Positions 1 through 64,000 of a stretch of 64,000 nucleotides of DNA are shown one piece after another. The stretch comes from Ancylobacter tetraedralis (GTDB taxonomy: Bacteria > Pseudomonadota > Alphaproteobacteria > Rhizobiales > Xanthobacteraceae): contig NZ_JACICD010000001.1 of the NCBI RefSeq assembly GCF_014195655.1, forward strand, positions 1,030,682 through 1,094,681, read 5' to 3'. The first letter of the stretch is position 1; every line of letters starts with the position of its first letter. Under the pieces are notes generated by a model, which made no database searches, had not been told where the DNA came from, and saw only the letters and a list, made by a program, of their open reading frames with translations. The position numbers and the translations under genes are program-made.

Positions 1-1850
1 ATCACCACTTTGCGCTTGCGGATGGTGGGATCGGCGATCGGCACGGCCGCGAGCAGCGCTTCCGTATAAGGGTGGTAGGGCGGGGCGAAGATGTCGCCGG
101 TGCGGCCCTGTTCCATGATGCGGCCCAGATACATCACCACCACGCGGTCGGAGAGATAGCGCACCACCGAGAGATCGTGGCTGATGAACAGTAGCGTCGT
201 GCCGTTGCGGCGCTGGATGTCCATCAGGAGTTCGGTGACGGCCGCCTGCACCGAGACGTCGAGCGCCGAGACCGGCTCGTCCGCCACCACCACTGCGGGG
301 TCCCCGGCAAAGGCGCGGGCGATGCCGATGCGCTGCTTCTGCCCGCCGGAGAGCTGGCGCGGGCGGCGCCCGGCGAAGTCGCGCGGCAGCTTCACCGTGT
401 CGAGCAGTTCGAGCACCCGCTCGCGGATCTGCGCCTCGCTCATGCGGGCGCCGAACCGGCGCAGCACCCGGGCGATCTGGAAGCCGACCGTCTGGCTGGG
501 GTTGAGCGTGTCGAACGGGTTCTGGAACACCATCTGCAGGCTGCGGATGGTGACGCGGTCGCGCTTGGTCACCGGCAGGCGGGCAAGTTCCTCGCCCATC
601 AGCGAGATCGAGCCGGAGGTGGCCTGGTCCAGCCCCATGAGGATGCGCGCGAAGGTCGACTTGCCGCAGCCCGATTCGCCCACGATCGCCAGCGTCTCGG
701 CCTCCCGCGCCTCGAAGGTGAGGTCCTCGTTGGCGCGCACCGCGTGATAGCGCTTCGAGAGCCCCTCGACCTGCAGCACGGTGCGGCCGATCTTCGTTTC
801 CTCGCGCGTCACGGCGCCGGCGGCTGGCGTGTCCCAGTCGATCTCGGCGATGCGCCGGCAGCGCGAGGCGTGGGTGCGCGACACCTGCGCCATCGGCACG
901 GCGGCCTCGTCGCAGCGCCCCGGCTCGAAGAACGCGCAGCGCGGCCCGAAATAGCAGCCGTGGGGCCGGTTGGTCGGCGAGGGCAACTGGCCGGGAATGG
1001 TGACGAGCGGCCGGCTGGCCTTGTCCGCGCTGGGCACGGGGATGGAGGCGAAAAGCCCGCGCGTATAGGGGTGGCGGACCCGTCGGAACACCTCGTCCAC
1101 CGGCCCGGTCTCCACCGCCTCGCCCGAATACATCACGGTGAGGCGCTGGCAGGTCTCCAGGATCAGGCCGAGATTGTGCGAGACATAGAGCATCGCCGTG
1201 CCGAACTCGGTGGAGATGTCGCGGATGAGGTCGACGATGCCGGCCTCGACCGTCACGTCCAGCGCCGTGGTCGGTTCGTCCAGCAGCAGCACCTTCGGGT
1301 TGGCCAGCAACGCCATGGCGATGACGATGCGCTGCTGCTGCCCGCCCGAGAGCTGGTGCGGATAGGCCGCGAGGATGCGCCCGGCATCGGCGAGCCGCAC
1401 CCGCTCCAGCATGGCGGCGGCGCGGTCGAGCGCGCTCGCCCGATCGAGGCCCTGATGCACGGTCAGCACCTCGGCGAGTTGGCGGCCGATGCGCAGGGTC
1501 GGGTTCAGCGAGGCCATCGGCTCCTGGTAGATCATCGCGATGTCGGCCCCGCGCACGCGCCGCAGTTCCGTTGGCGAGAGGGTCAGCAGGTCGCGTCCCT
1601 CGAACAGCACCTGCCCGCCGGTGATCCGCCCGTTGCGGCCGAGATAGCGCATGATGGCGAGCGCGATGGTGGATTTGCCGCAACCGGATTCGCCCACCAG
1701 TCCGTGCGCCTCGCCGGGCATGAGCTTCAGGTTGAAGTCCACCACCGCCGGCACCAGCCCCGCCCGCGTCTCGTAGGAGACTGAGAGATTGCGGCATTCG
1801 AGGATGGGGGAGGGGCTGGCCGTCGCCGCCTGCGGGGAGTGCGTGTCCAT
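1..1850 (-). CDS. Dipeptide/oligopeptide ABC transporter, fused double ATPase (3' end outside window)
   Basis: This is a cytoplasmic ATPase that powers import with the two adjacent permeases. Two nucleotide-binding domains are fused, like DppD joined to DppF. Each has a Walker A (GESGCGKS, the first near residues 53-60), an LSGGQ signature (LSGGQQQR, then LSGGQKQR) and a Walker B ending in DEP. Between them is a Cys-containing oligopeptide-transporter C-terminal segment (HGCYFGPRCAFFEPGRC). About 616 residues are visible and the frame is open at the left edge, so only the tail is missing. The ATG lies 4 bp after the stop of the upstream permease, so the genes are co-transcribed. The family (Opp/Dpp) is clear; the substrate is not. 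Confidence 0.93.
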   Translation of the reverse strand, partial: MDTHSPQAATASPSPILECRNLSVSYETRAGLVPAVVDFNLKLMPGEAHGLVGESGCGKSTIALAIMRYLGRNGRITGGQVLFEGRDLLTLSPTELRRVRGADIAMIYQEPMASLNPTLRIGRQLAEVLTVHQGLDRASALDRAAAMLERVRLADAGRILAAYPHQLSGGQQQRIVIAMALLANPKVLLLDEPTTALDVTVEAGIVDLIRDISTEFGTAMLYVSHNLGLILETCQRLTVMYSGEAVETGPVDEVFRRVRHPYTRGLFASIPVPSADKASRPLVTIPGQLPSPTNRPHGCYFGPRCAFFEPGRCDEAAVPMAQVSRTHASRCRRIAEIDWDTPAAGAVTREETKIGRTVLQVEGLSKRYHAVRANEDLTFEAREAETLAIVGESGCGKSTFARILMGLDQATSGSISLMGEELARLPVTKRDRVTIRSLQMVFQNPFDTLNPSQTVGFQIARVLRRFGARMSEAQIRERVLELLDTVKLPRDFAGRRPRQLSGGQKQRIGIARAFAGDPAVVVADEPVSALDVSVQAAVTELLMDIQRRNGTTLLFISHDLSVVRYLSDRVVVMYLGRIMEQGRTGDIFAPPYHPYTEALLAAVPIADPTIRKRKVV

Positions 1851-1854
1851 CGGC

Positions 1855-2892
1855 TCAATCCCTCAGACTCATCTCGCGCAATCCGTCGGCCATCAGGTTG
1901 AAGCCGAGGATCAGGCTGCTGACCGCCACGGAGGGCACGATCATCATGTAGGCGAACTTCCACAGCAGGGCCGAACTGGCGGCCTCCTTGATCATCAGAC
2001 CCCAGTCGGGATCGGGCGGCTGCAGGCCGAGGCCGAGAAAGGTCAGCGTGGTGATGGCCACCGTGGTGTAGCCGAGCCGCAGGCAGGCATCGACGATGAG
2101 CGGCCCGCGAACATTGGGCAGGATCTCCACGGCCATGATCCACAGCGCGCTCTCGCCGCGCGTCTGGGCGGCCTGGATGTAATCCCGGGTGGATTCCACC
2201 AGCGCCAGCCCGCGCACGATGCGCATGATGCCCGGCGCGGAGGAGAAGGTGACGGCGAGGATGATCGAGAAGCCGCTCTGGCCGAGAAAGTTCAGCACCA
2301 GGATGAGCAGCACCATGACCGGGAAGGACAGCAGGATATTGGCGATGAAGGACAGGATCTCGTCCCACCAGCCGCGCAGGTAGCCGGCCATGAGGCCGAA
2401 GGCGACGCCGACGACATAGGCGCAGGCGGTGGCGGTGATGCCCCACACGATCACCCGCTGCCCGCCCCACAGGGTGCGCGAGAGCATGTCGCGTCCGCGC
2501 ATGTCCGCGCCGAGCCAGAAGAAGTGTCCCGCCTTCGCCGTGAAGGGCGGGGCGAAGGGGGCGATCGGGCGGTTCGGATCGACCAGCGGCAGGTAGGGCG
2601 CGGCCACCGCCATCAGGATCCAGAACATCACCAGCGTGAGGCCGATGCGGGCAATGGCCGATTCCCGCCACGACACGATGCCGAGCCCATAGAGAACCAG
2701 CACCGCCGGGATCGAGGGGATCAGCGCGGCGGCATGGGCAGGGCCCAGCGCATCGGGAAACACCACATAGGCGACCAGCGAGCACCAGACGAGCGCGAGC
2801 AGCGCCACCACCACCGGCAGGCGGGCGATTGTCGGGCGCCACGATGCCCGCTCGGGATGGGTTGCCGGCACGGGAGGAGAGGAGAGCGTCAT
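1855..2892 (-). CDS. Dipeptide/oligopeptide ABC transporter permease, DppC/OppC type
   Basis: This is an inner-membrane permease of 345 residues. It has an N-terminal transmembrane helix, a loop typical of OppC/DppC (FFWLGADMRGRDMLSRTLWG) and then a block of five hydrophobic segments. The chosen ATG (MTLSSPPVPATHP) overlaps the upstream permease stop as ATGA, which fixes the start; longer in-frame extensions only read back through that gene. It pairs with the DppB-like permease and feeds the double ATPase. The motif after TRGESALWIMAVEILPNVRGP is the usual EAA-type ATPase contact loop. Confidence 0.93.
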   Translation of the reverse strand: MTLSSPPVPATHPERASWRPTIARLPVVVALLALVWCSLVAYVVFPDALGPAHAAALIPSIPAVLVLYGLGIVSWRESAIARIGLTLVMFWILMAVAAPYLPLVDPNRPIAPFAPPFTAKAGHFFWLGADMRGRDMLSRTLWGGQRVIVWGITATACAYVVGVAFGLMAGYLRGWWDEILSFIANILLSFPVMVLLILVLNFLGQSGFSIILAVTFSSAPGIMRIVRGLALVESTRDYIQAAQTRGESALWIMAVEILPNVRGPLIVDACLRLGYTTVAITTLTFLGLGLQPPDPDWGLMIKEAASSALLWKFAYMMIVPSVAVSSLILGFNLMADGLREMSLRD

Positions 2893-3842
2893 CCGGCCGC
2901 TCCCACGCGTGGGTTGAGGAGGATATAGGCGATGTCGGACAGAAGCTGCGAGAGGGCCGCGACGGCCACCGCCACCAGCGTGGCGGCCTGCAGCACCGCG
3001 ATATCGCCGAACATCGCCGCCTCGTAGAGCATCCGGCCGAAGCCGGAATACTGGAAGAACACCTCCACCACCACGACATGCGACAGCAGCCAGTTGAGCT
3101 GCAGGAAGATCAGCGTGAAGGGCACGATGAGCGCATTGCGAAGAGCGTGCCCTACGATGACGTGCGACCCGGCGAGGCCCTTGAGCACGGCGGTGCGGAT
3201 GTAGTTGGCGGACATCACCTCCGCCATGGAGGCGCGGGTCATGCGCACGACATAGCCGATGTCGTAGATCAGCAGGGTCAGCAGCGGCAGCACCAGTTCG
3301 CGGAAGGAGAAGCCGCCCACCATGGCGGATTTCGCCGGCACCCACCCCAGCCCCAGGCTGAGGAACACGGTGAGCAGCACAGCCGTCGCGATCTGCGGGA
3401 TCGAGGTGGTGACGACGGCGACGATGGAGATCACCCGGTCCAGCCTCCCACCCTCGCGCATGCCGGCCAGCACGCCGAGCGTGAGCGAGATCGGCACCAT
3501 GAGCACGAAGAAGCAGGAGGCGAGGATGGCGGTGCGCTGCAACCGGTCGGCCAGCAGCGTCGACACCGCCATGTTCTTCTCGATTGAGCGGCCGAGGTCG
3601 CCCTGCATCACATCGCCGACCCAGGTGACATAGCGCGACAGGAACGGCTCGTTCAGCCCCTTCTTCTCCAGCCAGCCCTCGTAATCCGCCGCGTTCAGCG
3701 TGGCGACGCCGAAGCCGCCCAGCTCCGACACGGCAATCTGGCGGCGGAACTGGTCGGTATCGAAGATCGCGAAGAGCAGGAGCGAGGTCACGCCCATGAT
3801 CAGGAGCATCTGCCCCAGCCGCTTTGCGATGAGCCTCGCCAT
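2889..3842 (-). CDS. Dipeptide/oligopeptide ABC transporter permease, DppB/OppB type
   Basis: This is an inner-membrane permease of 317 residues and the first transporter gene of this minus-strand operon. It begins MARLIAKRLGQMLLIMGVTS, the usual DppB start with one N-terminal helix. A periplasmic loop (LNEPFLSRYVTWVGDVMQGDLGRSI) follows, then the membrane core and the ATPase contact loop (MSANYIRTAVLKGL). An ATG is preceded by a purine-rich AAGAGAGA stretch. The 4-bp ATGA overlap with the DppC-like gene indicates translational coupling. It sits 82 bp downstream of the ridA-like gene, so the whole set from 5450 down to 1 is probably one transcript. Confidence 0.93.
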   Translation of the reverse strand: MARLIAKRLGQMLLIMGVTSLLLFAIFDTDQFRRQIAVSELGGFGVATLNAADYEGWLEKKGLNEPFLSRYVTWVGDVMQGDLGRSIEKNMAVSTLLADRLQRTAILASCFFVLMVPISLTLGVLAGMREGGRLDRVISIVAVVTTSIPQIATAVLLTVFLSLGLGWVPAKSAMVGGFSFRELVLPLLTLLIYDIGYVVRMTRASMAEVMSANYIRTAVLKGLAGSHVIVGHALRNALIVPFTLIFLQLNWLLSHVVVVEVFFQYSGFGRMLYEAAMFGDIAVLQAATLVAVAVAALSQLLSDIAYILLNPRVGAAG

Positions 3843-3924
3843 CGATCGGTCTCTCTTCGGTTCACGTCGGGGCGGGTGCGAGGGGGCAGTGCGTCGGCCG
3901 GCAGTGCGCGCGGGGCGCGCGATT

Positions 3925-4272
3925 TCAGAGCGCCGCGATGACCATGATTTCCACCCGGTAGGCCTCACCGGCCAGGCGCCCTTCCACGGTGGCGCGCACC
4001 GGCATGGCCGAGTGGTCGATCCAATCGTCCCACACCCCGTTCATCCGGTCGAAATCGGCAATGTCGCGCAGCCAGATGGTGGCGCTGAGCAGCTTCGAGC
4101 GGTCGCTGCCGGCCAGGCCGAGAAAGTGGTCGATCTTGGCGAGCGTGTCGCGCGTCTGCTGCACGACGTCGCCCGACGTATCGTCGGCGGTCATGCCGGC
4201 GAGGTAGACGGTGCCGTTATGGGTGAGTACCCGGCAGAAGCGGGTGCCGTTCTCGATGCGGTTGATCGTCAT
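3925..4272 (-). CDS. RidA family enamine/imine deaminase
   Basis: This is a 115-residue RidA/YjgF-family protein, normal for the family. RidA proteins hydrolyse reactive imines and enamines released by amino-acid oxidising enzymes. The sequence runs through the typical landmarks: YLAGMTADD near the start, a central QTRDTLAKIDHFL helix and the C-terminal VRATVEGRLAGEAYRVEIMV. The catalytic Arg expected in that last strand is plausibly the Arg of MPVRATVEG. Its ATG overlaps the stop of the FAD-dependent dehydrogenase (TGATG), so the two are coupled. This matches the need to hydrolyse the imino acid made by a DauA-type enzyme. Confidence 0.9.
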   Translation of the reverse strand: MTINRIENGTRFCRVLTHNGTVYLAGMTADDTSGDVVQQTRDTLAKIDHFLGLAGSDRSKLLSATIWLRDIADFDRMNGVWDDWIDHSAMPVRATVEGRLAGEAYRVEIMVIAAL

Positions 4273-5450
4273 CAGGCCGCTCCTCTGGTGGTGGACGGGG
4301 AAGACACCTGCGGCGCGGGCGCGAACCGCGCGGGCGACAGGTCGGAGGCCGATATGCCGAGCCGCTGGAGATCGTCTGGCAGGTCCTGCCCGCCGATCAG
4401 CGCGGCGGCGATGCGCGAGAGGCTGGACGACGTCTTGATGCCGTAGCCGCCCTGTCCCGCCAGCCAGAAGAAACCCTCGGCCCGCGGATCGAAGCCGACC
4501 ACGGGCGACCTGTCGGCCGCGAAGGTGCGCAGGCCCGCCCAGGAATGGCTTACGCGCGTGACCGTGAGATGGGTCGCGCGCTCCAGCCGCTCGGCACCGA
4601 TCGCGACATCCATGTCGTCCGCCCACGCGTCCATCGGCTTGCTCGGTGTGGCGTCGGCCGGAGACACCATGAGCTGCCCGCCAGCGACCTTGACGTAGAA
4701 TTCCTCGCCCACATCGTTGACCAGCGGCCAATGCGCGATGGAATGGCCCACCGGCGCGGGAATGTTGAAGGCGGTGCGGCGCAGCGGCTGCAGCCCCAGC
4801 GGGGCGATGCCGGCCATTTGCGCCACCTCGTCCGCCCAGGCGCCCGCCGCATCGACCATGACAGGCGCTGCGAACAGGCCCGCCGGCGTTTCCACCTGCC
4901 ATTCACCGTTGCGGCAGGCGATGCCGCGCACCTGCGCGCGGGTGACGATGCGCGCACCGGCCGCGCGGGCGCCGCGCAGGAAGCCGTTCTGCAGCGCGTC
5001 GACATCGATATCCATCGAATGCGGCTCGAGGATCGCGCCGGCGAGATAGTCGCGCCGCAGCACCGGCACGCGCGCGAGGGCGTCGTCGATGGAGACCGGC
5101 ACGATGCTGGGCACCAGAAGCCGCGCCCGCGCCAGTTCGGCGTCGAGCCGTTCCATCTGGTCGGCGCGGGCAATGGTGAGCATGCCGCGCGGGGAGAGCA
5201 GGGGGTGTTCGCAGAAGCCGGCCGGCGGAGAAGCGAGAAACGGCCGGCTGCCGAGGGCGAGGCGCCGGACGAGGCCGGTACCGTAATTCTCCGTGAAACT
5301 CGCCGCCGAGCGGCCGGTGGCGTGGTAGCCGCAGACGCTCTCGCGCTCCAGCAGGATGACCGAGCGGGTCTTGGCGATCTCATAGGCGGCGCCCGCACCG
5401 GCAATGCCGCCGCCGAGGATCACCACATCCGCGTGCGCCACCTCGCTCAT
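4272..5450 (-). CDS. FAD-dependent D-amino-acid dehydrogenase, DauA-like
   Basis: This flavoenzyme (392 residues) oxidises an amine or D-amino acid to an imino acid. The N-terminal FAD-binding fold is VVILGGGIAGAGAAYEIA. The segments GYHATGRSAASFTENYG and PPAGFCEHPLLSPRG, and the C-terminal FFWLAGQGGYGIKTS, match what I recall of Pseudomonas D-arginine dehydrogenase (DauA) closely, more so than sarcosine oxidase. The start MSEVAHADVVIL places the FAD motif at the usual distance; a GTG at 5516 would add a proline/arginine-rich leader unlike the family. Coupling to ridA and to a peptide transporter suggests use of imported D-amino acids or small peptides. The exact substrate is inferred only. 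Confidence 0.85.
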   Translation of the reverse strand: MSEVAHADVVILGGGIAGAGAAYEIAKTRSVILLERESVCGYHATGRSAASFTENYGTGLVRRLALGSRPFLASPPAGFCEHPLLSPRGMLTIARADQMERLDAELARARLLVPSIVPVSIDDALARVPVLRRDYLAGAILEPHSMDIDVDALQNGFLRGARAAGARIVTRAQVRGIACRNGEWQVETPAGLFAAPVMVDAAGAWADEVAQMAGIAPLGLQPLRRTAFNIPAPVGHSIAHWPLVNDVGEEFYVKVAGGQLMVSPADATPSKPMDAWADDMDVAIGAERLERATHLTVTRVSHSWAGLRTFAADRSPVVGFDPRAEGFFWLAGQGGYGIKTSSSLSRIAAALIGGQDLPDDLQRLGISASDLSPARFAPAPQVSSPSTTRGAA

Positions 5451-6033
5451 GCCCGGCCAGCCTGGCTCAGCGCGCGGCGCGACCCGCTGGCCACGTGTGG
5501 CGCGGGGTGGGGGCACTCACGTTCTGACGCGCGAAAAATCCGGGCCATGGGGGCAATTCCGATTCTCATGGCGTTAAATTAGGCTGTGCTTCATCGCTGA
5601 TCACGCGAGGAATTCGTCGTCATTGACCCTTGAATCTTTGGCCAGCCCGCAGCCATGGCGCTTCCTGCGCGCCCGCCCCCCTGCTTCCTCGTGGCCGGCG
5701 GTCGTTAATGCAGGATCAAGGTGATGCCGCCTCTCGGTGCATCCTCCGGTTGGACCGTCGGCAGACGGCGCGGTGCCGAAGCCCGGCACGACCGCTCGCA
5801 TGGCCTCCGGCGCCCGCGGGCTCGGATCCGGCAGGGCCTCACCGCGCGGGGGCGGCTCGTCCCGGACGGGCTTGCCTCAATTAAATCCGGGTCATTGCCC
5901 CCGCCCTATTTGATTGCGAGGTCTCCCCGGCGCGGCGTTATGCTGCCGGCGAATGAGCGATGTCCCGCCCCGAGCCTAGCTGCTCGCCGGGTGCGGGCCC
6001 GGTTCCATGCGGTCCCACTCCGATGGGGGTTGA
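5451..6033. other. Intergenic region between divergent operons
   Basis: These 583 bases separate the minus-strand dauA-like operon from the plus-strand Rieske operon and must contain both promoters. I see no convincing protein, RNA or strong -35/-10 pair. The stretch just before 6034 (GATGGGGGTTGA) can serve as the ribosome-binding site of the oxygenase gene. Confidence 0.5.
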
Positions 6034-7266
6034 ATGCTGAAACAGCGAATTGCCGGCCTGTTGAACGAACGCCGCTCTGGCTTCTCCATGCCGCAGGCCT
6101 TCTATGTGGACGAGGAGATCTTCCAGGCCGACCTTGAGGCGGTCTTCGCCTCGGACTGGCTGTTCGCCTGCAGCGTGGCGGAGATCAAGCGGCCCGGCGA
6201 TTATGTGACGATGGAAATCGGCCGCGATTCCGTGGTGATCCTGCGGGATCGCGACGGCGAGGTGAAAGCCTATTTCAACACCTGCCGCCATCGCGGCTCG
6301 CGTATCTGCCTGCATGAGAGCGGCCGGGCCAACCGGCTGGTCTGTCCCTACCATCAATGGGTCTACGAACTGGACGGCCGCCTCATCAACGCGCGGCAGA
6401 TGCCGGCGGATTTCGACAAGAGCGGCTACTCGCTGGTGCCGGTGCATGTCGAGGTGATCTGCGGCATGGTCTATGTCAGCGTCGCCGAAAACCCGCCTTC
6501 GTTCGCGCGCTTCCGCGACACGGTCACGCCCTATATCGCGCCGCACCAGCCGGACCGCACCAAGGTGGCGTTTTCCTCCACCATCATCGAGGAGGCGAAC
6601 TGGAAGCTGGTCATCGAGAATAATCGCGAATGCTATCACTGCGCCGGCAATCACCCGGCGCTGCTGGTGACGCTGGTGGAATTCGCCCTGCCGGACCACC
6701 CGGCAGCCAATGCCACCTTCAAGAACCTGATGGACACCTCGACCGCGCGCTGGGATCGCCTGGGCCTGCCGCACAAGCCCGCCGATGGCGGCATCGAGTT
6801 CCGCTGCATCCGCCTGCCGTTCAACGAGGATTGCGTGTCCTTCACCCGTGACGGCGCGCCGGCCTGCAACAAGCTGCTGGCCGATTTCACCGAGCCCGAT
6901 CTCGGCTCGGTGCGCATGTTCCGTGTGCCGAACAACTGGAACCACTTCCTTGCCGACCACATCATCCATTTCCGCGTGCTGCCGCTCGGCCCCAACCGCA
7001 CCGCGGTGAAGACCACATGGCTGGTGCATGAGGACGCGGTGGAGGGTGTCGACTACGACATAAAGCGCCTGACCGAGGTGTGGACCGAAACCAATGACGA
7101 GGACCGCATCCTCGCCGAGCATAATCACCAGGGCATCCAGTCGCGGGCCTATCGCCCCGGTCCCTTCGCGCCGTCCGAGTTCATGCTGAAGAATTTTGCG
7201 GAGTGGTACTACGGCAAGATGTCCGACTACGTGCACGGCCCCGCGCACCGCATCGCCGCCGAGTGA
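6034..7266 (+). CDS. Rieske non-haem iron oxygenase, alpha subunit (GbcA/CntA/stachydrine demethylase group)
   Basis: This is the terminal oxygenase of a two-component Rieske system, 410 residues. The Rieske [2Fe-2S] ligands are Cys84-x-His86 (TCRHRGS) and Cys104-x2-His107 (CPYHQW). The mononuclear iron site is in NNRECYHCAGNHPAL, giving His202 and His207. The acidic residue bridging the two centres is Glu199, as in carnitine oxygenase CntA, rather than the Asp of most Rieske oxygenases. This places it among enzymes acting on quaternary ammonium compounds such as glycine betaine, proline betaine or carnitine. The reductase follows after 5 bp. The later FAD-GcvT fusion would suit a demethylated product. 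The substrate remains inferred. Confidence 0.88.
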   Translation: MLKQRIAGLLNERRSGFSMPQAFYVDEEIFQADLEAVFASDWLFACSVAEIKRPGDYVTMEIGRDSVVILRDRDGEVKAYFNTCRHRGSRICLHESGRANRLVCPYHQWVYELDGRLINARQMPADFDKSGYSLVPVHVEVICGMVYVSVAENPPSFARFRDTVTPYIAPHQPDRTKVAFSSTIIEEANWKLVIENNRECYHCAGNHPALLVTLVEFALPDHPAANATFKNLMDTSTARWDRLGLPHKPADGGIEFRCIRLPFNEDCVSFTRDGAPACNKLLADFTEPDLGSVRMFRVPNNWNHFLADHIIHFRVLPLGPNRTAVKTTWLVHEDAVEGVDYDIKRLTEVWTETNDEDRILAEHNHQGIQSRAYRPGPFAPSEFMLKNFAEWYYGKMSDYVHGPAHRIAAE

Positions 7267-7271
7267 GCCGC

Positions 7272-8327
7272 ATGACCATCGACATGCCGGCCGGGACGGC
7301 CGGCCTCATGCTTACCTGCATCGACATCCGCCCCGAGGCGCCGGGGGTGAAGACCTTCCGCTTCCGCGCCGGCGAGGGCGTCGCGGTTTCCTTCGTGCCG
7401 GGTCAGGCGATGATGCTCGCCATCGAACGGGCCGGCGAGAGACACTGGCGCAGCTTTTCCATCTCGGGGGCCGGCGCGGATGGCGCCCTCGAGATGACCA
7501 TCAAGGCGCAGGCGCCCGGCGGGGCCACCCATTGGCTGCATGAGCGGCTGGAGCCCGGCATGACGCTGCCGGCACGGGCGGCACGTGGCGCCTTCACGCT
7601 GGCGGTACGCAGCGGCGGGCCGGTTGCCTTCATTTCCGCCGGCTCGGGCGTGACGCCGTTAATCGCCATGCTGCGCGAACTCGCGCGGACGGATCCCGAG
7701 GCGGATGTCGCCTGGGTCCACGCTGCCCGCCGCGAGGACGACATCCTGTTCGCGCAGGCGCTGGCGGAACTGCAGGCGCGCATGCCGAACCTCGCGGCGT
7801 CGATCACCGTCAGCCATCCCGGTGCCGGCTGGTTTGGCTATCGCGGACGGGTCAACCGGCGCCGGATGTCGGTCATGGTGCCCGACTTCGCCGCGCGCGA
7901 GGTGTTCTGCTGCGGGCCGTCCGCCTTCATGCAGGAAATCCGGCTCATTCACGCGGCGGAGGGCGGGCGCAAGGAACGCTTCCACACGGAGCGCTTCCAC
8001 GCGGAAGGTGGGGGCGTCGCCGCGCCGGCGAGCCCGGCGGCGGTTCCGGCGAACGGAAACCCGGCGGGGGATTTCCAGCTCTGGGCGGCCGGGCGGGAAC
8101 TGGCGATACGCGCGGACGAGACGGTGCTGCAGGCCAGCCTGCGCCAGGGTGTCATCATCCCCTGCGGCTGCGGCGAGGGCCTGTGCGGCACCTGCATGGT
8201 CAAGCTCGAACGCGGCAGCGTGGCGCTGCACCACAATGGCGGCATCACGCCGGAGGAGGAGGCCGAGGGCTATATCCTCGCCTGTTCCAGCCGGCCGGTC
8301 TCGGATCTCGCCATCACCATCGGCTGA
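7272..8327 (+). CDS. Rieske oxygenase reductase component, FNR-like with C-terminal 2Fe-2S (GbcB-like)
   Basis: This is the electron-transfer partner of the preceding oxygenase, 351 residues. The N-terminal half is a ferredoxin-NADP reductase-type FAD domain (HWRSFSIS is the flavin-binding strand). It is followed by the NAD(P) domain (FISAGSGVTPLIAMLREL; ending REVFCCGPSAFMQEI). A linker rich in Ala and Pro leads to a plant-type [2Fe-2S] domain with PCGCGEGLCGTCMV and a final Cys in ILACSS. This order, flavin first and ferredoxin last, is that of GbcB and other class IA-type reductases. The ATG at 7272 is 5 bp after the oxygenase stop. Confidence 0.9.
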   Translation: MTIDMPAGTAGLMLTCIDIRPEAPGVKTFRFRAGEGVAVSFVPGQAMMLAIERAGERHWRSFSISGAGADGALEMTIKAQAPGGATHWLHERLEPGMTLPARAARGAFTLAVRSGGPVAFISAGSGVTPLIAMLRELARTDPEADVAWVHAARREDDILFAQALAELQARMPNLAASITVSHPGAGWFGYRGRVNRRRMSVMVPDFAAREVFCCGPSAFMQEIRLIHAAEGGRKERFHTERFHAEGGGVAAPASPAAVPANGNPAGDFQLWAAGRELAIRADETVLQASLRQGVIIPCGCGEGLCGTCMVKLERGSVALHHNGGITPEEEAEGYILACSSRPVSDLAITIG

Positions 8328-8374
8328 GCCTGCCGCTCTCCCGCTCACTCCCTCCCTCGCGGAATGACTCGCGC

Positions 8375-9460
8375 ATGATTGCCCCGATCCCGGCCGTGGC
8401 CGCCATGGCGTCCTATCCGCTGGCCGATCCGGCACCGGAAGGGGCGATCTCGCTGGCGCAGAACGAGAGCGCCTTTCCCCCGAGCCCGCGGGCGCTGGCG
8501 GCGGGGGCGGCGGCGCTGGCCCGTGGCGCGCTCTATCCCGATGCCGACTGGAGCGACCTGCGCGCGGCCATTGCCGCGGTGCATGATGTGTCGGGCGAGA
8601 GCATTCTCTGCGGCGCGGGGTCGATGGAACTGATCGGCGCGGTGATCCGGGCCTTCAGCGGGCCGGGCGACGAGGTGCTCGGTTCACGCTTCGGCTATCT
8701 CTTCGTCGCCACCGCCTGCCGGCAGTCCGGCGCCCGCTATGTCTGTGCCGACGAGACGGACTACACCGTGTGCGTCGATAGCCTCCTGCGTTCGGTCGGG
8801 GCCGACACGCGGATCGTCTTCGTCTGCAATCCGGCCAACCCGACCGGCACGCGCATCGCCAATGCCGAGATCATCCGCCTGCGCGCCGGCCTGCCCGCGC
8901 GGGTGCTTCTGGTGGTCGACCAGGCCTATGGCGAGTTCGATGACCAGGACGCGCGTCCGGTTTTCGATCTCGTGGCCGGCGGCGGCACGGTGGTGCTGCG
9001 CAGCTTTTCCAAGGCCTATGGGCTGGCCGGTGCCCGCGTCGGCTGGGGGCTTTTTCCCCCCGCGATCGGCGTCGAGGCCCGCAAGTTGCTCAACCCCAAC
9101 AATGTCGGCGCCGTGAGCCAGGCCATGGCGGCGGCGGCGATGCGCGACGGGGCGCATATGCGCGCCATCGTCACCGAGACCCGCCGGGCGCGCGAGGCGC
9201 TCGCCGCCACGCTGCGGACGGCGGGCTTCGCACCGCCCCGCAGCCACACCAATTTCCTGCTCATCCCCTTCGCCAGCCCGCGCGCGTGCCGCGCGGCCGA
9301 CAGGTCGCTGCGCGCGGAGGGCCTGCTGCTGCGCGGCATGGACGGCTACGGGCTTGGCCATTGCCTGAGGGTGACGATTGGGCCCGCCGAGGCGATGGCT
9401 CGCGTCGCCGCGCGGCTTTGCGCCGGCGGCCCCGCCTTTCCTGATGAGGGGGGCGGGTAG
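8375..9460 (+). CDS. PLP-dependent aminotransferase, class I/II, histidinol-phosphate aminotransferase-like
   Basis: This cytoplasmic fold-type I aminotransferase has 361 residues. Visible landmarks are the substrate-loop ISLAQNESAFPPSPRA, NPANPTGT for cofactor binding, the Asp/Tyr strand LVVDQAYGEF, and the Schiff-base Lys in SFSKAYGLAGARVGWG. It resembles HisC, but its place behind a Rieske/reductase pair rather than in a his operon suggests a catabolic or substrate-modifying role. The ATG at 8375 gives the usual HisC-like beginning; further upstream the frame only overlaps the reductase gene. It ends 60 bp from a convergent LysR gene. Confidence 0.85.
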   Translation: MIAPIPAVAAMASYPLADPAPEGAISLAQNESAFPPSPRALAAGAAALARGALYPDADWSDLRAAIAAVHDVSGESILCGAGSMELIGAVIRAFSGPGDEVLGSRFGYLFVATACRQSGARYVCADETDYTVCVDSLLRSVGADTRIVFVCNPANPTGTRIANAEIIRLRAGLPARVLLVVDQAYGEFDDQDARPVFDLVAGGGTVVLRSFSKAYGLAGARVGWGLFPPAIGVEARKLLNPNNVGAVSQAMAAAAMRDGAHMRAIVTETRRAREALAATLRTAGFAPPRSHTNFLLIPFASPRACRAADRSLRAEGLLLRGMDGYGLGHCLRVTIGPAEAMARVAARLCAGGPAFPDEGGG

Positions 9461-9519
9461 GGCGCTTTCGGGCCGGGCGGAGGTCGACGCGCGTGAAGCA
9501 GGCGCTTCAGGACTATCGC

Positions 9520-10434
9520 TTAAGGTTTTGCAGTGGCACGTGGCGGGTTTGTTTTATTCGCGGCGGCGTGCGCGACGATCCATTCCCGCACCGCCCGGCA
9601 ATAATTGCCCTTGGAGAGCGGATTTTCGACGAGATAATAGGCCCAAGGGCTCGGCCGCCGCACCGGCAGCGGCTCCACCAGCAGGCCGCGCTCGATATAG
9701 ACCTGCGCCAGCGACCATTGCGTGGCGACGATTCCCGCCCCGCGGGAGGCCAGTTCGAGCGCCACATTGGTGGAGTTCGCCGCGAGGCTGCGCGGGCGTT
9801 CGGCGGCGCCAAGATGCAGCGCCTCGGCCATGATCTGCCAGCATTCCTGCCGCCCCAGAACCTGGATCCACGGCTGCCGCATCACATCGGCGCCGGTGCG
9901 CAGCGGCACGTTGCCCTCCAGAAGCCGGGGCGAGCAGACGAGCACCAGTTCGTCATCCCACAGCAGCGTGCCGGAAGACGGCTGGTCGTCGAAGCGGCGG
10001 ATCGCGATGGTGAGGTCGGAGAGCTGCTCATCCGTGTCCTCCCATACCGTGCCCTGCAACACCACCTCGATGGCGGGATGCACGCCGTGGAAAGGCGCCA
10101 TCACGGCGGCCAGCCAGTTTTCCGCGAGGCTGACGGGGCAGGTGACGACGACGGTGCGGTTGCGACCCTTGGCGACGATGGCCTCGGTGGCGTTGTCGAT
10201 TTCCGCCAGCGCCTGGCGCAGCGTGGGCAGGAACGCCTCGCCCATGTCGGTGAGCTTGAGGCTGCGCGGGTAGCGGATGAACAGCTGGCGCCCGATATAC
10301 TGCTCCAGCGCGCGCACATGGCTGCTGATCGCCGCCTGCGTATAGCCCAGTTCCTGCGCGGCAGCGGTGAAGCTGAGATGGCGCGCCGCGCTCTCGAAGG
10401 AGCGGATATAGTTCAGGGGAGCCGGCGGCTTCAT
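9520..10434 (-). CDS. LysR-family transcriptional regulator (GcvA-like)
   Basis: This DNA-binding regulator has 304 residues. The N-terminal winged helix-turn-helix is textbook LysR: NYIRSFESAARHLSFTAAA, then QELGYTQAAISSHVRALE. It is followed by a periplasmic-binding-protein-like effector domain. The sequence style (PLNYIRSFESAARHLSF) is that of the GcvA subgroup, which often controls amino-acid metabolism. It is transcribed divergently from the solute-binding protein gene at 10835, so that gene and possibly the 6-9 kb operon are likely targets. Confidence 0.92.
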   Translation of the reverse strand: MKPPAPLNYIRSFESAARHLSFTAAAQELGYTQAAISSHVRALEQYIGRQLFIRYPRSLKLTDMGEAFLPTLRQALAEIDNATEAIVAKGRNRTVVVTCPVSLAENWLAAVMAPFHGVHPAIEVVLQGTVWEDTDEQLSDLTIAIRRFDDQPSSGTLLWDDELVLVCSPRLLEGNVPLRTGADVMRQPWIQVLGRQECWQIMAEALHLGAAERPRSLAANSTNVALELASRGAGIVATQWSLAQVYIERGLLVEPLPVRRPSPWAYYLVENPLSKGNYCRAVREWIVAHAAANKTNPPRATAKP

Positions 10435-10834
10435 GCGGTATCCGGGTGACAGGTCATCCGTGCGAGCCTAGTGATGGCATTCCCCGCCGGCAATGCGCAT
10501 CCCTTTTGCAGCGCAAAAAAAATCGTGGCAATGGCCGTAAATTTCTTGCGTGATTGCCCGCTTGCCCACGATAGGCTTGGGTCAATCGAGCCATAAAAGA
10601 CGCAACGACACGGCATCCGGTCGATCTGGAAGTCGCCGCACCCCATCGTGCGGTGCGTTCGGTCGATGGGTCGATGGCGATCGGCGGTCGCCTGTCGGCG
10701 GTATCCTGTCGGCGTGGCGTGTCGACGCCGCGCATCGCCCGCCTTCCGTGTCGATACAGGCTCCGCGGCACCCATCGTTCCGGCCGTCCGTGCGTCGCAT
10801 CAACCTTCCGCAATCAGATGAAAAAGGGGAACAA
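10435..10834. other. Divergent regulatory region between LysR gene and solute-binding protein gene
   Basis: These 400 bases carry the promoters of the two divergent genes. I see no coding sequence. Close to the LysR start is the palindrome at 10504-10518 described separately. AAAAGGGGAACAA just before 10835 is a good ribosome-binding site for the binding-protein gene. Confidence 0.5.
10504..10518. promoter_or_regulatory. Palindrome, candidate LysR operator
   Basis: TTTTGC-AGC-GCAAAA is a perfect 6-bp inverted repeat with a 3-bp centre. It lies 70 bp upstream of the LysR ATG, in the divergent spacer where such regulators bind. It is seen directly; the operator role is inference. Confidence 0.35.
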
Positions 10835-12547
10835 ATGACCGGGTTTCAGGACAAGCCGCTCATCCGCGAACTCAAGCGTCAGCTCGACGAGGGCCAGATG
10901 GACCGTCGCAGCTTCGTCCGGATGGCGGCGCTGCTCGGCGTGTCGGTCGGCGCCGCCGGATCGATGGCCGGGCTCGTCAGCCCCGCCATGGCGGCGAACC
11001 CGGCGCCCGCCGCCATGCCCTGGCCCCGGATCGACCCCGACGCAAAGGCTGGCGGCGTGCTGCGCATCGGCCAGCGGGTGGCCAAGCTGGACGACCCGGC
11101 GCTCTACAGCTGGAACGAGATGTCCAACCAGACCCGCCCGATCATCGAGCACCTCGCGCTGCTCGGGCCCGACAACATCACCCGGCCGATGCTGCTGGAG
11201 AGCTGGGAGCCTTCCGACGACCTCAAGACCTGGGTGCTGCGCGTCCGCAAGGGCGTGATGTGGCACAATGGCGAGGAACTGACGGCCGAGCACGTGGCCT
11301 TCAACCTGCGCCGCTGGTGCGATTCCAAGCTCGGCTCGTCCAATATCGGCCTGTCGACCTTCAGCTCGCTGTCCGAGGAGACGGGCGAGAAGGATGCCAA
11401 GGGCAAGGCCATGCGCCGGCCGATCGCCAATGGCATCGAGGTGGTCGATACGCACACGGTGAAGCTCAACCTCGCGCGGGCGGTGCTGTCGGTGCCGGAG
11501 GACTGCGCGCAGTACCCCACCCAGATCGTGCACCCCTCTTTCAAGGCGCCGTTCTCGGACGCGCCTCTGGGCACCGGCCCGTTCACGCTCAAGCAGCTCG
11601 CGGTCGGCGATCGCTGCATCCTCCAGCGCGTGAAGAAGACCACGGATGGCAAGGATTTCGTCTATTGGGGCGGCGAGGTCTATCTGGACGAGGTGCAGTT
11701 CTTCAATTTCGATCTGGAGAACCAGACCGCGGCGCTGGCCTCCGGCACGGTCGACGCCATCTATGAACTGACGTCGGACCAGCTCGAACTGGCCAAGTCG
11801 CTGCCCGACGTGAAGATCTATTCCGCCGTGTCGGCGCAGACCGTGTGCTGCCGCATGCAGAACGACAAGAAACCGTTCGACGATATCCGCGTGCGGCAGG
11901 CGATCGTGAAGGCGGCCGACAATAACGCGATCCAGCAATTGCTGTTCCCGGAAGGCGGCGTGCCCGCCTATAATTTCCACGTCGCGCCGGTCCATCCGGA
12001 ATATTTCCCGCTGCCGCCGCTCAAGCGGGATGTCGCGGGCGCCAAGGCGCTCCTGAAGGAAGCCGGCCATGCCGACGGCCTGTCGATCACCATCGATTGT
12101 GGCAACACCGATGGTCCGTGGCATCAGGCCGTGTGCGAGGCGCTGCGCGACCAGCTCGCCGACGCCGGCATCAAGCTGGCGGTGAATGTCGTGCCGACCA
12201 CCCGCTACTGGGAGATCTGGAAGGACACTCCGTTCGGCATCACCTCCTGGAGCCACCGCCCGCTGGGTACGATGACGCTCGGCCTCGCCTATCGCAGCGG
12301 CGTGCCGTGGAACGAGAGCCACTATTCCAACCCGGCTTTCGACGCCGCGCTGGCGGATGCGGAATCGACCGTCGCGGTCGAGGCCCGCAAGGCCAAGATG
12401 GAGAAGGTGGAGAAGATCCTGCAGGACGACGCGGTGATGGTGCAGCCGGTCTGGCGGCCGGTCTACAACCTGTCGAGCGCCAAGGTGCATGGCTATGCCG
12501 CGCATCCCTCGCGCGAGATCGACATCGTCAAGGTCTGGATGTCCTGA
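10835..12547 (+). CDS. ABC transporter substrate-binding protein, family 5 (dipeptide/oligopeptide type)
   Basis: This periplasmic solute-binding protein has 570 residues. The N-terminus has a twin-arginine signal (MDRRSFVRMAALLGVSVGA), with cleavage likely after the AMAANPAPA region, so export is probably by Tat. The mature part has the DppA/OppA order: GGVLRIGQ at the start, LLESWEPSDDLKTWVLRVRKGVMWHNGE, and PLGTGPFTLKQ. It is separated by 7 kb from the permease/ATPase operon at 1-3842, which lacks its own binding protein in this window, so it may be the missing component. A good Shine-Dalgarno (AAGGGGAAC) fixes the start. Confidence 0.92.
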   Translation: MTGFQDKPLIRELKRQLDEGQMDRRSFVRMAALLGVSVGAAGSMAGLVSPAMAANPAPAAMPWPRIDPDAKAGGVLRIGQRVAKLDDPALYSWNEMSNQTRPIIEHLALLGPDNITRPMLLESWEPSDDLKTWVLRVRKGVMWHNGEELTAEHVAFNLRRWCDSKLGSSNIGLSTFSSLSEETGEKDAKGKAMRRPIANGIEVVDTHTVKLNLARAVLSVPEDCAQYPTQIVHPSFKAPFSDAPLGTGPFTLKQLAVGDRCILQRVKKTTDGKDFVYWGGEVYLDEVQFFNFDLENQTAALASGTVDAIYELTSDQLELAKSLPDVKIYSAVSAQTVCCRMQNDKKPFDDIRVRQAIVKAADNNAIQQLLFPEGGVPAYNFHVAPVHPEYFPLPPLKRDVAGAKALLKEAGHADGLSITIDCGNTDGPWHQAVCEALRDQLADAGIKLAVNVVPTTRYWEIWKDTPFGITSWSHRPLGTMTLGLAYRSGVPWNESHYSNPAFDAALADAESTVAVEARKAKMEKVEKILQDDAVMVQPVWRPVYNLSSAKVHGYAAHPSREIDIVKVWMS

Positions 12548-12650
12548 CGCGGCTTCCCTTCCGGCGTGGCGGCCCGCCCGGGCGCCGCGCCGGCCGCTCG
12601 AAGAGGTGCCTCGCGCATCCTACGTCCGAAGCCGTCGCGGGCGATATGCC

Positions 12651-13949
12651 ATGACCCAGCGTGTTGCCGAATCCAGCGCGCTTCTCCTTGGCGCGCTTCT
12701 CCCCGGCGCCCGTCTCGCCGATGCGCTCCTCGCCGATCTTGCCCGCGCCACGGCCGATCCGCCCGGCATCACCCGCGCGGCGTTCGGGGAGGGCGAGCAC
12801 TATGCCCATGCGCGGCTCGGCGCGGCCGCCGTCGCGCTCGGGGCGGAGCGGCGCGTCGATGCGTTCGGCAATCTCTACCTGACCCTGCCGGGACGGCGGC
12901 GGGAGCTTCCGGCTCTCGTCATCGGCTCGCATGCGGACAGCGTGCCGCATGGCGGCAATTTCGATGGCGCGGCGGGCGTGGCCGGCGGTGTCGCGGTGAT
13001 GGCGAACCTCGTCGCGCAGGGCGCCCGATTGCCGCGCGACCTGACCGTGCTGATCACCCGCGCCGAAGAGGCCGCGTGGTTTCCGCTGGCCTATCCCGGC
13101 AGCCTCGCCGCGCTGGGCCGTCTGCCGCCGGAGGCGCTGGAGGCGCTGCGGAGCGATACCGGCCGCAGCCTCGCCGACCACATGGCGCAGGCGGGATTCG
13201 ATCCCGAGCCGGTGCGGCGGGGCATCGCGCAGATCGCCCCGCGCGACATCGCCGCTTTCATCGAGCTTCACATCGAGCAGGGTCCGCGCCTTGTCGCCGC
13301 CGGTGCGCCCGTCGGCATCGTCACCGGCATTGCCGGCGGGCTGCGCTACACGGGCGGGCGCTGCATCGGCCGTTATGCCCATTCCGGTGCCGAGCCGCGT
13401 TTCGCCCGGCACGACGCGGTGCTCGGCTTCAACGATTTCGTCACCGCGCTGGAGCGGGAATGGGATGCGATCGAGCAGCGCGGGGGCGAAGCGACCATTA
13501 CCTTCGGCCGTGTCGAATCCGATCCCGCCCAGCATGGCGGCAGCCGCGTGCTCGGCGATCTCGGCTTCACGCTGGATCTGCGGAGCATCGACGCGGCGAT
13601 CCTGGCCGGGCTGGAGCGTCGCATCGCCGGCATCTGCGCCGACATCGCGGCCCGCCGCCGCGTGCGTTTCGAGCTGGGCCCCACCTTTCGCTGGAACGCG
13701 GCGGTGATGGATGCGGGGCTGATGGCAGGGCTGTCGCGCGCGGCCGTCTCCTGTGGGCTTGCCGCGCCCCCAATTCCCAGCGGCGCGGGCCACGATGCCG
13801 CCGCCTTCGCCGAAGCCGGCGTGCCGACCGCCATGGTCTTCGTCCGCAACCGGAATGGTAGCCACAATCCCGACGAGGCCATGGAAATGGAAGATCTCGC
13901 CGCCGCCATCGCACTGCTGACGGCGTTCGTGATCGCGTTCGATGGCTGA
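12651..13949 (+). CDS. M20-family Zn-dependent amidohydrolase (N-carbamoyl-amino-acid hydrolase / allantoate amidohydrolase type)
   Basis: This hydrolase of 432 residues cleaves N-carbamoyl or ureido amide bonds in its family. Metal-site motifs are visible in order: IGSHADSVPHGGNFDGAAGV (His and bridging Asp), RAEEAAWFP (Glu), FIELHIEQGP (His), and near the C-terminus GAGHDAAAFAEAG and NGSHNPDEAM (His). Family members usually begin the first motif GSHxDSVxxGGxxDG, which fits. It follows the binding-protein gene by about 100 bp on the same strand. The natural substrate could be an N-carbamoyl amino acid or ureide taken up with the transporter; the sequence does not decide this. Confidence 0.88.
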   Translation: MTQRVAESSALLLGALLPGARLADALLADLARATADPPGITRAAFGEGEHYAHARLGAAAVALGAERRVDAFGNLYLTLPGRRRELPALVIGSHADSVPHGGNFDGAAGVAGGVAVMANLVAQGARLPRDLTVLITRAEEAAWFPLAYPGSLAALGRLPPEALEALRSDTGRSLADHMAQAGFDPEPVRRGIAQIAPRDIAAFIELHIEQGPRLVAAGAPVGIVTGIAGGLRYTGGRCIGRYAHSGAEPRFARHDAVLGFNDFVTALEREWDAIEQRGGEATITFGRVESDPAQHGGSRVLGDLGFTLDLRSIDAAILAGLERRIAGICADIAARRRVRFELGPTFRWNAAVMDAGLMAGLSRAAVSCGLAAPPIPSGAGHDAAAFAEAGVPTAMVFVRNRNGSHNPDEAMEMEDLAAAIALLTAFVIAFDG

Positions 13950-14326
13950 GCGTTCTCACCCGCGTGGATCGCGAGGCCGGGCATGCCGTGGACACTGCCA
14001 CGCCTCCCACGATTATTTCGAGGCCATAGCCCCCGGCGATCTTGCGTGATCGCCACCGGTCCGGCGCCTAGAGTTCATTCGTGCAGAAGCCAGGTGTGGC
14101 GCGGGGCCGGGGCCCTGGGTCGGAGCATGACGATCGAGAAACGCCGACGCGGCAGGCTCGCCGCGCCTTCTCGACGACAAGAGCGTGAGATGGTCTTCGG
14201 TCTCCTGAAATCGGCCCTCCGTCGGGATGATCCCACCGCCCGTCACCTTCCGCCCCCGGCGGCGCGTCGGCGGCCGGCGGTCATTGCCGGATGCCGCCCC
14301 GGGCGCGCGGCGTGAGCGGGGTCTTC
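13950..14326. other. Intergenic region, no feature recognised
   Basis: These 377 bases lie between the M20 hydrolase and the 2-hydroxyacid dehydrogenase. Short open frames are present but none has family resemblance or a good start context. A short inverted repeat CGTGG-N6-CCACG occurs near 13988. A promoter for the downstream genes could be here; I cannot identify one. Confidence 0.4.
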
Positions 14327-15292
14327 ATGCGCAGTCCGTCCGTCCTGATCCATAGCGACGAAGCGGCCATCGGGCGGGAAATCCTCGCCCGCGACCACCC
14401 CGGCCTGCCGGTTGCCATCTGCGACAGCTATGCCGGCCTCGCCGAGGCGATCCGCGCGAGCGAGGCGGAGGTCGTCTATTCCACCCGGTTCATGCGCGGT
14501 GAACCCTTTCCCCGCGCGGCGCTGCTCGGCAGTGCCGGCGTGCGGTGGATTTCGGTGGGAGGCTCGGGCACCGATCATCTCCACAGCTGGGATCCGGCGC
14601 GGGTAACGGTGACGAACGCGGCCGGCGTGGCGGCCGATCTCATGGCCGAATACATCCTCGGCATGATGCTGAGCTTCTCGCTCGGCCTTCCGGCCCTCGC
14701 CCGCGCGCAGCACGCACGGACATGGGCGTCGCACCAGCCGGAGCCCATCCAGGGCCGCACACTGCTGGTGCTCGGCATGGGCGGCACGGGGCAGGCCCTT
14801 GCGCAGCGGGCGAAGGCGATGGGCATGAAGGTGCTCGGCGTCCGCGCCCGGCCCGCGCCGGCCGCGTCATTCGACGAGGTTCACGCCGCAGCGGACCTGC
14901 CCGCCCTGTGGGGCCGCGCCGACTACATCGCCTGCTGCCTGCCGCTGACGGCCGCGACGCGCGCGCTGGTCGATGCCGCCGCCTTCGCGGCGATGCGCGC
15001 CACGGCGGTGCTGATCGACGTCTCGCGCGGCGGGGTGGTCGATGAGGGCGCGCTGCTGGCAGCGCTCGATGGCGGGCGTCTGCGCGGGGCGGCGCTCGAT
15101 GTCTTTCTCACCGAGCCGCTGCCGCCCGGACATCCGTTCTGGACGCACGAGAAGGTGCTCGTCACCCCGCATTGCTCATCGGCGGACGCGCAGTGGTCGG
15201 CGCGTTCCTTCGAGCGGTTTTCCCGCAATCTCGCCGCCTATCGCCGGGGCGAGGGGCTGGCAAACGTCGTCGATCCCCAGCGCGGCTATTGA
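14327..15292 (+). CDS. D-isomer-specific 2-hydroxyacid dehydrogenase
   Basis: This NAD(P)-dependent oxidoreductase has 321 residues and interconverts a 2-oxo acid and a D-2-hydroxy acid. The Rossmann motif is VLGMGGTGQALAQRA. The catalytic set of the family is present: Arg in DVSRGGVVDEGAL, Glu in FLTEPLPPGHPF and His in VTPHCSSA. It is of the short GhrA/hydroxypyruvate-reductase size. It lies about 100 bp before the FAD-GcvT gene on the same strand and could reduce a keto acid released by the amine-oxidising enzymes around it. The start at MRSPSVLIHS gives a normal N-terminus. Confidence 0.88.
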   Translation: MRSPSVLIHSDEAAIGREILARDHPGLPVAICDSYAGLAEAIRASEAEVVYSTRFMRGEPFPRAALLGSAGVRWISVGGSGTDHLHSWDPARVTVTNAAGVAADLMAEYILGMMLSFSLGLPALARAQHARTWASHQPEPIQGRTLLVLGMGGTGQALAQRAKAMGMKVLGVRARPAPAASFDEVHAAADLPALWGRADYIACCLPLTAATRALVDAAAFAAMRATAVLIDVSRGGVVDEGALLAALDGGRLRGAALDVFLTEPLPPGHPFWTHEKVLVTPHCSSADAQWSARSFERFSRNLAAYRRGEGLANVVDPQRGY

Positions 15293-15391
15293 GACTGAAC
15301 GCACGCCGGGCGCGCCCACGCGCGTCGCCACCTGATGACACCACGCCGGCACAGCCCGGTGCGACCCTCGATTCAACAAGGACGTTCCTCC

Positions 15392-17812
15392 ATGCGGACT
15401 CATGCACAGGCTGTGGTGATCGGCGGCGGTCTGGTCGGCTGCTCGATCCTCTACCATCTCGCCAAGCTCGGCTGGACCGATTCCGTCCTGCTGGAGCGCA
15501 GCGAGCTGACCTCCGGGTCCACCTGGCATGCGGCGGCCAATATTCACGGCCTGCACGATTCCACCAATATCAGCCGGCTGCAGCACTACACGATGAAGCT
15601 CTACCGGGAGCTGGAGATCGAGACCGAGCAGAGTTGCGGCATCTTCCAGCCCGGCTCGCTCTATCTCGCCCAGACCGAGGCGCGTGAGCATCAGCTGCGC
15701 CTGCAGGCGGCCAAGGCCCGGCGCTACGGCATGAATTTCCACGAGGTCAGCCGCGACGAGGCCGAGCGGCTGCATCCGCTGGTCGATTTCGACGGCATTC
15801 GCTGCATCATGTTCGAGCCCGAGGGCGGCAATGTCGATCCTTCCGGCGTCACCCATGCCTATGCCAAGGGCGCGCGGCAGATGGGGGCGGAGATCCACCG
15901 TTTCACCCCCGTCACCGGCACCGAGCCGCAGGCCGATGGCAGCTGGATCGTGCGCACCGAGAAGGGCGACATCCGCGCGCAATGGGTGATCAACGCCGCT
16001 GGCCTGTGGGCGCGCGAGGTGGCCGCGATGGCGGGGCTCGAACTGCCGCTGATCCCGACCGAGCATCAGTATTTCGTCACCGAAACGATCCCCGAAATCG
16101 CCGGCCTCGGCCGTCGCCTGCCCTCGGTCGCCGATCGTGACGGCGAATATTATCTGCGCCAGGAAGGGCTTGGCCTGCTGGTCGGCGCCTATGAGCGCGA
16201 CATGCGCTTCTGGGCGGAGAACGGCACGCCGCTGAATTTCGGCCACGAACTGTTTCCCGACGATCTCGGCCGCATCGAGCCCAACATGATGCGCGCCATA
16301 GACCGGGTGCCCGCCGTCGGCGCGGTCGGCATCCGCCGCGTCATCAACGGTCCGATGATCTGGTCGCCGGACAGCGCCGCCCTGTTCGGACCGGTGCCCG
16401 AGCTCAGCAACTATTTCTGCTGCAACGGCATCATCCCCGGCTTTTCGCAATCGGGCGGCCTCGGCCGGCTCGCCGCCGAATGGATGGTGGAAGGCGAGCC
16501 CTCGATGGACATGTTCGGCTGGGACCTGTCGCGCTTCGGCGCCTGGGCCGGCAAGGCCTTCACCAAGGCGCGGGTGGAGGACCAGTACAGCCACCGTTTC
16601 AAGATCCATTTCCCCAATGAGGAACGCGCCGCCGGGCGCCCCGTCCGCACCCGCCCCGCCTATGCGATGCAGCAGGCGCTCGGCGCCGTGTTCGGCCTCA
16701 ATTATGGCTGGGAGCACCCGCTCTGGTTCGCGGCGGAGGGTGAGGCGCGGGAGGAGACGGCGGGCTTCGAGCGGCAGAACTGGTGGCAGCCGGCGGGGCG
16801 CGAGGCCCGCATGCTGCGCGAGAGCGCCGGCATCATCGATATCTCCAACTTCGCCCGCTACGCGGTAAACGGCCCGGGTGCGCAGGCCTGGCTCGACGCG
16901 GTGTTCGCCAACCGCATGCCGCGCGCGGCTGGCCGCTCCTGCCTGACGCCGCTGATCGGCAAGCGCGGCGGCATTGCCGGCGACTTCACCGTGACCTGCA
17001 TCGCCGAGGACGAGTATCTCGTCATCGGCTCGGGCATGGCCGAGCGCTACCACCAGCGCTTCTTCAAGGCGGTTCCACTACCGGAGGGCACCTCTTTCCG
17101 CTCCATCACCGAGACGATGAGCGGCTTCAGCGTGGCCGGCCCGCGCTCGCGCGAATTGCTGCAGCGCCTGACCAACCAGGACCTTTCCAGCGAGGCTTTT
17201 CCCTTCGCGCAATCGCGTCGGATGAAGGTGGCCGGCGTCGACGTCACCGCGCTGCGCGTCTCCTTCACGGGGGATCTCGGCTGGGAGCTGCATTGCGCCG
17301 AGGCCGACCAGACGACGCTCTACGGTGCGCTGCTGGATGCGGGGCGGGAACTGGGGGCCGGCCCGGTTGGCGGGCGGGCGCTGGCCTCGCTGCGCATCGA
17401 GAAGGGATATGGCAGCTGGGGCCGGGAATATTCGCCGGAATACTGGCCGCAGGAGACCGGGCTCGACCGGCTGGTCAAGCTCGACAAGGGCGACTTCCTC
17501 AACCGCGACGCCTATCTCGCCATCGCCGACAGGCCGGCCCGCTCGCGCCTTGTCATGCTGAAGGTGGAGGCCGAGGGCACCGACGCAACCGGGGGCGAGC
17601 CGATCTTCCTCGCCGACGGCACGCCGGTCGGCCATGTCAGTTCGGGCGCCTATGGCTACTCGGTCGGCATGTCGCTGGCGCTCGGCTATGTGGAGGCGGG
17701 GCGCGCGGCACCCGGGGATCGGCTCACCGTTGCCATTCTCGGGCGCGATCACCCGGCGGTACTGCTCGATGCGCCGCCCTTCGACGCGGCCGGCGCGCGG
17801 CTGCGCGCCTGA
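15392..17812 (+). CDS. FAD-dependent oxidoreductase fused to GcvT domain (dimethylglycine dehydrogenase type)
   Basis: This large enzyme (806 residues) oxidatively demethylates N-methylated amino acids and passes the one-carbon unit to tetrahydrofolate. Domain order is an FAD-binding amine-oxidase half (VVIGGGLVGCSILYHLA; SGSTWHAAANIHGL, whose His is the covalent-flavin position in this family), a central linker domain, then a GcvT-like half (from about residue 420; ESAGIIDISNFARYAVNGPGA, GLDRLVKLDKGDF). This architecture is that of dimethylglycine and sarcosine dehydrogenases. It fits downstream of a GbcA-like oxygenase, whose product would be a dimethylated amino acid. The exact substrate is inference. 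Confidence 0.9.
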   Translation: MRTHAQAVVIGGGLVGCSILYHLAKLGWTDSVLLERSELTSGSTWHAAANIHGLHDSTNISRLQHYTMKLYRELEIETEQSCGIFQPGSLYLAQTEAREHQLRLQAAKARRYGMNFHEVSRDEAERLHPLVDFDGIRCIMFEPEGGNVDPSGVTHAYAKGARQMGAEIHRFTPVTGTEPQADGSWIVRTEKGDIRAQWVINAAGLWAREVAAMAGLELPLIPTEHQYFVTETIPEIAGLGRRLPSVADRDGEYYLRQEGLGLLVGAYERDMRFWAENGTPLNFGHELFPDDLGRIEPNMMRAIDRVPAVGAVGIRRVINGPMIWSPDSAALFGPVPELSNYFCCNGIIPGFSQSGGLGRLAAEWMVEGEPSMDMFGWDLSRFGAWAGKAFTKARVEDQYSHRFKIHFPNEERAAGRPVRTRPAYAMQQALGAVFGLNYGWEHPLWFAAEGEAREETAGFERQNWWQPAGREARMLRESAGIIDISNFARYAVNGPGAQAWLDAVFANRMPRAAGRSCLTPLIGKRGGIAGDFTVTCIAEDEYLVIGSGMAERYHQRFFKAVPLPEGTSFRSITETMSGFSVAGPRSRELLQRLTNQDLSSEAFPFAQSRRMKVAGVDVTALRVSFTGDLGWELHCAEADQTTLYGALLDAGRELGAGPVGGRALASLRIEKGYGSWGREYSPEYWPQETGLDRLVKLDKGDFLNRDAYLAIADRPARSRLVMLKVEAEGTDATGGEPIFLADGTPVGHVSSGAYGYSVGMSLALGYVEAGRAAPGDRLTVAILGRDHPAVLLDAPPFDAAGARLRA

Positions 17813-17874
17813 CCGGACCCGGCGGAGGCGCCCGGCCCGGCATAGGTTCGCGGGGCCGGGCAGCGCGCGGCGCC

Positions 17875-18288
17875 CTAATGGGCGAAGACGCTGTCGAAAT
17901 CCTTGAAGCCCTTGACTTCGATCGGGTTTCCGCTCGGGTCGAAGAAGAACATGGTGCGCTGTTCGCCGGGCTCGCCTTCGAAGCGGATCACCGGGGGGAT
18001 GTCGAAGGCGATGCCGCCGGCCTGAAGCCGCTCGGCCAGTGCCAGCCAGCCATCCAGCGGCAGCACGACGCCCAGATGCGGCATCATCACCATGTGATCG
18101 CCGACCTTGCCGGTGCGCGTCACCGCGAAGGGCTCGCCAAGATGCAGCGAGATCTGGTGGCCGAAAAAGTCGAAATCGACCCAGGTGTCCGTGCTGCGGC
18201 CTTCCGTGCAGCCGAGCACGCCGCCATAGAAGGCGCGCGCCTCATCCAGATCGGTGACGTGATAGGCGAGGTGGAACAGCGATTTCAT
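17875..18288 (-). CDS. VOC (glyoxalase/dioxygenase-fold) family protein
   Basis: This small cytoplasmic metalloprotein has 137 residues. It opens LFHLAYHVTDLDEARAFYGGVLG, the standard VOC first module with a His ligand. It closes RTMFFFDPSGNPIEVKGF with the family Glu ligand, and a second His is in QISLHLGEP. Members include glyoxalases and ring-cleavage enzymes; the sequence does not allow a finer choice. An AGGAGG Shine-Dalgarno 6 bp before the ATG fixes the start. It is divergent from the LysR gene at 18378 with an 89-bp spacer, so that LysR protein probably controls it. Confidence 0.85.
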   Translation of the reverse strand: MKSLFHLAYHVTDLDEARAFYGGVLGCTEGRSTDTWVDFDFFGHQISLHLGEPFAVTRTGKVGDHMVMMPHLGVVLPLDGWLALAERLQAGGIAFDIPPVIRFEGEPGEQRTMFFFDPSGNPIEVKGFKDFDSVFAH

Positions 18289-18377
18289 GAGGCCTCCTGC
18301 ACGCGTTCGCCCCATGCTAAACCATGCCACCTCAAGAAAAACCGCCGTCCGTCTGGGTCTGAGCACAGGAAAAACCA

Positions 18378-19256
18378 TTGGATACGCGCTTTCTCCGCAG
18401 CCTGATCGCCGTGGTGGAAACCGGCTCCATCGCCGGCGCGGCGCGGCGGGAGAAGCTGACCGCCGCCGCCCTGAGCCAGCGCATCCAGGCGCTGGAGCGC
18501 GAACTGGACTGCACGCTGCTGGCCCGCGGCGCCCATACCGTGCGGCCCACCGAGCCATGTCTCGCCCTGCTGCCGCGGGCCCGCGCCATCCTGCGCGAAA
18601 GCGAAGCGCTGAGGGCCGACGTCGCGGGCGAGGAGCCGACCGGCGAACTGCGCATCGGCGCCATCTCCACCGCGCTTACCGGCCTGCTGCCGGCCACCAT
18701 CCGCGATGCGGCGGCGCGGGCGCCGCGGCTCCGGCTACGGCTGGTGCCGGGGTCATCCTCCACCCTGCTGGAGAGCCTGATCGCCGGCGATCTCGACATG
18801 GCGATCCTGGTCGAGCCGCCCTTCGCCCTGCCCAAGACGCTGGCCAGCACGCGGATCCGCAGCGAGCCGCTCGTCTACATGACGCGGGACGAACTGCCGC
18901 CGGAGGCCATTGCGCGCCATGCCTCAAACCATCCCTTCATCCGCTACGAGCCGTCGAGCTTCGGCGGCCGGCTGGTGGCGCGCTACATGGCCGATATGGG
19001 GATCGCGCCGCCCATCCTGTGCGATCTCGATGCGCTGGAAGCCATCGCCCTGCTGGTGGCCGAAGGGCTGGGCAATGCGCTGGTGCCGGCCTGGGCCGGC
19101 CTGCCGGGGGAGGGCGTGACGCTTCTCGCCCCGCCTTCCGGTGCCGCCTATGCCCGACACATCGTGGTGATCGAGCCGAGCCTGTCCGGTCGGCGCCGCG
19201 CCGCCGATTTCATCCGCGCCTCGCTCACGCAGGCAGCCCGTCCCGCCGGGGCGTGA
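18378..19256 (+). CDS. LysR-family transcriptional regulator
   Basis: This DNA-binding regulator has 292 residues. The winged helix-turn-helix spans the first 60 residues (MDTRFLRSLIAVVETGSIAG, then EKLTAAALSQRIQALERELD), followed by the effector-binding domain. The start codon appears to be TTG; no in-frame ATG lies at the expected place and the LysR domain begins immediately after it. Its 3' end overlaps the convergent dihydroorotase-like gene by 32 bp. Likely targets are the divergent VOC gene and its neighbours. Confidence 0.9.
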   Translation: MDTRFLRSLIAVVETGSIAGAARREKLTAAALSQRIQALERELDCTLLARGAHTVRPTEPCLALLPRARAILRESEALRADVAGEEPTGELRIGAISTALTGLLPATIRDAAARAPRLRLRLVPGSSSTLLESLIAGDLDMAILVEPPFALPKTLASTRIRSEPLVYMTRDELPPEAIARHASNHPFIRYEPSSFGGRLVARYMADMGIAPPILCDLDALEAIALLVAEGLGNALVPAWAGLPGEGVTLLAPPSGAAYARHIVVIEPSLSGRRRAADFIRASLTQAARPAGA

Positions 19257-20577
19257 CCACCCGGCCGAGAGCCGGGCCGAGCGGCACCCCATCCTGCGCG
19301 ATCCGGCGTCCGGCCAGCCACACGCTCTCGACATGATAGGGCACGCGCACGCCGTCGAACGGCGTCGCCGCCGCCTTGCTGAGCTGCTCGGCCGAACGGA
19401 TCGTGCTCTCCCGCGCGGGGTCGACCACCACCATGTCGGCGTCGAAACCCTCGGCGATTTGGCCCTTGCGCGTGCCGAGGCCGAAGCGGGCGGCGGGACT
19501 GGCGGCGCACAGCCGGGCGATATCGGGCAGCGCGAGCACGTCCGTCGCGGCGAGGTGCAGCATCATCGGCAGCAGCGTCTGCACGCCCGGCATGCCGCCG
19601 GGAATGTCGCCGAAGCGCGGGTAGCGTGCGGCTTTCTCGGCCGGGCTGTGCGGGGCATGGTCGGTGGCGACCATGTCGATCGTGCCGTCGCGCACCGCCG
19701 CGCGCAGAGCCTCGACATCGGCCGGCTGGCGGAACGGGGGCGAGGCCTTGATGGCCGCGCCGAGGCGGACATAATCGCGCGCGGTGAAGAGCAGGTTCTG
19801 CACCGTCGTCTCCGCGCTCACGTCGGCGAGCGGCTTCATTGCCCGGAGCGTCGCGAGGCCGAGCGCGGAATTGACCTGCCGGATATGCACGCGCGCACCG
19901 GTGGCGGCCGCGGCGGCGATCGCCCGCGCGACGCCCATCGCCTCGGCAGCCGGCGGACGGCTGGCGCCGAACGCCTCGATCGACGCGCCGCCGAGCCTCT
20001 CCGCGGCGTCGAGCACCGACTGGTCCCCCGGCGAGATGCCCGCGACCACGCCAGCCGGGCCGATCCGGGCGAGCGCGGCGATGACGCTCGCCAGACTATC
20101 GTGCAGGAATAGCGCCGGCACATCGGCGGTGAACACCTCGATGGAGATGGCGCCCGACCGGGCCAGTTCCAAAGGATCCGCGCCCTCGCGGGCGAGTGCC
20201 GCCTGAAAGCCGAGATCGACATGGGCGCGCCCCTGCGCCAGCGCCGTCTTCTGTTCGAGATGCCCGGGCGCCTGTGTCCATGGCTCGTCGGTCGGCATGA
20301 CCAGCAGCGTCGTCACGCCGCCCGCCGCCGCCGCGCGCGTGCCGGAGACGATGTCTTCCTTGTGCGTCAGGCCGGGCTCGCGCAGGTGCACATGCGCGTC
20401 GACGAGACCGGGAAACAGCAGTCGCCCCGCGAGGTCGACGACGTGGTCCGCCTCGATCGGCGTGCCTGGCGGCAGCAGGGCGACGATCCGCCCCTGCGCG
20501 ACGGCGACATCCGCCGCCGCGACCCGGTCGGCATGCACGACCCGCGCGCCGGCCAGCAGGCGATCGACGCGCGTCAT
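19225..20577 (-). CDS. Dihydroorotase/hydantoinase-like amidohydrolase with atypical metal site
   Basis: This TIM-barrel cyclic-amidase homologue has 450 residues. The first metal motif is intact (DAHVHLREPGLTHKED), as is the late Asp-His pair (VATDHAPHSPAEKA). Other ligands look replaced: the usual carbamylated-Lys position reads GAISIEVF (Glu), the HAE-type segment reads VAGISPGDQS and the HVxHVS segment reads VHIRQVNS. It may use a reduced metal site or be a specialised subfamily. It lies 10 bp after a PuuE-like gene and with the MFS gene forms a minus-strand operon, suggesting turnover of a cyclic ureide. Confidence 0.82.
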   Translation of the reverse strand: MTRVDRLLAGARVVHADRVAAADVAVAQGRIVALLPPGTPIEADHVVDLAGRLLFPGLVDAHVHLREPGLTHKEDIVSGTRAAAAGGVTTLLVMPTDEPWTQAPGHLEQKTALAQGRAHVDLGFQAALAREGADPLELARSGAISIEVFTADVPALFLHDSLASVIAALARIGPAGVVAGISPGDQSVLDAAERLGGASIEAFGASRPPAAEAMGVARAIAAAAATGARVHIRQVNSALGLATLRAMKPLADVSAETTVQNLLFTARDYVRLGAAIKASPPFRQPADVEALRAAVRDGTIDMVATDHAPHSPAEKAARYPRFGDIPGGMPGVQTLLPMMLHLAATDVLALPDIARLCAASPAARFGLGTRKGQIAEGFDADMVVVDPARESTIRSAEQLSKAAATPFDGVRVPYHVESVWLAGRRIAQDGVPLGPALGRVVTPRRDGLPA

Positions 20578-20587
20578 CGGGCCGGGC

Positions 20588-21520
20588 TCATGTCGCCGGC
20601 CCGTCCGCGTGATGGTCGAGCCAGAAAGAGGCGATGTCGGCACGCCGCAGGAAGGCGACGTCGCCGCGTGCCCGCACGTGCCGGATGACATCGCGCAGGC
20701 CGGAGGCGCGGTTCGGCTGCCCCGTCCAGCGCGCATGTACGGCAATGGTCATCATCCGCCCGCCGATCTCCTCGGCTTCGTCGGCGAGGTAGTCGATGGC
20801 GCAGCAGCAGTCGCGCGCGAAGTCGCCCGGGTTGGAATAGCCCGGCGCGATGAGATAGCGGCTGTCGTTGAACGTCTTGGAATAGGGCACCACCAGCAGG
20901 CGGTTGCCCTGAACGTCGACGAAATAGGGCAGTTCGTCGTTGCAGGGGTCGGAATCATAGAGAAAGCCGCCCTCCTCGACGAGGAGATCGCGCGTATGGA
21001 TGCTTGGCCGCGAGCGGCAGTTCCAGCCAAGCGGGCGTGCGCCGAGCACGCGCGTGTAGAGCGCGATGGCCTCATGCAACTGCCGGCGCTCTTCCTCGCG
21101 CGGCAGCGTCCAGTATTCGGTCCAGCGCAGCCCATGGCCGAGCACGTCGTGCCCGCGCTGCCGGATCCAGTCCACCAGTTCGGGGTTCATCTCCAGCGCC
21201 ACCGCGGTGCCGGAGACGGTGACGGGCACATCATAGCGGTCGAACAGCCGCGTCAGCCGCCACACGCCCGCGCGGGAGCCGAACTCGAAATGCGTCTCGG
21301 TACCAAGGTCGCGGCCGCTGTCGATGGAGGGCAGGCCATACTCGCCCCAGCTGTCATTGACGCCGTCCGTGGCGAAGTCGATCTCCGAACCTTCCTCATA
21401 GACCAGCACCAGATTGATCGCGACCTTGGCGCCGCCCGGCCAGCGCACCTTGGGCGCGAAGCGTCCATAGCCGGCATAATCGCGCGGCGGTCCGCCGGTT
21501 CGGCCATCGTTCAGGCTCAT
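20588..21520 (-). CDS. Polysaccharide-deacetylase-fold protein, PuuE (allantoinase)-like, copy 1
   Basis: This NodB/CDA1-fold protein has 310 residues and resembles the metal-independent allantoinase PuuE rather than true sugar deacetylases. Diagnostic segments are LVYEEGSE near residue 40, GHGLRWTEY, CRSRPSIHTRDLL and VHARWTGQPNRASGL, which replace the NodB Asp-Asp and His-x4-His motifs. The chosen ATG (MSLNDGRTGG) has GGGAGA upstream; a 12-residue longer start exists. It lies between the MFS transporter and the dihydroorotase-like gene in one operon. Two further homologues occur at 39679 and 40620. The likely role is hydrolysis of a cyclic amide or ureide, by family analogy. Confidence 0.85.
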   Translation of the reverse strand: MSLNDGRTGGPPRDYAGYGRFAPKVRWPGGAKVAINLVLVYEEGSEIDFATDGVNDSWGEYGLPSIDSGRDLGTETHFEFGSRAGVWRLTRLFDRYDVPVTVSGTAVALEMNPELVDWIRQRGHDVLGHGLRWTEYWTLPREEERRQLHEAIALYTRVLGARPLGWNCRSRPSIHTRDLLVEEGGFLYDSDPCNDELPYFVDVQGNRLLVVPYSKTFNDSRYLIAPGYSNPGDFARDCCCAIDYLADEAEEIGGRMMTIAVHARWTGQPNRASGLRDVIRHVRARGDVAFLRRADIASFWLDHHADGPAT

Positions 21521-21584
21521 GCGTCGGTCTCCCAAAGGGGCGGCTATCCCGTCCACAGGTCGGTGAAAGGCGTCGCATGGCCGG

Positions 21585-22790
21585 TCATTCGGTCCTTCTC
21601 CGCCGGGAGAGCGCGAATTCCGCCACGCCGCCGACGCCGACGATGAGCGAGATCGCGCCGAGGAACAGGAACAAAGCCGCCGGCTCGGTGCGGGCCATCA
21701 ATTCGTTGGACAGGGGCGGGGCGATGACCGCGCCGATCGAATAGACGAATAGCAGCCGGCCGGAGACCGCGACCACGAAGCGTCGCTCGATCGTCGCGCC
21801 GGCATAGGCGATGGCGACGGGATAGATGCATAGCGTCGTCGCGCCATAGACGAATAGCAGGACGAAGAGCAGCGGTGTCGACAGATGGCCGAACAGCGCC
21901 GTCGCCAGGCAGCACAGCGCGGCGATGAGGCCCGCGCCGGCGAGGATCAGCGGCCGGTCGATCCGGTCGGAAAGCCAGCCGACGGGAAACTGCGCGATGA
22001 AGCCGCCGAGGCTGAACACGATCACCAGCGCGGCGGCGGTGCCCGCGGGATGGCCGGTATGGGTGGCGTAGATCGGCGCCAGCACACCGAAATTCATGTT
22101 CGTCATGCCGGTTTGCAGAACGGCGAGCACCACGATGAGCGGGGTGATGCGCAGCAGCCGGCCGAATGAGACGACCTCGTCGGTAGCCGGCTCGGCGCGG
22201 GAGGGATCATAGCCCGCCGGCCGCATGCGACCATCCACCGCGAAGGGCAGGGCGGCCGCCAGGCAGATCAACGCGGCGAGCAGGATCAGGCCGGCGCCGG
22301 TCGGGTCGCCGAGATTGATCATGGACTGGCCCGCGACGAGGCCGAGCGTGCTCATGATCATGTAGAAGGCGATGAGCGAGCCCCGGTTGCGCGGCCCGGA
22401 ATCGAGGTTGATCCAGCTTTCCGCGACGGTGAAGATCACCGCCATGGCGAAGCCGTTGACGATGCGCAGCCCGGTCCAGACCCACACTTCCGACGAGGCG
22501 AGGAACAGCATCGTCGCAAGGCCGGTCAGAGCCGCCATCAGCTGGAAGGCCCGGCCATGGCCGATGCGGGCGATCATCGGTCGGGCCAAGGCGCAGCCCA
22601 GCAGGAAGCCGAGGGGATAGCCGGTGATGACGCTTCGTATCGCCCCCACGCTGGCCTTGGCGAGGGAGAGTTCCAGCGCCGTGCGGGTGGTCAGCAGGCC
22701 GCTGCCGGCCGTGACGATGGCGATGGCGAGCACGAGCGGGAGGATGGCCCGTATCGGGCCGAAATCTGCGGACGCGAGACGCCTCGACAT
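21585..22790 (-). CDS. Major facilitator superfamily transporter
   Basis: This inner-membrane transporter has 401 residues and about twelve hydrophobic segments in two halves with a cytoplasmic loop near residues 185-210. The MFS loop 2-3 signature is present as LLGCALARPMIARIGHG, with a counterpart in the second half (PVGWLSDRIDRPL). It resembles the YcaD-like MFS subgroup. It is the first gene of a minus-strand operon with the PuuE-like and dihydroorotase-like genes, so it may import or export the ureide-like substrate they act on. The substrate is unknown. Confidence 0.88.
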   Translation of the reverse strand: MSRRLASADFGPIRAILPLVLAIAIVTAGSGLLTTRTALELSLAKASVGAIRSVITGYPLGFLLGCALARPMIARIGHGRAFQLMAALTGLATMLFLASSEVWVWTGLRIVNGFAMAVIFTVAESWINLDSGPRNRGSLIAFYMIMSTLGLVAGQSMINLGDPTGAGLILLAALICLAAALPFAVDGRMRPAGYDPSRAEPATDEVVSFGRLLRITPLIVVLAVLQTGMTNMNFGVLAPIYATHTGHPAGTAAALVIVFSLGGFIAQFPVGWLSDRIDRPLILAGAGLIAALCCLATALFGHLSTPLLFVLLFVYGATTLCIYPVAIAYAGATIERRFVVAVSGRLLFVYSIGAVIAPPLSNELMARTEPAALFLFLGAISLIVGVGGVAEFALSRRRRTE

Positions 22791-23005
22791 GGAGAATGCC
22801 GGCTTTCACAAGCGGAGATGGACAGGCTGGCGGCCAGCTCGACCCTCTTTCGCCGGCATCGTCCGCGGGGCGGGCAGCGTGGCTCGGGGCGCCGATCTGT
22901 GTGGGCAATTAAGACGAATTGCCCCCGTGCCGATATGCTGTAACGCGACATCCCACATTCCTGACGCGACATGCGCGCAAACGCATCGCCGGCGCGGCGT
23001 GGCGG

Positions 23006-24004
23006 CTACAGGCCGGCACCGCGCCGGGCCTGCGCCGGGGTGATGCCGAACTGGCGCCGGTACATCCGGCCGAAAGGGCCCAGGGTCTCGTAGCCGCAGT
23101 TCCGCGCGATCTCGGGCAGGCCCAGCGTGCTCTGGGTGATGAGCGTGCGGGCGCGTTCCATGCGCAGCCGGAGATAGAAGCCGGACGGCGTGTCCTTGAG
23201 ATGGGTGCGGAACAGCCGTTCGAGCTGGCGGCGCGAGAGCGCGACGCGCCGGGCGAGCGTCGCGAGGTCGAGCGGCGCGTCGATATGCTCCTCCATCAGG
23301 CGGATCACCTCGCACAGATTGGCGTGGGTGATGCCGAACTTGGCCTGTGGGCGCATGCGCTGCGCCTCGTCGTTGAGGCGGATCCGCGAGTGGTTGAGCT
23401 GTTCGGAAATGGCGGCGGCCAGCGGGCGGCCGTGCGCGGCCTCGACGATGTAGAGCATCATGTCCAGCGTGACCGTGCCGCCGGACGAGGTGATGAACGG
23501 CCCGTCGACGCTGAAAATGTCGCGCGTCAGCCTGCAGCGGGGAAAGGCGTCCTGGAATTCCGCCGCCGCCTCCCAATGCACCGCGCAGCGCCGTCCGTCC
23601 AGCATCCCCGCTTGGGCGAGCAGATAGGCGCCGGTGCTGATCGCCCCGAGGCGGCAGGCCTGCCGCCGGAGCCGGCGGAACCAGCTGAACAGCCGTCGGC
23701 TGTAATGGGCTGTCGTGTCCAGACCGGCGCAGACGATGACGAGATGGCAGGGCGGGGCGGTGTCGATCGAGCCATCCGCCGCCACGTCGACCCCCGCGCT
23801 GCTGCGCACGGGTCCACCGTCGGCGGAGATCAGCACCCAGCGATAGAGCGTCCGCCCGCTCAGGCGGTTCGCCTGCCGCAGCGGATCGATCGCCGCCGAG
23901 ACGGAGAGAAGCGGAAAGCCGGGCACCAGATAGAAGCCGATCACCACCGGCTCGGCACCGCCGCCGAGATCCCAGCCATCCGCGGCGGCGGCCGCTCCGG
24001 CCAT
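23006..24004 (-). CDS. GlxA-type transcriptional regulator (DJ-1/PfpI-like domain plus AraC helix-turn-helix)
   Basis: This regulator has 332 residues from the chosen ATG at 24004, which has GGAGCGGCGGA upstream; a start 28 codons earlier is possible. The N-terminal half is a class I glutamine-amidotransferase-like sensor fold (VVIGFYLVPGFPLLSVSAAID; GAISTGAYLLAQAGML; FITSSGGTVTLDMML). The C-terminal half is an AraC double helix-turn-helix (LATLARRVALSRRQLERLFR, then GLPEIARNCGYETLGPFGRM). Regulators of this architecture include GbdR and CdhR, which control glycine betaine and carnitine use. Given the Rieske and FAD-GcvT genes nearby, control of amine catabolism is likely. Confidence 0.9.
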   Translation of the reverse strand: MAGAAAAADGWDLGGGAEPVVIGFYLVPGFPLLSVSAAIDPLRQANRLSGRTLYRWVLISADGGPVRSSAGVDVAADGSIDTAPPCHLVIVCAGLDTTAHYSRRLFSWFRRLRRQACRLGAISTGAYLLAQAGMLDGRRCAVHWEAAAEFQDAFPRCRLTRDIFSVDGPFITSSGGTVTLDMMLYIVEAAHGRPLAAAISEQLNHSRIRLNDEAQRMRPQAKFGITHANLCEVIRLMEEHIDAPLDLATLARRVALSRRQLERLFRTHLKDTPSGFYLRLRMERARTLITQSTLGLPEIARNCGYETLGPFGRMYRRQFGITPAQARRGAGL

Positions 24005-24440
24005 TCCGCCGCTCCGCAGATCGGTTGGCGGGCCGCTGCGCGCCGCGCCGCGTCGGTGAGCCAAGGGTGTGGGCAGGAGATGTGGCATGCGCGCTCGGCA
24101 CCGAGTTCAGCGGGAGTTCGGCACGCCGCGGGCGAGGGCGCGCGCCGCGATTATGGCGCGATGCCGGGGCTCCTCCCAACGGAATCAGCCGCTCGTGAGC
24201 CGCATGTCGCCAGGGACCGCGCGGCAGAACGGCCCGCGGAGCCGGGCATTCCTGACCCGGTCGTGGCGATGCGAGGCAAGAAGCCGGATCCTGCGGAAGC
24301 CCCCTCACGAACTCGCGCGTGAAAAAGCCGGGCTGCTGATCCGGCGCCTTGTCGGGCTCGCGTGCGGACACGCGAACAGGCGCCGGTGCGACCGCACGTC
24401 TGGCCGCTCCTGGTCTCGATTGAGGATGGAGATCAACCAA
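24005..24440. other. Intergenic region upstream of the nrd promoter
   Basis: These 436 bases lie between the divergent GlxA-type regulator and the nrdAB leader. No protein with family resemblance or RNA gene was recognised. It should contain the promoter of the regulator gene at its left end. Confidence 0.4.
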
Positions 24441-24469
24441 TTGACAAAAATACAGGCTCCGCATCTATA
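24441..24469 (+). promoter_or_regulatory. Sigma-70-type promoter of nrdAB, with a partial NrdR-box match over the -10
   Basis: A perfect -35 TTGACA (24441-24446) is followed after exactly 17 bp by TCTATA (24464-24469). Transcription would start near 24476, right at the first base of the riboswitch P1 helix. The core CTATATCTGG at 24465-24474 matches 8 of 10 positions of the NrdR box core and overlaps the -10, the usual place for NrdR repression of RNR genes. The flanks match poorly and I found no clear second box. Confidence 0.5.
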
Positions 24470-24473
24470 TCTG

Positions 24474-24668
24474 GTAGTCACGGTCTCTCGAATCCATCGG
24501 GTTCGCGAGCTAAGAGGGAATTCGGTGCGCTATCAGGCAAAACCGGAGCTGCCCCCGCAACTGTAAGCGGCGAGCCGACGTCCATTACCCGCGTCACTGA
24601 CCCCGCAAGGGTTCGGGAAGGCCGGACGGAGGCTATGACCCGCGAGCCAGGAGACCTGCCGCGACTCA
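24474..24668 (+). ncRNA. Cobalamin (B12) riboswitch upstream of nrdA
   Basis: This is a cis-acting leader RNA that binds adenosylcobalamin and lowers expression of the downstream gene. The conserved core is nearly canonical: GGGAATTCGGTG, GAGCTGCCCCCGCAACTGTA, GTCACTG, CGGGAAGGC and the B12 box AGCCAGGAGACCTGCC (24645-24660). The closing P1 helix pairs AGTCACGG (24476-24483) with CCGCGACT (24659-24666). The downstream gene is a B12-independent class I ribonucleotide reductase, so B12 would shut it off, presumably in favour of a class II enzyme elsewhere. The expression platform between 24669 and 24784 could not be read with certainty; a CCCC/GGGG hairpin sits just before the ATG. Confidence 0.95.
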
Positions 24669-24784
24669 TGAAACGTCCCTGGGCGGGGTGTCCCGGTGGT
24701 GCGCTGGCACTTCCGTGGCTCGTCCATAGGGAATCCCATCGTGTCCGCTCGGCCTTTGCCCCCAAACATCTGGGGTTTAAGCCG

Positions 24785-27661
<2,877 letters not shown>

Positions 27662-27684
27662 GCGGCGAGAAGGAGAACCAAGCC

Positions 27685-28815
27685 ATGCTCGACGCGTCAG
27701 AACCCAACCGCAATCCGGCCCGCACCATTCACCCCGCGTTCGACAAAAATGCCCCGGCGGCGGATGCCGGCGGTCTCGGCGAGATCGACCGCTCCGGCGG
27801 GCGGGTCTCGGTGGACGACAAGCGGATGATCAATGCCCGCGCCGACGTGAACCAGCTTCTGCCGCTCAAATATAAGTGGGCGTGGGAGAAGTACCTGTCC
27901 GGCTGCAACAATCACTGGATGCCGACCGAAGTGTCGATGCAGGCCGATATCGCTTTATGGAAATCGCGCGATGGCCTCACCGAGGATGAGCGCCGCGCCA
28001 TCAAGCGCAATCTCGGCTTCTTCGCGGCCTCGGAAAGCCTGGTCGCCAACAATATCGTGCTGGCGATCTACCGCCACCTCACCAACCCGGAATGCCGGCA
28101 ATACCTCTTGCGACAGGCCTTCGAGGAGGCCGTGCATACCCACACCTTCCAGTACATCGTGGAAAGCCTCGGGCTGGACGAGGGCGAACTGTTCAACATG
28201 TACCGCGAGGTGCCCTCCATCACCGACAAGGCGGCGTGGGCGCTCAAGTACACCCAGCATCTCGACGACGCGGAATTCGCGACCGGCACGCCGGAGGCCG
28301 ATCAGGCGTTTCTGCGCGACCTCGTCGCCTTCTATGTCGTGTTCGAGGGCATGTGGTTCTACACCGGCTTCGCCCAGATCCTGTCGCTGGGCCGGCGCAA
28401 CAAGATGGTCGGGATTGCCGAGCAGTATCAATATATTCTGCGCGATGAGAGCATCCATCTGAACTTCGGTATCGACGTGATCAACCAGATCAGGATCGAG
28501 AATCCGCATCTGTGGACGCCGGCCTTCCAGGAGGAGATCCGCGCCATGCTGAAGGACGCCGCCGAGCTGGAGGCCGCCTATGGCCGTGACACCATGCCGA
28601 ACGGGTTCCTCGGGCTGAACGCGGCCTTGTGCGAGCAGTACATGCACTTCATCGCCAACCGCCGCTGTGCGCAGATCGGGCTGGTGCCGGTCTTCCAGGA
28701 GACCGCCAACCCGTTCCCGTGGATGAGCGAGACCATGGACCTCAAGAAGGAGAAGAACTTCTTCGAGACCCGCGTCATCGAATATCAGAACGGCGGCGCG
28801 CTGGCCTGGGACTGA
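27685..28815 (+). CDS. nrdB: Ribonucleotide reductase small (beta) subunit with Phe at the radical-Tyr position, class Ic-like
   Basis: This is the metal-cofactor subunit of RNR, 376 residues, with an AAGGAGAA ribosome-binding site. Predicted metal ligands are Glu117, Glu148, His151, Glu221, Glu255 and His258. The residue four after His151, where Escherichia coli has radical Tyr122, is Phe155 ([11 protein letters not shown]), and Tyr157 follows two residues on. This arrangement, with Glu rather than Asp as the first ligand, is that of the Chlamydia trachomatis class Ic subunit, which uses a Mn/Fe centre instead of a tyrosyl radical. The metal content is inferred from that family knowledge. 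The gene closes the B12-regulated nrdAB operon. Confidence 0.95.
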
Positions 28816-28896
28816 GCGCGCCGCCGCCTTCCTCCAGCGCGCATGGGTTGCCGCACCGGCGGCGGGTCCGGTGGTCTTGCCGCCTGACCCGCGCCT

Positions 28897-29120
28897 CTAC
28901 TCCCCGTCGGGATCCGAGGCGAATGCCGCCGCGTAGGCGCCTTCGACCTGCGGACGTTGCCGGTCGGCGTCGGCTCCCAGTGGATGAAGGGGAGGAGGCG
29001 CGCAAGCCAGCTTTCCAGCGTCCGCCGGTAATCCTCGATCCGGTCGAGGATCGCCGCCGAGACGGGAAAAACAACCCCCGGCGGATTGAGCCCGCGTTGC
29101 GCTCCCCCTCGATGGCGAAG
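28897..29120 (-). pseudogene. Remnant of a Fic-family gene (C-terminal part)
   Basis: A short stretch on the minus strand reads GLNPPGVVFPVSAAILDRI and continues DYRRTLESWLARLLPFIHWE, then PTPTGNV, in one frame (29120-28953). I recognise this as the region following the catalytic core of long Fic-family proteins, where family members go on with VLNDTADxYRFFD. Here the frame breaks, and the shifted frame reads QVEGAYAAAFASDPDGE before a stop. There is no start, no HPFxxGNG motif and no intact remainder. It is a decayed fragment, most likely left by past gene transfer. It lies directly left of the 14-gene operon. Confidence 0.55.
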
Positions 29121-29709
29121 CTGGAGCTGTGGCAAGTGGCTTGCGGTTTTCAGCGCCACGCAAAAACCGTCGCTTCCAGCGGCGCGCGTTGGATCGCCAA
29201 TTGTCATGTCCGCCGACAGCGGCGCGGTAGGAGCGTCATAGGACAGCCGCACCACAGCGGATGGCGCAGCAGAATCCTTCGGCGGATGCCGACAGGATGA
29301 GCAATGGCGCACGGAAATTGTGCATAAGTAAAGGTCTGTCCACCTTGCGCTTATCTTGGTCATATGCAAGCATCCTTGCATGGATCACACCCTCGTCTCT
29401 TCTCCGACGTCAAACGGCCGGCGCCCCGCGTCGCGCCGTGGCTATGCGTCGAAGCGGCGGCGCAGCACACGATGGATTTCGCGCTCCTCGCGCCTGTTCG
29501 TGGTGCTGCTTTCGGCGATCCAGGGATCAAGGTCCTGATTTAATGGCCGATTTCTGCGCGCGGCGCTGACGGCTTCCTCACTTCCACAAAGCCGCAGGCT
29601 GTTGCGCGTGTGTCCCACACGCCGCCCGCTTTGCGTCACCGCACCGTCGCGCTGAGGAGATCTCTGGCGCGCGTTGCCTACACTATACTTCATCGCTGGA
29701 GATTTATTC
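29121..29709. other. Non-coding region upstream of the 14-gene operon
   Basis: These 589 bases are visibly less GC-rich in places than the genes around them and hold no recognisable gene. The promoter and operator of the operon should be here; the palindrome at 29364-29381 is the clearest candidate. GGAG at 29698-29701 serves the first gene as ribosome-binding site. Confidence 0.45.
29364..29381. promoter_or_regulatory. Perfect palindrome, candidate operator of the 14-gene operon
   Basis: ATGCAAG-CATC-CTTGCAT is a 7-bp perfect inverted repeat with a 4-bp centre, about 330 bp before the first gene of the operon. No regulator gene is encoded next to the operon in this window, so the binding protein would act in trans. 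The repeat is seen directly; its role is inference. Confidence 0.4.
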
Positions 29710-30759
29710 ATGGGCATCGACAGGCGTCGGGCGCTTTACATGATGGGTGCAGGCATGGGTGCGGTGGCTCTGGGCAAGACCACGCGCAGTGCCTTTGCCG
29801 AGGAGGCACGGGAACTGGTGATCGTCACCTATCCCGGCGCGCTGTCCGAGCCGCACCGCTGGCTGGCGAACGAGATGCAGGCGCGGCATCCGGGTCTGAC
29901 CATCCGCCTGGTGCCGTCCGACAGCCAGGACATCGTCGCCCAGATCAAGGCGGCGCAGGGCTATTCGCCCTTCGATGCCGGCCCCAATGACGAGCCGCCC
30001 CATCTCATCGGTGTTCGCGAGGGCTATCTGGCCAAGCGCGAGGGCGCTATCCCGAACCTTGCCAATGCCTATCCCGATCTCGTCGCCAGGAGCGAGGGCT
30101 TCGGTGTGCCGGCGACCTATTCCCTCGTCGGCATCGCCTACAACACGGATATGGTGAAGGAGCCGCCGACGCGCTGGGCCGATCTGTGGCGGCCGGAATT
30201 CAAGGGGCGTGTCGGCATTGCGCGCACCTCGTCCAATCTCGGCCTCGCCACACTCGCCATCGCCGCGAAGACCCATGGCGGATCGGAAGGCAATCTCGAT
30301 GTCGGCTGGGAGAAGCTGCAGGCGCTGGAGCCGAAGGCGGCGCGCTCGCCGGCCTCGCTGACGCAGATGCTGGAGCGCGAGGAGATCGCGATCTGCCCGC
30401 TGTGGAACAACAACACGGCGGCCGCCGCCGCCAAGGGGCTGCCCATCGCCTTCGTCAAGCCGGCGCCGGGCGCCGTCGCCATCATCTCGTTCTTCTCGGG
30501 CTTCGCCAAGACACGGCACCCCGAACTGGTCGCCGAATGGCTGAACGGCATTCTCAGCACCGAATACCAGAGCCGGGCCGCGGCGGCGCCGTATTATTTC
30601 GGACCGACGGTCAAGGGCGTGCCGGTGCCGCCCGATGCCGCGCCCTATACGCCCGCCACGCCCGAAGAGGTACTCGCCCTGCAGACGATCGACTGGAAGA
30701 CGATCGTCCCGGTGCGCGGCGCTCTCGTCGAACGTTTCGACCGCACCTTCGCCATTTGA
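29710..30759 (+). CDS. ABC transporter solute-binding protein (Pot/family 1 type), copy 1
   Basis: This periplasmic binding protein has 349 residues and is the first gene of the 14-gene operon. It has a twin-arginine-like signal (MGIDRRRALYMMGAGMGAVA), and the mature protein probably starts near EEARELVIVTYPG. The body has the PotD/extracellular-solute-binding layout: YNTDMVKEPPTRWADLWRPE and, near the C-terminus, APYYFGPTVKG. It is the same length as the next gene and strikingly similar along its entire length (RHPGLTIRLVPSDSQDIVAQ against KHPGLTIRLVPSESQDVVAQ), so the two arose by tandem duplication. Its partner is the Pot-type ATPase and permeases at 33876-36656. Confidence 0.9.
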   Translation: MGIDRRRALYMMGAGMGAVALGKTTRSAFAEEARELVIVTYPGALSEPHRWLANEMQARHPGLTIRLVPSDSQDIVAQIKAAQGYSPFDAGPNDEPPHLIGVREGYLAKREGAIPNLANAYPDLVARSEGFGVPATYSLVGIAYNTDMVKEPPTRWADLWRPEFKGRVGIARTSSNLGLATLAIAAKTHGGSEGNLDVGWEKLQALEPKAARSPASLTQMLEREEIAICPLWNNNTAAAAAKGLPIAFVKPAPGAVAIISFFSGFAKTRHPELVAEWLNGILSTEYQSRAAAAPYYFGPTVKGVPVPPDAAPYTPATPEEVLALQTIDWKTIVPVRGALVERFDRTFAI

Positions 30760-30813
30760 CATGCGTGATGTGACCCTTCCATCCGAGCCCGTCTGCCCCA
30801 GGGAAGCCCTTTC

Positions 30814-31863
30814 ATGACCCTCTTCACCAACCGCCGCCGCTTTCTCCAATCGGGTGCCGCGCTTGGCGCCGCGCTCGCCATGCCGAGCCTCGCGCGCGCG
30901 CAGGACAAGCGCGAACTCGTCATCGTCTCCTTCGCCGGACAGCTGCAGGAGCCGCATCAGTGGCTGGCACGGCAGATGGAGGCCAAGCATCCGGGGCTCA
31001 CCATCCGGCTCGTGCCGAGCGAGAGCCAGGATGTCGTCGCGCAGATCAAGGCCTCGCAGGGCTATTCGCCCTATGACGCCATGCCCAATGGCGAGCCTCC
31101 GCATCTCATCGCCATCCGCGACAGCTATATCCTGCCGCTCGATCCGGCGGCGGTGCCGAACGCCACGAAGGCCGTGCCGGCCTTCGTGGCCAAGAGCAAG
31201 GGCTATGGCATCCCCGCGAGCTATTCGCTCATCGGCATCGCCTACAACACCGCGCTGGTCAAGACGCCGCCGACGGCGTGGAAAGACCTCTGGGACCCGC
31301 AGTACAAGGGGCAGATCGGCATTCCGCGCGCGTCCTCCAATCTCGGGCTCGGCTTCCTGGTGGCCGCGGCCAAGACCTTCGGCGGTTCGGAAACCGACCT
31401 GACGGTGGGCTGGGAGAAGCTCAAGGAGCTGAACCCGAAGGTTGGCCGCTCGCCCTCCCAGCTGCTGCAGATGCTGGAGCGCGAAGAGATCGTCATGGCG
31501 CCGATCTGGAACAATGATGCCGCTGGCGCCGCCGACAAGGGCTTGCCCATCGCCTTCGTAAAGCCGGCGCCGGGCCCGATCGCGGTGATCTCGTTCATGT
31601 CCGCCGTCAAGGGCACGCGCTACCCCGAGCTGGTCAATGAGTGGATGAACGCGATCCTCTCGCCGGAGTACCAGCAGAAGGCGGCCGGCGCGCCCTATTA
31701 TTTCGGTCCGACCATCGAAGGCGTCGAGGTGCCGGAAGCGGCGCGCGCCTACACGCCAGCGACGCCCGAAGAGGTCGCCGCGCTGCAGACCGTCGACTGG
31801 TCGGCGATCGCCGCCAAGCGCGGGGCGATCGTCGAAGAGTTCGACCGCCTGTTCGCCTCGTGA
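30814..31863 (+). CDS. ABC transporter solute-binding protein (Pot/family 1 type), copy 2
   Basis: This is the second tandem periplasmic binding protein, 349 residues, 54 bp after the first. The Tat-type signal is clear (TNRRRFLQSGAALGAALAMP) with cleavage probable at ARAQ-DKR. Core segments match copy 1: YSLIGIAYNTALVKTPPTAW, ASSNLGL, EREEIVMAPIWNNDAAGAAD, APYYFGPTIEG. Differences concentrate in short stretches that may line the binding cleft, so the pair could broaden the ligand range of one transporter. The SIS gene begins 4 bp after its stop. Confidence 0.9.
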   Translation: MTLFTNRRRFLQSGAALGAALAMPSLARAQDKRELVIVSFAGQLQEPHQWLARQMEAKHPGLTIRLVPSESQDVVAQIKASQGYSPYDAMPNGEPPHLIAIRDSYILPLDPAAVPNATKAVPAFVAKSKGYGIPASYSLIGIAYNTALVKTPPTAWKDLWDPQYKGQIGIPRASSNLGLGFLVAAAKTFGGSETDLTVGWEKLKELNPKVGRSPSQLLQMLEREEIVMAPIWNNDAAGAADKGLPIAFVKPAPGPIAVISFMSAVKGTRYPELVNEWMNAILSPEYQQKAAGAPYYFGPTIEGVEVPEAARAYTPATPEEVAALQTVDWSAIAAKRGAIVEEFDRLFAS

Positions 31864-31867
31864 GCCG

Positions 31868-32953
31868 ATGGAACCGATGATGACCGAGAGCCGACCCATG
31901 CTGGAGGATGTCGCGCGCCAGCCGGCCATCCTCGCGAGCCTGATGTCGCGCGCTGCGGACTTCCGCGCCGCCGCCGGTGTGCTGGGCGGGCGTGAGGGGC
32001 GCGTCCTGGTGACGAGCTGCGGCGACGGTCATTTCGCGGCGATGGCGGCGTGCTCCAGTGCGAGCCGCCTCGGGCTGGACTGGCGCGCCGTCGGGCCGCT
32101 CGACCTGCTGGTCGGCGCGGACGAACGGCGGGACGGCGACCGGGTGATCGCCGTCTCGATGTCCGGGAATGTCGACCGTACCGTCGAGGCGGCGCGGATG
32201 GCGCAAGCGCGCGGCCTGCCGATCCTCGCCCTGGTGAACGGGGAGGGCGGCCGGCTCGGCGCACTGGCGCGGCGGAAGATCTCGCTCGACCTGCCCGACA
32301 TCGCTCCCTTCCTGTGCGGGACCGCGAGCTACACCGCGACGCTCGCCGCGCTGCTGCTGTTCGCCCAAGGGCTGGCGGGGCGCCCGGAGCCGGATCTGTC
32401 GCCGCTCGCCGCCGTCCAGCGCGGCGCCCGCGCGGCGGCGCTGCCGGTCACTGCGGAGATCGCCCGGCAGGGGTTTTCCGGCGTGCGCCTCCTCGCGGCG
32501 GGTGCCGAGCAGGGGACGGCGGCCTATGGCGCGGCGAAATTCGTCGAGCTGACCCGGCTATCGGTCTGGAGCGGCGAACTGGAGGAGTTCGCCCATAGCC
32601 AGTACTGGTCGATGCCGCGCACCGATCTGGTCGTGATCCTCGCCACGCACCCTGTTGTCGCCGGCTATGCCCGGGAATCGACCCGGGCGCTTGCGGAACT
32701 CGGCGTTTCGACCCTCGCGATCGACACGGCCGACGCGCCGGTCGAGACCGCGACCTGGCGCGTCACCCTGCCGCCGGTCGATACGGCGCTGGCGCCGCTT
32801 GCGAGCGCGATTCCCCTGCAGCTTCTCGCCTATCGAATGGCCGAGGCCGCCGGGCTCGATCCCGACACCCGCCTCCACCTCAAGAACGATGCGGAACGCT
32901 TCCGCGTCAGCCGTATGCTGACGCGCCGCTCGCTCCTCGGGACGGGCTTGTAA
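31868..32953 (+). CDS. SIS-domain protein, candidate sugar-phosphate isomerase/deglycase, copy 1
   Basis: This cytoplasmic protein of 361 residues has two SIS (sugar isomerase) folds. The first carries the Ser-rich phosphosugar loop VIAVSMSGNVDRTVEAARMA (about 93-112). The second contains the family's acid/base signature Glu-x-x-His as E240-F-A-H243 (LEEFAHSQYW). In FrlB-type deglycases and GlmS this Glu and His drive deglycation or isomerisation. It sits immediately before a PfkB kinase with a 5-bp gap, the pairing seen for fructosamine catabolism (FrlB with FrlD). It is only remotely similar to the second SIS protein at 36719. The substrate is inferred. Confidence 0.82.
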   Translation: MEPMMTESRPMLEDVARQPAILASLMSRAADFRAAAGVLGGREGRVLVTSCGDGHFAAMAACSSASRLGLDWRAVGPLDLLVGADERRDGDRVIAVSMSGNVDRTVEAARMAQARGLPILALVNGEGGRLGALARRKISLDLPDIAPFLCGTASYTATLAALLLFAQGLAGRPEPDLSPLAAVQRGARAAALPVTAEIARQGFSGVRLLAAGAEQGTAAYGAAKFVELTRLSVWSGELEEFAHSQYWSMPRTDLVVILATHPVVAGYARESTRALAELGVSTLAIDTADAPVETATWRVTLPPVDTALAPLASAIPLQLLAYRMAEAAGLDPDTRLHLKNDAERFRVSRMLTRRSLLGTGL

Positions 32954-32958
32954 CCCTC

Positions 32959-33879
32959 ATGAGTTCGCAGCGCCTCCTCGTCATGGGTTATCTCTCCATT
33001 GATACGGTCACACAGGCCGATGGCGCCTCGCGCATCGTGCCCGGCGGTGCCGGCCTCTATGCCGCGCTCGGCGCGGCGCGGGCGGGCGCGCAGGTCGATC
33101 TTTGCGCCTCGATCGGAACGGATTTTCCCGCCGCTTGGATTGCCGCGCTCGAGGCCGCAGGTGTGGGCACCTCCCAGCTGGCGAGGCAGGAATATCCGTC
33201 CCGCCGGGCACATATTGACCATGCCGCCGACGGCCGGCGCGGCTCGCGCCATTATGACGATCCGGCCTGGTGGGAGGCGAGCCGCCGGCATGCCCCCGCG
33301 CCGCCGGACGACCTCTCCGCCTATCGCGTCGCGGTGGCCTGCCCGATGCCGGCCAAAAGTCTCGGCGACTTCCTGGCTCGCGCCGATAGGTCCGGCGTGG
33401 CGGTGGTCGCCGACACCAACGAGATCTTCGCCTCGACCGAAGGGGAGGCGATACTGGAAATGCTGCCGTTTCTCGACGTTTTCGCGCCGAGCCGGGAGGA
33501 AACCCGCCTTCTCGCGCCGGGAATGTCGGACGACGCGGCCGCGCGCGATCTGGCCGCCCGGGGCAGGGCCGGCACCGAAGGGCCGGTGGTGATACAGAAG
33601 CGGGGGGCCGAGGGACTGTTCATCATCGACGGTCGGGGCATTGGGGAATGGTACCTGCCGGCCCTCACGGCGGACGTTGTCGACCCGACGGGGGCGGGCG
33701 ACGCGACGGTCGGTGCGTTCGCGGCGGCGCGGATGCAGGGGGCGCCCCCGCTCGAAGCGGGCCGCACGGCCCAGCGCATCGGCACCCTCGTGGTCTCCGG
33801 ACATGGGCCTTCGGCTCTTTGCGCGGCACTTCCGCCGCTGTCTTCTTCTTGCGCAGGCCAGGGGGTCCTCGTCCGATGA
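32959..33879 (+). CDS. PfkB-family carbohydrate kinase, copy 1
   Basis: This ribokinase-fold kinase of 306 residues phosphorylates a sugar or sugar-like hydroxyl with ATP. The N-terminal glycine motif is IVPGGAGLYAALGAARAG. The C-terminal family signature is DVVDPTGAGDATVGAFAA, whose Asp in GAGD is the catalytic base. Like other members it has a short lid segment after residue 90. It ends in a 4-bp ATGA overlap with the ABC ATPase. Together with the preceding SIS gene it forms a kinase plus SIS pair, repeated later in the same operon, suggesting two related sugar substrates or two steps. Confidence 0.88.
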   Translation: MSSQRLLVMGYLSIDTVTQADGASRIVPGGAGLYAALGAARAGAQVDLCASIGTDFPAAWIAALEAAGVGTSQLARQEYPSRRAHIDHAADGRRGSRHYDDPAWWEASRRHAPAPPDDLSAYRVAVACPMPAKSLGDFLARADRSGVAVVADTNEIFASTEGEAILEMLPFLDVFAPSREETRLLAPGMSDDAAARDLAARGRAGTEGPVVIQKRGAEGLFIIDGRGIGEWYLPALTADVVDPTGAGDATVGAFAAARMQGAPPLEAGRTAQRIGTLVVSGHGPSALCAALPPLSSSCAGQGVLVR

Positions 33880-34922
33880 ATCAGCTCATCATCGACGGCG
33901 TTACCAAGCAGTTCGGTGCGCTCAAGGTTCTCCAGTCCTGCGATCTCACGGTCGAGAGGGGCTCCGTGGTCACGCTGCTCGGCCCGTCCGGCTGCGGGAA
34001 GACCACTCTGCTGCGCTCGATCGCCGGCTTCGTCACGCCGGATGCCGGCCGGATTCGGGTGAAGGGGCAGGATATTTCGCGACTGCCGCCGAACCGCCGG
34101 GATGTTGGCTATGTCTTCCAGAACTACGCGCTGTTTCCGCATTTGACCTGCCGCGACAACATCGCCTACGGGCTGGTCGTGCGGCGCGTGCCCAAGGCGG
34201 AGATCGCCCGCCGCGTGTCGCAGGCGCTCGACCTCATTGCACTCGCCGCTTTTGCGGACCGGTATCCCAAGCAGCTCTCGGGCGGCCAGCAGCAGCGCGT
34301 CGCCATTGCCCGCGCGCTGGTGCTCGAACCGCAGGTGCTGCTGCTCGACGAGCCGTTCAACGCCCTCGACGCGCAGCTGCGGCTTTCCATGCAGGTCGAG
34401 CTGCGCAAGCTCATCGACCGCGTCGGCATTACCTCGATCTTCGTCACGCATGACCAGCAGGAAGCGATGGCGCTGTCCGACCGCGTCGCCATCATGCGCG
34501 GCGGGCGCATCGAGCAGATCGGCAGCCCCCTCGAAATCTATGATCGCCCGCGCAGCTGCTTCGTTGCCGACTTCATCGGCCGCGCCAACCTGATGCCCAC
34601 GCAGGTGCGCGCCGGGCGCACCGAGGGGCCGCAGGCCATTGCCGCCGCGCTCCCTGACGGTCCCGCGACGCTGGTCGCGCGGCCGGAGAACATCGATCTC
34701 ACACCCGGCAGCGGTCCGGGCTGGCCCGGCAAAGTGACGTTCCTCACCGCGCTCGGACCGGTCATCGAATATGAGGTCGATTGTGGCTTCTCTGTCCCGG
34801 TGCGCGCGGCTCTGCCGCGCCATGCCGGGGTGGAGACCTTCGAGCCGGGTGCGCTGGTGACGGCCCGCATCCGCGACGAAGCGGCGGCGGTCGTTCTGCC
34901 GGGGGAGCCGAACCATGCTTAG
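33876..34922 (+). CDS. ABC transporter ATPase, PotA (spermidine/putrescine) type
   Basis: This cytoplasmic ATPase of 348 residues drives the binding-protein-dependent importer. It has Walker A GPSGCGKTT, Q-loop YVFQNYALFPHL, signature LSGGQQQR, Walker B VLLLDEPFNALDAQLR and switch FVTHDQQEA. It is followed by a C-terminal TOBE-type regulatory domain (VARPENIDL). The ATG overlaps the kinase stop, and the gene overlaps the next permease by 8 bp. PotA-type ATPases serve polyamines, Fe(III), opines and other small cationic or sugar-amine compounds, so the class does not fix the substrate. Confidence 0.93.
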   Translation: MNQLIIDGVTKQFGALKVLQSCDLTVERGSVVTLLGPSGCGKTTLLRSIAGFVTPDAGRIRVKGQDISRLPPNRRDVGYVFQNYALFPHLTCRDNIAYGLVVRRVPKAEIARRVSQALDLIALAAFADRYPKQLSGGQQQRVAIARALVLEPQVLLLDEPFNALDAQLRLSMQVELRKLIDRVGITSIFVTHDQQEAMALSDRVAIMRGGRIEQIGSPLEIYDRPRSCFVADFIGRANLMPTQVRAGRTEGPQAIAAALPDGPATLVARPENIDLTPGSGPGWPGKVTFLTALGPVIEYEVDCGFSVPVRAALPRHAGVETFEPGALVTARIRDEAAAVVLPGEPNHA

Positions 34923-35841
34923 CCGACATTCGCCTGAGGCGAGCGCTCCCCTGTCGCCGCGTGGCTTGTCCGTCGCGCGCTTCCTCGATGGCGGCGGCAT
35001 CTGGCCGGCTGTGCCGGCTCTGGTCTATCTCCTGGTATTCATGGTGGCGCCGATCGCGACGCTGCTGACCTTCGGCTTCGTGGACATCGACCGCGGCACC
35101 GTCGGTGAGGGCGGATTCACCCTTTCCCACATGGTCGGGGTGCTGAGCGATCCACTTGTCTGGCGCCTGACCTGGCGCTCCTTCTGGATTGCTGTCGTCT
35201 CGACCTCGCTCACCCTGATCTTCGCTTATCCCGTTGCTTATGCGTATGGGCATCTGCGCGGCGCCGCGCGCACGCTGCTGCTCGTGGCGGTCATGTCACC
35301 CCTGCTGACCAGCGCGCTGGTGCGCACCTATGCCTGGATCGTCATTCTTGGTGGGCGGCGCGGGCTGGTGAACCAGACACTCCTGACGCTGGGCCTCATC
35401 GAGCGGCCGCTCGACATCCTCAATACCTCGACCGCGGTGCTGATCGGCATGACCCAGATCCACCTGCCCTTCATGATCCTGCCACTGCTCGCGGTGCTGT
35501 CGGAACGCGACCGCTCCTTCGAGCAGGCCTCGCTCAATCTCGGGGCGAGCCAGACCGTGACGTTCTTCCGGGTGACCGTGCCGATGTCGATGCCCGCGAT
35601 CGTCGCCGGTTTCGCGCTGGTCTTCGCGGTCTCCTACACCAACTTCATCGTGCCGCAGCTGCTCGGCGGCGGGAATTATTCCACCATCGCCGTGCAGGTC
35701 TACGAGCAGACCATCGTGGTGCTGGACTGGTCACGCGGCGCGGCGCTGGCGACCCTGCTTCTGTCGAGTTGCTTCGTCTTCGTCTTCGCTATCGTCGCTG
35801 CCGGCAACTGGCTGACGCGCTGGAGCGAGGTGCGGCGATGA
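34915..35841 (+). CDS. ABC transporter permease, PotB type
   Basis: This inner-membrane permease of 308 residues has about six transmembrane helices. After a polar N-terminus the first helix is WPAVPALVYLLVFMVAPIAT. The ATPase contact loop is EQASLNLGASQTVTFFRVTV, the EAA motif. It overlaps the ATPase gene by 8 bp and the next permease by 4 bp (ATGA), so the three transporter subunits are made together. The layout PotA-PotB-PotC in the middle of a catabolic operon with the binding proteins at its head is common for opine and polyamine importers of Hyphomicrobiales. Confidence 0.92.
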   Translation: MLSRHSPEASAPLSPRGLSVARFLDGGGIWPAVPALVYLLVFMVAPIATLLTFGFVDIDRGTVGEGGFTLSHMVGVLSDPLVWRLTWRSFWIAVVSTSLTLIFAYPVAYAYGHLRGAARTLLLVAVMSPLLTSALVRTYAWIVILGGRRGLVNQTLLTLGLIERPLDILNTSTAVLIGMTQIHLPFMILPLLAVLSERDRSFEQASLNLGASQTVTFFRVTVPMSMPAIVAGFALVFAVSYTNFIVPQLLGGGNYSTIAVQVYEQTIVVLDWSRGAALATLLLSSCFVFVFAIVAAGNWLTRWSEVRR

Positions 35842-36656
35842 GTGGTCCCCGTCAGATGATCTCGCTCGGCGATCGGCTCGCACGCGGGATGCTGATCGCC
35901 CTCACGGTCATGTCGATCGTGCTGCTGGTCGCGCCCAGCCTGATCGTCATCGCCATTTCCTTCGAGCCGCGCGGCTACATCGCCTTTCCGCCGTCCGGTT
36001 TTTCGCTGCGCTGGTACTGGGCGCTGCTCGAGCGGCAGCAGCTGCTGGATTCCATCCTTGTCTCGCTGCGCATCTCTGTGATGGTGATGGTTGTCTGCCT
36101 GGTTCTCGGCATTCCCGCGGCCTTTGCGGGTACACGCGGCCGCTTCCCCGCCAAGACCGCGTTCAACGCGTTCTTGCTCGCGCCGCAGATGATGCCGGGC
36201 ATGGTGATTGGCATCGCCTCGCTGTTCTTCGGCGCCTACATCTCCTTCCGCGCGTCGGATCTGATGCTGGTGCTGTCGCTGTCGGTGTTCTGCCTTCCCT
36301 TCGTCGTTCGTATTGTCATGGCGCGGCTCGCCGGGCTCGACCCGCTGCTCGACGAGGCGAGCGCCAATCTGGGCGCCGGCAAGTTTGAAACGTTCTTCCG
36401 GGTGACGCTGCCGCAGCTGGCGCCCGCCGCCTTTGCCGGCGCGGCGTTCACCTTCATCGAAGCCTTCGACAACGTCACCGTGTCGCTCTTCACCTCGGAT
36501 GTACGGGCGCGCCCGCTGCCGGTGGAACTCTACTACCTCGTGCAGTTCGAATCCTCCCCGCTCATCGCCGCGATTTCCTCGCTCGAGATCGGCCTGTCGC
36601 TCGTGGTGATGCTGGTAATCGCCCGAGCGGTCGGACTCGAACGCTTCGGTCGCTGA
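35838..36656 (+). CDS. ABC transporter permease, PotC type
   Basis: This is the second membrane subunit of the importer, 272 residues with about six helices. The first is MLIALTVMSIVLLVAPSLIV, followed by the typical PotC loop FEPRGYIAFPPSGFSLRWYW. The EAA contact loop is DEASANLGAGKFETFFRVTL. The start at MSGPRQMISLG forms a 4-bp ATGA overlap with the preceding permease, which decides it over an upstream in-frame codon. The SIS gene follows after 62 bp. Confidence 0.92.
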   Translation: MSGPRQMISLGDRLARGMLIALTVMSIVLLVAPSLIVIAISFEPRGYIAFPPSGFSLRWYWALLERQQLLDSILVSLRISVMVMVVCLVLGIPAAFAGTRGRFPAKTAFNAFLLAPQMMPGMVIGIASLFFGAYISFRASDLMLVLSLSVFCLPFVVRIVMARLAGLDPLLDEASANLGAGKFETFFRVTLPQLAPAAFAGAAFTFIEAFDNVTVSLFTSDVRARPLPVELYYLVQFESSPLIAAISSLEIGLSLVVMLVIARAVGLERFGR

Positions 36657-36718
36657 AAGCCGTGCGCGCGCAACACTCGCGGGCGCCACTTCCCCTCGCA
36701 GAACCGGACCCACTACCC

Positions 36719-37837
36719 ATGACCGATTTCGCCAGCCGTCTCAAAGCCCTGACGGCGGAACCCTCCCGCGACACGGCCGACGATCCGGCACGGCTCGCCC
36801 GCGTCGAGCGCACCCGTAGCGAGTTGTTCGGGCAGGGGGCTGCCATCCGGCAAACGCTTGAAGGCGCGCAGGCCAATCTGGCGGCCATCGCCCAGATGCT
36901 ATCCGCCCGCCGGCTCAGCCGGATCGTCGTCGTTGGCTGCGGAGATTCCTGGTTTGCCGGCAAGGGAGTGCGCCATGCGCTCGAAGCGATGACGAGCCTG
37001 CCGGCGGAGGCTATCGAGGCGCTGGACTACGCCGCTTATGAAGCGGGGATTGCCGATGTCGCCACTCTGGTTATCGGCATCTCCTCGGGCGGTAACACGT
37101 CAGCGGTTATGCAGGCGCTCAGGGCTGCGTCGGAACGTGGCGCCTGCTGCATCGGCGTCTCCAATACGGCGGGCAGTCCGATTCTCACCGAGTTCGACGC
37201 GGCTTTGCAGGTCCATGCGACCCGCAAGGGCTGGCCGACACAATCCACCAACGCCACCATGGCTCTATTGATTGCGCTGGGGGCGACATTGCCGTCGGCC
37301 TCGGTGGCGCGGGACGCGATGCTGCGCGAGCTCGCCGATCTGCCGGAAATCATTGACCGGCTCTGCCTTGAGCTTGACGCCGAGCTCAAGGCATTGGCGG
37401 AGCGCTGGGCCCCCGCGGAGCTCGTGCTCTATTCCGGCCTCGGTCCGAACTTCGCGGCGGCCAGCATCGGTGCGGCGAAGCTCCGGGAACTGTCCCCGGT
37501 GCATGCCTTCGCCCTGCCTTTGGAGGAATATCACCATTACCGCACGCAAAAGGCCGGCGACCCGCTCGTCCTTGTCGCCACAGATCCGGCCAGCGCCGAG
37601 CGGGCCCTCGATACCGCGCTGGTCGCCGAGGAGGTGGGCGGGCCGCTCCTCGCCATTCTGGCGGCTCGCGCACCGGAAATCGAAAAGCGCGCCGCAGCCG
37701 TGATCCGCGTGCCCGAAACGCTGCCCGCACTGGCGGGGATGGTGTCGATCGTGCCGCTACACCTGCTCGCCTACCATTTTGCCAGGGCGCGGGCGGCTCT
37801 CGGTCTCGGCGCCGCCGTTCGGCCGCCGCTGCATTGA
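36719..37837 (+). CDS. SIS-domain protein, candidate sugar-phosphate isomerase/deglycase, copy 2
   Basis: This two-SIS-fold protein of 372 residues is related to the GlmS isomerase half, AgaS and FrlB-type deglycases. The phosphosugar loops are RIVVVGCGDSWFAGKGVRH (about 68-86) and VIGISSGGNTSAVMQAL (about 118-134). The Glu-x-x-His signature appears as E270-Y-H-H273 (PLEEYHHYR). The ATG at 36719 is preferred to a GTG at 36662 because the family begins near the helix after MTDFASRLKAL. It is followed after 7 bp by the second PfkB kinase, so the kinase plus SIS pair is present twice in this operon. Confidence 0.82.
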   Translation: MTDFASRLKALTAEPSRDTADDPARLARVERTRSELFGQGAAIRQTLEGAQANLAAIAQMLSARRLSRIVVVGCGDSWFAGKGVRHALEAMTSLPAEAIEALDYAAYEAGIADVATLVIGISSGGNTSAVMQALRAASERGACCIGVSNTAGSPILTEFDAALQVHATRKGWPTQSTNATMALLIALGATLPSASVARDAMLRELADLPEIIDRLCLELDAELKALAERWAPAELVLYSGLGPNFAAASIGAAKLRELSPVHAFALPLEEYHHYRTQKAGDPLVLVATDPASAERALDTALVAEEVGGPLLAILAARAPEIEKRAAAVIRVPETLPALAGMVSIVPLHLLAYHFARARAALGLGAAVRPPLH

Positions 37838-37844
37838 GGACGTT

Positions 37845-38906
37845 ATGATACGGCTCTTTACCGCGGGCGGCATCCTCCTCGACACGGTCGTGGCGGCGGA
37901 CGGGACCCTGGGCCCGCGCAGCATGGGAGGCAACGCCGTCTATTCGGCCGCCGGCGCGCGCCTCTGGCTCGACGGTGTCGGCATTGTCGGTCGCCTGCCG
38001 GAAAATTACCCTCGCGAACTGGTCGCGCAGCTGGCGGTAGCCGGTATCGACACGCAGGGGCTGCATTTCGAGGCGGAGAGCGTCGCCGAGGGCGAGTGGT
38101 TCTTCTACCGTCCCGATGGCAGCCGCGCCGACCATCTGCATGCGCCGCTTGATGAGCCGCCGCCGCATCCGCCCGGCACCCGGCTGGATGCTCGCACGCG
38201 CGGCCTTCTGGAGGAGCGCCTGCGCTTGCGTCCGGCGGCGGGGCGCGACTTCGCCAGCTTTCGGCGGAGCCACCCGGTCCGCCTTGAGGATGTCCCGGCC
38301 GCGTACCGGCAGGCACGCGCGGCCCATCTCGCGGCGAACCGACCGGACCAGCAGGTCGAGATGGCGCGGGGCCTGTCCCGCGAAGGGATCGGCCTGTCGG
38401 TTGATCCCGGCTCAAATGCCGGCATCTACCCCGCGGCCGATCTGGCGGAGCTGTTCCGCGCCGTCCGCGCCTTCCTGCCCAGCGAGAGGGAACTGGAGGC
38501 TCTCGTCCCCGGCTTCGGTCTCGCCGCGGGTCTGCTCCACGTGCAGCGTCTGGGGGCGCCGATCGTGGTGGTCAAGCTCGGTGCGCGCGGGTGCGGCCGG
38601 CTCGGGCCGGATGGGGCACTCGAAACGATGCCCGCCTTCCCGGTGGCCGCCGTCGATCCGACGGGGGCGGGAGACGCCTTCTGCGGCGGCTTCCTCGCCG
38701 GCCTCGTGCTGTTCGAGGATGTGCGCGCCGCGATCTGCCTCGGCACTGTTTCCGCCTCCTTCGCGGTGGAGGCGTTCGGGCCGTTCCACCTTCTCGACAC
38801 GTCCCGGCACACCGCCCGCGCGCGCCTCACCTCCTATCTCGCCACGCTCGACCCCGCTTTGGCCGAGCCGCTTCGACCAATCTTTTCAGACCTGGATGCC
38901 GCATGA
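37845..38906 (+). CDS. PfkB-family carbohydrate kinase, copy 2
   Basis: This ribokinase-fold kinase has 353 residues, about 50 more than copy 1. N-terminal substrate motif SMGGNAVYSAAGARLWLDG and C-terminal AAVDPTGAGDAFCGGFLAGL with the catalytic Asp are intact. The extra length is a Pro/Arg-rich central insertion (about residues 100-190), which could form an extended lid or contact a bulky aglycone. A GAGGA site precedes the ATG. Its stop overlaps the BtpA-like gene (ATGA). The paired SIS gene lies immediately upstream. Confidence 0.87.
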   Translation: MIRLFTAGGILLDTVVAADGTLGPRSMGGNAVYSAAGARLWLDGVGIVGRLPENYPRELVAQLAVAGIDTQGLHFEAESVAEGEWFFYRPDGSRADHLHAPLDEPPPHPPGTRLDARTRGLLEERLRLRPAAGRDFASFRRSHPVRLEDVPAAYRQARAAHLAANRPDQQVEMARGLSREGIGLSVDPGSNAGIYPAADLAELFRAVRAFLPSERELEALVPGFGLAAGLLHVQRLGAPIVVVKLGARGCGRLGPDGALETMPAFPVAAVDPTGAGDAFCGGFLAGLVLFEDVRAAICLGTVSASFAVEAFGPFHLLDTSRHTARARLTSYLATLDPALAEPLRPIFSDLDAA

Positions 38907-39691
38907 GTTTTCTTCGTTCCAGCATAGGCGACCCGTTGATCGTCGCCGCCCTGCACCTGCCGGACCTGTCGATCGATCGCGACCTCTCCCTCGCCTTCCT
39001 CGAGGACTATGTCCTCGCCAATGGGGAGGTCTTCGTCGGGGCGGGCATTCGGCGGATCATGCTGCAGGATCAGACGCGCCAGAAGGGGCCGGCCAGCGCC
39101 GAGACGATCGCCATCACCGCCGCGCTCGGGCGCGCGCTGAAGCAGGCGTATCCCGAGATATCGCTCGGCATCATCGTGCAGGCCCACGACGCGGTGGCTC
39201 CGCTTGCGATCGCCCACGCGACGGGTGCGGAGTTCGTGCGGCTCAAGGTCTTCGTTGGTGCCGCCATGACAATGGAGGGCGCGCGCGAAGCGCTTGCCAC
39301 CGAGGCCCGTACTTATCGCCACCAGCTGCGCCGCGACGACATCGCCATTCTCGCCGACGTCTTCGACCGTACCAGCGTGCCTTTGATCAACGTGACGCCG
39401 GAAGAGGCCGCCAAGGGAGCGGTCAAGCTTGGTGCCGACGCGCTGGTCATTACCGGCGCGACCTTCACGGAGAGCCTCGAGCGCATAGGCGCCGCCAAAC
39501 GTGCGGGCGTTCACCATCCAATCCTGATCGGTGGCAGCGTCACTGCGGAAAACATCGCTGATACGCTTGCCGTCGCCGATGGCGCGATCGTCTCCACCGC
39601 GCTCATGCGCAAGGACACCGGGCGCCACGAAAGGGTGCTCTGGGATTCCGGCAAGACGCAACAATTCATGGAGGCGGCATGTCTACGCTAG
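38903..39691 (+). CDS. BtpA/SgcQ-family TIM-barrel protein
   Basis: This protein of 262 residues has the BtpA-family layout: VIAALHLPDLS at the first strand, then LEDYVLANGEVFVGAGIRRI, IVQAHDAVAPLAIAHATGAE, and a phosphate-type C-terminal loop HPILIGGSVTAENIADTL with ADGAIVSTALM. The family fold is a TIM barrel with a phosphosugar-style binding loop. Its biochemical function is poorly defined: E. coli SgcQ is a putative nucleosidase, and BtpA was named for photosystem I biogenesis. In this operon, next to sugar kinases and SIS proteins, a role on a phosphorylated sugar conjugate is more likely. It overlaps its neighbours on both sides. Confidence 0.82.
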   Translation: MSFLRSSIGDPLIVAALHLPDLSIDRDLSLAFLEDYVLANGEVFVGAGIRRIMLQDQTRQKGPASAETIAITAALGRALKQAYPEISLGIIVQAHDAVAPLAIAHATGAEFVRLKVFVGAAMTMEGAREALATEARTYRHQLRRDDIAILADVFDRTSVPLINVTPEEAAKGAVKLGADALVITGATFTESLERIGAAKRAGVHHPILIGGSVTAENIADTLAVADGAIVSTALMRKDTGRHERVLWDSGKTQQFMEAACLR

Positions 39692-40623
39692 GCCCCGAAC
39701 GTGACTTCGCCGGCTATCGCGGTCGCGAGCCGGCCATTCGCTGGCCAAACGGCGCCCGGCTTGCCGTCTCTGTGGTGGTCAATGTCGAGGAGGGCGCGGA
39801 ACTCTCCATCGGCGCTGGCGATGAGCGCAACGAGTCGATCTACGAGGCGGTCGAGGCGACAGAGGGCGCGCGCGATCTCTGTATGGAAAGCCATTTCGAG
39901 TACGGCACCCGCGCCGGCTGGCCGCGCATCCGTAAGGCGCTCGCCGACCGAGCCATCCCCGCAACTCTGAATGCCAACGGACGCGCCCTGGCGCTCTCGC
40001 CCTGGATCGCCACTGAGGCGGTTGCGGACGGCCATGAGGTCGCCGCGCACGGCTGGCGCTGGGAGCGTCATGTTCACATGGACGAGGCGGAGGAGCGCGG
40101 GGCCATCGCCCGCTCGGTGGATGCCATTGCCGCGGCCGCGGGCACGCCACCGGTCGGCTGGCACACGCGCTCGGCCACCTCGGTGCGCACGCGTGACCTG
40201 CTCGTCGCGCATGGCGGCTTCCTTTACGATTCCAACGCCTACAATGATGACGTGCCCTATGTGGTGACAATCGCGGGGCACGATCACGTCGTGCTGCCCT
40301 ACGCCTTCGACACCAATGACATGCGCTACTTCAACCGCGGCGGCTTCACCTTCGCGGAGGATTTCGCGCGCTATTGTAGCGCCGCGTTCGACCGCCTCTA
40401 TGAGGAGGGCGCCACCCGGCCCCGCATGCTGTCCATCGGCCTGCATCTGCGCATCATCGGCCGGCCGGCCCGTATCGCCGGGCTGGAGATGTTCCTTGAC
40501 CACGCGCTGGGCCATCCCGGCGTCTGGTTCGCGCGCCGGGACACCATCGCCCATCACTGGCGCGCCGGTCTCGGCCTGCCCGTCTGGCAGGCGCGCTCGA
40601 CACCGAAGGGTTTTGCCGCGTGA
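39679..40623 (+). CDS. Polysaccharide-deacetylase-fold protein, PuuE-like, copy 2
   Basis: This NodB-fold protein of 314 residues is of the PuuE/allantoinase-like type. Its landmarks are VVVNVEEGAELS, AAHGWRWERHVHM, WHTRSATSVRTRDLL and LHLRIIGRPARIAGL. It starts 13 bp inside the end of the BtpA-like gene and ends overlapping copy 3 (GTGA), so translation is coupled. It is related to copy 1 at 20588 but closer in sequence landmarks to copy 3. Two adjacent paralogues may form a hetero-oligomer or act on two related cyclic amides. Confidence 0.83.
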   Translation: MSTLGPERDFAGYRGREPAIRWPNGARLAVSVVVNVEEGAELSIGAGDERNESIYEAVEATEGARDLCMESHFEYGTRAGWPRIRKALADRAIPATLNANGRALALSPWIATEAVADGHEVAAHGWRWERHVHMDEAEERGAIARSVDAIAAAAGTPPVGWHTRSATSVRTRDLLVAHGGFLYDSNAYNDDVPYVVTIAGHDHVVLPYAFDTNDMRYFNRGGFTFAEDFARYCSAAFDRLYEEGATRPRMLSIGLHLRIIGRPARIAGLEMFLDHALGHPGVWFARRDTIAHHWRAGLGLPVWQARSTPKGFAA

Positions 40624-41522
40624 CGCGCGATCTCCTTGGCTATGGTGGCCAGTGGCCGGATGTTACCTGGCCCAACGGAACGAAGCTCGCCGTCTCGATC
40701 GTCATCAATTTCGAGGAGGGGGCGGAGGAGCAGGTCGGCGATGGCGACCCGCGCTCCGAACGCCTCGGTGAAGTGCTCTCGGTGGTCGAGCCGGGTCGGC
40801 GCGACTTCGGCCAGGAGCAGATCTTCGCCTATGGCATGCGCGCCGGGGTCTGGCGCGTCGCCGAATGCCTGGAGCGTGCGGCATTGCTGGCGACCATCTT
40901 CTTCTGCGGCCGCGCGGTCGAGCGGGCTCCGGAACTCGCGCGCCGGCTCGTCGATGCCGGCCATGAGGCGGCCTGTCATGGCTGGCGCTGGCGCCCGCAT
41001 GCCGACTATCCGAGCCCTGAGGCCGAAAGGATCGATCTAGATCGGGCGACAGCCGCCATAGAGGCCGCGACCGGCGTGCGCCCGCTCGGCTTCTTTTGTC
41101 GCGGCTCGGAAAGCCCCTGGACGCGCCAGATCCTTGCCGAGCGTGGGTATGTCTACACCTCGAACGGCCTCGACGACGACCTCCCGTATTGCGATGCCCA
41201 TACGGCGCTGCTGGTCGTTCCCTATGCGTTCGACAGCAACGACATGAAGTTCTTCCACCCCAACGGCTTCGTGCGGGCGGACGAGATGGTCGACTATGTT
41301 GTCGACGCGCTCGACGTACTGGAAGCGGAGGCTCAGCGCGGCCATGCGCGCTTACTGAATATCGGCTTCCATCTGCGCATTGTTGGCCGGCCGGCACGGT
41401 TCAAGGCCTTCCAGGCCATCATCCGGGAGCTGAAGCGGCGCGAGAGCCGCCTCTGGGTGGCCCGCCGCATCGACATCGCACGCGCCTTCCAAGCCGCGAC
41501 GGACCGGGGTGACATACCGTGA
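40620..41522 (+). CDS. Polysaccharide-deacetylase-fold protein, PuuE-like, copy 3
   Basis: This protein of 300 residues is the tandem paralogue of the preceding gene, with a GTG start in a 4-bp GTGA overlap. Landmarks are VINFEEGAEEQVGDGD, ACHGWRWRPHADY, FCRGSESPWTRQIL and FHLRIVGRPARFKAF. Compared with copy 2, the segment after the strand GFF has CRGSES where copy 2 has TRSATS, a likely substrate-pocket difference. It is followed by a second GTGA overlap with the racemase-like gene. Confidence 0.83.
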   Translation: MTRDLLGYGGQWPDVTWPNGTKLAVSIVINFEEGAEEQVGDGDPRSERLGEVLSVVEPGRRDFGQEQIFAYGMRAGVWRVAECLERAALLATIFFCGRAVERAPELARRLVDAGHEAACHGWRWRPHADYPSPEAERIDLDRATAAIEAATGVRPLGFFCRGSESPWTRQILAERGYVYTSNGLDDDLPYCDAHTALLVVPYAFDSNDMKFFHPNGFVRADEMVDYVVDALDVLEAEAQRGHARLLNIGFHLRIVGRPARFKAFQAIIRELKRRESRLWVARRIDIARAFQAATDRGDIP

Positions 41523-42175
41523 AGCCCATTCTCCTCATCAATCCCAATACCAATGCCGGCATCACCGCCGCAATGCTGGACATTGCCCGCGAGAGCCTGC
41601 CGGACGCCCGCGTCGAAGGGCTGACGGCGCGGTTTGGCGCGCCGCTCATCACCGACGAGACCGCGCTTGCCGAAGCCGGGCGCGCCGTTCTCGATCTTGC
41701 CCAGCACATCGGCAAGGCGGCAGGCGTCATCGTTGCTGCCTTTGGCGATCCCGGGCTCGCGGCCCTGCGGGCGCGGATAGCCCTGCCAATTACCGGGCTG
41801 GCGGAAGCCGGAATGGCCGAAGCCGGGGAGGGTGGGCGCCGCTTCGCGGTAGTCACCACCACGCCCGACCTTGTCGCCGCGATCGCGCGTTCCGCACAGG
41901 CGTATGGCCATGGTCCGGCCTTCCTCGGCACCTTTCTAACACCGGGTGACCCGCGCGACGTGATGGCGGTGCCCGACCGGCTCGTCGAAGCACTGGCCGA
42001 GGCCTGTAGCCGCGCGGTCAAGGTGGGTGCCGAGGCGGTCGTCATCGGCGGTGGCCCGCTGGCTGTCGCCGCGCGCGCACTTGCGGGTAAACGCGATGTG
42101 CGGCTGGTCGAGCCGCTGCCGTCCGCCCTGCGTCTCGCCCATAGACGTGCCATGATGGCGGAGAGCCTCGCATGA
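41519..42175 (+). CDS. Asp/Glu/hydantoin racemase-superfamily protein lacking both catalytic Cys
   Basis: This protein of 218 residues is clearly in the hydantoin/Asp-Glu racemase superfamily: ILLINPNTNAGITAAMLDIA, GAPLITDE, AFGDPGLAALR and AEAVVIGGGPLA. The two Cys that do the proton transfer in active racemases are replaced: Ala74 in AAFGDPG (usually ACFGDPG) and Gly177-Gly178 in IGGGPLA. Only one Cys remains, in EACSRA, at a non-active-site position. It is therefore probably not a two-base Cys racemase; it could be a binding protein, a decarboxylase-like relative or a distinct lyase. The start is GTG, coupled to the preceding gene; its stop overlaps the amidohydrolase start. Confidence 0.8.
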   Translation: MKPILLINPNTNAGITAAMLDIARESLPDARVEGLTARFGAPLITDETALAEAGRAVLDLAQHIGKAAGVIVAAFGDPGLAALRARIALPITGLAEAGMAEAGEGGRRFAVVTTTPDLVAAIARSAQAYGHGPAFLGTFLTPGDPRDVMAVPDRLVEALAEACSRAVKVGAEAVVIGGGPLAVAARALAGKRDVRLVEPLPSALRLAHRRAMMAESLA

Positions 42176-43677
42176 CTACCACTCTCCTGCGTGCCGACCA
42201 CGTGCTTCTGGGCTTTGCCGCCGATGGAAGCCCCGACTGGCTCCGCGATGCGGGCCTGCTCATCGAGGACGGGCAGGTCCGTGAAATTGGCGACGGACCT
42301 GCTCTTGCGCGTGCCCATGCCGATGCTGCGGCTCTCGGGGGGCGGGGCTTCGTCGCGATCCCGGGCCTGATCAACGCCCATCATCATGTTGGCTTAACGC
42401 CGTTCCAGCTTGGCTCACCGGACCATCCGCTGGAACTGTGGTTCGCCAGCAGGCTGGGCTTGCGCGATGTCGATATGCGGCTCGACACGCTCTATTCCGC
42501 CTTTGAGATGATCGCCTCGGGTGTCACCACGGTCCAGCACCTGCATTCGCGCGTGCCGGGCGGGCTCGATGCGGTGCTGGCGACGGCCGAGCGGGTTATC
42601 GGTGCCTATGGCGAGATCGGTATGCGCGCCTCCTACTCGTTCGCGCTGCGCGATCAGAACCGGCTGGTCTACGAGGCGGACGAGGCCTTCCTCGCCCGGA
42701 TTCCGCCGGAGCTGCGGCCCGGGCTCGCCGCCTATTTCGCACGTTTTGCGCAGCCCCTCTCCGACCAGATCGAAGTGTTCCGCGAATTGCGGCGCCGCTA
42801 CGCCGACAACGGGCGCATCGCCATCCAGATCGCGCCCTCCAATCTGCATTGGCTCTCCGACGCCGCGCTGGCGAGCGCTGCCGAGATCGCCGCCGAGACG
42901 GGCGCGCCGATGCATATGCACCTGCTCGAGACGCCCTACCAGAAGGCTTACGCCCTGAAGCGCACCGGCGGCTCCGCGCTCGCCCACATCCATCGTTTCG
43001 GGCTGACCGGTCCGCATCTCACCCTCGGCCACGGCGTATGGATGAGCGAGGAGGATATGGAGATCTGCGCCCATACCGGCACGCGCATCTGCCACAACTG
43101 CTCATCCAATCTGCGGCTGAAGAGCGGCACCGCGCCGGTCAACCGCTTCAGAGCGCACGGCATTCCCGTTGCTCTGGGCATTGACGAGGCGGGGATCAAC
43201 GACGACCGCGACATGCTGCAAGAGATGCGCCTCGCCCTGCGCTTGCATCGTCAGCCCGGCATCGACAGTTCCCAACCGAGCGCGGCGGACGTCCTGCGCA
43301 TGGCCACAGAGCATGGCGCGGGAACGACGCCTTTCGGCAACTATATCGGCCAGCTGCGCCCAGGCAGCGCGGCCGATATCGTGCTGCTCGACTGGGACCG
43401 CCTTGTCTATCCCTATCAAGACCCCGACCTCGCCCTGCAGGACGTGCTCGTCTACCGCGCGCAGCGCGAGTGCGTGGACACGGTGGTGGTTGGAGGCGAG
43501 GTCATCTACACCAAAGGCACTTTCACCCGGATCGACCGGGCGGAGACTCTGGCAGAGATCCACCGGCGCCTGAAGGTGACGCCCACCTCGGAGGAACTCG
43601 ACCGGCGGCGTCTCGCAGCACAGTTATTGCCCCATGTGCGTGCGTTCTATGATGGCTATATCGACGGTCTATTGTGA
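42172..43677 (+). CDS. Amidohydrolase, cytosine-deaminase/ATZ-TRZ (SsnA-like) family
   Basis: This is the last gene of the operon, a metal-dependent TIM-barrel hydrolase of 501 residues. Metal ligands are visible: INAHHHVGLTP (His-x-His), MHMHLLETPYQKAYA (His and Glu), LTLGHGVWMS (His) and ALGIDEAGINDD (Asp). An N-terminal and C-terminal beta-sandwich flank the barrel (GGEVIYTKGTFTRID at the end). Members deaminate or dechlorinate N-heterocycles such as cytosine, guanine or triazines. This supports a nitrogen heterocycle or cyclic amidine in the pathway. ATGA overlap with the racemase-like gene fixes the start. The gene is intact although it ends only 60 bp from the integrase fragment. Confidence 0.87.
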   Translation: MTTTLLRADHVLLGFAADGSPDWLRDAGLLIEDGQVREIGDGPALARAHADAAALGGRGFVAIPGLINAHHHVGLTPFQLGSPDHPLELWFASRLGLRDVDMRLDTLYSAFEMIASGVTTVQHLHSRVPGGLDAVLATAERVIGAYGEIGMRASYSFALRDQNRLVYEADEAFLARIPPELRPGLAAYFARFAQPLSDQIEVFRELRRRYADNGRIAIQIAPSNLHWLSDAALASAAEIAAETGAPMHMHLLETPYQKAYALKRTGGSALAHIHRFGLTGPHLTLGHGVWMSEEDMEICAHTGTRICHNCSSNLRLKSGTAPVNRFRAHGIPVALGIDEAGINDDRDMLQEMRLALRLHRQPGIDSSQPSAADVLRMATEHGAGTTPFGNYIGQLRPGSAADIVLLDWDRLVYPYQDPDLALQDVLVYRAQRECVDTVVVGGEVIYTKGTFTRIDRAETLAEIHRRLKVTPTSEELDRRRLAAQLLPHVRAFYDGYIDGLL

Positions 43678-43739
43678 GGGCTGCGAGACGCGGACGGCCT
43701 TACCACGAGCCGCCTGAAATCGCAGGCCGGCGCTGTGAA

Positions 43740-44334
43740 ACCGCTATGGCGCGGGCTTCCGCGCTGGTGCATCTTGGTTCGGCTGGCTGGAACGGTCCAG
43801 ACCCCCGCTTCAAGGTCAATCTCGTGCCATGTGGCGGCGCGGAGTTCGCCGGGGCGAAGCGCCAGCAGGGCCAGCAGCTTCAGGCCTGCGACCGTCGTCT
43901 CCTGTCCCTTCGTCCAGCGATAGATGGCCGCCATAAGCTCGCCAAGCCGCTTCGGGCGCGCGATGGCGGCGCGGTGCTTGGTCGTCGGTGCGACAAGCGC
44001 GCCTCGCAGATCGTCGCAATGCCCCGAAGGTGCTGGCTGCGGCCGCGACAGACGCCGCGATAGCGGCCGTGTCGGCTTGTTTGTTGGCTCCGGGGTCTAC
44101 CCCCGAGGCCAACAACCTCTTGGCCTCGTCCCGAAGCCGCCGCGCATCCGCCAGCGAAAGGAGCGGATAGGGCCCATGGGTGAGCTTCTTCTGTTTGCCC
44201 GCGAATCGGTAGGCCTGCTGCCAGGCCCGGGCGCCCTCGGGCTTCACGAAGAGATCGAGGCCGCCACCGTCGGAAAGTGTTTACTCGCCTTCCCGGCCCT
44301 TCGCCGTCCGGCACTCGGCATCTGACAAGGCCAT
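43740..44334 (-). pseudogene. Broken P4-type tyrosine recombinase (DUF4102 integrase)
   Basis: The minus strand reads MALSDAECRTAKGREGE from 44334, the usual start of P4-like integrases. A frameshift follows, then VKPEGARAWQQAYRFAGKQK and PLLSLADARRLRDEAKRLLA in another frame. Much of the middle is deleted. KHRAAIARPKRLGELMAAI and then LLALLALRPGELRAATWHEI represent the start of the catalytic domain with its first Arg. The rest, including His-x-x-Arg and the Tyr nucleophile, is gone. At least two frameshifts, an internal deletion and a 3' truncation make it non-functional. Its position beside the 3' end of tRNA-Asn is where this family integrates. Confidence 0.85.
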
Positions 44335-44530
44335 GTTCGCCATCCCTGTGGATGGCTGGGATCCCGAAAACATGGGCGGCAGGCCAACAACAAGACCAAC
44401 AACAAGGCCAGCAAATTCGCGGGATGGGGTGGCTCTGGCTGATCCCGGCCGGGACAGCGAGCGGAGGCTGGAGATGGGATCATCCAGCAATTGCGATGGA
44501 TAGGCGAAGGGTTTGGGAAATTCTGAGCCG

Positions 44531-44544
44531 CCCCGGAAACGGGG
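44531..44544 (-). terminator. Weak hairpin after tRNA-Asn
   Basis: CCCCG-GAAA-CGGGG forms a short stem just past the tRNA 3' end. No strong U-run follows on the minus strand, so its terminator role is uncertain. Confidence 0.3.
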
Positions 44545-44547
44545 GAG

Positions 44548-44623
44548 TGGCTCCCTGAGCAGGACTCGAACCTGCGACCATTCGATTAACAGTCGAACGC
44601 TCTACCAACTGAGCTATCAGGGA
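44548..44623 (-). tRNA. tRNA-Asn (GTT), CCA encoded
   Basis: The 76-base cloverleaf is complete: acceptor TCCCTGA pairs with TCAGGGA, D arm GCTC/GAGC, anticodon stem TTCGA/TCGAA with loop CTGTTAA (anticodon GTT), and T arm GCAGG-TTCGAGT-CCTGC. The discriminator G is followed by an encoded CCA. It borders the broken integrase and is the likely integration site of the lost element. Confidence 0.97.
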
Positions 44624-44714
44624 CCGGAGGCGCCGAGCGCCTCGGAGGTGGGCGATATAGCAACGTGGTTCCCATTTGTGAAGCGGGAACCGCGTGCCCA
44701 TGTGGATAACCTTG

Positions 44715-46514
<1,800 letters not shown>

Positions 46515-46724
46515 CAGGCAGTTCCCTTGATATCGAGCGGCATCGTGAAAATACGGCACCTGCATGCACGCGTGCATCTGCGGCCGCCCCCCGGCGCGGC
46601 ATCATCAACGACGTTCGGGGTGCGTTGTCAAACGTCGGCACGTCGCGGCCCGGCCCTGGCATGGCAGGCGACACGTGCCGCCGGCGACCTCCTGAAACAG
46701 GCCGCCGGCGGCACGCGCGTGAAC

Positions 46725-46798
46725 TGGAGGCCACGGAGGGAATCGAACCCCCGTACGCGGATTTGCAGTCCGCTGCGTAACCACTCCGCCACGTGGCC
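46725..46798 (-). tRNA. tRNA-Cys (GCA), CCA encoded
   Basis: The 74-base cloverleaf has acceptor GGCCACG/CGTGGCC, anticodon stem GCGGA/TCCGC around loop CTGCAAA (anticodon GCA), and T arm GGGGG-TTCGATT-CCCTC with one mismatch. Discriminator T and CCA follow. It is located in the spacer upstream of the ABC exporter. Confidence 0.96.
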
Positions 46799-47210
46799 GT
46801 CCGGGGCGACGATGCGTCGTCATCCGGATGACCGGGGCGCCTCATAACAGAGCCGTCCGGGATCGGCAACGGACCTTGCGCGGTTCTCGGCGGTTCTCCC
46901 GCGCGAGTTGGGGATGGCGCGCCACCGGGCGCGGGGTTCAAAAGGCGAGCGACGCCGGGACGCGCGCCGCGAATCCGTGGCGAGCCGCGAGGGAAACGTT
47001 GGGCCGAGCCGGCTGGGGCACCGCGTCTTGTCAGGGCAGGTCGAAGGCCGGGCGTTGCGCCCCGGTATCGAAGGCCGGTATCGAAGGGAAGGCCGGTATC
47101 GAAGGCTTGCATTGCGCGCGCGCGTGCCGCAATTCTGCTGCGGATTTTTACCCGTGCCGCGCTCCAGTGCCTTTGGGGAGCGGTGGGTGCAGCATCGAGG
47201 TTGTCCCCGA
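46799..47210. other. Intergenic region upstream of the Pcm-like gene, with short repeats
   Basis: These 412 bases separate tRNA-Cys from the methyltransferase gene. No gene was recognised. The only structure I see is the threefold CGGTATCGAAGG repeat at 47063-47105. Confidence 0.4.
47063..47105 (+). repeat. Three copies of a 12-bp direct repeat
   Basis: CGGTATCGAAGG occurs at 47063-47074, 47076-47087 and 47094-47105. It is seen directly. It could be slippage or a binding-site array; nothing decides between these. Confidence 0.8.
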
Positions 47211-47873
47211 ATGATCGATTTCGCTGAGATGCGTCGCGCCATGGTCGACGCGCAGGTGCGTGCCAACGATGTCACCGACCTTCGCATCGTCGCCGCCATG
47301 ATGGAGACCCCGCGCGAGCGCTTCGTGCCCGCCGGGCTGCGCAACTTCGCCTATATCGACGATGACCTGCTGGTGAAGGAGGGCAACCCCTCGCGCTACC
47401 TCATGGAGCCGATGGTGCTGGCCAAGCTGCTGCAGGCGGCGGAGATCGGGCCGGACGCGCTGGTGCTGGATGTCGGCGCCGCCTCCGGCTACTCGACCGC
47501 CGTGCTGGCCAAGCTGGCCGGCCAGGTAGTGGCGCTGGAGGAAGATGCCGAGCTTGCCGCGCAAGGGTCCGCCGTGCTGGTCGATCTCGGTCTGCTCAAC
47601 GCCGCCTATGTGCAGGGGCCGATGACGGCCGGCTGGCCGGCCGAGGCTCCCTACGACGTGATTCTGCTCAACGGCTCGGTCGATTCGGCCCCGGATACGC
47701 TGCTCGCGCAGCTCAAGCCGGGCGGGCGGCTGGTTGCCGTGGTCGGCCGGGGACGTGCCGGGCGTGCGACTGTGTTTACCAAAACCACAGGTAGTATTGG
47801 CGGCCGTGTCGTGTTTGATGCCGCCGTGCCCACCTTGCCGGGCTTCGAAGCGCGTTTAAGCTTTGTGTTTTGA
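47211..47873 (+). CDS. pcm: Protein-L-isoaspartate O-methyltransferase family protein
   Basis: This SAM-dependent methyltransferase of 220 residues is of the Pcm family, which repairs isoaspartyl residues. The N-terminal part has the family opening MIDFAEMRRAMVDAQVRAN, then ETPRERFVP. The SAM motif I is VLDVGAASGYSTAVLAKLA, a slight variant of the usual DIGTGSGY. It is shorter in the C-terminal part than E. coli Pcm but normal for this alphaproteobacterial form, which typically lies just upstream of tolC, as here. The precise substrate of this form is not well established. Confidence 0.85.
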   Translation: MIDFAEMRRAMVDAQVRANDVTDLRIVAAMMETPRERFVPAGLRNFAYIDDDLLVKEGNPSRYLMEPMVLAKLLQAAEIGPDALVLDVGAASGYSTAVLAKLAGQVVALEEDAELAAQGSAVLVDLGLLNAAYVQGPMTAGWPAEAPYDVILLNGSVDSAPDTLLAQLKPGGRLVAVVGRGRAGRATVFTKTTGSIGGRVVFDAAVPTLPGFEARLSFVF

Positions 47874-47944
47874 AGGGTTTAGTACCCCTCTGTGGCTGAT
47901 CTGCCGCGTGTGCGATTAAATCGACGCGTGGGCCGGGCCAAAGG

Positions 47945-47973
47945 TTCACAGTTCGTTACCGACCACATATTCT
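47945..47973 (+). promoter_or_regulatory. Candidate sigma-70 promoter of tolC
   Basis: TTCACA (47945-47950), 17 bp, then TATTCT (47968-47973), 76 bp before the tolC start. It matches 5 and 4 of 6 consensus positions. Confidence 0.4.
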
Positions 47974-48049
47974 ACCACCGTGTGAAAATGAACTGAGAGT
48001 CGCCCAGGGCAGGCGGCTCCGCATCGAACTAGCGTTCGCAGGGGTTTGG

Positions 48050-49462
48050 ATGATGTGGCTGTCAGCTGCCGGGGGCAGGGTCTTTGCGTGCGCAGCGGTC
48101 GTATGTCTTGTGGGAATTTCCCATCCTGCCCGGTCTCAGTCTCTCGATGAGGCATTGGCGGCAGCCTACAAGAACAATCCGACGCTGAACTCGCAGCGCG
48201 CCGCAACGCGCGCGACCGACGAATACGTGCCGATCGCTCTGGCGGGGTATCGCCCGCAGATCTTCGGTACGGCTTATTATGGAACGCAGTGGAGCGAGAG
48301 TAAGGTGGGGAGCTCCACGCTGACGTCTCAGAACGTCAGCGGAACCACTCACTCAACACTCTGGCCGTATGGCGTCGGCGTGACGATCAGTCAGACCATC
48401 TATGATGGCCTGAAGACGGCGAACTCGGTTCGCAGCGCCGAATCGCAGGTCCGTGGCCAGCGAGAGCTGCTTCGCAACACCGAGCAGCTCGTGCTGCTCG
48501 ACGCGGCGACCGCCTACATGAACGTGCTGCAGAACTCCGCGCTGCTGGAACTGCAGAAGCAGAACCTGCAGGCCCTGCGCGAGGAACTTCGCGCGGCCCG
48601 GGACCGTTTCTCGGTGGGTGAGATCACCCGCACCGATGTCGCCCAGGCCGAGGCGTCCGTCGCCACGGCGCAGAGCGAACTGGCTCTGGCCGAATCGAAC
48701 CTCAACACCTCGCAGGCCGTGTTCTTCCAGGTGATCGGCCTGCGCCCGAACAAGCTGTCGCCGGGCCGCCCGATCGACGGCCTGCTGCCCAAGACGCTGC
48801 CGCTGGCGGTGGAGACCGGCATCGGCAAGCATCCCGCCATCAAGTCGGCGCAGTTCGCCGTCGATGCGGGACTGTCCAACGTCAAGGTGGCCGAGGCGGC
48901 GCTTTCGCCGACGCTTACCCTCAATGGGCAGGCCTCCTCGGACTATAACAGCCAGTCCTATGTCCAGCGGACGACCTCCGCCGCGGCCACGCTGAACCTC
49001 AACGTGCCGATCTATCAGGGCGGCGCGGAGTATGCGAACATTCGGCAGACCAAGGAAACGCTCGGCCAGCTGCGCATCGAGGTGGATGTCAACCGCGAGC
49101 AGGTTCGCGCCAATATTGTCCAGTACTGGGGCGCCTTGCAGGCCTCCAAGGCGGCCATCGAATCGGCTCAGGCTTCCGTTGCGGCGAACGAGATCGCGTT
49201 GCGCGGCGTGCGCGAGGAATGGCGCGTCGGCCAGCGCACCACGCTCGACGTGCTGAACGCGCAGACCGCGCTGTTCAACGCCCGCGCAAGCCTGGTCACG
49301 GCCCAGCGCGACCGCGTGGTCGCCTCCTACGCCGTGCTGTCGGCGACGGGCGACCTCAATGCGGCCCGGCTCGGGCTGAAGATTGCCACCTACAATCCCA
49401 AGGTTCACTACGAGCAGGTTCGCGACGCCTGGGTTGGCGTGCGCACCCCCGGCGGCGATTGA
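48050..49462 (+). CDS. tolC: TolC-family outer-membrane efflux/type I secretion protein
   Basis: This outer-membrane channel of 470 residues acts with inner-membrane exporters and periplasmic adaptors. The Sec signal peptide is VFACAAVVCLVGISHPARSQ with cleavage near ARSQ-SLDEAL. The mature protein has the two-fold TolC repeat. Each half has long coiled helices (LQALREELRAARDRFSVGEI; VAANEIALRGVREEWRVGQR) ending in the characteristic FSVGEITRTDV and WRVGQRTTLDV turns. The gene is followed by a strong terminator. An ATG one codon later (48053) is an equally possible start. Confidence 0.92.
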   Translation: MMWLSAAGGRVFACAAVVCLVGISHPARSQSLDEALAAAYKNNPTLNSQRAATRATDEYVPIALAGYRPQIFGTAYYGTQWSESKVGSSTLTSQNVSGTTHSTLWPYGVGVTISQTIYDGLKTANSVRSAESQVRGQRELLRNTEQLVLLDAATAYMNVLQNSALLELQKQNLQALREELRAARDRFSVGEITRTDVAQAEASVATAQSELALAESNLNTSQAVFFQVIGLRPNKLSPGRPIDGLLPKTLPLAVETGIGKHPAIKSAQFAVDAGLSNVKVAEAALSPTLTLNGQASSDYNSQSYVQRTTSAAATLNLNVPIYQGGAEYANIRQTKETLGQLRIEVDVNREQVRANIVQYWGALQASKAAIESAQASVAANEIALRGVREEWRVGQRTTLDVLNAQTALFNARASLVTAQRDRVVASYAVLSATGDLNAARLGLKIATYNPKVHYEQVRDAWVGVRTPGGD

Positions 49463-49517
49463 GCCACCGGCCCGGTAGCGGGCGTCTTTGCGAGACGGCA
49501 TTCGCGAGACACGAAAA

Positions 49518-49543
49518 GGGGCGGCGATGAGCCGCCCCTTTTT
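49518..49543 (+). terminator. Rho-independent terminator after tolC
   Basis: A perfect 8-bp stem, GGGGCGGC with GCCGCCCC around a GATGA loop, is followed by TTTTT. A run of A before the stem would allow it to work on the other strand too. Confidence 0.93.
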
Positions 49544-49905
49544 CATGCGGATCTGTCTGTCGTCTCGGTGTTCCCTGGCATTCCCGGCCATAGGCAGACC
49601 TGTGTGCACGGGGCGGGCAGGGCGCGCAGGAAGTCTTCCGTCGGATGCCGGGCGCCGCGTCTCCTGCCTCGCGTCTCCTGCCTCGCGTCTCCAGCGCCGC
49701 GCCTCCGAGCGCACTTGTCGTGCATCATGTCCGCGCGGGGCGATGGAACCTGTGTGTGGGGTTGCTCTTCTTCAAAATGACCGCCGGCCTGCGCGTGGCG
49801 CCATGCTATAGGCGGTGTCATATTTACGAAGCGTTCACGAGTGATTCGTGCGGGTCGCGCAGTTTTTGAGACGGCGGCGTGGCGATTCGAGACTGGATTT
49901 TGGAC
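49544..49905. other. Intergenic region between tolC and popZ
   Basis: These 362 bases contain a short tandem repeat (49657-49694) and, near popZ, the inverted repeat CACGA-GTGAT-TCGTG (49836-49850), which could be regulatory. No gene was recognised. Confidence 0.45.
49657..49694 (+). repeat. Tandem 14-bp repeat
   Basis: The unit GCGTCTCCTGCCTC is repeated at 49657-49670 and 49671-49684, followed by a partial third copy to 49694. It is non-coding. Confidence 0.8.
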
Positions 49906-50838
49906 ATGTCGGCGAATGCACGGGCCAGTGAGCCGTCGATGGAGGAAATACTCGCCTCCATCCGGCGCATCATCTCGGACGATGTTGCCGGTGACCCACC
50001 TTCCGCGCCGGCTGAATCGTCGCGGGTCGAGATGGCCATGAGTTCCCGTTCGCGCGCTACCGAGCTGCCGCGTGAGGAGGGGGAGCCGTCCGGCGATGCG
50101 CTCGCGCCGGAACAGGCACCGGCCTCCTGGGGCGAGGAGGCCCATTCGGTTTCGTCCGCCGATGATCTGGCCTATGCGTCTCTCGAAAACGAGCCGGTCG
50201 TCGATGCCTTCGACCCGCGCCATGGCTCGTTTGCGACCGACGGGTTTGCCGGATTGCCGGACGCGCCCGATGCCGTGGATGCGGCGGTGTCATCTCGTGT
50301 CGGCGAGGGCTCGCTGGTGCCGTCGGGCGCAGCGGTAAAGGATGAGCGTCGTTCTGCTTTCGTGCCCCGCGCCGCGGACGGCCTGACTGATATTCCGGCG
50401 TCGCTGCGCGCCGCCTTCGCCATGATTGAAGCTACATCCGTTCCGGAGACCGTCGACATGCAGGTGCCTGCCAAGCCCGTCCCCGTCTCGTCGCGTGCAT
50501 ATGCCGCCGAGTCGGCGGAAGACAATCGCGCGCCCGAGGCCAACGCGGGCAGCCGCTTCGCCGAGCCCCGCTTCGCTCCCTCGCTGCGTTCGGTCGCCGC
50601 CGAGGCGTCGGTCGCCGAGGGCAACTCGCGACTGGTGTCGAACATCACCACGGCTGCGGTCTCCAACGCCTTCGGCACGCTGGCGCGCACGGTGGCGTCG
50701 AATTCGCGCTCGGTGGACGACCTCGTCGCCGAGGCGGTCCGCCCGATGCTCAAGGCATGGCTGGACGAGAACCTGCCGGCCCTGGTCGAGCGGCTGGTGC
50801 GGGCCGAGATCGAGCGCGTCACCCGCCAGGGTCAGTGA
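49906..50838 (+). CDS. popZ: Polar organizing protein PopZ (DUF2497)
   Basis: This cell-pole scaffold of 310 residues in Caulobacter and relatives anchors ParB-centromere complexes and polar proteins. Both diagnostic ends are present: N-terminal EPSMEEILASIRRIISDD and C-terminal DDLVAEAVRPMLKAWLDENL, with PALVERLVRAEIERV to the end. Between them is a long Pro/Ala/Glu-rich disordered spacer. The ATG at MSANARASEPSM is preferred to a GTG nine codons earlier, because PopZ proteins start a few residues before the EPSMEEIL motif. It precedes valS, the usual alphaproteobacterial order. Confidence 0.9.
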   Translation: MSANARASEPSMEEILASIRRIISDDVAGDPPSAPAESSRVEMAMSSRSRATELPREEGEPSGDALAPEQAPASWGEEAHSVSSADDLAYASLENEPVVDAFDPRHGSFATDGFAGLPDAPDAVDAAVSSRVGEGSLVPSGAAVKDERRSAFVPRAADGLTDIPASLRAAFAMIEATSVPETVDMQVPAKPVPVSSRAYAAESAEDNRAPEANAGSRFAEPRFAPSLRSVAAEASVAEGNSRLVSNITTAAVSNAFGTLARTVASNSRSVDDLVAEAVRPMLKAWLDENLPALVERLVRAEIERVTRQGQ

Positions 50839-51031
50839 TCCCACTTTGATGACGGGCGCGCCGGCGGCTTTTCCTCCGGTTCGCTTGTGCTCGACCTGCC
50901 GCGTGCGGGTCCGCGGCCCTCATCGGGCGCTTTACCGGCCGTCGCGGATGGGTTGACGGTTTGGCGTGTTGACTTGCAGCCAAGGCTCCGCTTTGTCTCG
51001 CACCTGTTCAATTTGAGGTGCCGGAGCCATC

Positions 51032-53866
51032 ATGCTCGACAACAGGTTCGATCCCGCCGCCGTGGAAGACCGCATCTACCGCACATGGGTGGAGGCCGAT
51101 GCGTTCAAGGCGGGTCGACCCGAGCGGGTAGGTGCCGATCCCTACTGCATCGTCATCCCGCCGCCCAACGTCACCGGCTCGCTCCATATGGGGCACGCGC
51201 TCAACAACACACTGCAGGACATTCTCTGCCGCTTCGAGCGCATGCGCGGCAAGGACGTGCTGTGGCAGGTGGGCACCGACCACGCCGGCATCGCCACCCA
51301 GATGGTGGTCGAGCGCCAGCTCGCCGAGCGCCAGCTGCCCGGACGGCGGGACATGGGGCGCGGCCCCTTCGTCGAGCGCGTCTGGGCGTGGAAGGACGAA
51401 TCCGGCGGCACCATCATCAACCAGCTGAAGAAGCTGGGCGCCTCCTGCGACTGGTCGCGCGAGCGCTTCACCATGGACGAGGGCCTCTCGCGCGCCGTCG
51501 TCAAGGTGTTCGTGCAGCTCTACAAGGAAGGGCTGATCTACAAGGACAAGCGCCTTGTGAACTGGGACCCGAAGTTCCAGTCGGCCATTTCTGATCTTGA
51601 GGTGCTGCAGGTCGAGGTGAAGGGCCACCTCTGGCACCTGCGCTACCCGCTCGCCGATGGCGTCACCTATCAGCATCCCATCGCCTTCGATGAGGATGGC
51701 CAGCCCTTCGAATTCGAGACGCGCGACTATATCGTCGTCGCCACCACGCGGCCCGAGACCATGCTGGGCGACACGGCGGTCGCCGTGCACCCCGAGGATC
51801 CGCGCTATCAGGGCCTGGTCGCGGCGGGGGCGAAGGTGCGCCTGCCGCTGGTCGGCCGGCTCATTCCCATCGTCGCCGACGCCTATTCCGACCCGACAAA
51901 GGGCACCGGCGCGGTCAAGATCACCCCGGCGCACGATTTCAACGACTTCGAGGTCGGCCGCCGGCATGCGCTGGCGATGATCAACGTGCTCGACGCCGAA
52001 GCGCGCCTGACGCTGAAGGACAATGCCGAATTCCTCGACGGCGTCGCGGCCGGCCCGGAACTCGACATCGCGCTGGCGCTGGACGGCCAGAGCCGCGAGG
52101 CCGCGCGCAAGGCCGTGGTCGCGCTGTTCGAGGAGCGCGGGCTGGTCGACAGGATCGAGCCGCACACCAACATGGTGCCCCATGGCGACCGCTCCAACGT
52201 GGTCATCGAGCCGTGGCTGACCGACCAGTGGTATGTGGACGCGCACACGCTGGCCCAGCCGGCGCTGGCCGCCGTGCGCGAGGGCCGCACGTCCTTCGTG
52301 CCGAAGAACTGGGAGAAGACCTATTTCGACTGGCTGGAGAACATCCAGCCCTGGTGCGTCTCGCGGCAGCTGTGGTGGGGCCACCAGATCCCGGCCTGGT
52401 ACGGGCCGGATGGCACGGTGTTCGTCGAGGAGACCGAGGAGGCGGCCGTCGCCAGCGCACTCGCGCACTGCGTGCAGGCCGGCATCATCACGGACGCCGA
52501 GGCCCGCGAACTGGCGGGCGATCCTTCGAGGCGCGCGGCGCTGATCACCCGCGACGAGGACGTGCTCGACACCTGGTTCTCCTCGGCCCTGTGGCCCTTC
52601 TCCACGCTGGGCTGGCCGGACGAGACGGCGGAGGTGGCGCGCTTCTACCCGACATCGGTGCTGATCACCGGCTTTGACATCATCTTCTTCTGGGTCGCCC
52701 GGATGATGATGATGGGCCTGCATTTCATGCCCGAGGTGCCGTTCAAGGACGTCTACATCCACGCCCTCGTCCGCGACGAGAAGGGCGCCAAGATGTCGAA
52801 GTCCAAGGGCAACGTCATCGATCCCCTGTCGCTGGTCGACCAGTACGGCGCCGATGCGCTGCGCTTCACGCTGGCCGCGATGGCCGCTCAGGGGCGCGAC
52901 ATCAAGCTCGCGACCTCGCGTGTCGAGGGCTACCGCAACTTCGCGACCAAGCTGTGGAATGCCGCCCGCTTCGCCGAGATGAACGAGTGCCGGCGCGACC
53001 CGGCCTTCGATCCGCGCAATGCGGAATCGACGCTCAACCGCTGGATCGTCAGCGAGACCCAGAAGGCCGGCGCCGAGATCACCGCGGCGCTGGAAGCCTA
53101 CAAGTTCAACGAGGCGGCCGGCGCGGCCTATCGCTTCGTGTGGAACATCTTCTGCGACTGGTATCTCGAACTCGCCAAGCCGGTATTCATGAGCGAGGGG
53201 GCCGGCTGGAAGGACGAGACGCGGGCCACCACCGCCTTCGTGCTCGACGAGATCCTCAAGCTGCTGCACCCGTTCATGCCCTTCCTCACCGAGGAATTGT
53301 GGGCGCGCACCGCCGAGACCGGCACGCCGCGCGCGGGGCTGCTGGTGCTGGCTCCGTGGTCGAGCCTCGCGGGGCTGGAAGCGCCGGAGGCCGAGGCGGA
53401 GATCGGCTGGCTGATCGAGCTGGTGACGGAGATCCGCTCCGTCCGCGCCGAGATGAACGTGCCGGCCGGCGCGCAGATCCCGCTTGTTCTGGTGGGCGCC
53501 AGCGAGGAGGCGAAGGCCCGCATCGTCGTCTGGCACGACGTGCTGCTGCGCCTGGCGCGGTTGTCCGGCGTCGCGTTCGAGATGGAGGCCCCGGCCGGCT
53601 CGGTGCAGGTGGTGGTGCGCAGCGAGACGGCGGCGCTGCCGCTGGCCGGCATCATCGACATGGACGCGGAAGCCGCGCGCCTCGCCAAGGAACTGGCCAA
53701 GGCGATGGACGACGTCGCCAAGGTCGATGCCAAGCTCGGCAATGCCGACTTCATCAAGCGGGCGCCGGAAGAGGTGATCGAGGAGCAGCGCGAGCGTCGC
53801 GAGACGGCGCAGGCACGCGCCGCGCGCATTCGCGAGGCGCTGGCCCGGCTCGGCAAGGCAGCCTGA
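51032..53866 (+). CDS. valS: Valyl-tRNA synthetase
   Basis: This class I aminoacyl-tRNA synthetase of 944 residues attaches valine to tRNA-Val. The HIGH motif is [11 protein letters not shown] (near residue 50) and the KMSKS motif is [10 protein letters not shown] (near 585). The editing domain lies between them ([20 protein letters not shown]). The C-terminus has the tRNA-binding coiled coil ([20 protein letters not shown]). Length and order are normal. It is 193 bp downstream of popZ. The last codons and stop are duplicated shortly downstream (see the repeat entry). Confidence 0.98.
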
Positions 53867-53904
53867 GTTGGGCGGCGGGGGCCGGCTGGGCAAGGCAGCC
53901 TGAG
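53852..53904 (+). repeat. Direct duplication of the valS 3' end
   Basis: GGCAAGGCAGCCTGAG, which spans the last valS codons and stop, occurs at 53852-53867 and again at 53889-53904. The bases before each copy are also similar, so about 25 bp appear duplicated. Confidence 0.85.
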
Positions 53905-53944
53905 ACGGGCGGGTACTGGAGCCGGGAGCGGCGGAGAATCGACG

Positions 53945-54658
53945 ATGCCGTTCATCGAGAGCTTCAACGCGGGCGATTTCTTCGCGACGCTGGTCAGCCT
54001 GCTCGCCGCGTTCGGACTGGGCACGCTGATCGGCGCCGAGCGCCAGTATCGCCAGCGCACGGCGGGGCTGCGCACCAACGTGCTGGTGGCGATCGGCGCC
54101 TGCCAGTTCGTCGACATGGCGATGCACCTGGCCGGCCCGGACGGGGCGGTGCGTGTGGTCGCCTATGTCGTCTCGGGCATCGGCTTCCTGGGTGCCGGCG
54201 TCATCATGAAGGAGGGCGCGAATATTCGCGGCCTCAACACGGCGGCGACGCTGTGGTGCTCGGCGGCGGTGGGCGCCTGCGCCGGCGCGGACCTCATCGC
54301 GCAGGCCGTGCTGCTGACGGCCTTCGTGCTGGCTGGCAATACCATGCTGCGCCCGCTGGTCTCGGCGCTGGAGCGTATCCCGCGCTCGGAGGAGGAGACC
54401 GAGGCGACCTATGGCGTCATCGTGGTGACGCGCGCCGACCCCGCGGAACTGCGGGGCAAGCTCGCGGCATTGCTGGAAAAGGCGCAGTTCCCGGTCGATG
54501 TGATCGAGCCGGACGAGCGCGCGGATGGCTCGTTCGAGCTGCGGGCGACGCTGGTCAACACCTCGGTGCGCATTTCCGAGCTTGATGCGGTCATCTCCCG
54601 CATCCGCCATCTGCCCGAGGTCGTCTCCGCCACCTGGACGCGCAGCGCCGCCGACTGA
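53945..54658 (+). CDS. MgtC/SapB-family membrane protein
   Basis: This inner-membrane protein of 237 residues opens with the MgtC-family core of four to five hydrophobic segments. Landmarks are LLAAFGLGTLIGAERQYRQR, TAGLRTNVLVAIGAC and VSGIGFLGAGVIMKEG, with LNTAATLWCSAAVGACAG. A cytoplasmic ACT-like C-terminal domain follows (EEETEATYGVIVVT onward). MgtC proteins influence growth in low Mg and F-ATPase activity in some pathogens; in free-living bacteria the role is unclear. It lies 78 bp after valS on the same strand. Confidence 0.9.
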   Translation: MPFIESFNAGDFFATLVSLLAAFGLGTLIGAERQYRQRTAGLRTNVLVAIGACQFVDMAMHLAGPDGAVRVVAYVVSGIGFLGAGVIMKEGANIRGLNTAATLWCSAAVGACAGADLIAQAVLLTAFVLAGNTMLRPLVSALERIPRSEEETEATYGVIVVTRADPAELRGKLAALLEKAQFPVDVIEPDERADGSFELRATLVNTSVRISELDAVISRIRHLPEVVSATWTRSAAD

Positions 54659-54695
54659 ACGAGCCCCCTGCCTCGGCGGAGAGGCGAGGGGAGGG

Positions 54696-54914
54696 TCAGG
54701 CGCCGGGCGGCGTGGTGCTGCCCGACGCCGTGCCGGCGGATGGATCGGTCAGCCCGGCCCGCGCGAGCCGCTGCTCCATGCGGTCCAGCTCGGCGCGCAG
54801 GCGCTCGATGACGTCGGCGGCTTCCGAAAGCTCGTCCTCCACCTTGTCGCGGCGGAACTGATCGAGATGGGCGGCCATGGCCCGCAGGCGTTCGACGATA
54901 TTTCCGCTCGACAT
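54696..54914 (-). CDS. Small coiled-coil protein, conserved-looking, function unknown
   Basis: This is a short gene of 72 residues with a good GGGGAGACGGAC ribosome-binding site before its ATG. The sequence is almost entirely a charged heptad-like helix (IVERLRAMAAHLDQFRRD, then ELSEAADVIERLRAELDRM), followed by a Ser/Thr/Pro tail. It reads as a small cytoplasmic helical protein; I do not recognise a named family. It is convergent with the MgtC-like gene and divergent from ilvD. It could be an anti-sigma or structural helper, but nothing shows this. Confidence 0.65.
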   Translation of the reverse strand: MSSGNIVERLRAMAAHLDQFRRDKVEDELSEAADVIERLRAELDRMEQRLARAGLTDPSAGTASGSTTPPGA

Positions 54915-55262
54915 GTCCGTCTCCCCGAGTTCCGCCCCGCCGGGCGCAGAGTTTCCGCGTGATGTGGCTCCCGGTTCGCATCGCGAAAACGCGTGGAAAC
55001 CGGGATCGCAAAGGCTTCCGCGGCCGCCGGCAATCGGCGTCTCGATGACGGGCGGGCCGGTGGACATCTAAGAAATCTCCTATCGCGGATTTGTGACTCG
55101 TCGGCAACACCGTCATGCATTCGCAACCATGTTCCGAAGCGTCGTCCGCCATGCCGTGAAGCCGCCACAAACCGGCACGAAATCCGACGGATAGACGGAG
55201 GAAAGTAATTTCCGGGTGTGGTCACCCGAGAATAACCTCCGCACCGGGATGCTCGACCAGAA
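54915..55262. other. Divergent spacer between the small protein gene and ilvD
   Basis: These 348 bases should hold the ilvD promoter. I see no attenuator leader peptide, riboswitch or convincing -35/-10. Confidence 0.4.
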
Positions 55263-56990
55263 ATGGAAGTCAGGACCATAATCGACAAGCGGCATTTGCC
55301 CAGTCGTCACGTAACGGAAGGCCCGGCGCGCGCGCCGCATCGGTCCTATCTGTACGCGATGGGTCTGACGCGCGAGCAGATTCACCAGCCGCTGGTCGGC
55401 GTGGCCTCGTGCTGGAATGAGGCGGCGCCCTGCAATATCTCGCTGATGCGCCAGGCGCAGGCGGTCAAGAAGGGCGTTTCCGCCGCCGCCGGCACGCCGC
55501 GCGAATTCTGCACCATCACCGTCACCGATGGCATCGCCATGGGGCACGAGGGCATGAAGGCCTCGCTCGCCTCGCGCGAGGTGATCGCCGACAGCGTCGA
55601 GCTCACCATTCGCGGCCATGCCTATGACGCTCTGGTCGGTCTTGCCGGCTGCGACAAGTCGCTGCCCGGCATGATGATGGCCATGCTGCGCCTCAACGTG
55701 CCGTCGATCTTCATCTATGGCGGCTCCATCCTGCCGGGCTCGTTCCGCGGCCAGCCGGTCACGGTGCAGGACATGTTCGAGGCGGTCGGCAAGCACTCGG
55801 TCGGGCTGATGTCGGACGAGGACCTCGACGAGCTTGAGCAGGTCGCCTGTCCTTCTGCTGGAGCGTGCGGCGCGCAGTTCACCGCCAACACCATGGCGAC
55901 CGTATCCGAGGCGATCGGCCTCGCGCTGCCCTATTCGGCCGGCGCGCCGGCGCCTTACGAGATCCGCGACCGTTTCTGCATGGCCGCCGGCGAGCAGGTG
56001 ATGGACCTCATCGCCCGCAACATCCGCCCGCGCGACATCGTCACGCTGAAGGCGCTGGAGAATGCCGCGACCGTCGTCGCCGCTTCCGGCGGCTCGACCA
56101 ATGCCGCGCTGCATTTGCCGGCCATGGCGCATGAGGCCGGCATCAAGTTCGACCTGTTCGACGTCGCCGCGATCTTCAAGCGCACGCCCTATATCGCCGA
56201 CCTCAAGCCCGGCGGGCGTTATGTCGCCAAGGACATGTTCGAGGCCGGCGGCATTCCGCTGCTGATGAAGACGCTGCTGGAGCACGGCTTCCTGCATGGC
56301 GACTGCCTCACCGTGACCGGCCGCACCATCGCCGAGAACCTCGCTTCGGTGAAATGGAACCCGCACCAGGACGTGGTGCGTCCGGCCAATGATCCCATCA
56401 CTGTCACCGGCGGCGTGGTCGGCCTCAAAGGCAACCTCGCCACGGACGGCGCCATCGTGAAGGTCGCGGGCCTGAAGACGCTGACATTTTCCGGCCCCGC
56501 GCGCTGCTTCGACGGCGAGGAGGCCTGCTTCGAGGCGGTCGCTAATCGCGCCTATGAAGATGGCGACGTGCTGGTCATCCGTTATGAGGGCCCCAAGGGC
56601 GGGCCGGGCATGCGGGAAATGCTCTCCACCACCGCCGCGCTTTACGGGCAGGGCGCGGGTGACAAGGTGGCGCTGATCACCGACGGGCGCTTCTCCGGCG
56701 CCACGCGCGGCTTCTGCATCGGCCATGTCGGGCCGGAAGCGGCGGTCGGCGGGCCGATCGGGCTCATCCGCGACGGCGACATCATCACCATCGATGCCAT
56801 TGAGGGCACGCTCGACGTGGCGCTCTCGGACGAGGAGTTCGCGGCCCGCAAGGCGCAGTGGAAGCCGCGTCCTTCGCCCGTCGGCTCGGGGGCCATCTGG
56901 AAGTTCGCGCAAGCCGTGGGACCCGCCCGTGACGGGGCGGTCACCCATCCCGGCGGCGCGGCAGAGACATCGTGCTATGCGGATGTTTGA
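55263..56990 (+). CDS. ilvD: Dihydroxy-acid dehydratase
   Basis: This Fe-S dehydratase of 575 residues makes 2-oxo acids in the last common step of valine, isoleucine and pantothenate synthesis. Cluster Cys are in [25 protein letters not shown] and [19 protein letters not shown]-terminal signatures include [19 protein letters not shown]. At 575 residues it is in the range of the [2Fe-2S]-type DHADs. The stop lies 14 bp inside the exoR start, so the two are coupled, although their functions are unrelated. Confidence 0.95.
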
Positions 56991-57843
56991 CCGTTCATCT
57001 CTCCTCGCCCTGATGGGCGCTCTCGCCGCGGTCGCGCTCGCGCCCGTCGCCGCGCTGGCGTTCGACGGGTCGACGGATACCGCCGCGGCTCCCGCGCTTC
57101 CCAAGGCCGTGGTTCCCGGCGTCGTGGCGCCCGCGAAGGCTCGCCCGCTGGAGGAGGCCGTGCGCTTCGGCACGCAGGCGCTCAGGTCCGGCGACATGGA
57201 GAAGGGCATCGATTCGCTGCGCTACGCGGCCGACCAGGGCCATGCCGGCGCGCAGTGGAAGCTCGGGCGCATGTATGCCGAGGGCGAGGGGGTCGAGCGC
57301 AACGACATCAAGGCGTTCGAGTATTTCACCCAGGTCGCCAACATGCACGCCGACGATAATCCGTCGACACCGCAGGCGCGCTTCGTGGCCGATGCCTTCG
57401 TGGCGCTCGGCGCCTATTATCTCGAAGGCATTCCCAACAGCAAGGTGCGCCGCGATCCCGGCCGGGCGCGCGACATGTTCGCCTATGCCGCCTCCTATTT
57501 CGGCGATCCGGAAGCGCAGTATCACCTCGCCCGTCTCTATATCGACGGCGACGGCGTCTCGCGCGATCCCCGCTTTGCCGCGCGCTGGCTCGGGCTGGCC
57601 GCGCACAAGGGCCAGTACCAGGCGCAGGCGACGCTTGGCGGGCTGCTGTTCAAGGGCGATGAGGGCGTGCCCCGCCAGGGCGCGCGCGGCCTGATGTGGC
57701 TGACTCTGGCGCGCGAAGCGGCGGCCGGCCCGGACGACAAATGGGTGGTCGACCTCTATGATGACGCGTTCTCGACCGCGGATTCGGACGAGCGTGCCAT
57801 GGCGCTGGTCTATCTCGAACAATATGTGAAGACCGGCCGCTGA
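56977..57843 (+). CDS. exoR: ExoR-like Sel1-repeat periplasmic regulator
   Basis: This secreted Sel1-repeat protein has 288 residues. The signal peptide is [20 protein letters not shown]. Repeats follow: [78 protein letters not shown]. The block [15 protein letters not shown] matches what I recall of Sinorhizobium ExoR almost exactly. There ExoR binds the sensor ExoS in the periplasm and restrains succinoglycan synthesis and the switch to symbiosis. It overlaps the end of ilvD by 14 bp. The partner kinase pair is not in the window. Confidence 0.85.
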
Positions 57844-57878
57844 GGCGGCGCTCCATGGCGATCGGCGCCCTGTAATTC

Positions 57879-57915
57879 CCTCTCCACGTTGGGGAGAGGT
57901 GGCCCGCGAAGCGGG
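57879..57915. repeat. Dispersed-type palindromic intergenic repeat
   Basis: Two adjacent hairpins lie between exoR and xthA: CCTCTCC with GGAGAGG (57879-57899) and CCCGC-GAA-GCGGG (57903-57915). This wording is typical of the intergenic palindromes scattered in many Hyphomicrobiales genomes. It probably also works as the convergent transcription end for exoR and xthA. Confidence 0.6.
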
Positions 57916-58039
57916 TCGGGGAGGGGCTGTGCGATGGCGGACCCCGGAAAATTCTCACCCAACTCTCGCCGACGGAGAGAGCGCAGCTGTCGTTCTTCCT
58001 GCGGCGCCCCGGCCGCGCGCTAATCCGGCTCGCCGCCCC

Positions 58040-58828
58040 TCACGCCCTGATGGCGAGGTCCGCCCACACGGGCACATGGTCGGACGGCTTCTCCCAGCTG
58101 CGCACATGCTTGTCGATACCCACCGCCGCCAGCCGGTCGCTGGCCTGCGGCGAGAGCAGCAGGTGATCGATGCGGATGCCGTTGTTCTTCGGCCAGGCGC
58201 CGGCCTGATAATCCCAGAAACTGTAGAGCCCCGGCGCGTCACTCGTCGCGCGTAGTGCGTCGGTGAGGCCGAGATTGAGGAGTTCGCGGAAGGCTGCGCG
58301 GGTCTGCGGCAGGAACAGCGCGTCATTGACCCACGCCTCCGGATGGGCGGCGTCCTCGGGCTCGGGGATGACGTTGAAGTCGCCGCACACCACGAGCGGC
58401 TCCTCGAAGGCGAGCCGGCCGGCCACATGCGCCTTGAGCCGGGCCATCCAGTCGAGCTTGTAGGGATATTTCTCGCTGTCGACCGGATTGCCGTTCGGCA
58501 GATAGAGGCCGCACACCCGCACCACGCCTTCGGCCGTCGACACCACCACCTCGATGAAGCGCGACTGCACGTCGCCATCCCCGCCCGGCAGGCCGGTCGT
58601 CACCTCGTCGAAGGGCAGGCGCGAGAGCACGGCGACGCCGTTGAAGCCCTTCTGGCCATGAACGGCGACATTGTAGCCCAGTCCCTCGAACGCCTCGCGC
58701 GGGAACTGCTCGTCCTGGCACTTGATCTCCTGCAGGCACACGACATCCGGCCGGGTCTCGTTGAGCCAGGTGATCATGTTGTCGACCCGGAGCCGGATGG
58801 AATTGATGTTCCAGGTGGCGATGCGCAT
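58040..58828 (-). CDS. xthA: Exodeoxyribonuclease III
   Basis: This AP endonuclease / 3' exonuclease of 262 residues acts in base-excision repair. Catalytic motifs are all visible: RIATWNINSIRLR (Asn), CLQEIKCQD (Glu), GLYLPNGNP (Tyr), VCGDFNVIPEPED (Asp, Asn), RIDHLLLS (Asp) and SDHVPVWA (Asp, His). Length is normal. It is convergent with exoR and is followed upstream, on the same strand, by the nucleosidase and erpA genes. Confidence 0.96.
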   Translation of the reverse strand: MRIATWNINSIRLRVDNMITWLNETRPDVVCLQEIKCQDEQFPREAFEGLGYNVAVHGQKGFNGVAVLSRLPFDEVTTGLPGGDGDVQSRFIEVVVSTAEGVVRVCGLYLPNGNPVDSEKYPYKLDWMARLKAHVAGRLAFEEPLVVCGDFNVIPEPEDAAHPEAWVNDALFLPQTRAAFRELLNLGLTDALRATSDAPGLYSFWDYQAGAWPKNNGIRIDHLLLSPQASDRLAAVGIDKHVRSWEKPSDHVPVWADLAIRA

Positions 58829-58864
58829 CGGCGGGCCTTCTGCAGTCGTGAATCGGCGCGTTCT

Positions 58865-59614
58865 CTATAGCACCGGCAGCAGCCGGCGGACGATGAGCGC
58901 GGAGGACAGCGCCACTTCCTCGAGGAACAGCCGGAAGTCGAAATGCGATTGCGCACCGGCAAGGTCGGAGAGCGCGCGGATCACCAGCCAGGGCACGCCG
59001 AACGCCGCGCAGACCTGCGCCATGGCGGCGCCTTCCATTTCCACCGCCGCTCCGCCGAGCTCGCGGAACAGGCGCTCGCGCAGGCTTTCGCTGCCGATGA
59101 ACTGGTCGCCGGTGAGCACCCGGCCGACATGCAGGCGCGGCGGGCGCGGGGAATCGGTGGCGGCAAGCGGGGCCAGCGCGAGGTCGGCCAGCGCGCCCTG
59201 CACGCGGGCGAGCAGCGTCGCGTCGGCCATGAGGCCCAGCCCCTCATGCGGGCTGAAGAAGGGCAGGTGGCCGGCCTGATAGACGGTGAAGCCGGCTTCC
59301 GAGTGGTAGCCGGCGTCGTGTTGCACGACATGATCGGCGATGACCACGTCGCCCACCGCGAGGTCGGGGTCGAGCCCGCCGGCAATGCCGGAGAACAGCA
59401 CCAGCCGGCAGCCGAAGCGCTCGATCAACAAGGTGGAGGCGATGGCGGCATTCACCTTGCCCATGCCGGCCTGCGCCAGCACCACCGGCGCGCCGTCGAG
59501 GCGGCCGGTGTGAAAGCGCATGCCCGCCGCCTCGGAAATCTCCGGGGCGATGAGGTTGTCGGCGAGATAGGCCAGCTCCTGCGGGATCGCGCAGAGAACG
59601 CCGACCGGGCTCAT
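58865..59614 (-). CDS. mtnN: 5'-methylthioadenosine/S-adenosylhomocysteine nucleosidase
   Basis: This purine-nucleoside phosphorylase-fold nucleosidase of 249 residues recycles methylthioadenosine and S-adenosylhomocysteine. Landmarks are VVLAQAGMGKVNAAIASTLL, LFSGIAGGLDPDLAVGDVVI, VLTGDQFIG, AVEMEGAAMAQVCAAFGVPW and VIRALSDLAG with the catalytic Asp. The ATG overlaps the erpA stop (ATGA), so the genes are coupled. Other nucleoside phosphorylases are possible, but the EMEGAAMA and RALSD motifs favour MtnN. Confidence 0.88.
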   Translation of the reverse strand: MSPVGVLCAIPQELAYLADNLIAPEISEAAGMRFHTGRLDGAPVVLAQAGMGKVNAAIASTLLIERFGCRLVLFSGIAGGLDPDLAVGDVVIADHVVQHDAGYHSEAGFTVYQAGHLPFFSPHEGLGLMADATLLARVQGALADLALAPLAATDSPRPPRLHVGRVLTGDQFIGSESLRERLFRELGGAAVEMEGAAMAQVCAAFGVPWLVIRALSDLAGAQSHFDFRLFLEEVALSSALIVRRLLPVL

Positions 59615-59991
59615 CACAGGGCGAAGCTGGTGCCGCAACCGCAGGACGCGGTGGCATGCGGGTTGTTGATGCGGAAGGAGGCGCCGATCAGGTCGTCGAC
59701 GAAATCGAGCTGCGATCCCGACATGTATTCCAGCGACACGGGGTCGATCACCACGCGCGCCGCGCCATCGCCGAGCAGGATGTCGTCCGCCTCGCGCTCG
59801 GTCGTGATGTCGAACTTGTACTGGAAGCCGGAGCAGCCGCCCCCTTCCACGCTCACCCGCAGCACGCTCTCGGGCGGCTCGCCCTTGAGGATCTCGGCGA
59901 TGCGTCGGGCGGCGCTGGCGGTGACGCCGACGCCCGGGGGCAGGGAGGGAATGTCGGTGGAACCGGCCGAAATCGACGGGCTGGCGCTCAT
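59614..59991 (-). CDS. erpA: Iron-sulfur cluster insertion protein, A-type carrier (ErpA/IscA)
   Basis: This A-type Fe-S carrier of 125 residues delivers clusters to target enzymes. The three ligand Cys are in GGGCSGFQYKF and CGCGTSF at the C-terminus, the family hallmark. A Ser/Pro-rich N-terminal extension precedes VTASAARRIAEIL. It is transcribed with the nucleosidase and divergent from dgt across 93 bp. The symbol follows the usual name for this chromosomal position in alphaproteobacteria; IscA/SufA cannot be excluded by sequence. Confidence 0.9.
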   Translation of the reverse strand: MSASPSISAGSTDIPSLPPGVGVTASAARRIAEILKGEPPESVLRVSVEGGGCSGFQYKFDITTEREADDILLGDGAARVVIDPVSLEYMSGSQLDFVDDLIGASFRINNPHATASCGCGTSFAL

Positions 59992-60084
59992 GTCGCGTGC
60001 CTTCGGGTTGAATATGACTTGGGTGGATAGTTAAGTGCTGCCGCCCCCGAGTCAAAGGGGGATCATTGCAGGGGAGGTCCGCGC

Positions 60085-61287
60085 ATGGCGGTGGCCGGAG
60101 CACAGCCGCGTGCGCCATGGGCGTCGAAGGCCGAGGAAAGCCGGGGGCGCCTGTTCCCCGAGCCGGATGCGGGCAGCCGCAGCGCCTTTCGCCGCGACGC
60201 GGACCGCATCATCCATTCCTCCGCCTTCCGCCGGCTCGCCTACAAGACGCAGGTCTTCTCCTATCACGAGGGCGACCATTTCCGGACCCGGCTCACCCAT
60301 ACGCTGGAAGTGGTGCAGGTGGCGCGCTCCATCGCCCGCGCGCTGGGCCTCGACGAGGACCTCGCCGAGGCGCTGGCGCTGGCGCATGATCTCGGCCATC
60401 CCCCCTTCGCCCATGCCGGCGAGCGTGTGCTGGACGCCTGCATGGCGGCCTATGGCGGCTTTGATCACAATGCCCAGTCGCTGCGGGTCGTCACGCGGCT
60501 GGAGAATCGCTACCCCGATTTCGACGGGCTGAACCTTAGCTGGGAGACGCTTGAGGGCATCGTGAAGCATAACGGGCCGCTCACCGGGCCGCTTCCCCAC
60601 GCCATCGAGGTGCATGCCGAGAGGCAGGACCTGTGGCTGTGGAGCTGGCCCGGCGCCGAGGCGCAGGTCGCCGCCATCGCCGACGACATCGCCTATGACG
60701 TGCACGATCTCGACGATGGGCTGCGCGCCGGGCTGTTCGACATCGAGGAATTCGCCTCGCTGCCGCTGGTCGGCGACATCATCGCCGACATTCGCGCCCG
60801 CTGGCCGGAGATCGACCGGTCGCGGTTCATCCACGAGATCGGCCGGCGGGTCATCACCGCGCTCATCGAGGACGTCGTCGCCGAGACAAGCCGGCGCGCC
60901 GCGCTGACCCAGCCCACCAGCGCCGAAGCGGTGCGCCATTCCGGGGCGGCGCTGGTCGGCCTGTCGCCGAGGCTGGTGGCGGCGGAGCGGGCGATCAAGG
61001 CCTTCCTGTTCCCACGCATGTACCGCCATCCGCGCGTGATGGCCGAGATGAACGCCGCCGGCGAGGTGGTGCGCGACCTGTTCCACCGCTACATGGACGA
61101 CACCGGCGCGCTGCCACCGGAATGGCGCGCCAGTGTCGCCGGGCGCACCGAGGGCGCCCGCGCGCGCCGCATCGCCGACTTCATCGCCGGCCAGACCGAT
61201 CGTTATGCGCTTGCCGAGCACCGTCGGCTGCTGGGTTCCGCGCCGGTGCCGCGGGCGGACGCACCGGTGCGTCAGGGCTCGGCATGA
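60085..61287 (+). CDS. dgt: Deoxyguanosinetriphosphate triphosphohydrolase-like protein (HD domain)
   Basis: This HD-fold dNTP triphosphohydrolase of 400 residues belongs to the type 2 dGTPase-like group. The nucleotide/HD motifs are FRRLAYKTQVF, then HFRTRLTHTLEVVQVAR (His), ALAHDLGHPPFAHAGE (His-Asp) and, later, IADDIAYDVHDLDDG (Asp). Such proteins keep dNTP pools balanced. It precedes argS by 121 bp on the same strand, the common alphaproteobacterial order erpA/dgt/argS. The substrate preference of this group is broader than dGTP. Confidence 0.9.
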   Translation: MAVAGAQPRAPWASKAEESRGRLFPEPDAGSRSAFRRDADRIIHSSAFRRLAYKTQVFSYHEGDHFRTRLTHTLEVVQVARSIARALGLDEDLAEALALAHDLGHPPFAHAGERVLDACMAAYGGFDHNAQSLRVVTRLENRYPDFDGLNLSWETLEGIVKHNGPLTGPLPHAIEVHAERQDLWLWSWPGAEAQVAAIADDIAYDVHDLDDGLRAGLFDIEEFASLPLVGDIIADIRARWPEIDRSRFIHEIGRRVITALIEDVVAETSRRAALTQPTSAEAVRHSGAALVGLSPRLVAAERAIKAFLFPRMYRHPRVMAEMNAAGEVVRDLFHRYMDDTGALPPEWRASVAGRTEGARARRIADFIAGQTDRYALAEHRRLLGSAPVPRADAPVRQGSA

Positions 61288-61408
61288 GGGTGCGCGGGCC
61301 GACCGGGCGTGCGGCAAAGATTGGTCGCTTTTGACTTGCCGATTGAACTGGGGTAGCGCCAGCCGCCGCGTCGCCTCATAAGGGCCCGCCGTGCCGGGAG
61401 TGTGCTGA

Positions 61409-63175
61409 ATGAACCTTTTCGCGATTTTCGCCGATCATCTTCGCGCCGTTGTCGGCGAGCTGGCGGTCGAAGGCATCCTGCCCGCCGGGCTCGACGTCAC
61501 GCGCGTCGTGGTCGAGCCGCCGCGCGACCCGAGCCATGGCGACCTCGCCACCAACGCCGCCATGGTGCTGGCCAAGGACGCGCGAATGAAGCCGCGCGAT
61601 CTCGCCGAGAGTCTGGCGGCCCGGCTCGGGGCCATTCCGGGCGTGCGCCGGGTGGATGTGGCCGGCCCGGGCTTCATCAACATCGCGCTGGACGGCTCGT
61701 TCTGGCCGCGCGTCCTCGCCGCGGTGCTGACGCGGGGACGCGGCTATGGCGGCGGGTCGATCGGTGCCGGCGCGCGGGTCAATGTCGAATATGTCTCGGC
61801 CAACCCCACCGGGCCGATGCATGTCGGCCATTGTCGCGGCGCGGTGTTCGGCGACGCGCTGGCCAACCTGCTCGCCTTTGCCGGTTTCGCCGTGACGCGC
61901 GAATATTACATCAACGATGCGGGCGCGCAGGTCGACGTGCTCGCCCGCTCCGCCTATCTGCGCTACCGCGAGGCGCTGGGCGAAGAGATCACTATTCCCG
62001 AGGGGCTCTATCCCGGCGACTATCTCAAGCCGGTTGGCCGCGACCTCGTCGCCAAATACGGCCGGACGCTGCTGGACAAGAGCGAGGCCGAGTGGCTGCC
62101 GCTCGTTCGCATCATCGCCATCGACGACATGATGGCGATGATCCGCACGGATCTGGCCGCGCTCAATATCCGCTTCGACAAGTTCTTTTCCGAGCGCACC
62201 CTACACGCCCGCGAGGGGGGCAATTCCTCGATCATCGACCGGCTGATGGATGAACTGCGCGCGCGCGACCTCGTCTACCAGGGCAGCCTGCCGCCGCCCA
62301 AGGGCGCGCCGGTGGAGGACTGGGAAGACCGCGAGCAGACGCTGTTCCGCGCCACCCAGTTCGGCGACGAGATCGACCGGCCGCTGGTGAAGTCGGACGG
62401 CGCCTATACGTATTTTGCTGCGGATATCGCCTACCACAAGGACAAGTTCGATCGCGGCTTCAGCCAGATGATCGACGTGTGGGGCGCCGATCACGGCGGC
62501 TATATCAAGCGCATGCAGGCGGCGGTGAAGGCGGCGACGGCCGGCGAGGGCCAGCTCGATGTCGAGATCTGCCAGCTGGTGCGCCTGCTGCGCAATGGCG
62601 AGCCGGTGAAGATGTCGAAGCGCGCCGGCACCTTCGTCACGCTGCGCGACGTGGTCGACGAAGTGGGCGTCGATCCCGTTCGCTTCATGATGCTCTACCG
62701 CAAGAACGACGCGGTGCTCGATTTCGACCTCGCCAAGGTGGTGGAGCAGTCGCGCGACAATCCGGTCTTCTATGTCCAGTATGCCCATGCCCGCGCGCGT
62801 TCGATCCTGCGCAACGCAAAGGAAGCTTTCCCGGATCTGCCGCTGGAGCCAGCTGCTTTTGCGCAAGCCGAACTGTCGCGGCTCGACGACGAAGGAGAGG
62901 TGGGGCTGGCCAAATTGATCGCCGCCTATCCGCGACTGGTTGATCAGGCCGCAGCGGCGCGCGAGCCGCACCGGGTCGCGTTCTATCTCTACGATCTGGC
63001 CAGTGCGCTGCATGGGCAGTGGAATCGCGGCAAGGACTTGCCACATTTACGCTTCATTATAGAAGATGATCGAAATTCAACCTATGCTCGACTCGCTTTG
63101 GTGCATGCGGTTGCGCTGGTCATCGCTTCAGGACTCTCTATCCTTGGGGTCGATGCTCCCGAGGAGATGCGGTGA
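61409..63175 (+). CDS. argS: Arginyl-tRNA synthetase
   Basis: This class I aminoacyl-tRNA synthetase of 588 residues attaches arginine to tRNA-Arg. HIGH appears as [17 protein letters not shown] (near residue 140). A KMSKS-like segment reads [11 protein letters not shown], and the N-terminal additional domain begins [15 protein letters not shown]. The C-terminal DALR anticodon-binding domain ends [20 protein letters not shown]. Length is normal. The downstream gene begins 89 bp later. Confidence 0.97.
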
Positions 63176-63264
63176 GCAGTCGCGACGGCGTGGCGGGTGT
63201 GCCGCCGCGGTGATGCCGTCTCCGGCGGCGGTGTAGTGAGACGCAGCGAACGGGTTCGGTGAAC

Positions 63265-64000
63265 ATGGCCAACGACACAACGCGCAATCGGCAGGAGAAT
63301 CCGGCCGAGGATCCGCTTGCCGAACTGGCGCGCCTGATGGGTCAGGAGGACGAGTTCGCCGACCTGCTGCGCCAGCTGCCCGCCTCGCGTCCCACGGCGC
63401 CGGCAAGCGGCACATCGGCGCCGGCGCCGACGCGCGCGGCACCCATGCCCCCGCGTCCGGCCCCGACCCGCCCCGTCGCACCGCCGATGGGCGGCCGTCC
63501 GGCGGCGCCTCCGCCGAGTTCCTTCTCGGCGCTGGCGGCCGAAGCTTATTCCGAGTCCCCGCGTCGCCCGGCCGCGCCGCCGCCGCGTCCCGAGCGCCAG
63601 TCGCTGGAAGATGCCGCGCGCGACCTCAATCGCAATTACGTGCGCCCGGAGCGCCCCACCGAGCGTCCGGTGGAGCCGCGCGGGTATGAGCCGCGTCCGC
63701 CGCTGGATCCCCGCCTGTCCCAGGATACCCGCCTTGCCCACGAATCGCGGGCAAGTGAACCTCGGATCACGGAACCTCGGATCACGGAACCTCGGATCAG
63801 CGAGCCGCGCGTAAGCGAACCGCGCGCGCCGGAAGCCCGGACGGCCGATCCGCGCCTCGCCCGCGAATCGCGGGTGCCGACGGAACCCCGTCACGAGCCA
63901 CGTGCTCCGCAGGAGTTTCGAGCCCCGCCGGAGTTCCGTGCCCCGCCGGAGCCGCGCGTCGCGCCGGAATTCCGCGCCCCGCAGGAGGCTCGCGCGCCGC
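63265..64000 (+). CDS. Proline-rich protein, N-terminal part, probably a SPOR-domain cell-envelope protein (runs off right edge)
   Basis: The frame starts MANDTTRNRQENPAEDPLAE, with a GGTGAAC context, and stays open to the window edge, giving 245 residues. An acidic opening (LARLMGQEDEFADLLRQLP) is followed by a long Pro/Ala/Arg-rich disordered region with pentapeptide repeats. The gene after argS in many alphaproteobacteria encodes a SPOR-domain protein with this kind of N-terminus and a later membrane helix. That identification rests on gene order and composition only; no SPOR domain is inside the window. Confidence 0.7.
   Translation, partial: MANDTTRNRQENPAEDPLAELARLMGQEDEFADLLRQLPASRPTAPASGTSAPAPTRAAPMPPRPAPTRPVAPPMGGRPAAPPPSSFSALAAEAYSESPRRPAAPPPRPERQSLEDAARDLNRNYVRPERPTERPVEPRGYEPRPPLDPRLSQDTRLAHESRASEPRITEPRITEPRISEPRVSEPRAPEARTADPRLARESRVPTEPRHEPRAPQEFRAPPEFRAPPEPRVAPEFRAPQEARAP
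63753..63827 (+). repeat. 15-bp in-frame tandem repeats coding for (S/T)EPR(I/V)
   Basis: Around 63753-63827 the units SEPRI, TEPRI, TEPRI, SEPRV and SEPRA follow one another, with near-identical 15-base units (CGGATCACGGAACCT). Further degenerate PEFRAP-type repeats continue to the window edge. Copy number may vary between strains. Confidence 0.75.

Follow-up and report, generated by a model that had tools for sequence, protein, structure and literature searches.

The window analysed here is a 64,000-nucleotide stretch of the Ancylobacter tetraedralis genome, and fourteen genes stand one behind another on its + strand at 29710-43677. Open reading frames and Pfam matches confirmed that they form an operon, bearing out the fourteen same-strand, overlapping genes and the protein families named in a preliminary description of the locus. 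Adjacent genes overlap by 4-13 bp or are separated by 4-7 bp, and the sole larger gap, 54 bp, lies between the first two; these figures assume that PotC starts at 35838 and PfkB2 at 37845, both internal to longer listed open reading frames (35769-36656 and 37779-38906) that would give overlaps of 73 and 59 bp. The operon begins with two solute-binding proteins, SBP1 (29710-30759; SBP_bac_6/8) and SBP2 (30814-31863; SBP_bac_8/6, with a weak Tat signal), and Pfam and NCBIfam matches complete the importer with a PotA-type ABC ATPase carrying TOBE_2 (33867-34922, below equivalog cut-offs) and two BPD_transp_1 permeases of PotB type (34915-35841) and PotC type (35838-36656). None of the fourteen proteins reached an NCBIfam cut-off among the models listed (the best 25 for PotA, PotB, PotC and the amidohydrolase AHS).

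The doubling of genes that the preliminary description pointed out is present and is uneven, with identities of 62% for SBP1 and SBP2, 42% for the PuuE-like proteins PuuE1 and PuuE2, and only 28% both for SIS1 and SIS2 and for the kinases PfkB1 and PfkB2. At 28% identity the SIS proteins and kinases are not recent duplicates, and a recent duplication of the kinase/SIS pair was therefore ruled out. At Rfam gathering scores the window contains a cobalamin riboswitch and two tRNAs alone, with no RNA element in the operon. The promoter scan stayed at shuffle level (2 against a shuffle mean of 1.5), and the terminator scan gave 12 against 8.2 (sd 3.2) in shuffles.

The complete set, with its order kept, was found in 7 of the 81 BtpA loci examined (78 distinct), in Aurantimonas/Aureimonas, Skermanella, Paracoccus and one same-genus relative; because the order recurs in this way it is not due to chance, and the co-occurrence in other genomes that had been proposed as a check is indeed seen. 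In six further genomes of the same genus the operon is absent at the corresponding site. No description of this gene set was found in the open-access literature, nor any characterised pathway whose genes are arranged in this order, in keeping with the preliminary description, which knew of none. An island bounded by direct repeats of the tRNA-Asn end was rejected, as no such repeat of at least 20 nt was found. At the DNA level, 72,556 plasmid records held relatives of BtpA on 4 and of PuuE2 on 2, with no close copy. As part of the two-module reading developed below, we tentatively regard the locus as a catabolic operon that would have spread horizontally.

Kinase, SIS and BtpA genes

Two double SIS proteins and two PfkB-family kinases were recognised by Pfam: SIS1 (31868-32953, GlmS/deglycase-like) with PfkB1 (32959-33879, a sugar or nucleoside kinase), and SIS2 (36662-37837, GlmS-isomerase-like, starting at 36662 or 36719) with PfkB2 (37845-38906). 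The second pair directly precedes BtpA (38903-39691), and in the kinase tree PfkB2 clusters with other BtpA-adjacent kinases. A PfkB kinase and a SIS gene both lie at most three genes from BtpA in 53 of the 59 named loci with enough flank, and this trio also occurs in Chloroflexota, Bacillota and Spirochaetota. A SIS gene is absent within three genes of BtpA in 6 of the 68 named loci, three of them truncated by a contig end, and on haloarchaeal plasmids BtpA and the kinase are paired with no SIS gene within about 10 kb. PotA distances track BtpA distances (0.86) no less closely than SIS and kinase distances do, and the trio is therefore not set apart by co-inheritance. The trio is a recurrent unit of several bacterial phyla, and the fourteen-gene set appears undescribed in the open-access literature.

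Both SIS proteins retain a Lys-Glu-His set (K224, E227 and H243 in 29 of 29 rows for SIS1; K273, E276 and H292 in 71 of 71 rows for SIS2, the window and three duplicated loci counted in each case). These are the residues of GlmS-type isomerases and FraB-type deglycases, and the sixteen-residue distance between the catalytic Glu and His of FraB is present in SIS1 and SIS2 alike. The splitting step that the preliminary description assigned to the SIS enzymes is thus consistent with the conserved residues, although the Glu/His set cannot choose between deglycase and isomerase, because GlmS-type isomerases have the same one. The fructoselysine and fructose-asparagine systems (FrlD/FrlB and FraD/FraB) share with this operon an importer, a PfkB-family kinase and a SIS protein with this Glu/His spacing; they differ in that BtpA is constant here, PuuE-like proteins and AHS lie downstream, the importer is of Pot type, and the SIS proteins and kinases fall far under the FrlB and FrlD cut-offs. 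In NCBIfam, SIS2 scored 30.7 of the 430 bits of the FrlB equivalog, FrlB was not among the models listed for SIS1, PfkB1 and PfkB2 scored 19.7 and 35.2 of the 247 bits of FrlD, and for SIS2 and the kinases these scores were below those of GlmS or ribokinase.

Of 19 distant loci, 11 have nucleoside marker genes beside the trio, as does only 1 of 40 close loci (L087), so the nucleoside link runs via distant relatives. The genes concerned in the distant loci are those of a nucleoside hydrolase, PsuG, a PnrA/BMP importer and a phosphorylase; L053-L057 also have nucleoside genes, as does the neighbourhood of the trio in Mesorhizobium huakuii, and PsuG genes adjoin the trio in 4 of the 68 named loci. 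Their position near distant trio relatives therefore favours N-glycosides over Amadori amino acids, and a nucleoside-like substrate may be taken as a lead from gene neighbourhood. It seems unlikely that the substrate instead arrives already as an Amadori or opine-type conjugate (a cyclic amide or amino acid in the form of a 1-amino-1-deoxyketose), on which the kinase and SIS protein would act as FrlD/FrlB or FraD/FraB, with BtpA following at a later step, for instance as aldolase or epimerase of the sugar phosphate. Such a substrate would directly suit the SIS residues as those of a deglycase, and would agree with the near absence of nucleoside genes from close loci and with the importers of opines, which belong to the same binding-protein class as SBP1 and SBP2. 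The FrlB match of SIS2 and the FrlD matches of both kinases would point the same way, but they are weak and rank behind GlmS or ribokinase, and a conjugate of this kind leaves unexplained both the constancy of BtpA beside the pair and the nucleoside genes of the distant loci.

BtpA exceeded the gathering score of Pfam PF03437 (101.6 against 30 bits) and scored 100 bits with the BtpA/SgcQ subfamily model TIGR00259, below its cut-off of 153.4. Its predicted structure is a barrel (pLDDT 93.6), and the best PDB matches of this model are phosphate-binding barrels (TrpA, ribulose-phosphate epimerase, KDPG-type aldolases and PRAI), with one strong match to 9lj9, a fused barrel-plus-SIS sugar-phosphate enzyme. 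The C-terminal segment aligns with the TrpF of the same genome (E 2.3e-6, 52 columns). The preliminary description listed BtpA and gave it no role; from the model and this alignment, BtpA can be described as a predicted barrel of phosphosugar type whose phosphate segment resembles that of TrpF. The phosphoribosyl isomerases TrpF and HisA have the same barrel fold and the C-terminal phosphate segment in common with BtpA; their general base on strand 1 is Cys (TrpF) or Asp (HisA), and their general acid lies on strand 5. BtpA differs in being without the TrpF-type strand-1 cysteine, for which no counterpart is discernible, and no Cys or Asp on strand 1 is invariant among the aligned rows. All 52 aligned rows share D152 on strand 5, a suggestive position. 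Anaerolineae genes matching PF00697 were rejected as TrpF proper, as Tyr occupies the position of this genome's TrpF Cys.

The same barrel would also fit a phosphonucleosidase of TIM-barrel type acting on a 5-phosphorylated N-glycoside, with the SIS protein as an aldose-ketose isomerase of an unusual, for example arabinose- or hexose-type, sugar phosphate. GlmS-type SIS enzymes do isomerise sugar phosphates, 9lj9 unites a barrel with a SIS domain, and a haloarchaeal kinase-BtpA pair with no SIS gene close by is expected if BtpA breaks the bond unaided. We nevertheless consider this improbable, since ribose requires no dedicated isomerase and we know of no barrel glycosidase of this kind.

PuuE-like, racemase-like and amidohydrolase genes

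The last four genes encode two PuuE-like ring hydrolases of the Polysacc_deac_1 family, PuuE1 (39679-40623) and PuuE2 (40620-41522), a homologue of Asp/Glu/hydantoin racemases (Race, 41519-42175) and a TRZ/ATZ-type amidohydrolase with HxxE and deaminase metal ligands (AHS, 42172-43677; Amidohydro_1 in Pfam, with NCBIfam matches). A PuuE-like and a racemase-like protein are likewise neighbours in allantoin degradation; however, PuuE1 and PuuE2 (304 and 267 bits) fall under the TIGR03212 allantoinase cut-off of 424.6, Race is without the catalytic cysteines, and a separate gene on contig C5 of the same genome, at 542 bits, is the true allantoinase. Plain allantoin degradation was ruled out on these scores and this gene. 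A racemase identity is not supported for Race (PF01177, Asp_Glu_race): where the alignment with 3qvj has its two catalytic cysteines, Ala74 and Gly178 stand in all 28 rows that reach 45% identity (Cys occurs in 4 and 2 of all 36 rows at the two positions), which rules out a hydantoin or allantoin racemase function. AHS keeps the HxH, HxxE, H and D metal and proton-shuttle residues of TRZ/ATZ enzymes (cog0402) in 32-33 of 33 rows. The ring opening proposed in the preliminary description gains from ring openers of other families beside the trio, namely two further enzymes of cyclic ureides, one of AtzD/TrzD type in L053 and an annotated dihydropyrimidinase in Mesorhizobium huakuii.

These genes and the trio behave as separable modules. 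In L175, PuuE1, PuuE2, Race and AHS have an importer to themselves and no kinase, SIS or BtpA beside them; L176 and L185 show the same arrangement with AHS missing as well, and most of L110-L129 have the trio without PuuE or Race. The two are linked variously, in one operon (L062-L067), in split loci with both importers present (Bosea L078, L081 and L082) or in DeoR-linked divergent operons (e.g. L083, L084, L089, L090 and L095-L097). The operon might merely bring together, in some genomes, a pathway for a cyclic ureide and an unrelated one for a sugar or nucleoside that can be phosphorylated, as the solitary occurrences of either module would allow, together with the PuuE2 relatives (E 1e-100) in 15 of 397 genomes of the order, of which 11 lack BtpA at 47% identity. 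We regard this as very improbable, as the modules are joined in several distinct arrangements and, of the 8 genomes of the order with AHS of at least 57% identity (the window genome counted), 7 also have BtpA of at least 47%.

A possible N-glycoside route

The operon probably imports, phosphorylates and cleaves a sugar-linked nitrogen-ring compound and then opens the ring. The separability of the trio and the PuuE/AHS genes fits a sugar conjugate of a nitrogen ring, and is as expected from the earlier proposal that such a conjugate is split before its aglycone is opened; that proposal is partly supported, by the travelling gene set and the SIS residues, and neither a racemase function for its racemase homologue nor an allantoinase function for its PuuE-like proteins is supported. 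We tentatively prefer a two-module N-glycoside reading, to which we would give not quite an even chance, and our best guess for the substrate is an N-glycoside resembling a nucleoside, whose ring would be a cyclic ureide or imide of pyrimidine or hydantoin type. The Pot-type importer, whose class is best known for transporting polyamines and small cations of that kind, counts against this reading. So do the loci with no SIS gene near BtpA, the haloarchaeal pairing, the PotA distances, the want of a TrpF-type cysteine in BtpA and the scarcity of nucleoside genes in close loci.

For such a substrate we infer the following reactions and their order. The importer and its two binding proteins would take up the intact glycoside, the PfkB kinase would phosphorylate its sugar, and BtpA would bind the phosphosugar end and most likely convert the N-glycoside to the ketose (Amadori) form, like TrpF and HisA, a step that is on its own somewhat doubtful. 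The SIS protein would then free the aglycone and a sugar phosphate, while the second, dissimilar pair of kinase and SIS protein would handle another sugar or an attachment isomer. AHS would strip an exocyclic amino group from the aglycone, ring opening, in a single step or two, would fall to the PuuE-like hydrolases, and Race, lacking its cysteines, may be a helper or act in a later step. The division into sugar and aglycone modules would narrow the substrate to a glycosylated ring, with a cyclic ureide or imide as the best guess. A comparable logic is found in PsuK/PsuG, where a PfkB kinase phosphorylates a nucleoside and a second enzyme splits the base from ribose 5-phosphate; phosphorylation followed by separation of the base is common to both, but the window operon has no PsuG and has BtpA and SIS instead.

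The family name BtpA/SgcQ comes from photosystem I biogenesis, and the trio supplies these widespread proteins with a concrete biochemical hypothesis, which, if true, would assign them a biochemical function across Pseudomonadota, Chloroflexota, Bacillota and Spirochaetota. The Amadori route, should it prove correct, would be a new chemistry for N-glycoside cleavage. That kinase, BtpA and SIS form a general cleavage route without phosphorylase or nucleoside hydrolase, running from sugar phosphorylation through a TrpF-like Amadori rearrangement to SIS deglycation, is rather doubtful. A phosphorylase and an R15P isomerase serve in the non-carboxylating pentose bisphosphate pathway of haloarchaea, and the paper describing it (PMC9700705) does not use the term BtpA; PfkB2 matched the NCBIfam model of this pathway weakly, at 55.1 of 330 bits.

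Organization and spread of the operon

The fourteen genes occupy 29710-43677 on the + strand of the window in the order SBP1-SBP2-SIS1-PfkB1-PotA-PotB-PotC-SIS2-PfkB2-BtpA-PuuE1-PuuE2-Race-AHS (SBP, solute-binding protein; PotABC, Pot-type importer; Race, PF01177 racemase homologue; AHS, TRZ/ATZ-type amidohydrolase). With the starts chosen here, junctions are overlaps of 4-13 bp or spacers of 4-7 bp, and the 54-bp spacer between SBP1 and SBP2 is the sole larger gap. None of the fourteen proteins reached the cut-off of any NCBIfam model among the matches listed (the best 25 for four of the proteins). The operon lies between ribonucleotide reductase genes on its 5' side and a tRNA-Asn gene, on the opposite strand, on its 3' side. 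A cobalamin riboswitch (RF00174, 125.9 bits; 24464-24677, +) was found just before the large-subunit ORF of the reductase, yet within its longest reading (24362-27661), with the small subunit next, and this position suggests that the reductase is under B12 control. Farther left, the gene at 15335-17812 (+) encodes a DAO/GCV_T fusion of the type seen in dimethylglycine or sarcosine dehydrogenases; genes for an M20 peptidase, an SBP_bac_5 binding protein and a 2-hydroxyacid dehydrogenase belong to the same cluster.

With BtpA as bait, matches were found in 26 of 296 same-family genomes, where the only orthologue beyond the window genome was that of genome G203 (92% identity; remaining matches 28-34%). 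At E 1e-20, and with the window genome counted, 2 of 385 genomes matched in the class sample and 17 of 397 in the order sample. When named genomes were scanned with a profile built from nine BtpA sequences, 68 loci emerged, and genes in these and in 13 unnamed loci were predicted with a purpose-made codon-bias caller. All fourteen genes recur in identical order and strand in seven of these 81 loci (78 distinct), namely in G203 (L045), Aurantimonas Leaf443 (L062), Aureimonas (L063, L065), Skermanella (L064, L066) and Paracoccus (L067); thus, the gene set picked out in the preliminary description does occur together elsewhere. BtpA of the window is 75% identical to those of Aurantimonas and Aureimonas. 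Six other same-genus genomes (L211-L216) have the right flank of the window without the operon, homology beginning at 43769 in L211, L212, L214 and L216 and farther right in L213 and L215, and the G203 operon occupies the same place as that of the window genome. From these comparisons, the operon looks like a horizontally spread unit inserted at its site. A 148-bp patch at 28951-29098 is about 90% identical to the stretch left of the operon site in L211, L212, L214, L216 and G203 (L217), and looks like what is left of the former left flank, whose place the reductase genes would have taken in the window genome.

The kinase, SIS protein and BtpA

Neighbours were counted in the 59 of 68 named loci with at least three genes on each side of BtpA; because loci were picked via BtpA, its own constancy is built in, unlike that of SIS and PfkB. 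Within three genes of BtpA, SIS was present in 56 of 59 loci, PfkB in 53 and both in 53. Where BtpA is at least 47% identical to that of the window (close loci), each was present in 39 of 40, against 17 of 19 (SIS) and 14 of 19 (PfkB) in the distant remainder. SIS was missing from this three-gene range in six named loci (L070, L086, L092, L093, L124, L128), of which L070, L092 and L093 end at a contig edge. On Haloferax and Halobellus plasmids (L192 10001-10708, L194 10001-10471), BtpA adjoins a PfkB-type carbohydrate kinase with no annotated SIS gene nearby, which is a two-gene form of the trio. In a kinase tree, kinases located near BtpA were largely separate from ribokinase-like ones in those loci (3 label changes vs 35.6 shuffled); three Chloroflexota kinases near BtpA fell into the opposite group, and long branches were flagged. 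BtpA pairwise distances correlated at 0.87 with the distances of the SIS protein near it and at 0.75 with those of the kinase (closer set, 0.82 and 0.87, respectively); since PotA gave a similar value (0.86), the distances show joint inheritance rather than specific partnership.

Both SIS proteins keep Lys-x-x-Glu followed by His sixteen residues past the Glu (SIS1, 29 of 29 aligned rows; SIS2, 71 of 71; the window and three duplicated loci included), a set that matches K485/E488/H504 of GlmS and E214/H230 of FraB. An AlphaFold model of BtpA was built from 52 sequences (mean pLDDT 93.6, pTM 0.91). Among its best 50 Foldseek matches in the PDB are tryptophan synthase alpha, KDPG-type aldolases, PRAI, ribulose-phosphate epimerase, thiamin phosphate synthase and a fusion of hexulose-phosphate synthase with hexuloisomerase, at TM 0.53-0.63 on the query. 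The BtpA profile aligned over its last 52 columns, the phosphate segment, with the genome's own TrpF (probability 89, E 2.3e-6), and over 194 columns with Anaerolineae PF00697 proteins (probability 85.5). Residues invariant in the 52 sequences include R113 and K115 (strand 4), D152 and D155 (strand 5) and G210-G211 (strand 7). We favour a rearranging BtpA followed by a SIS protein that would release the aglycone; a main rival makes BtpA the glycosidase and SIS an isomerase.

The putative aglycone part and its separate occurrence

The two halves of the operon are also found in other arrangements. In L083, L084, L089, L090 and L095-L097, a DeoR-type regulator and a divergent Pot importer accompany SIS2-PfkB2-BtpA-PuuE1-PuuE2-Race-AHS; in L087, L091, L100 and L101, an SBP_bac_5/Opp importer accompanies SIS1-PfkB1-AHS with BtpA divergent; and three Bosea loci (L078, L081, L082) have both importers. 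In L053-L057, and also on an annotated Mesorhizobium huakuii plasmid, the order is GntR/UTRA-PfkB-SIS-BtpA-PnrA importer. In L175 the aglycone part is found by itself, with its own SBP, PotABC, PuuE1, PuuE2, Race, amidase, second Race and two amidohydrolases and no kinase, SIS or BtpA match in the 20-kb stretch; L176 and L185 likewise have it, minus AHS. In the order sample, AHS of at least 57% identity occurs in 8 genomes, the window genome counted (in one, G830, the match contains a stop codon), and 7 of the 8 also have BtpA of at least 47%; many genomes that lack such a BtpA have AHS at 43-53%. Of the 397 order genomes, 15 contain PuuE2 relatives at E 1e-100, and in 11 of these 15 there is no BtpA at 47%. 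AHS relatives of 51-53% identity in L180, L182, L183, L184 and L186-L189, where the remainder of the operon is absent, mostly adjoin an ABC importer of another type, and the genes around them could show what class of compound AHS acts on.

The protein initially described as a racemase homologue is indeed homologous to PF01177, but it has neither racemase cysteine in all 28 close rows. AHS keeps HxxE and the deaminase metal ligands in 32-33 of 33 rows. PuuE1 and PuuE2 score under the allantoinase cut-off (TIGR03212), and the genome has a separate allantoinase on another contig, C5 (542 bits). A third PuuE-like gene (20588-21556, -; 264 bits to TIGR03212, under the cut-off) adjoins an MFS transporter, and its product is 38% identical to PuuE1 and 36% to PuuE2.

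Substrate and proposed route

The binding protein of L053 has PDB relatives including PnrA/TmpC (2fqw) and BmpD (6shu), both nucleoside binders, and an atrazine-binding protein (6pi5). In L053 the trio has as neighbours a ring-opening hydrolase of the AtzD/TrzD type, an amidase and an FAD-dependent protein, and a neighbour of the M. huakuii trio is annotated as dihydropyrimidinase. Nucleoside genes surround distant relatives of the trio: in Anaerolineae there are nucleoside hydrolases, ribokinase-like kinases, a PF00697 protein and a fragment of an ADP-ribosylglycohydrolase, four loci have PsuG, L126 has a phosphorylase with importer parts, and L110 and L127 each have a PnrA/BMP protein. Since nucleoside genes and cyclic-ureide enzymes thus accompany the trio elsewhere, our best guess for the substrate is a pyrimidine- or hydantoin-type ring that carries a sugar. 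However, at least one nucleoside marker was found in 11 of 19 distant loci vs 1 of 40 close ones (L087); for the window operon, a nucleoside is therefore suggested by remote relatives of the trio.

Judging from families, residues and linkage, the most likely order is that the substrate would be imported, its sugar phosphorylated by PfkB, the phosphorylated compound rearranged by BtpA and the aglycone released by SIS, whereupon AHS would act and the PuuE-like enzymes would open the ring. The other main rival is a true Amadori compound as substrate; in its workings the operon resembles the kinase-deglycase pathways Frl and Fra, although curated cut-offs place it outside them. Because so few close loci have nucleoside genes, a two-module operon for an N-glycoside of a nitrogen ring is put at slightly under an even chance, and new N-glycoside-cleaving chemistry by kinase, BtpA and SIS is considered rather unlikely. 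The preliminary description knew of no pathway with this gene set, and we likewise found none described in the open-licence literature. Separately, the Anaerolineae PF00697 (PRAI-like) proteins adjoining nucleoside genes (L111 1973-2653 and eight relatives) have Tyr at the TrpF cysteine position and are probably not TrpF.
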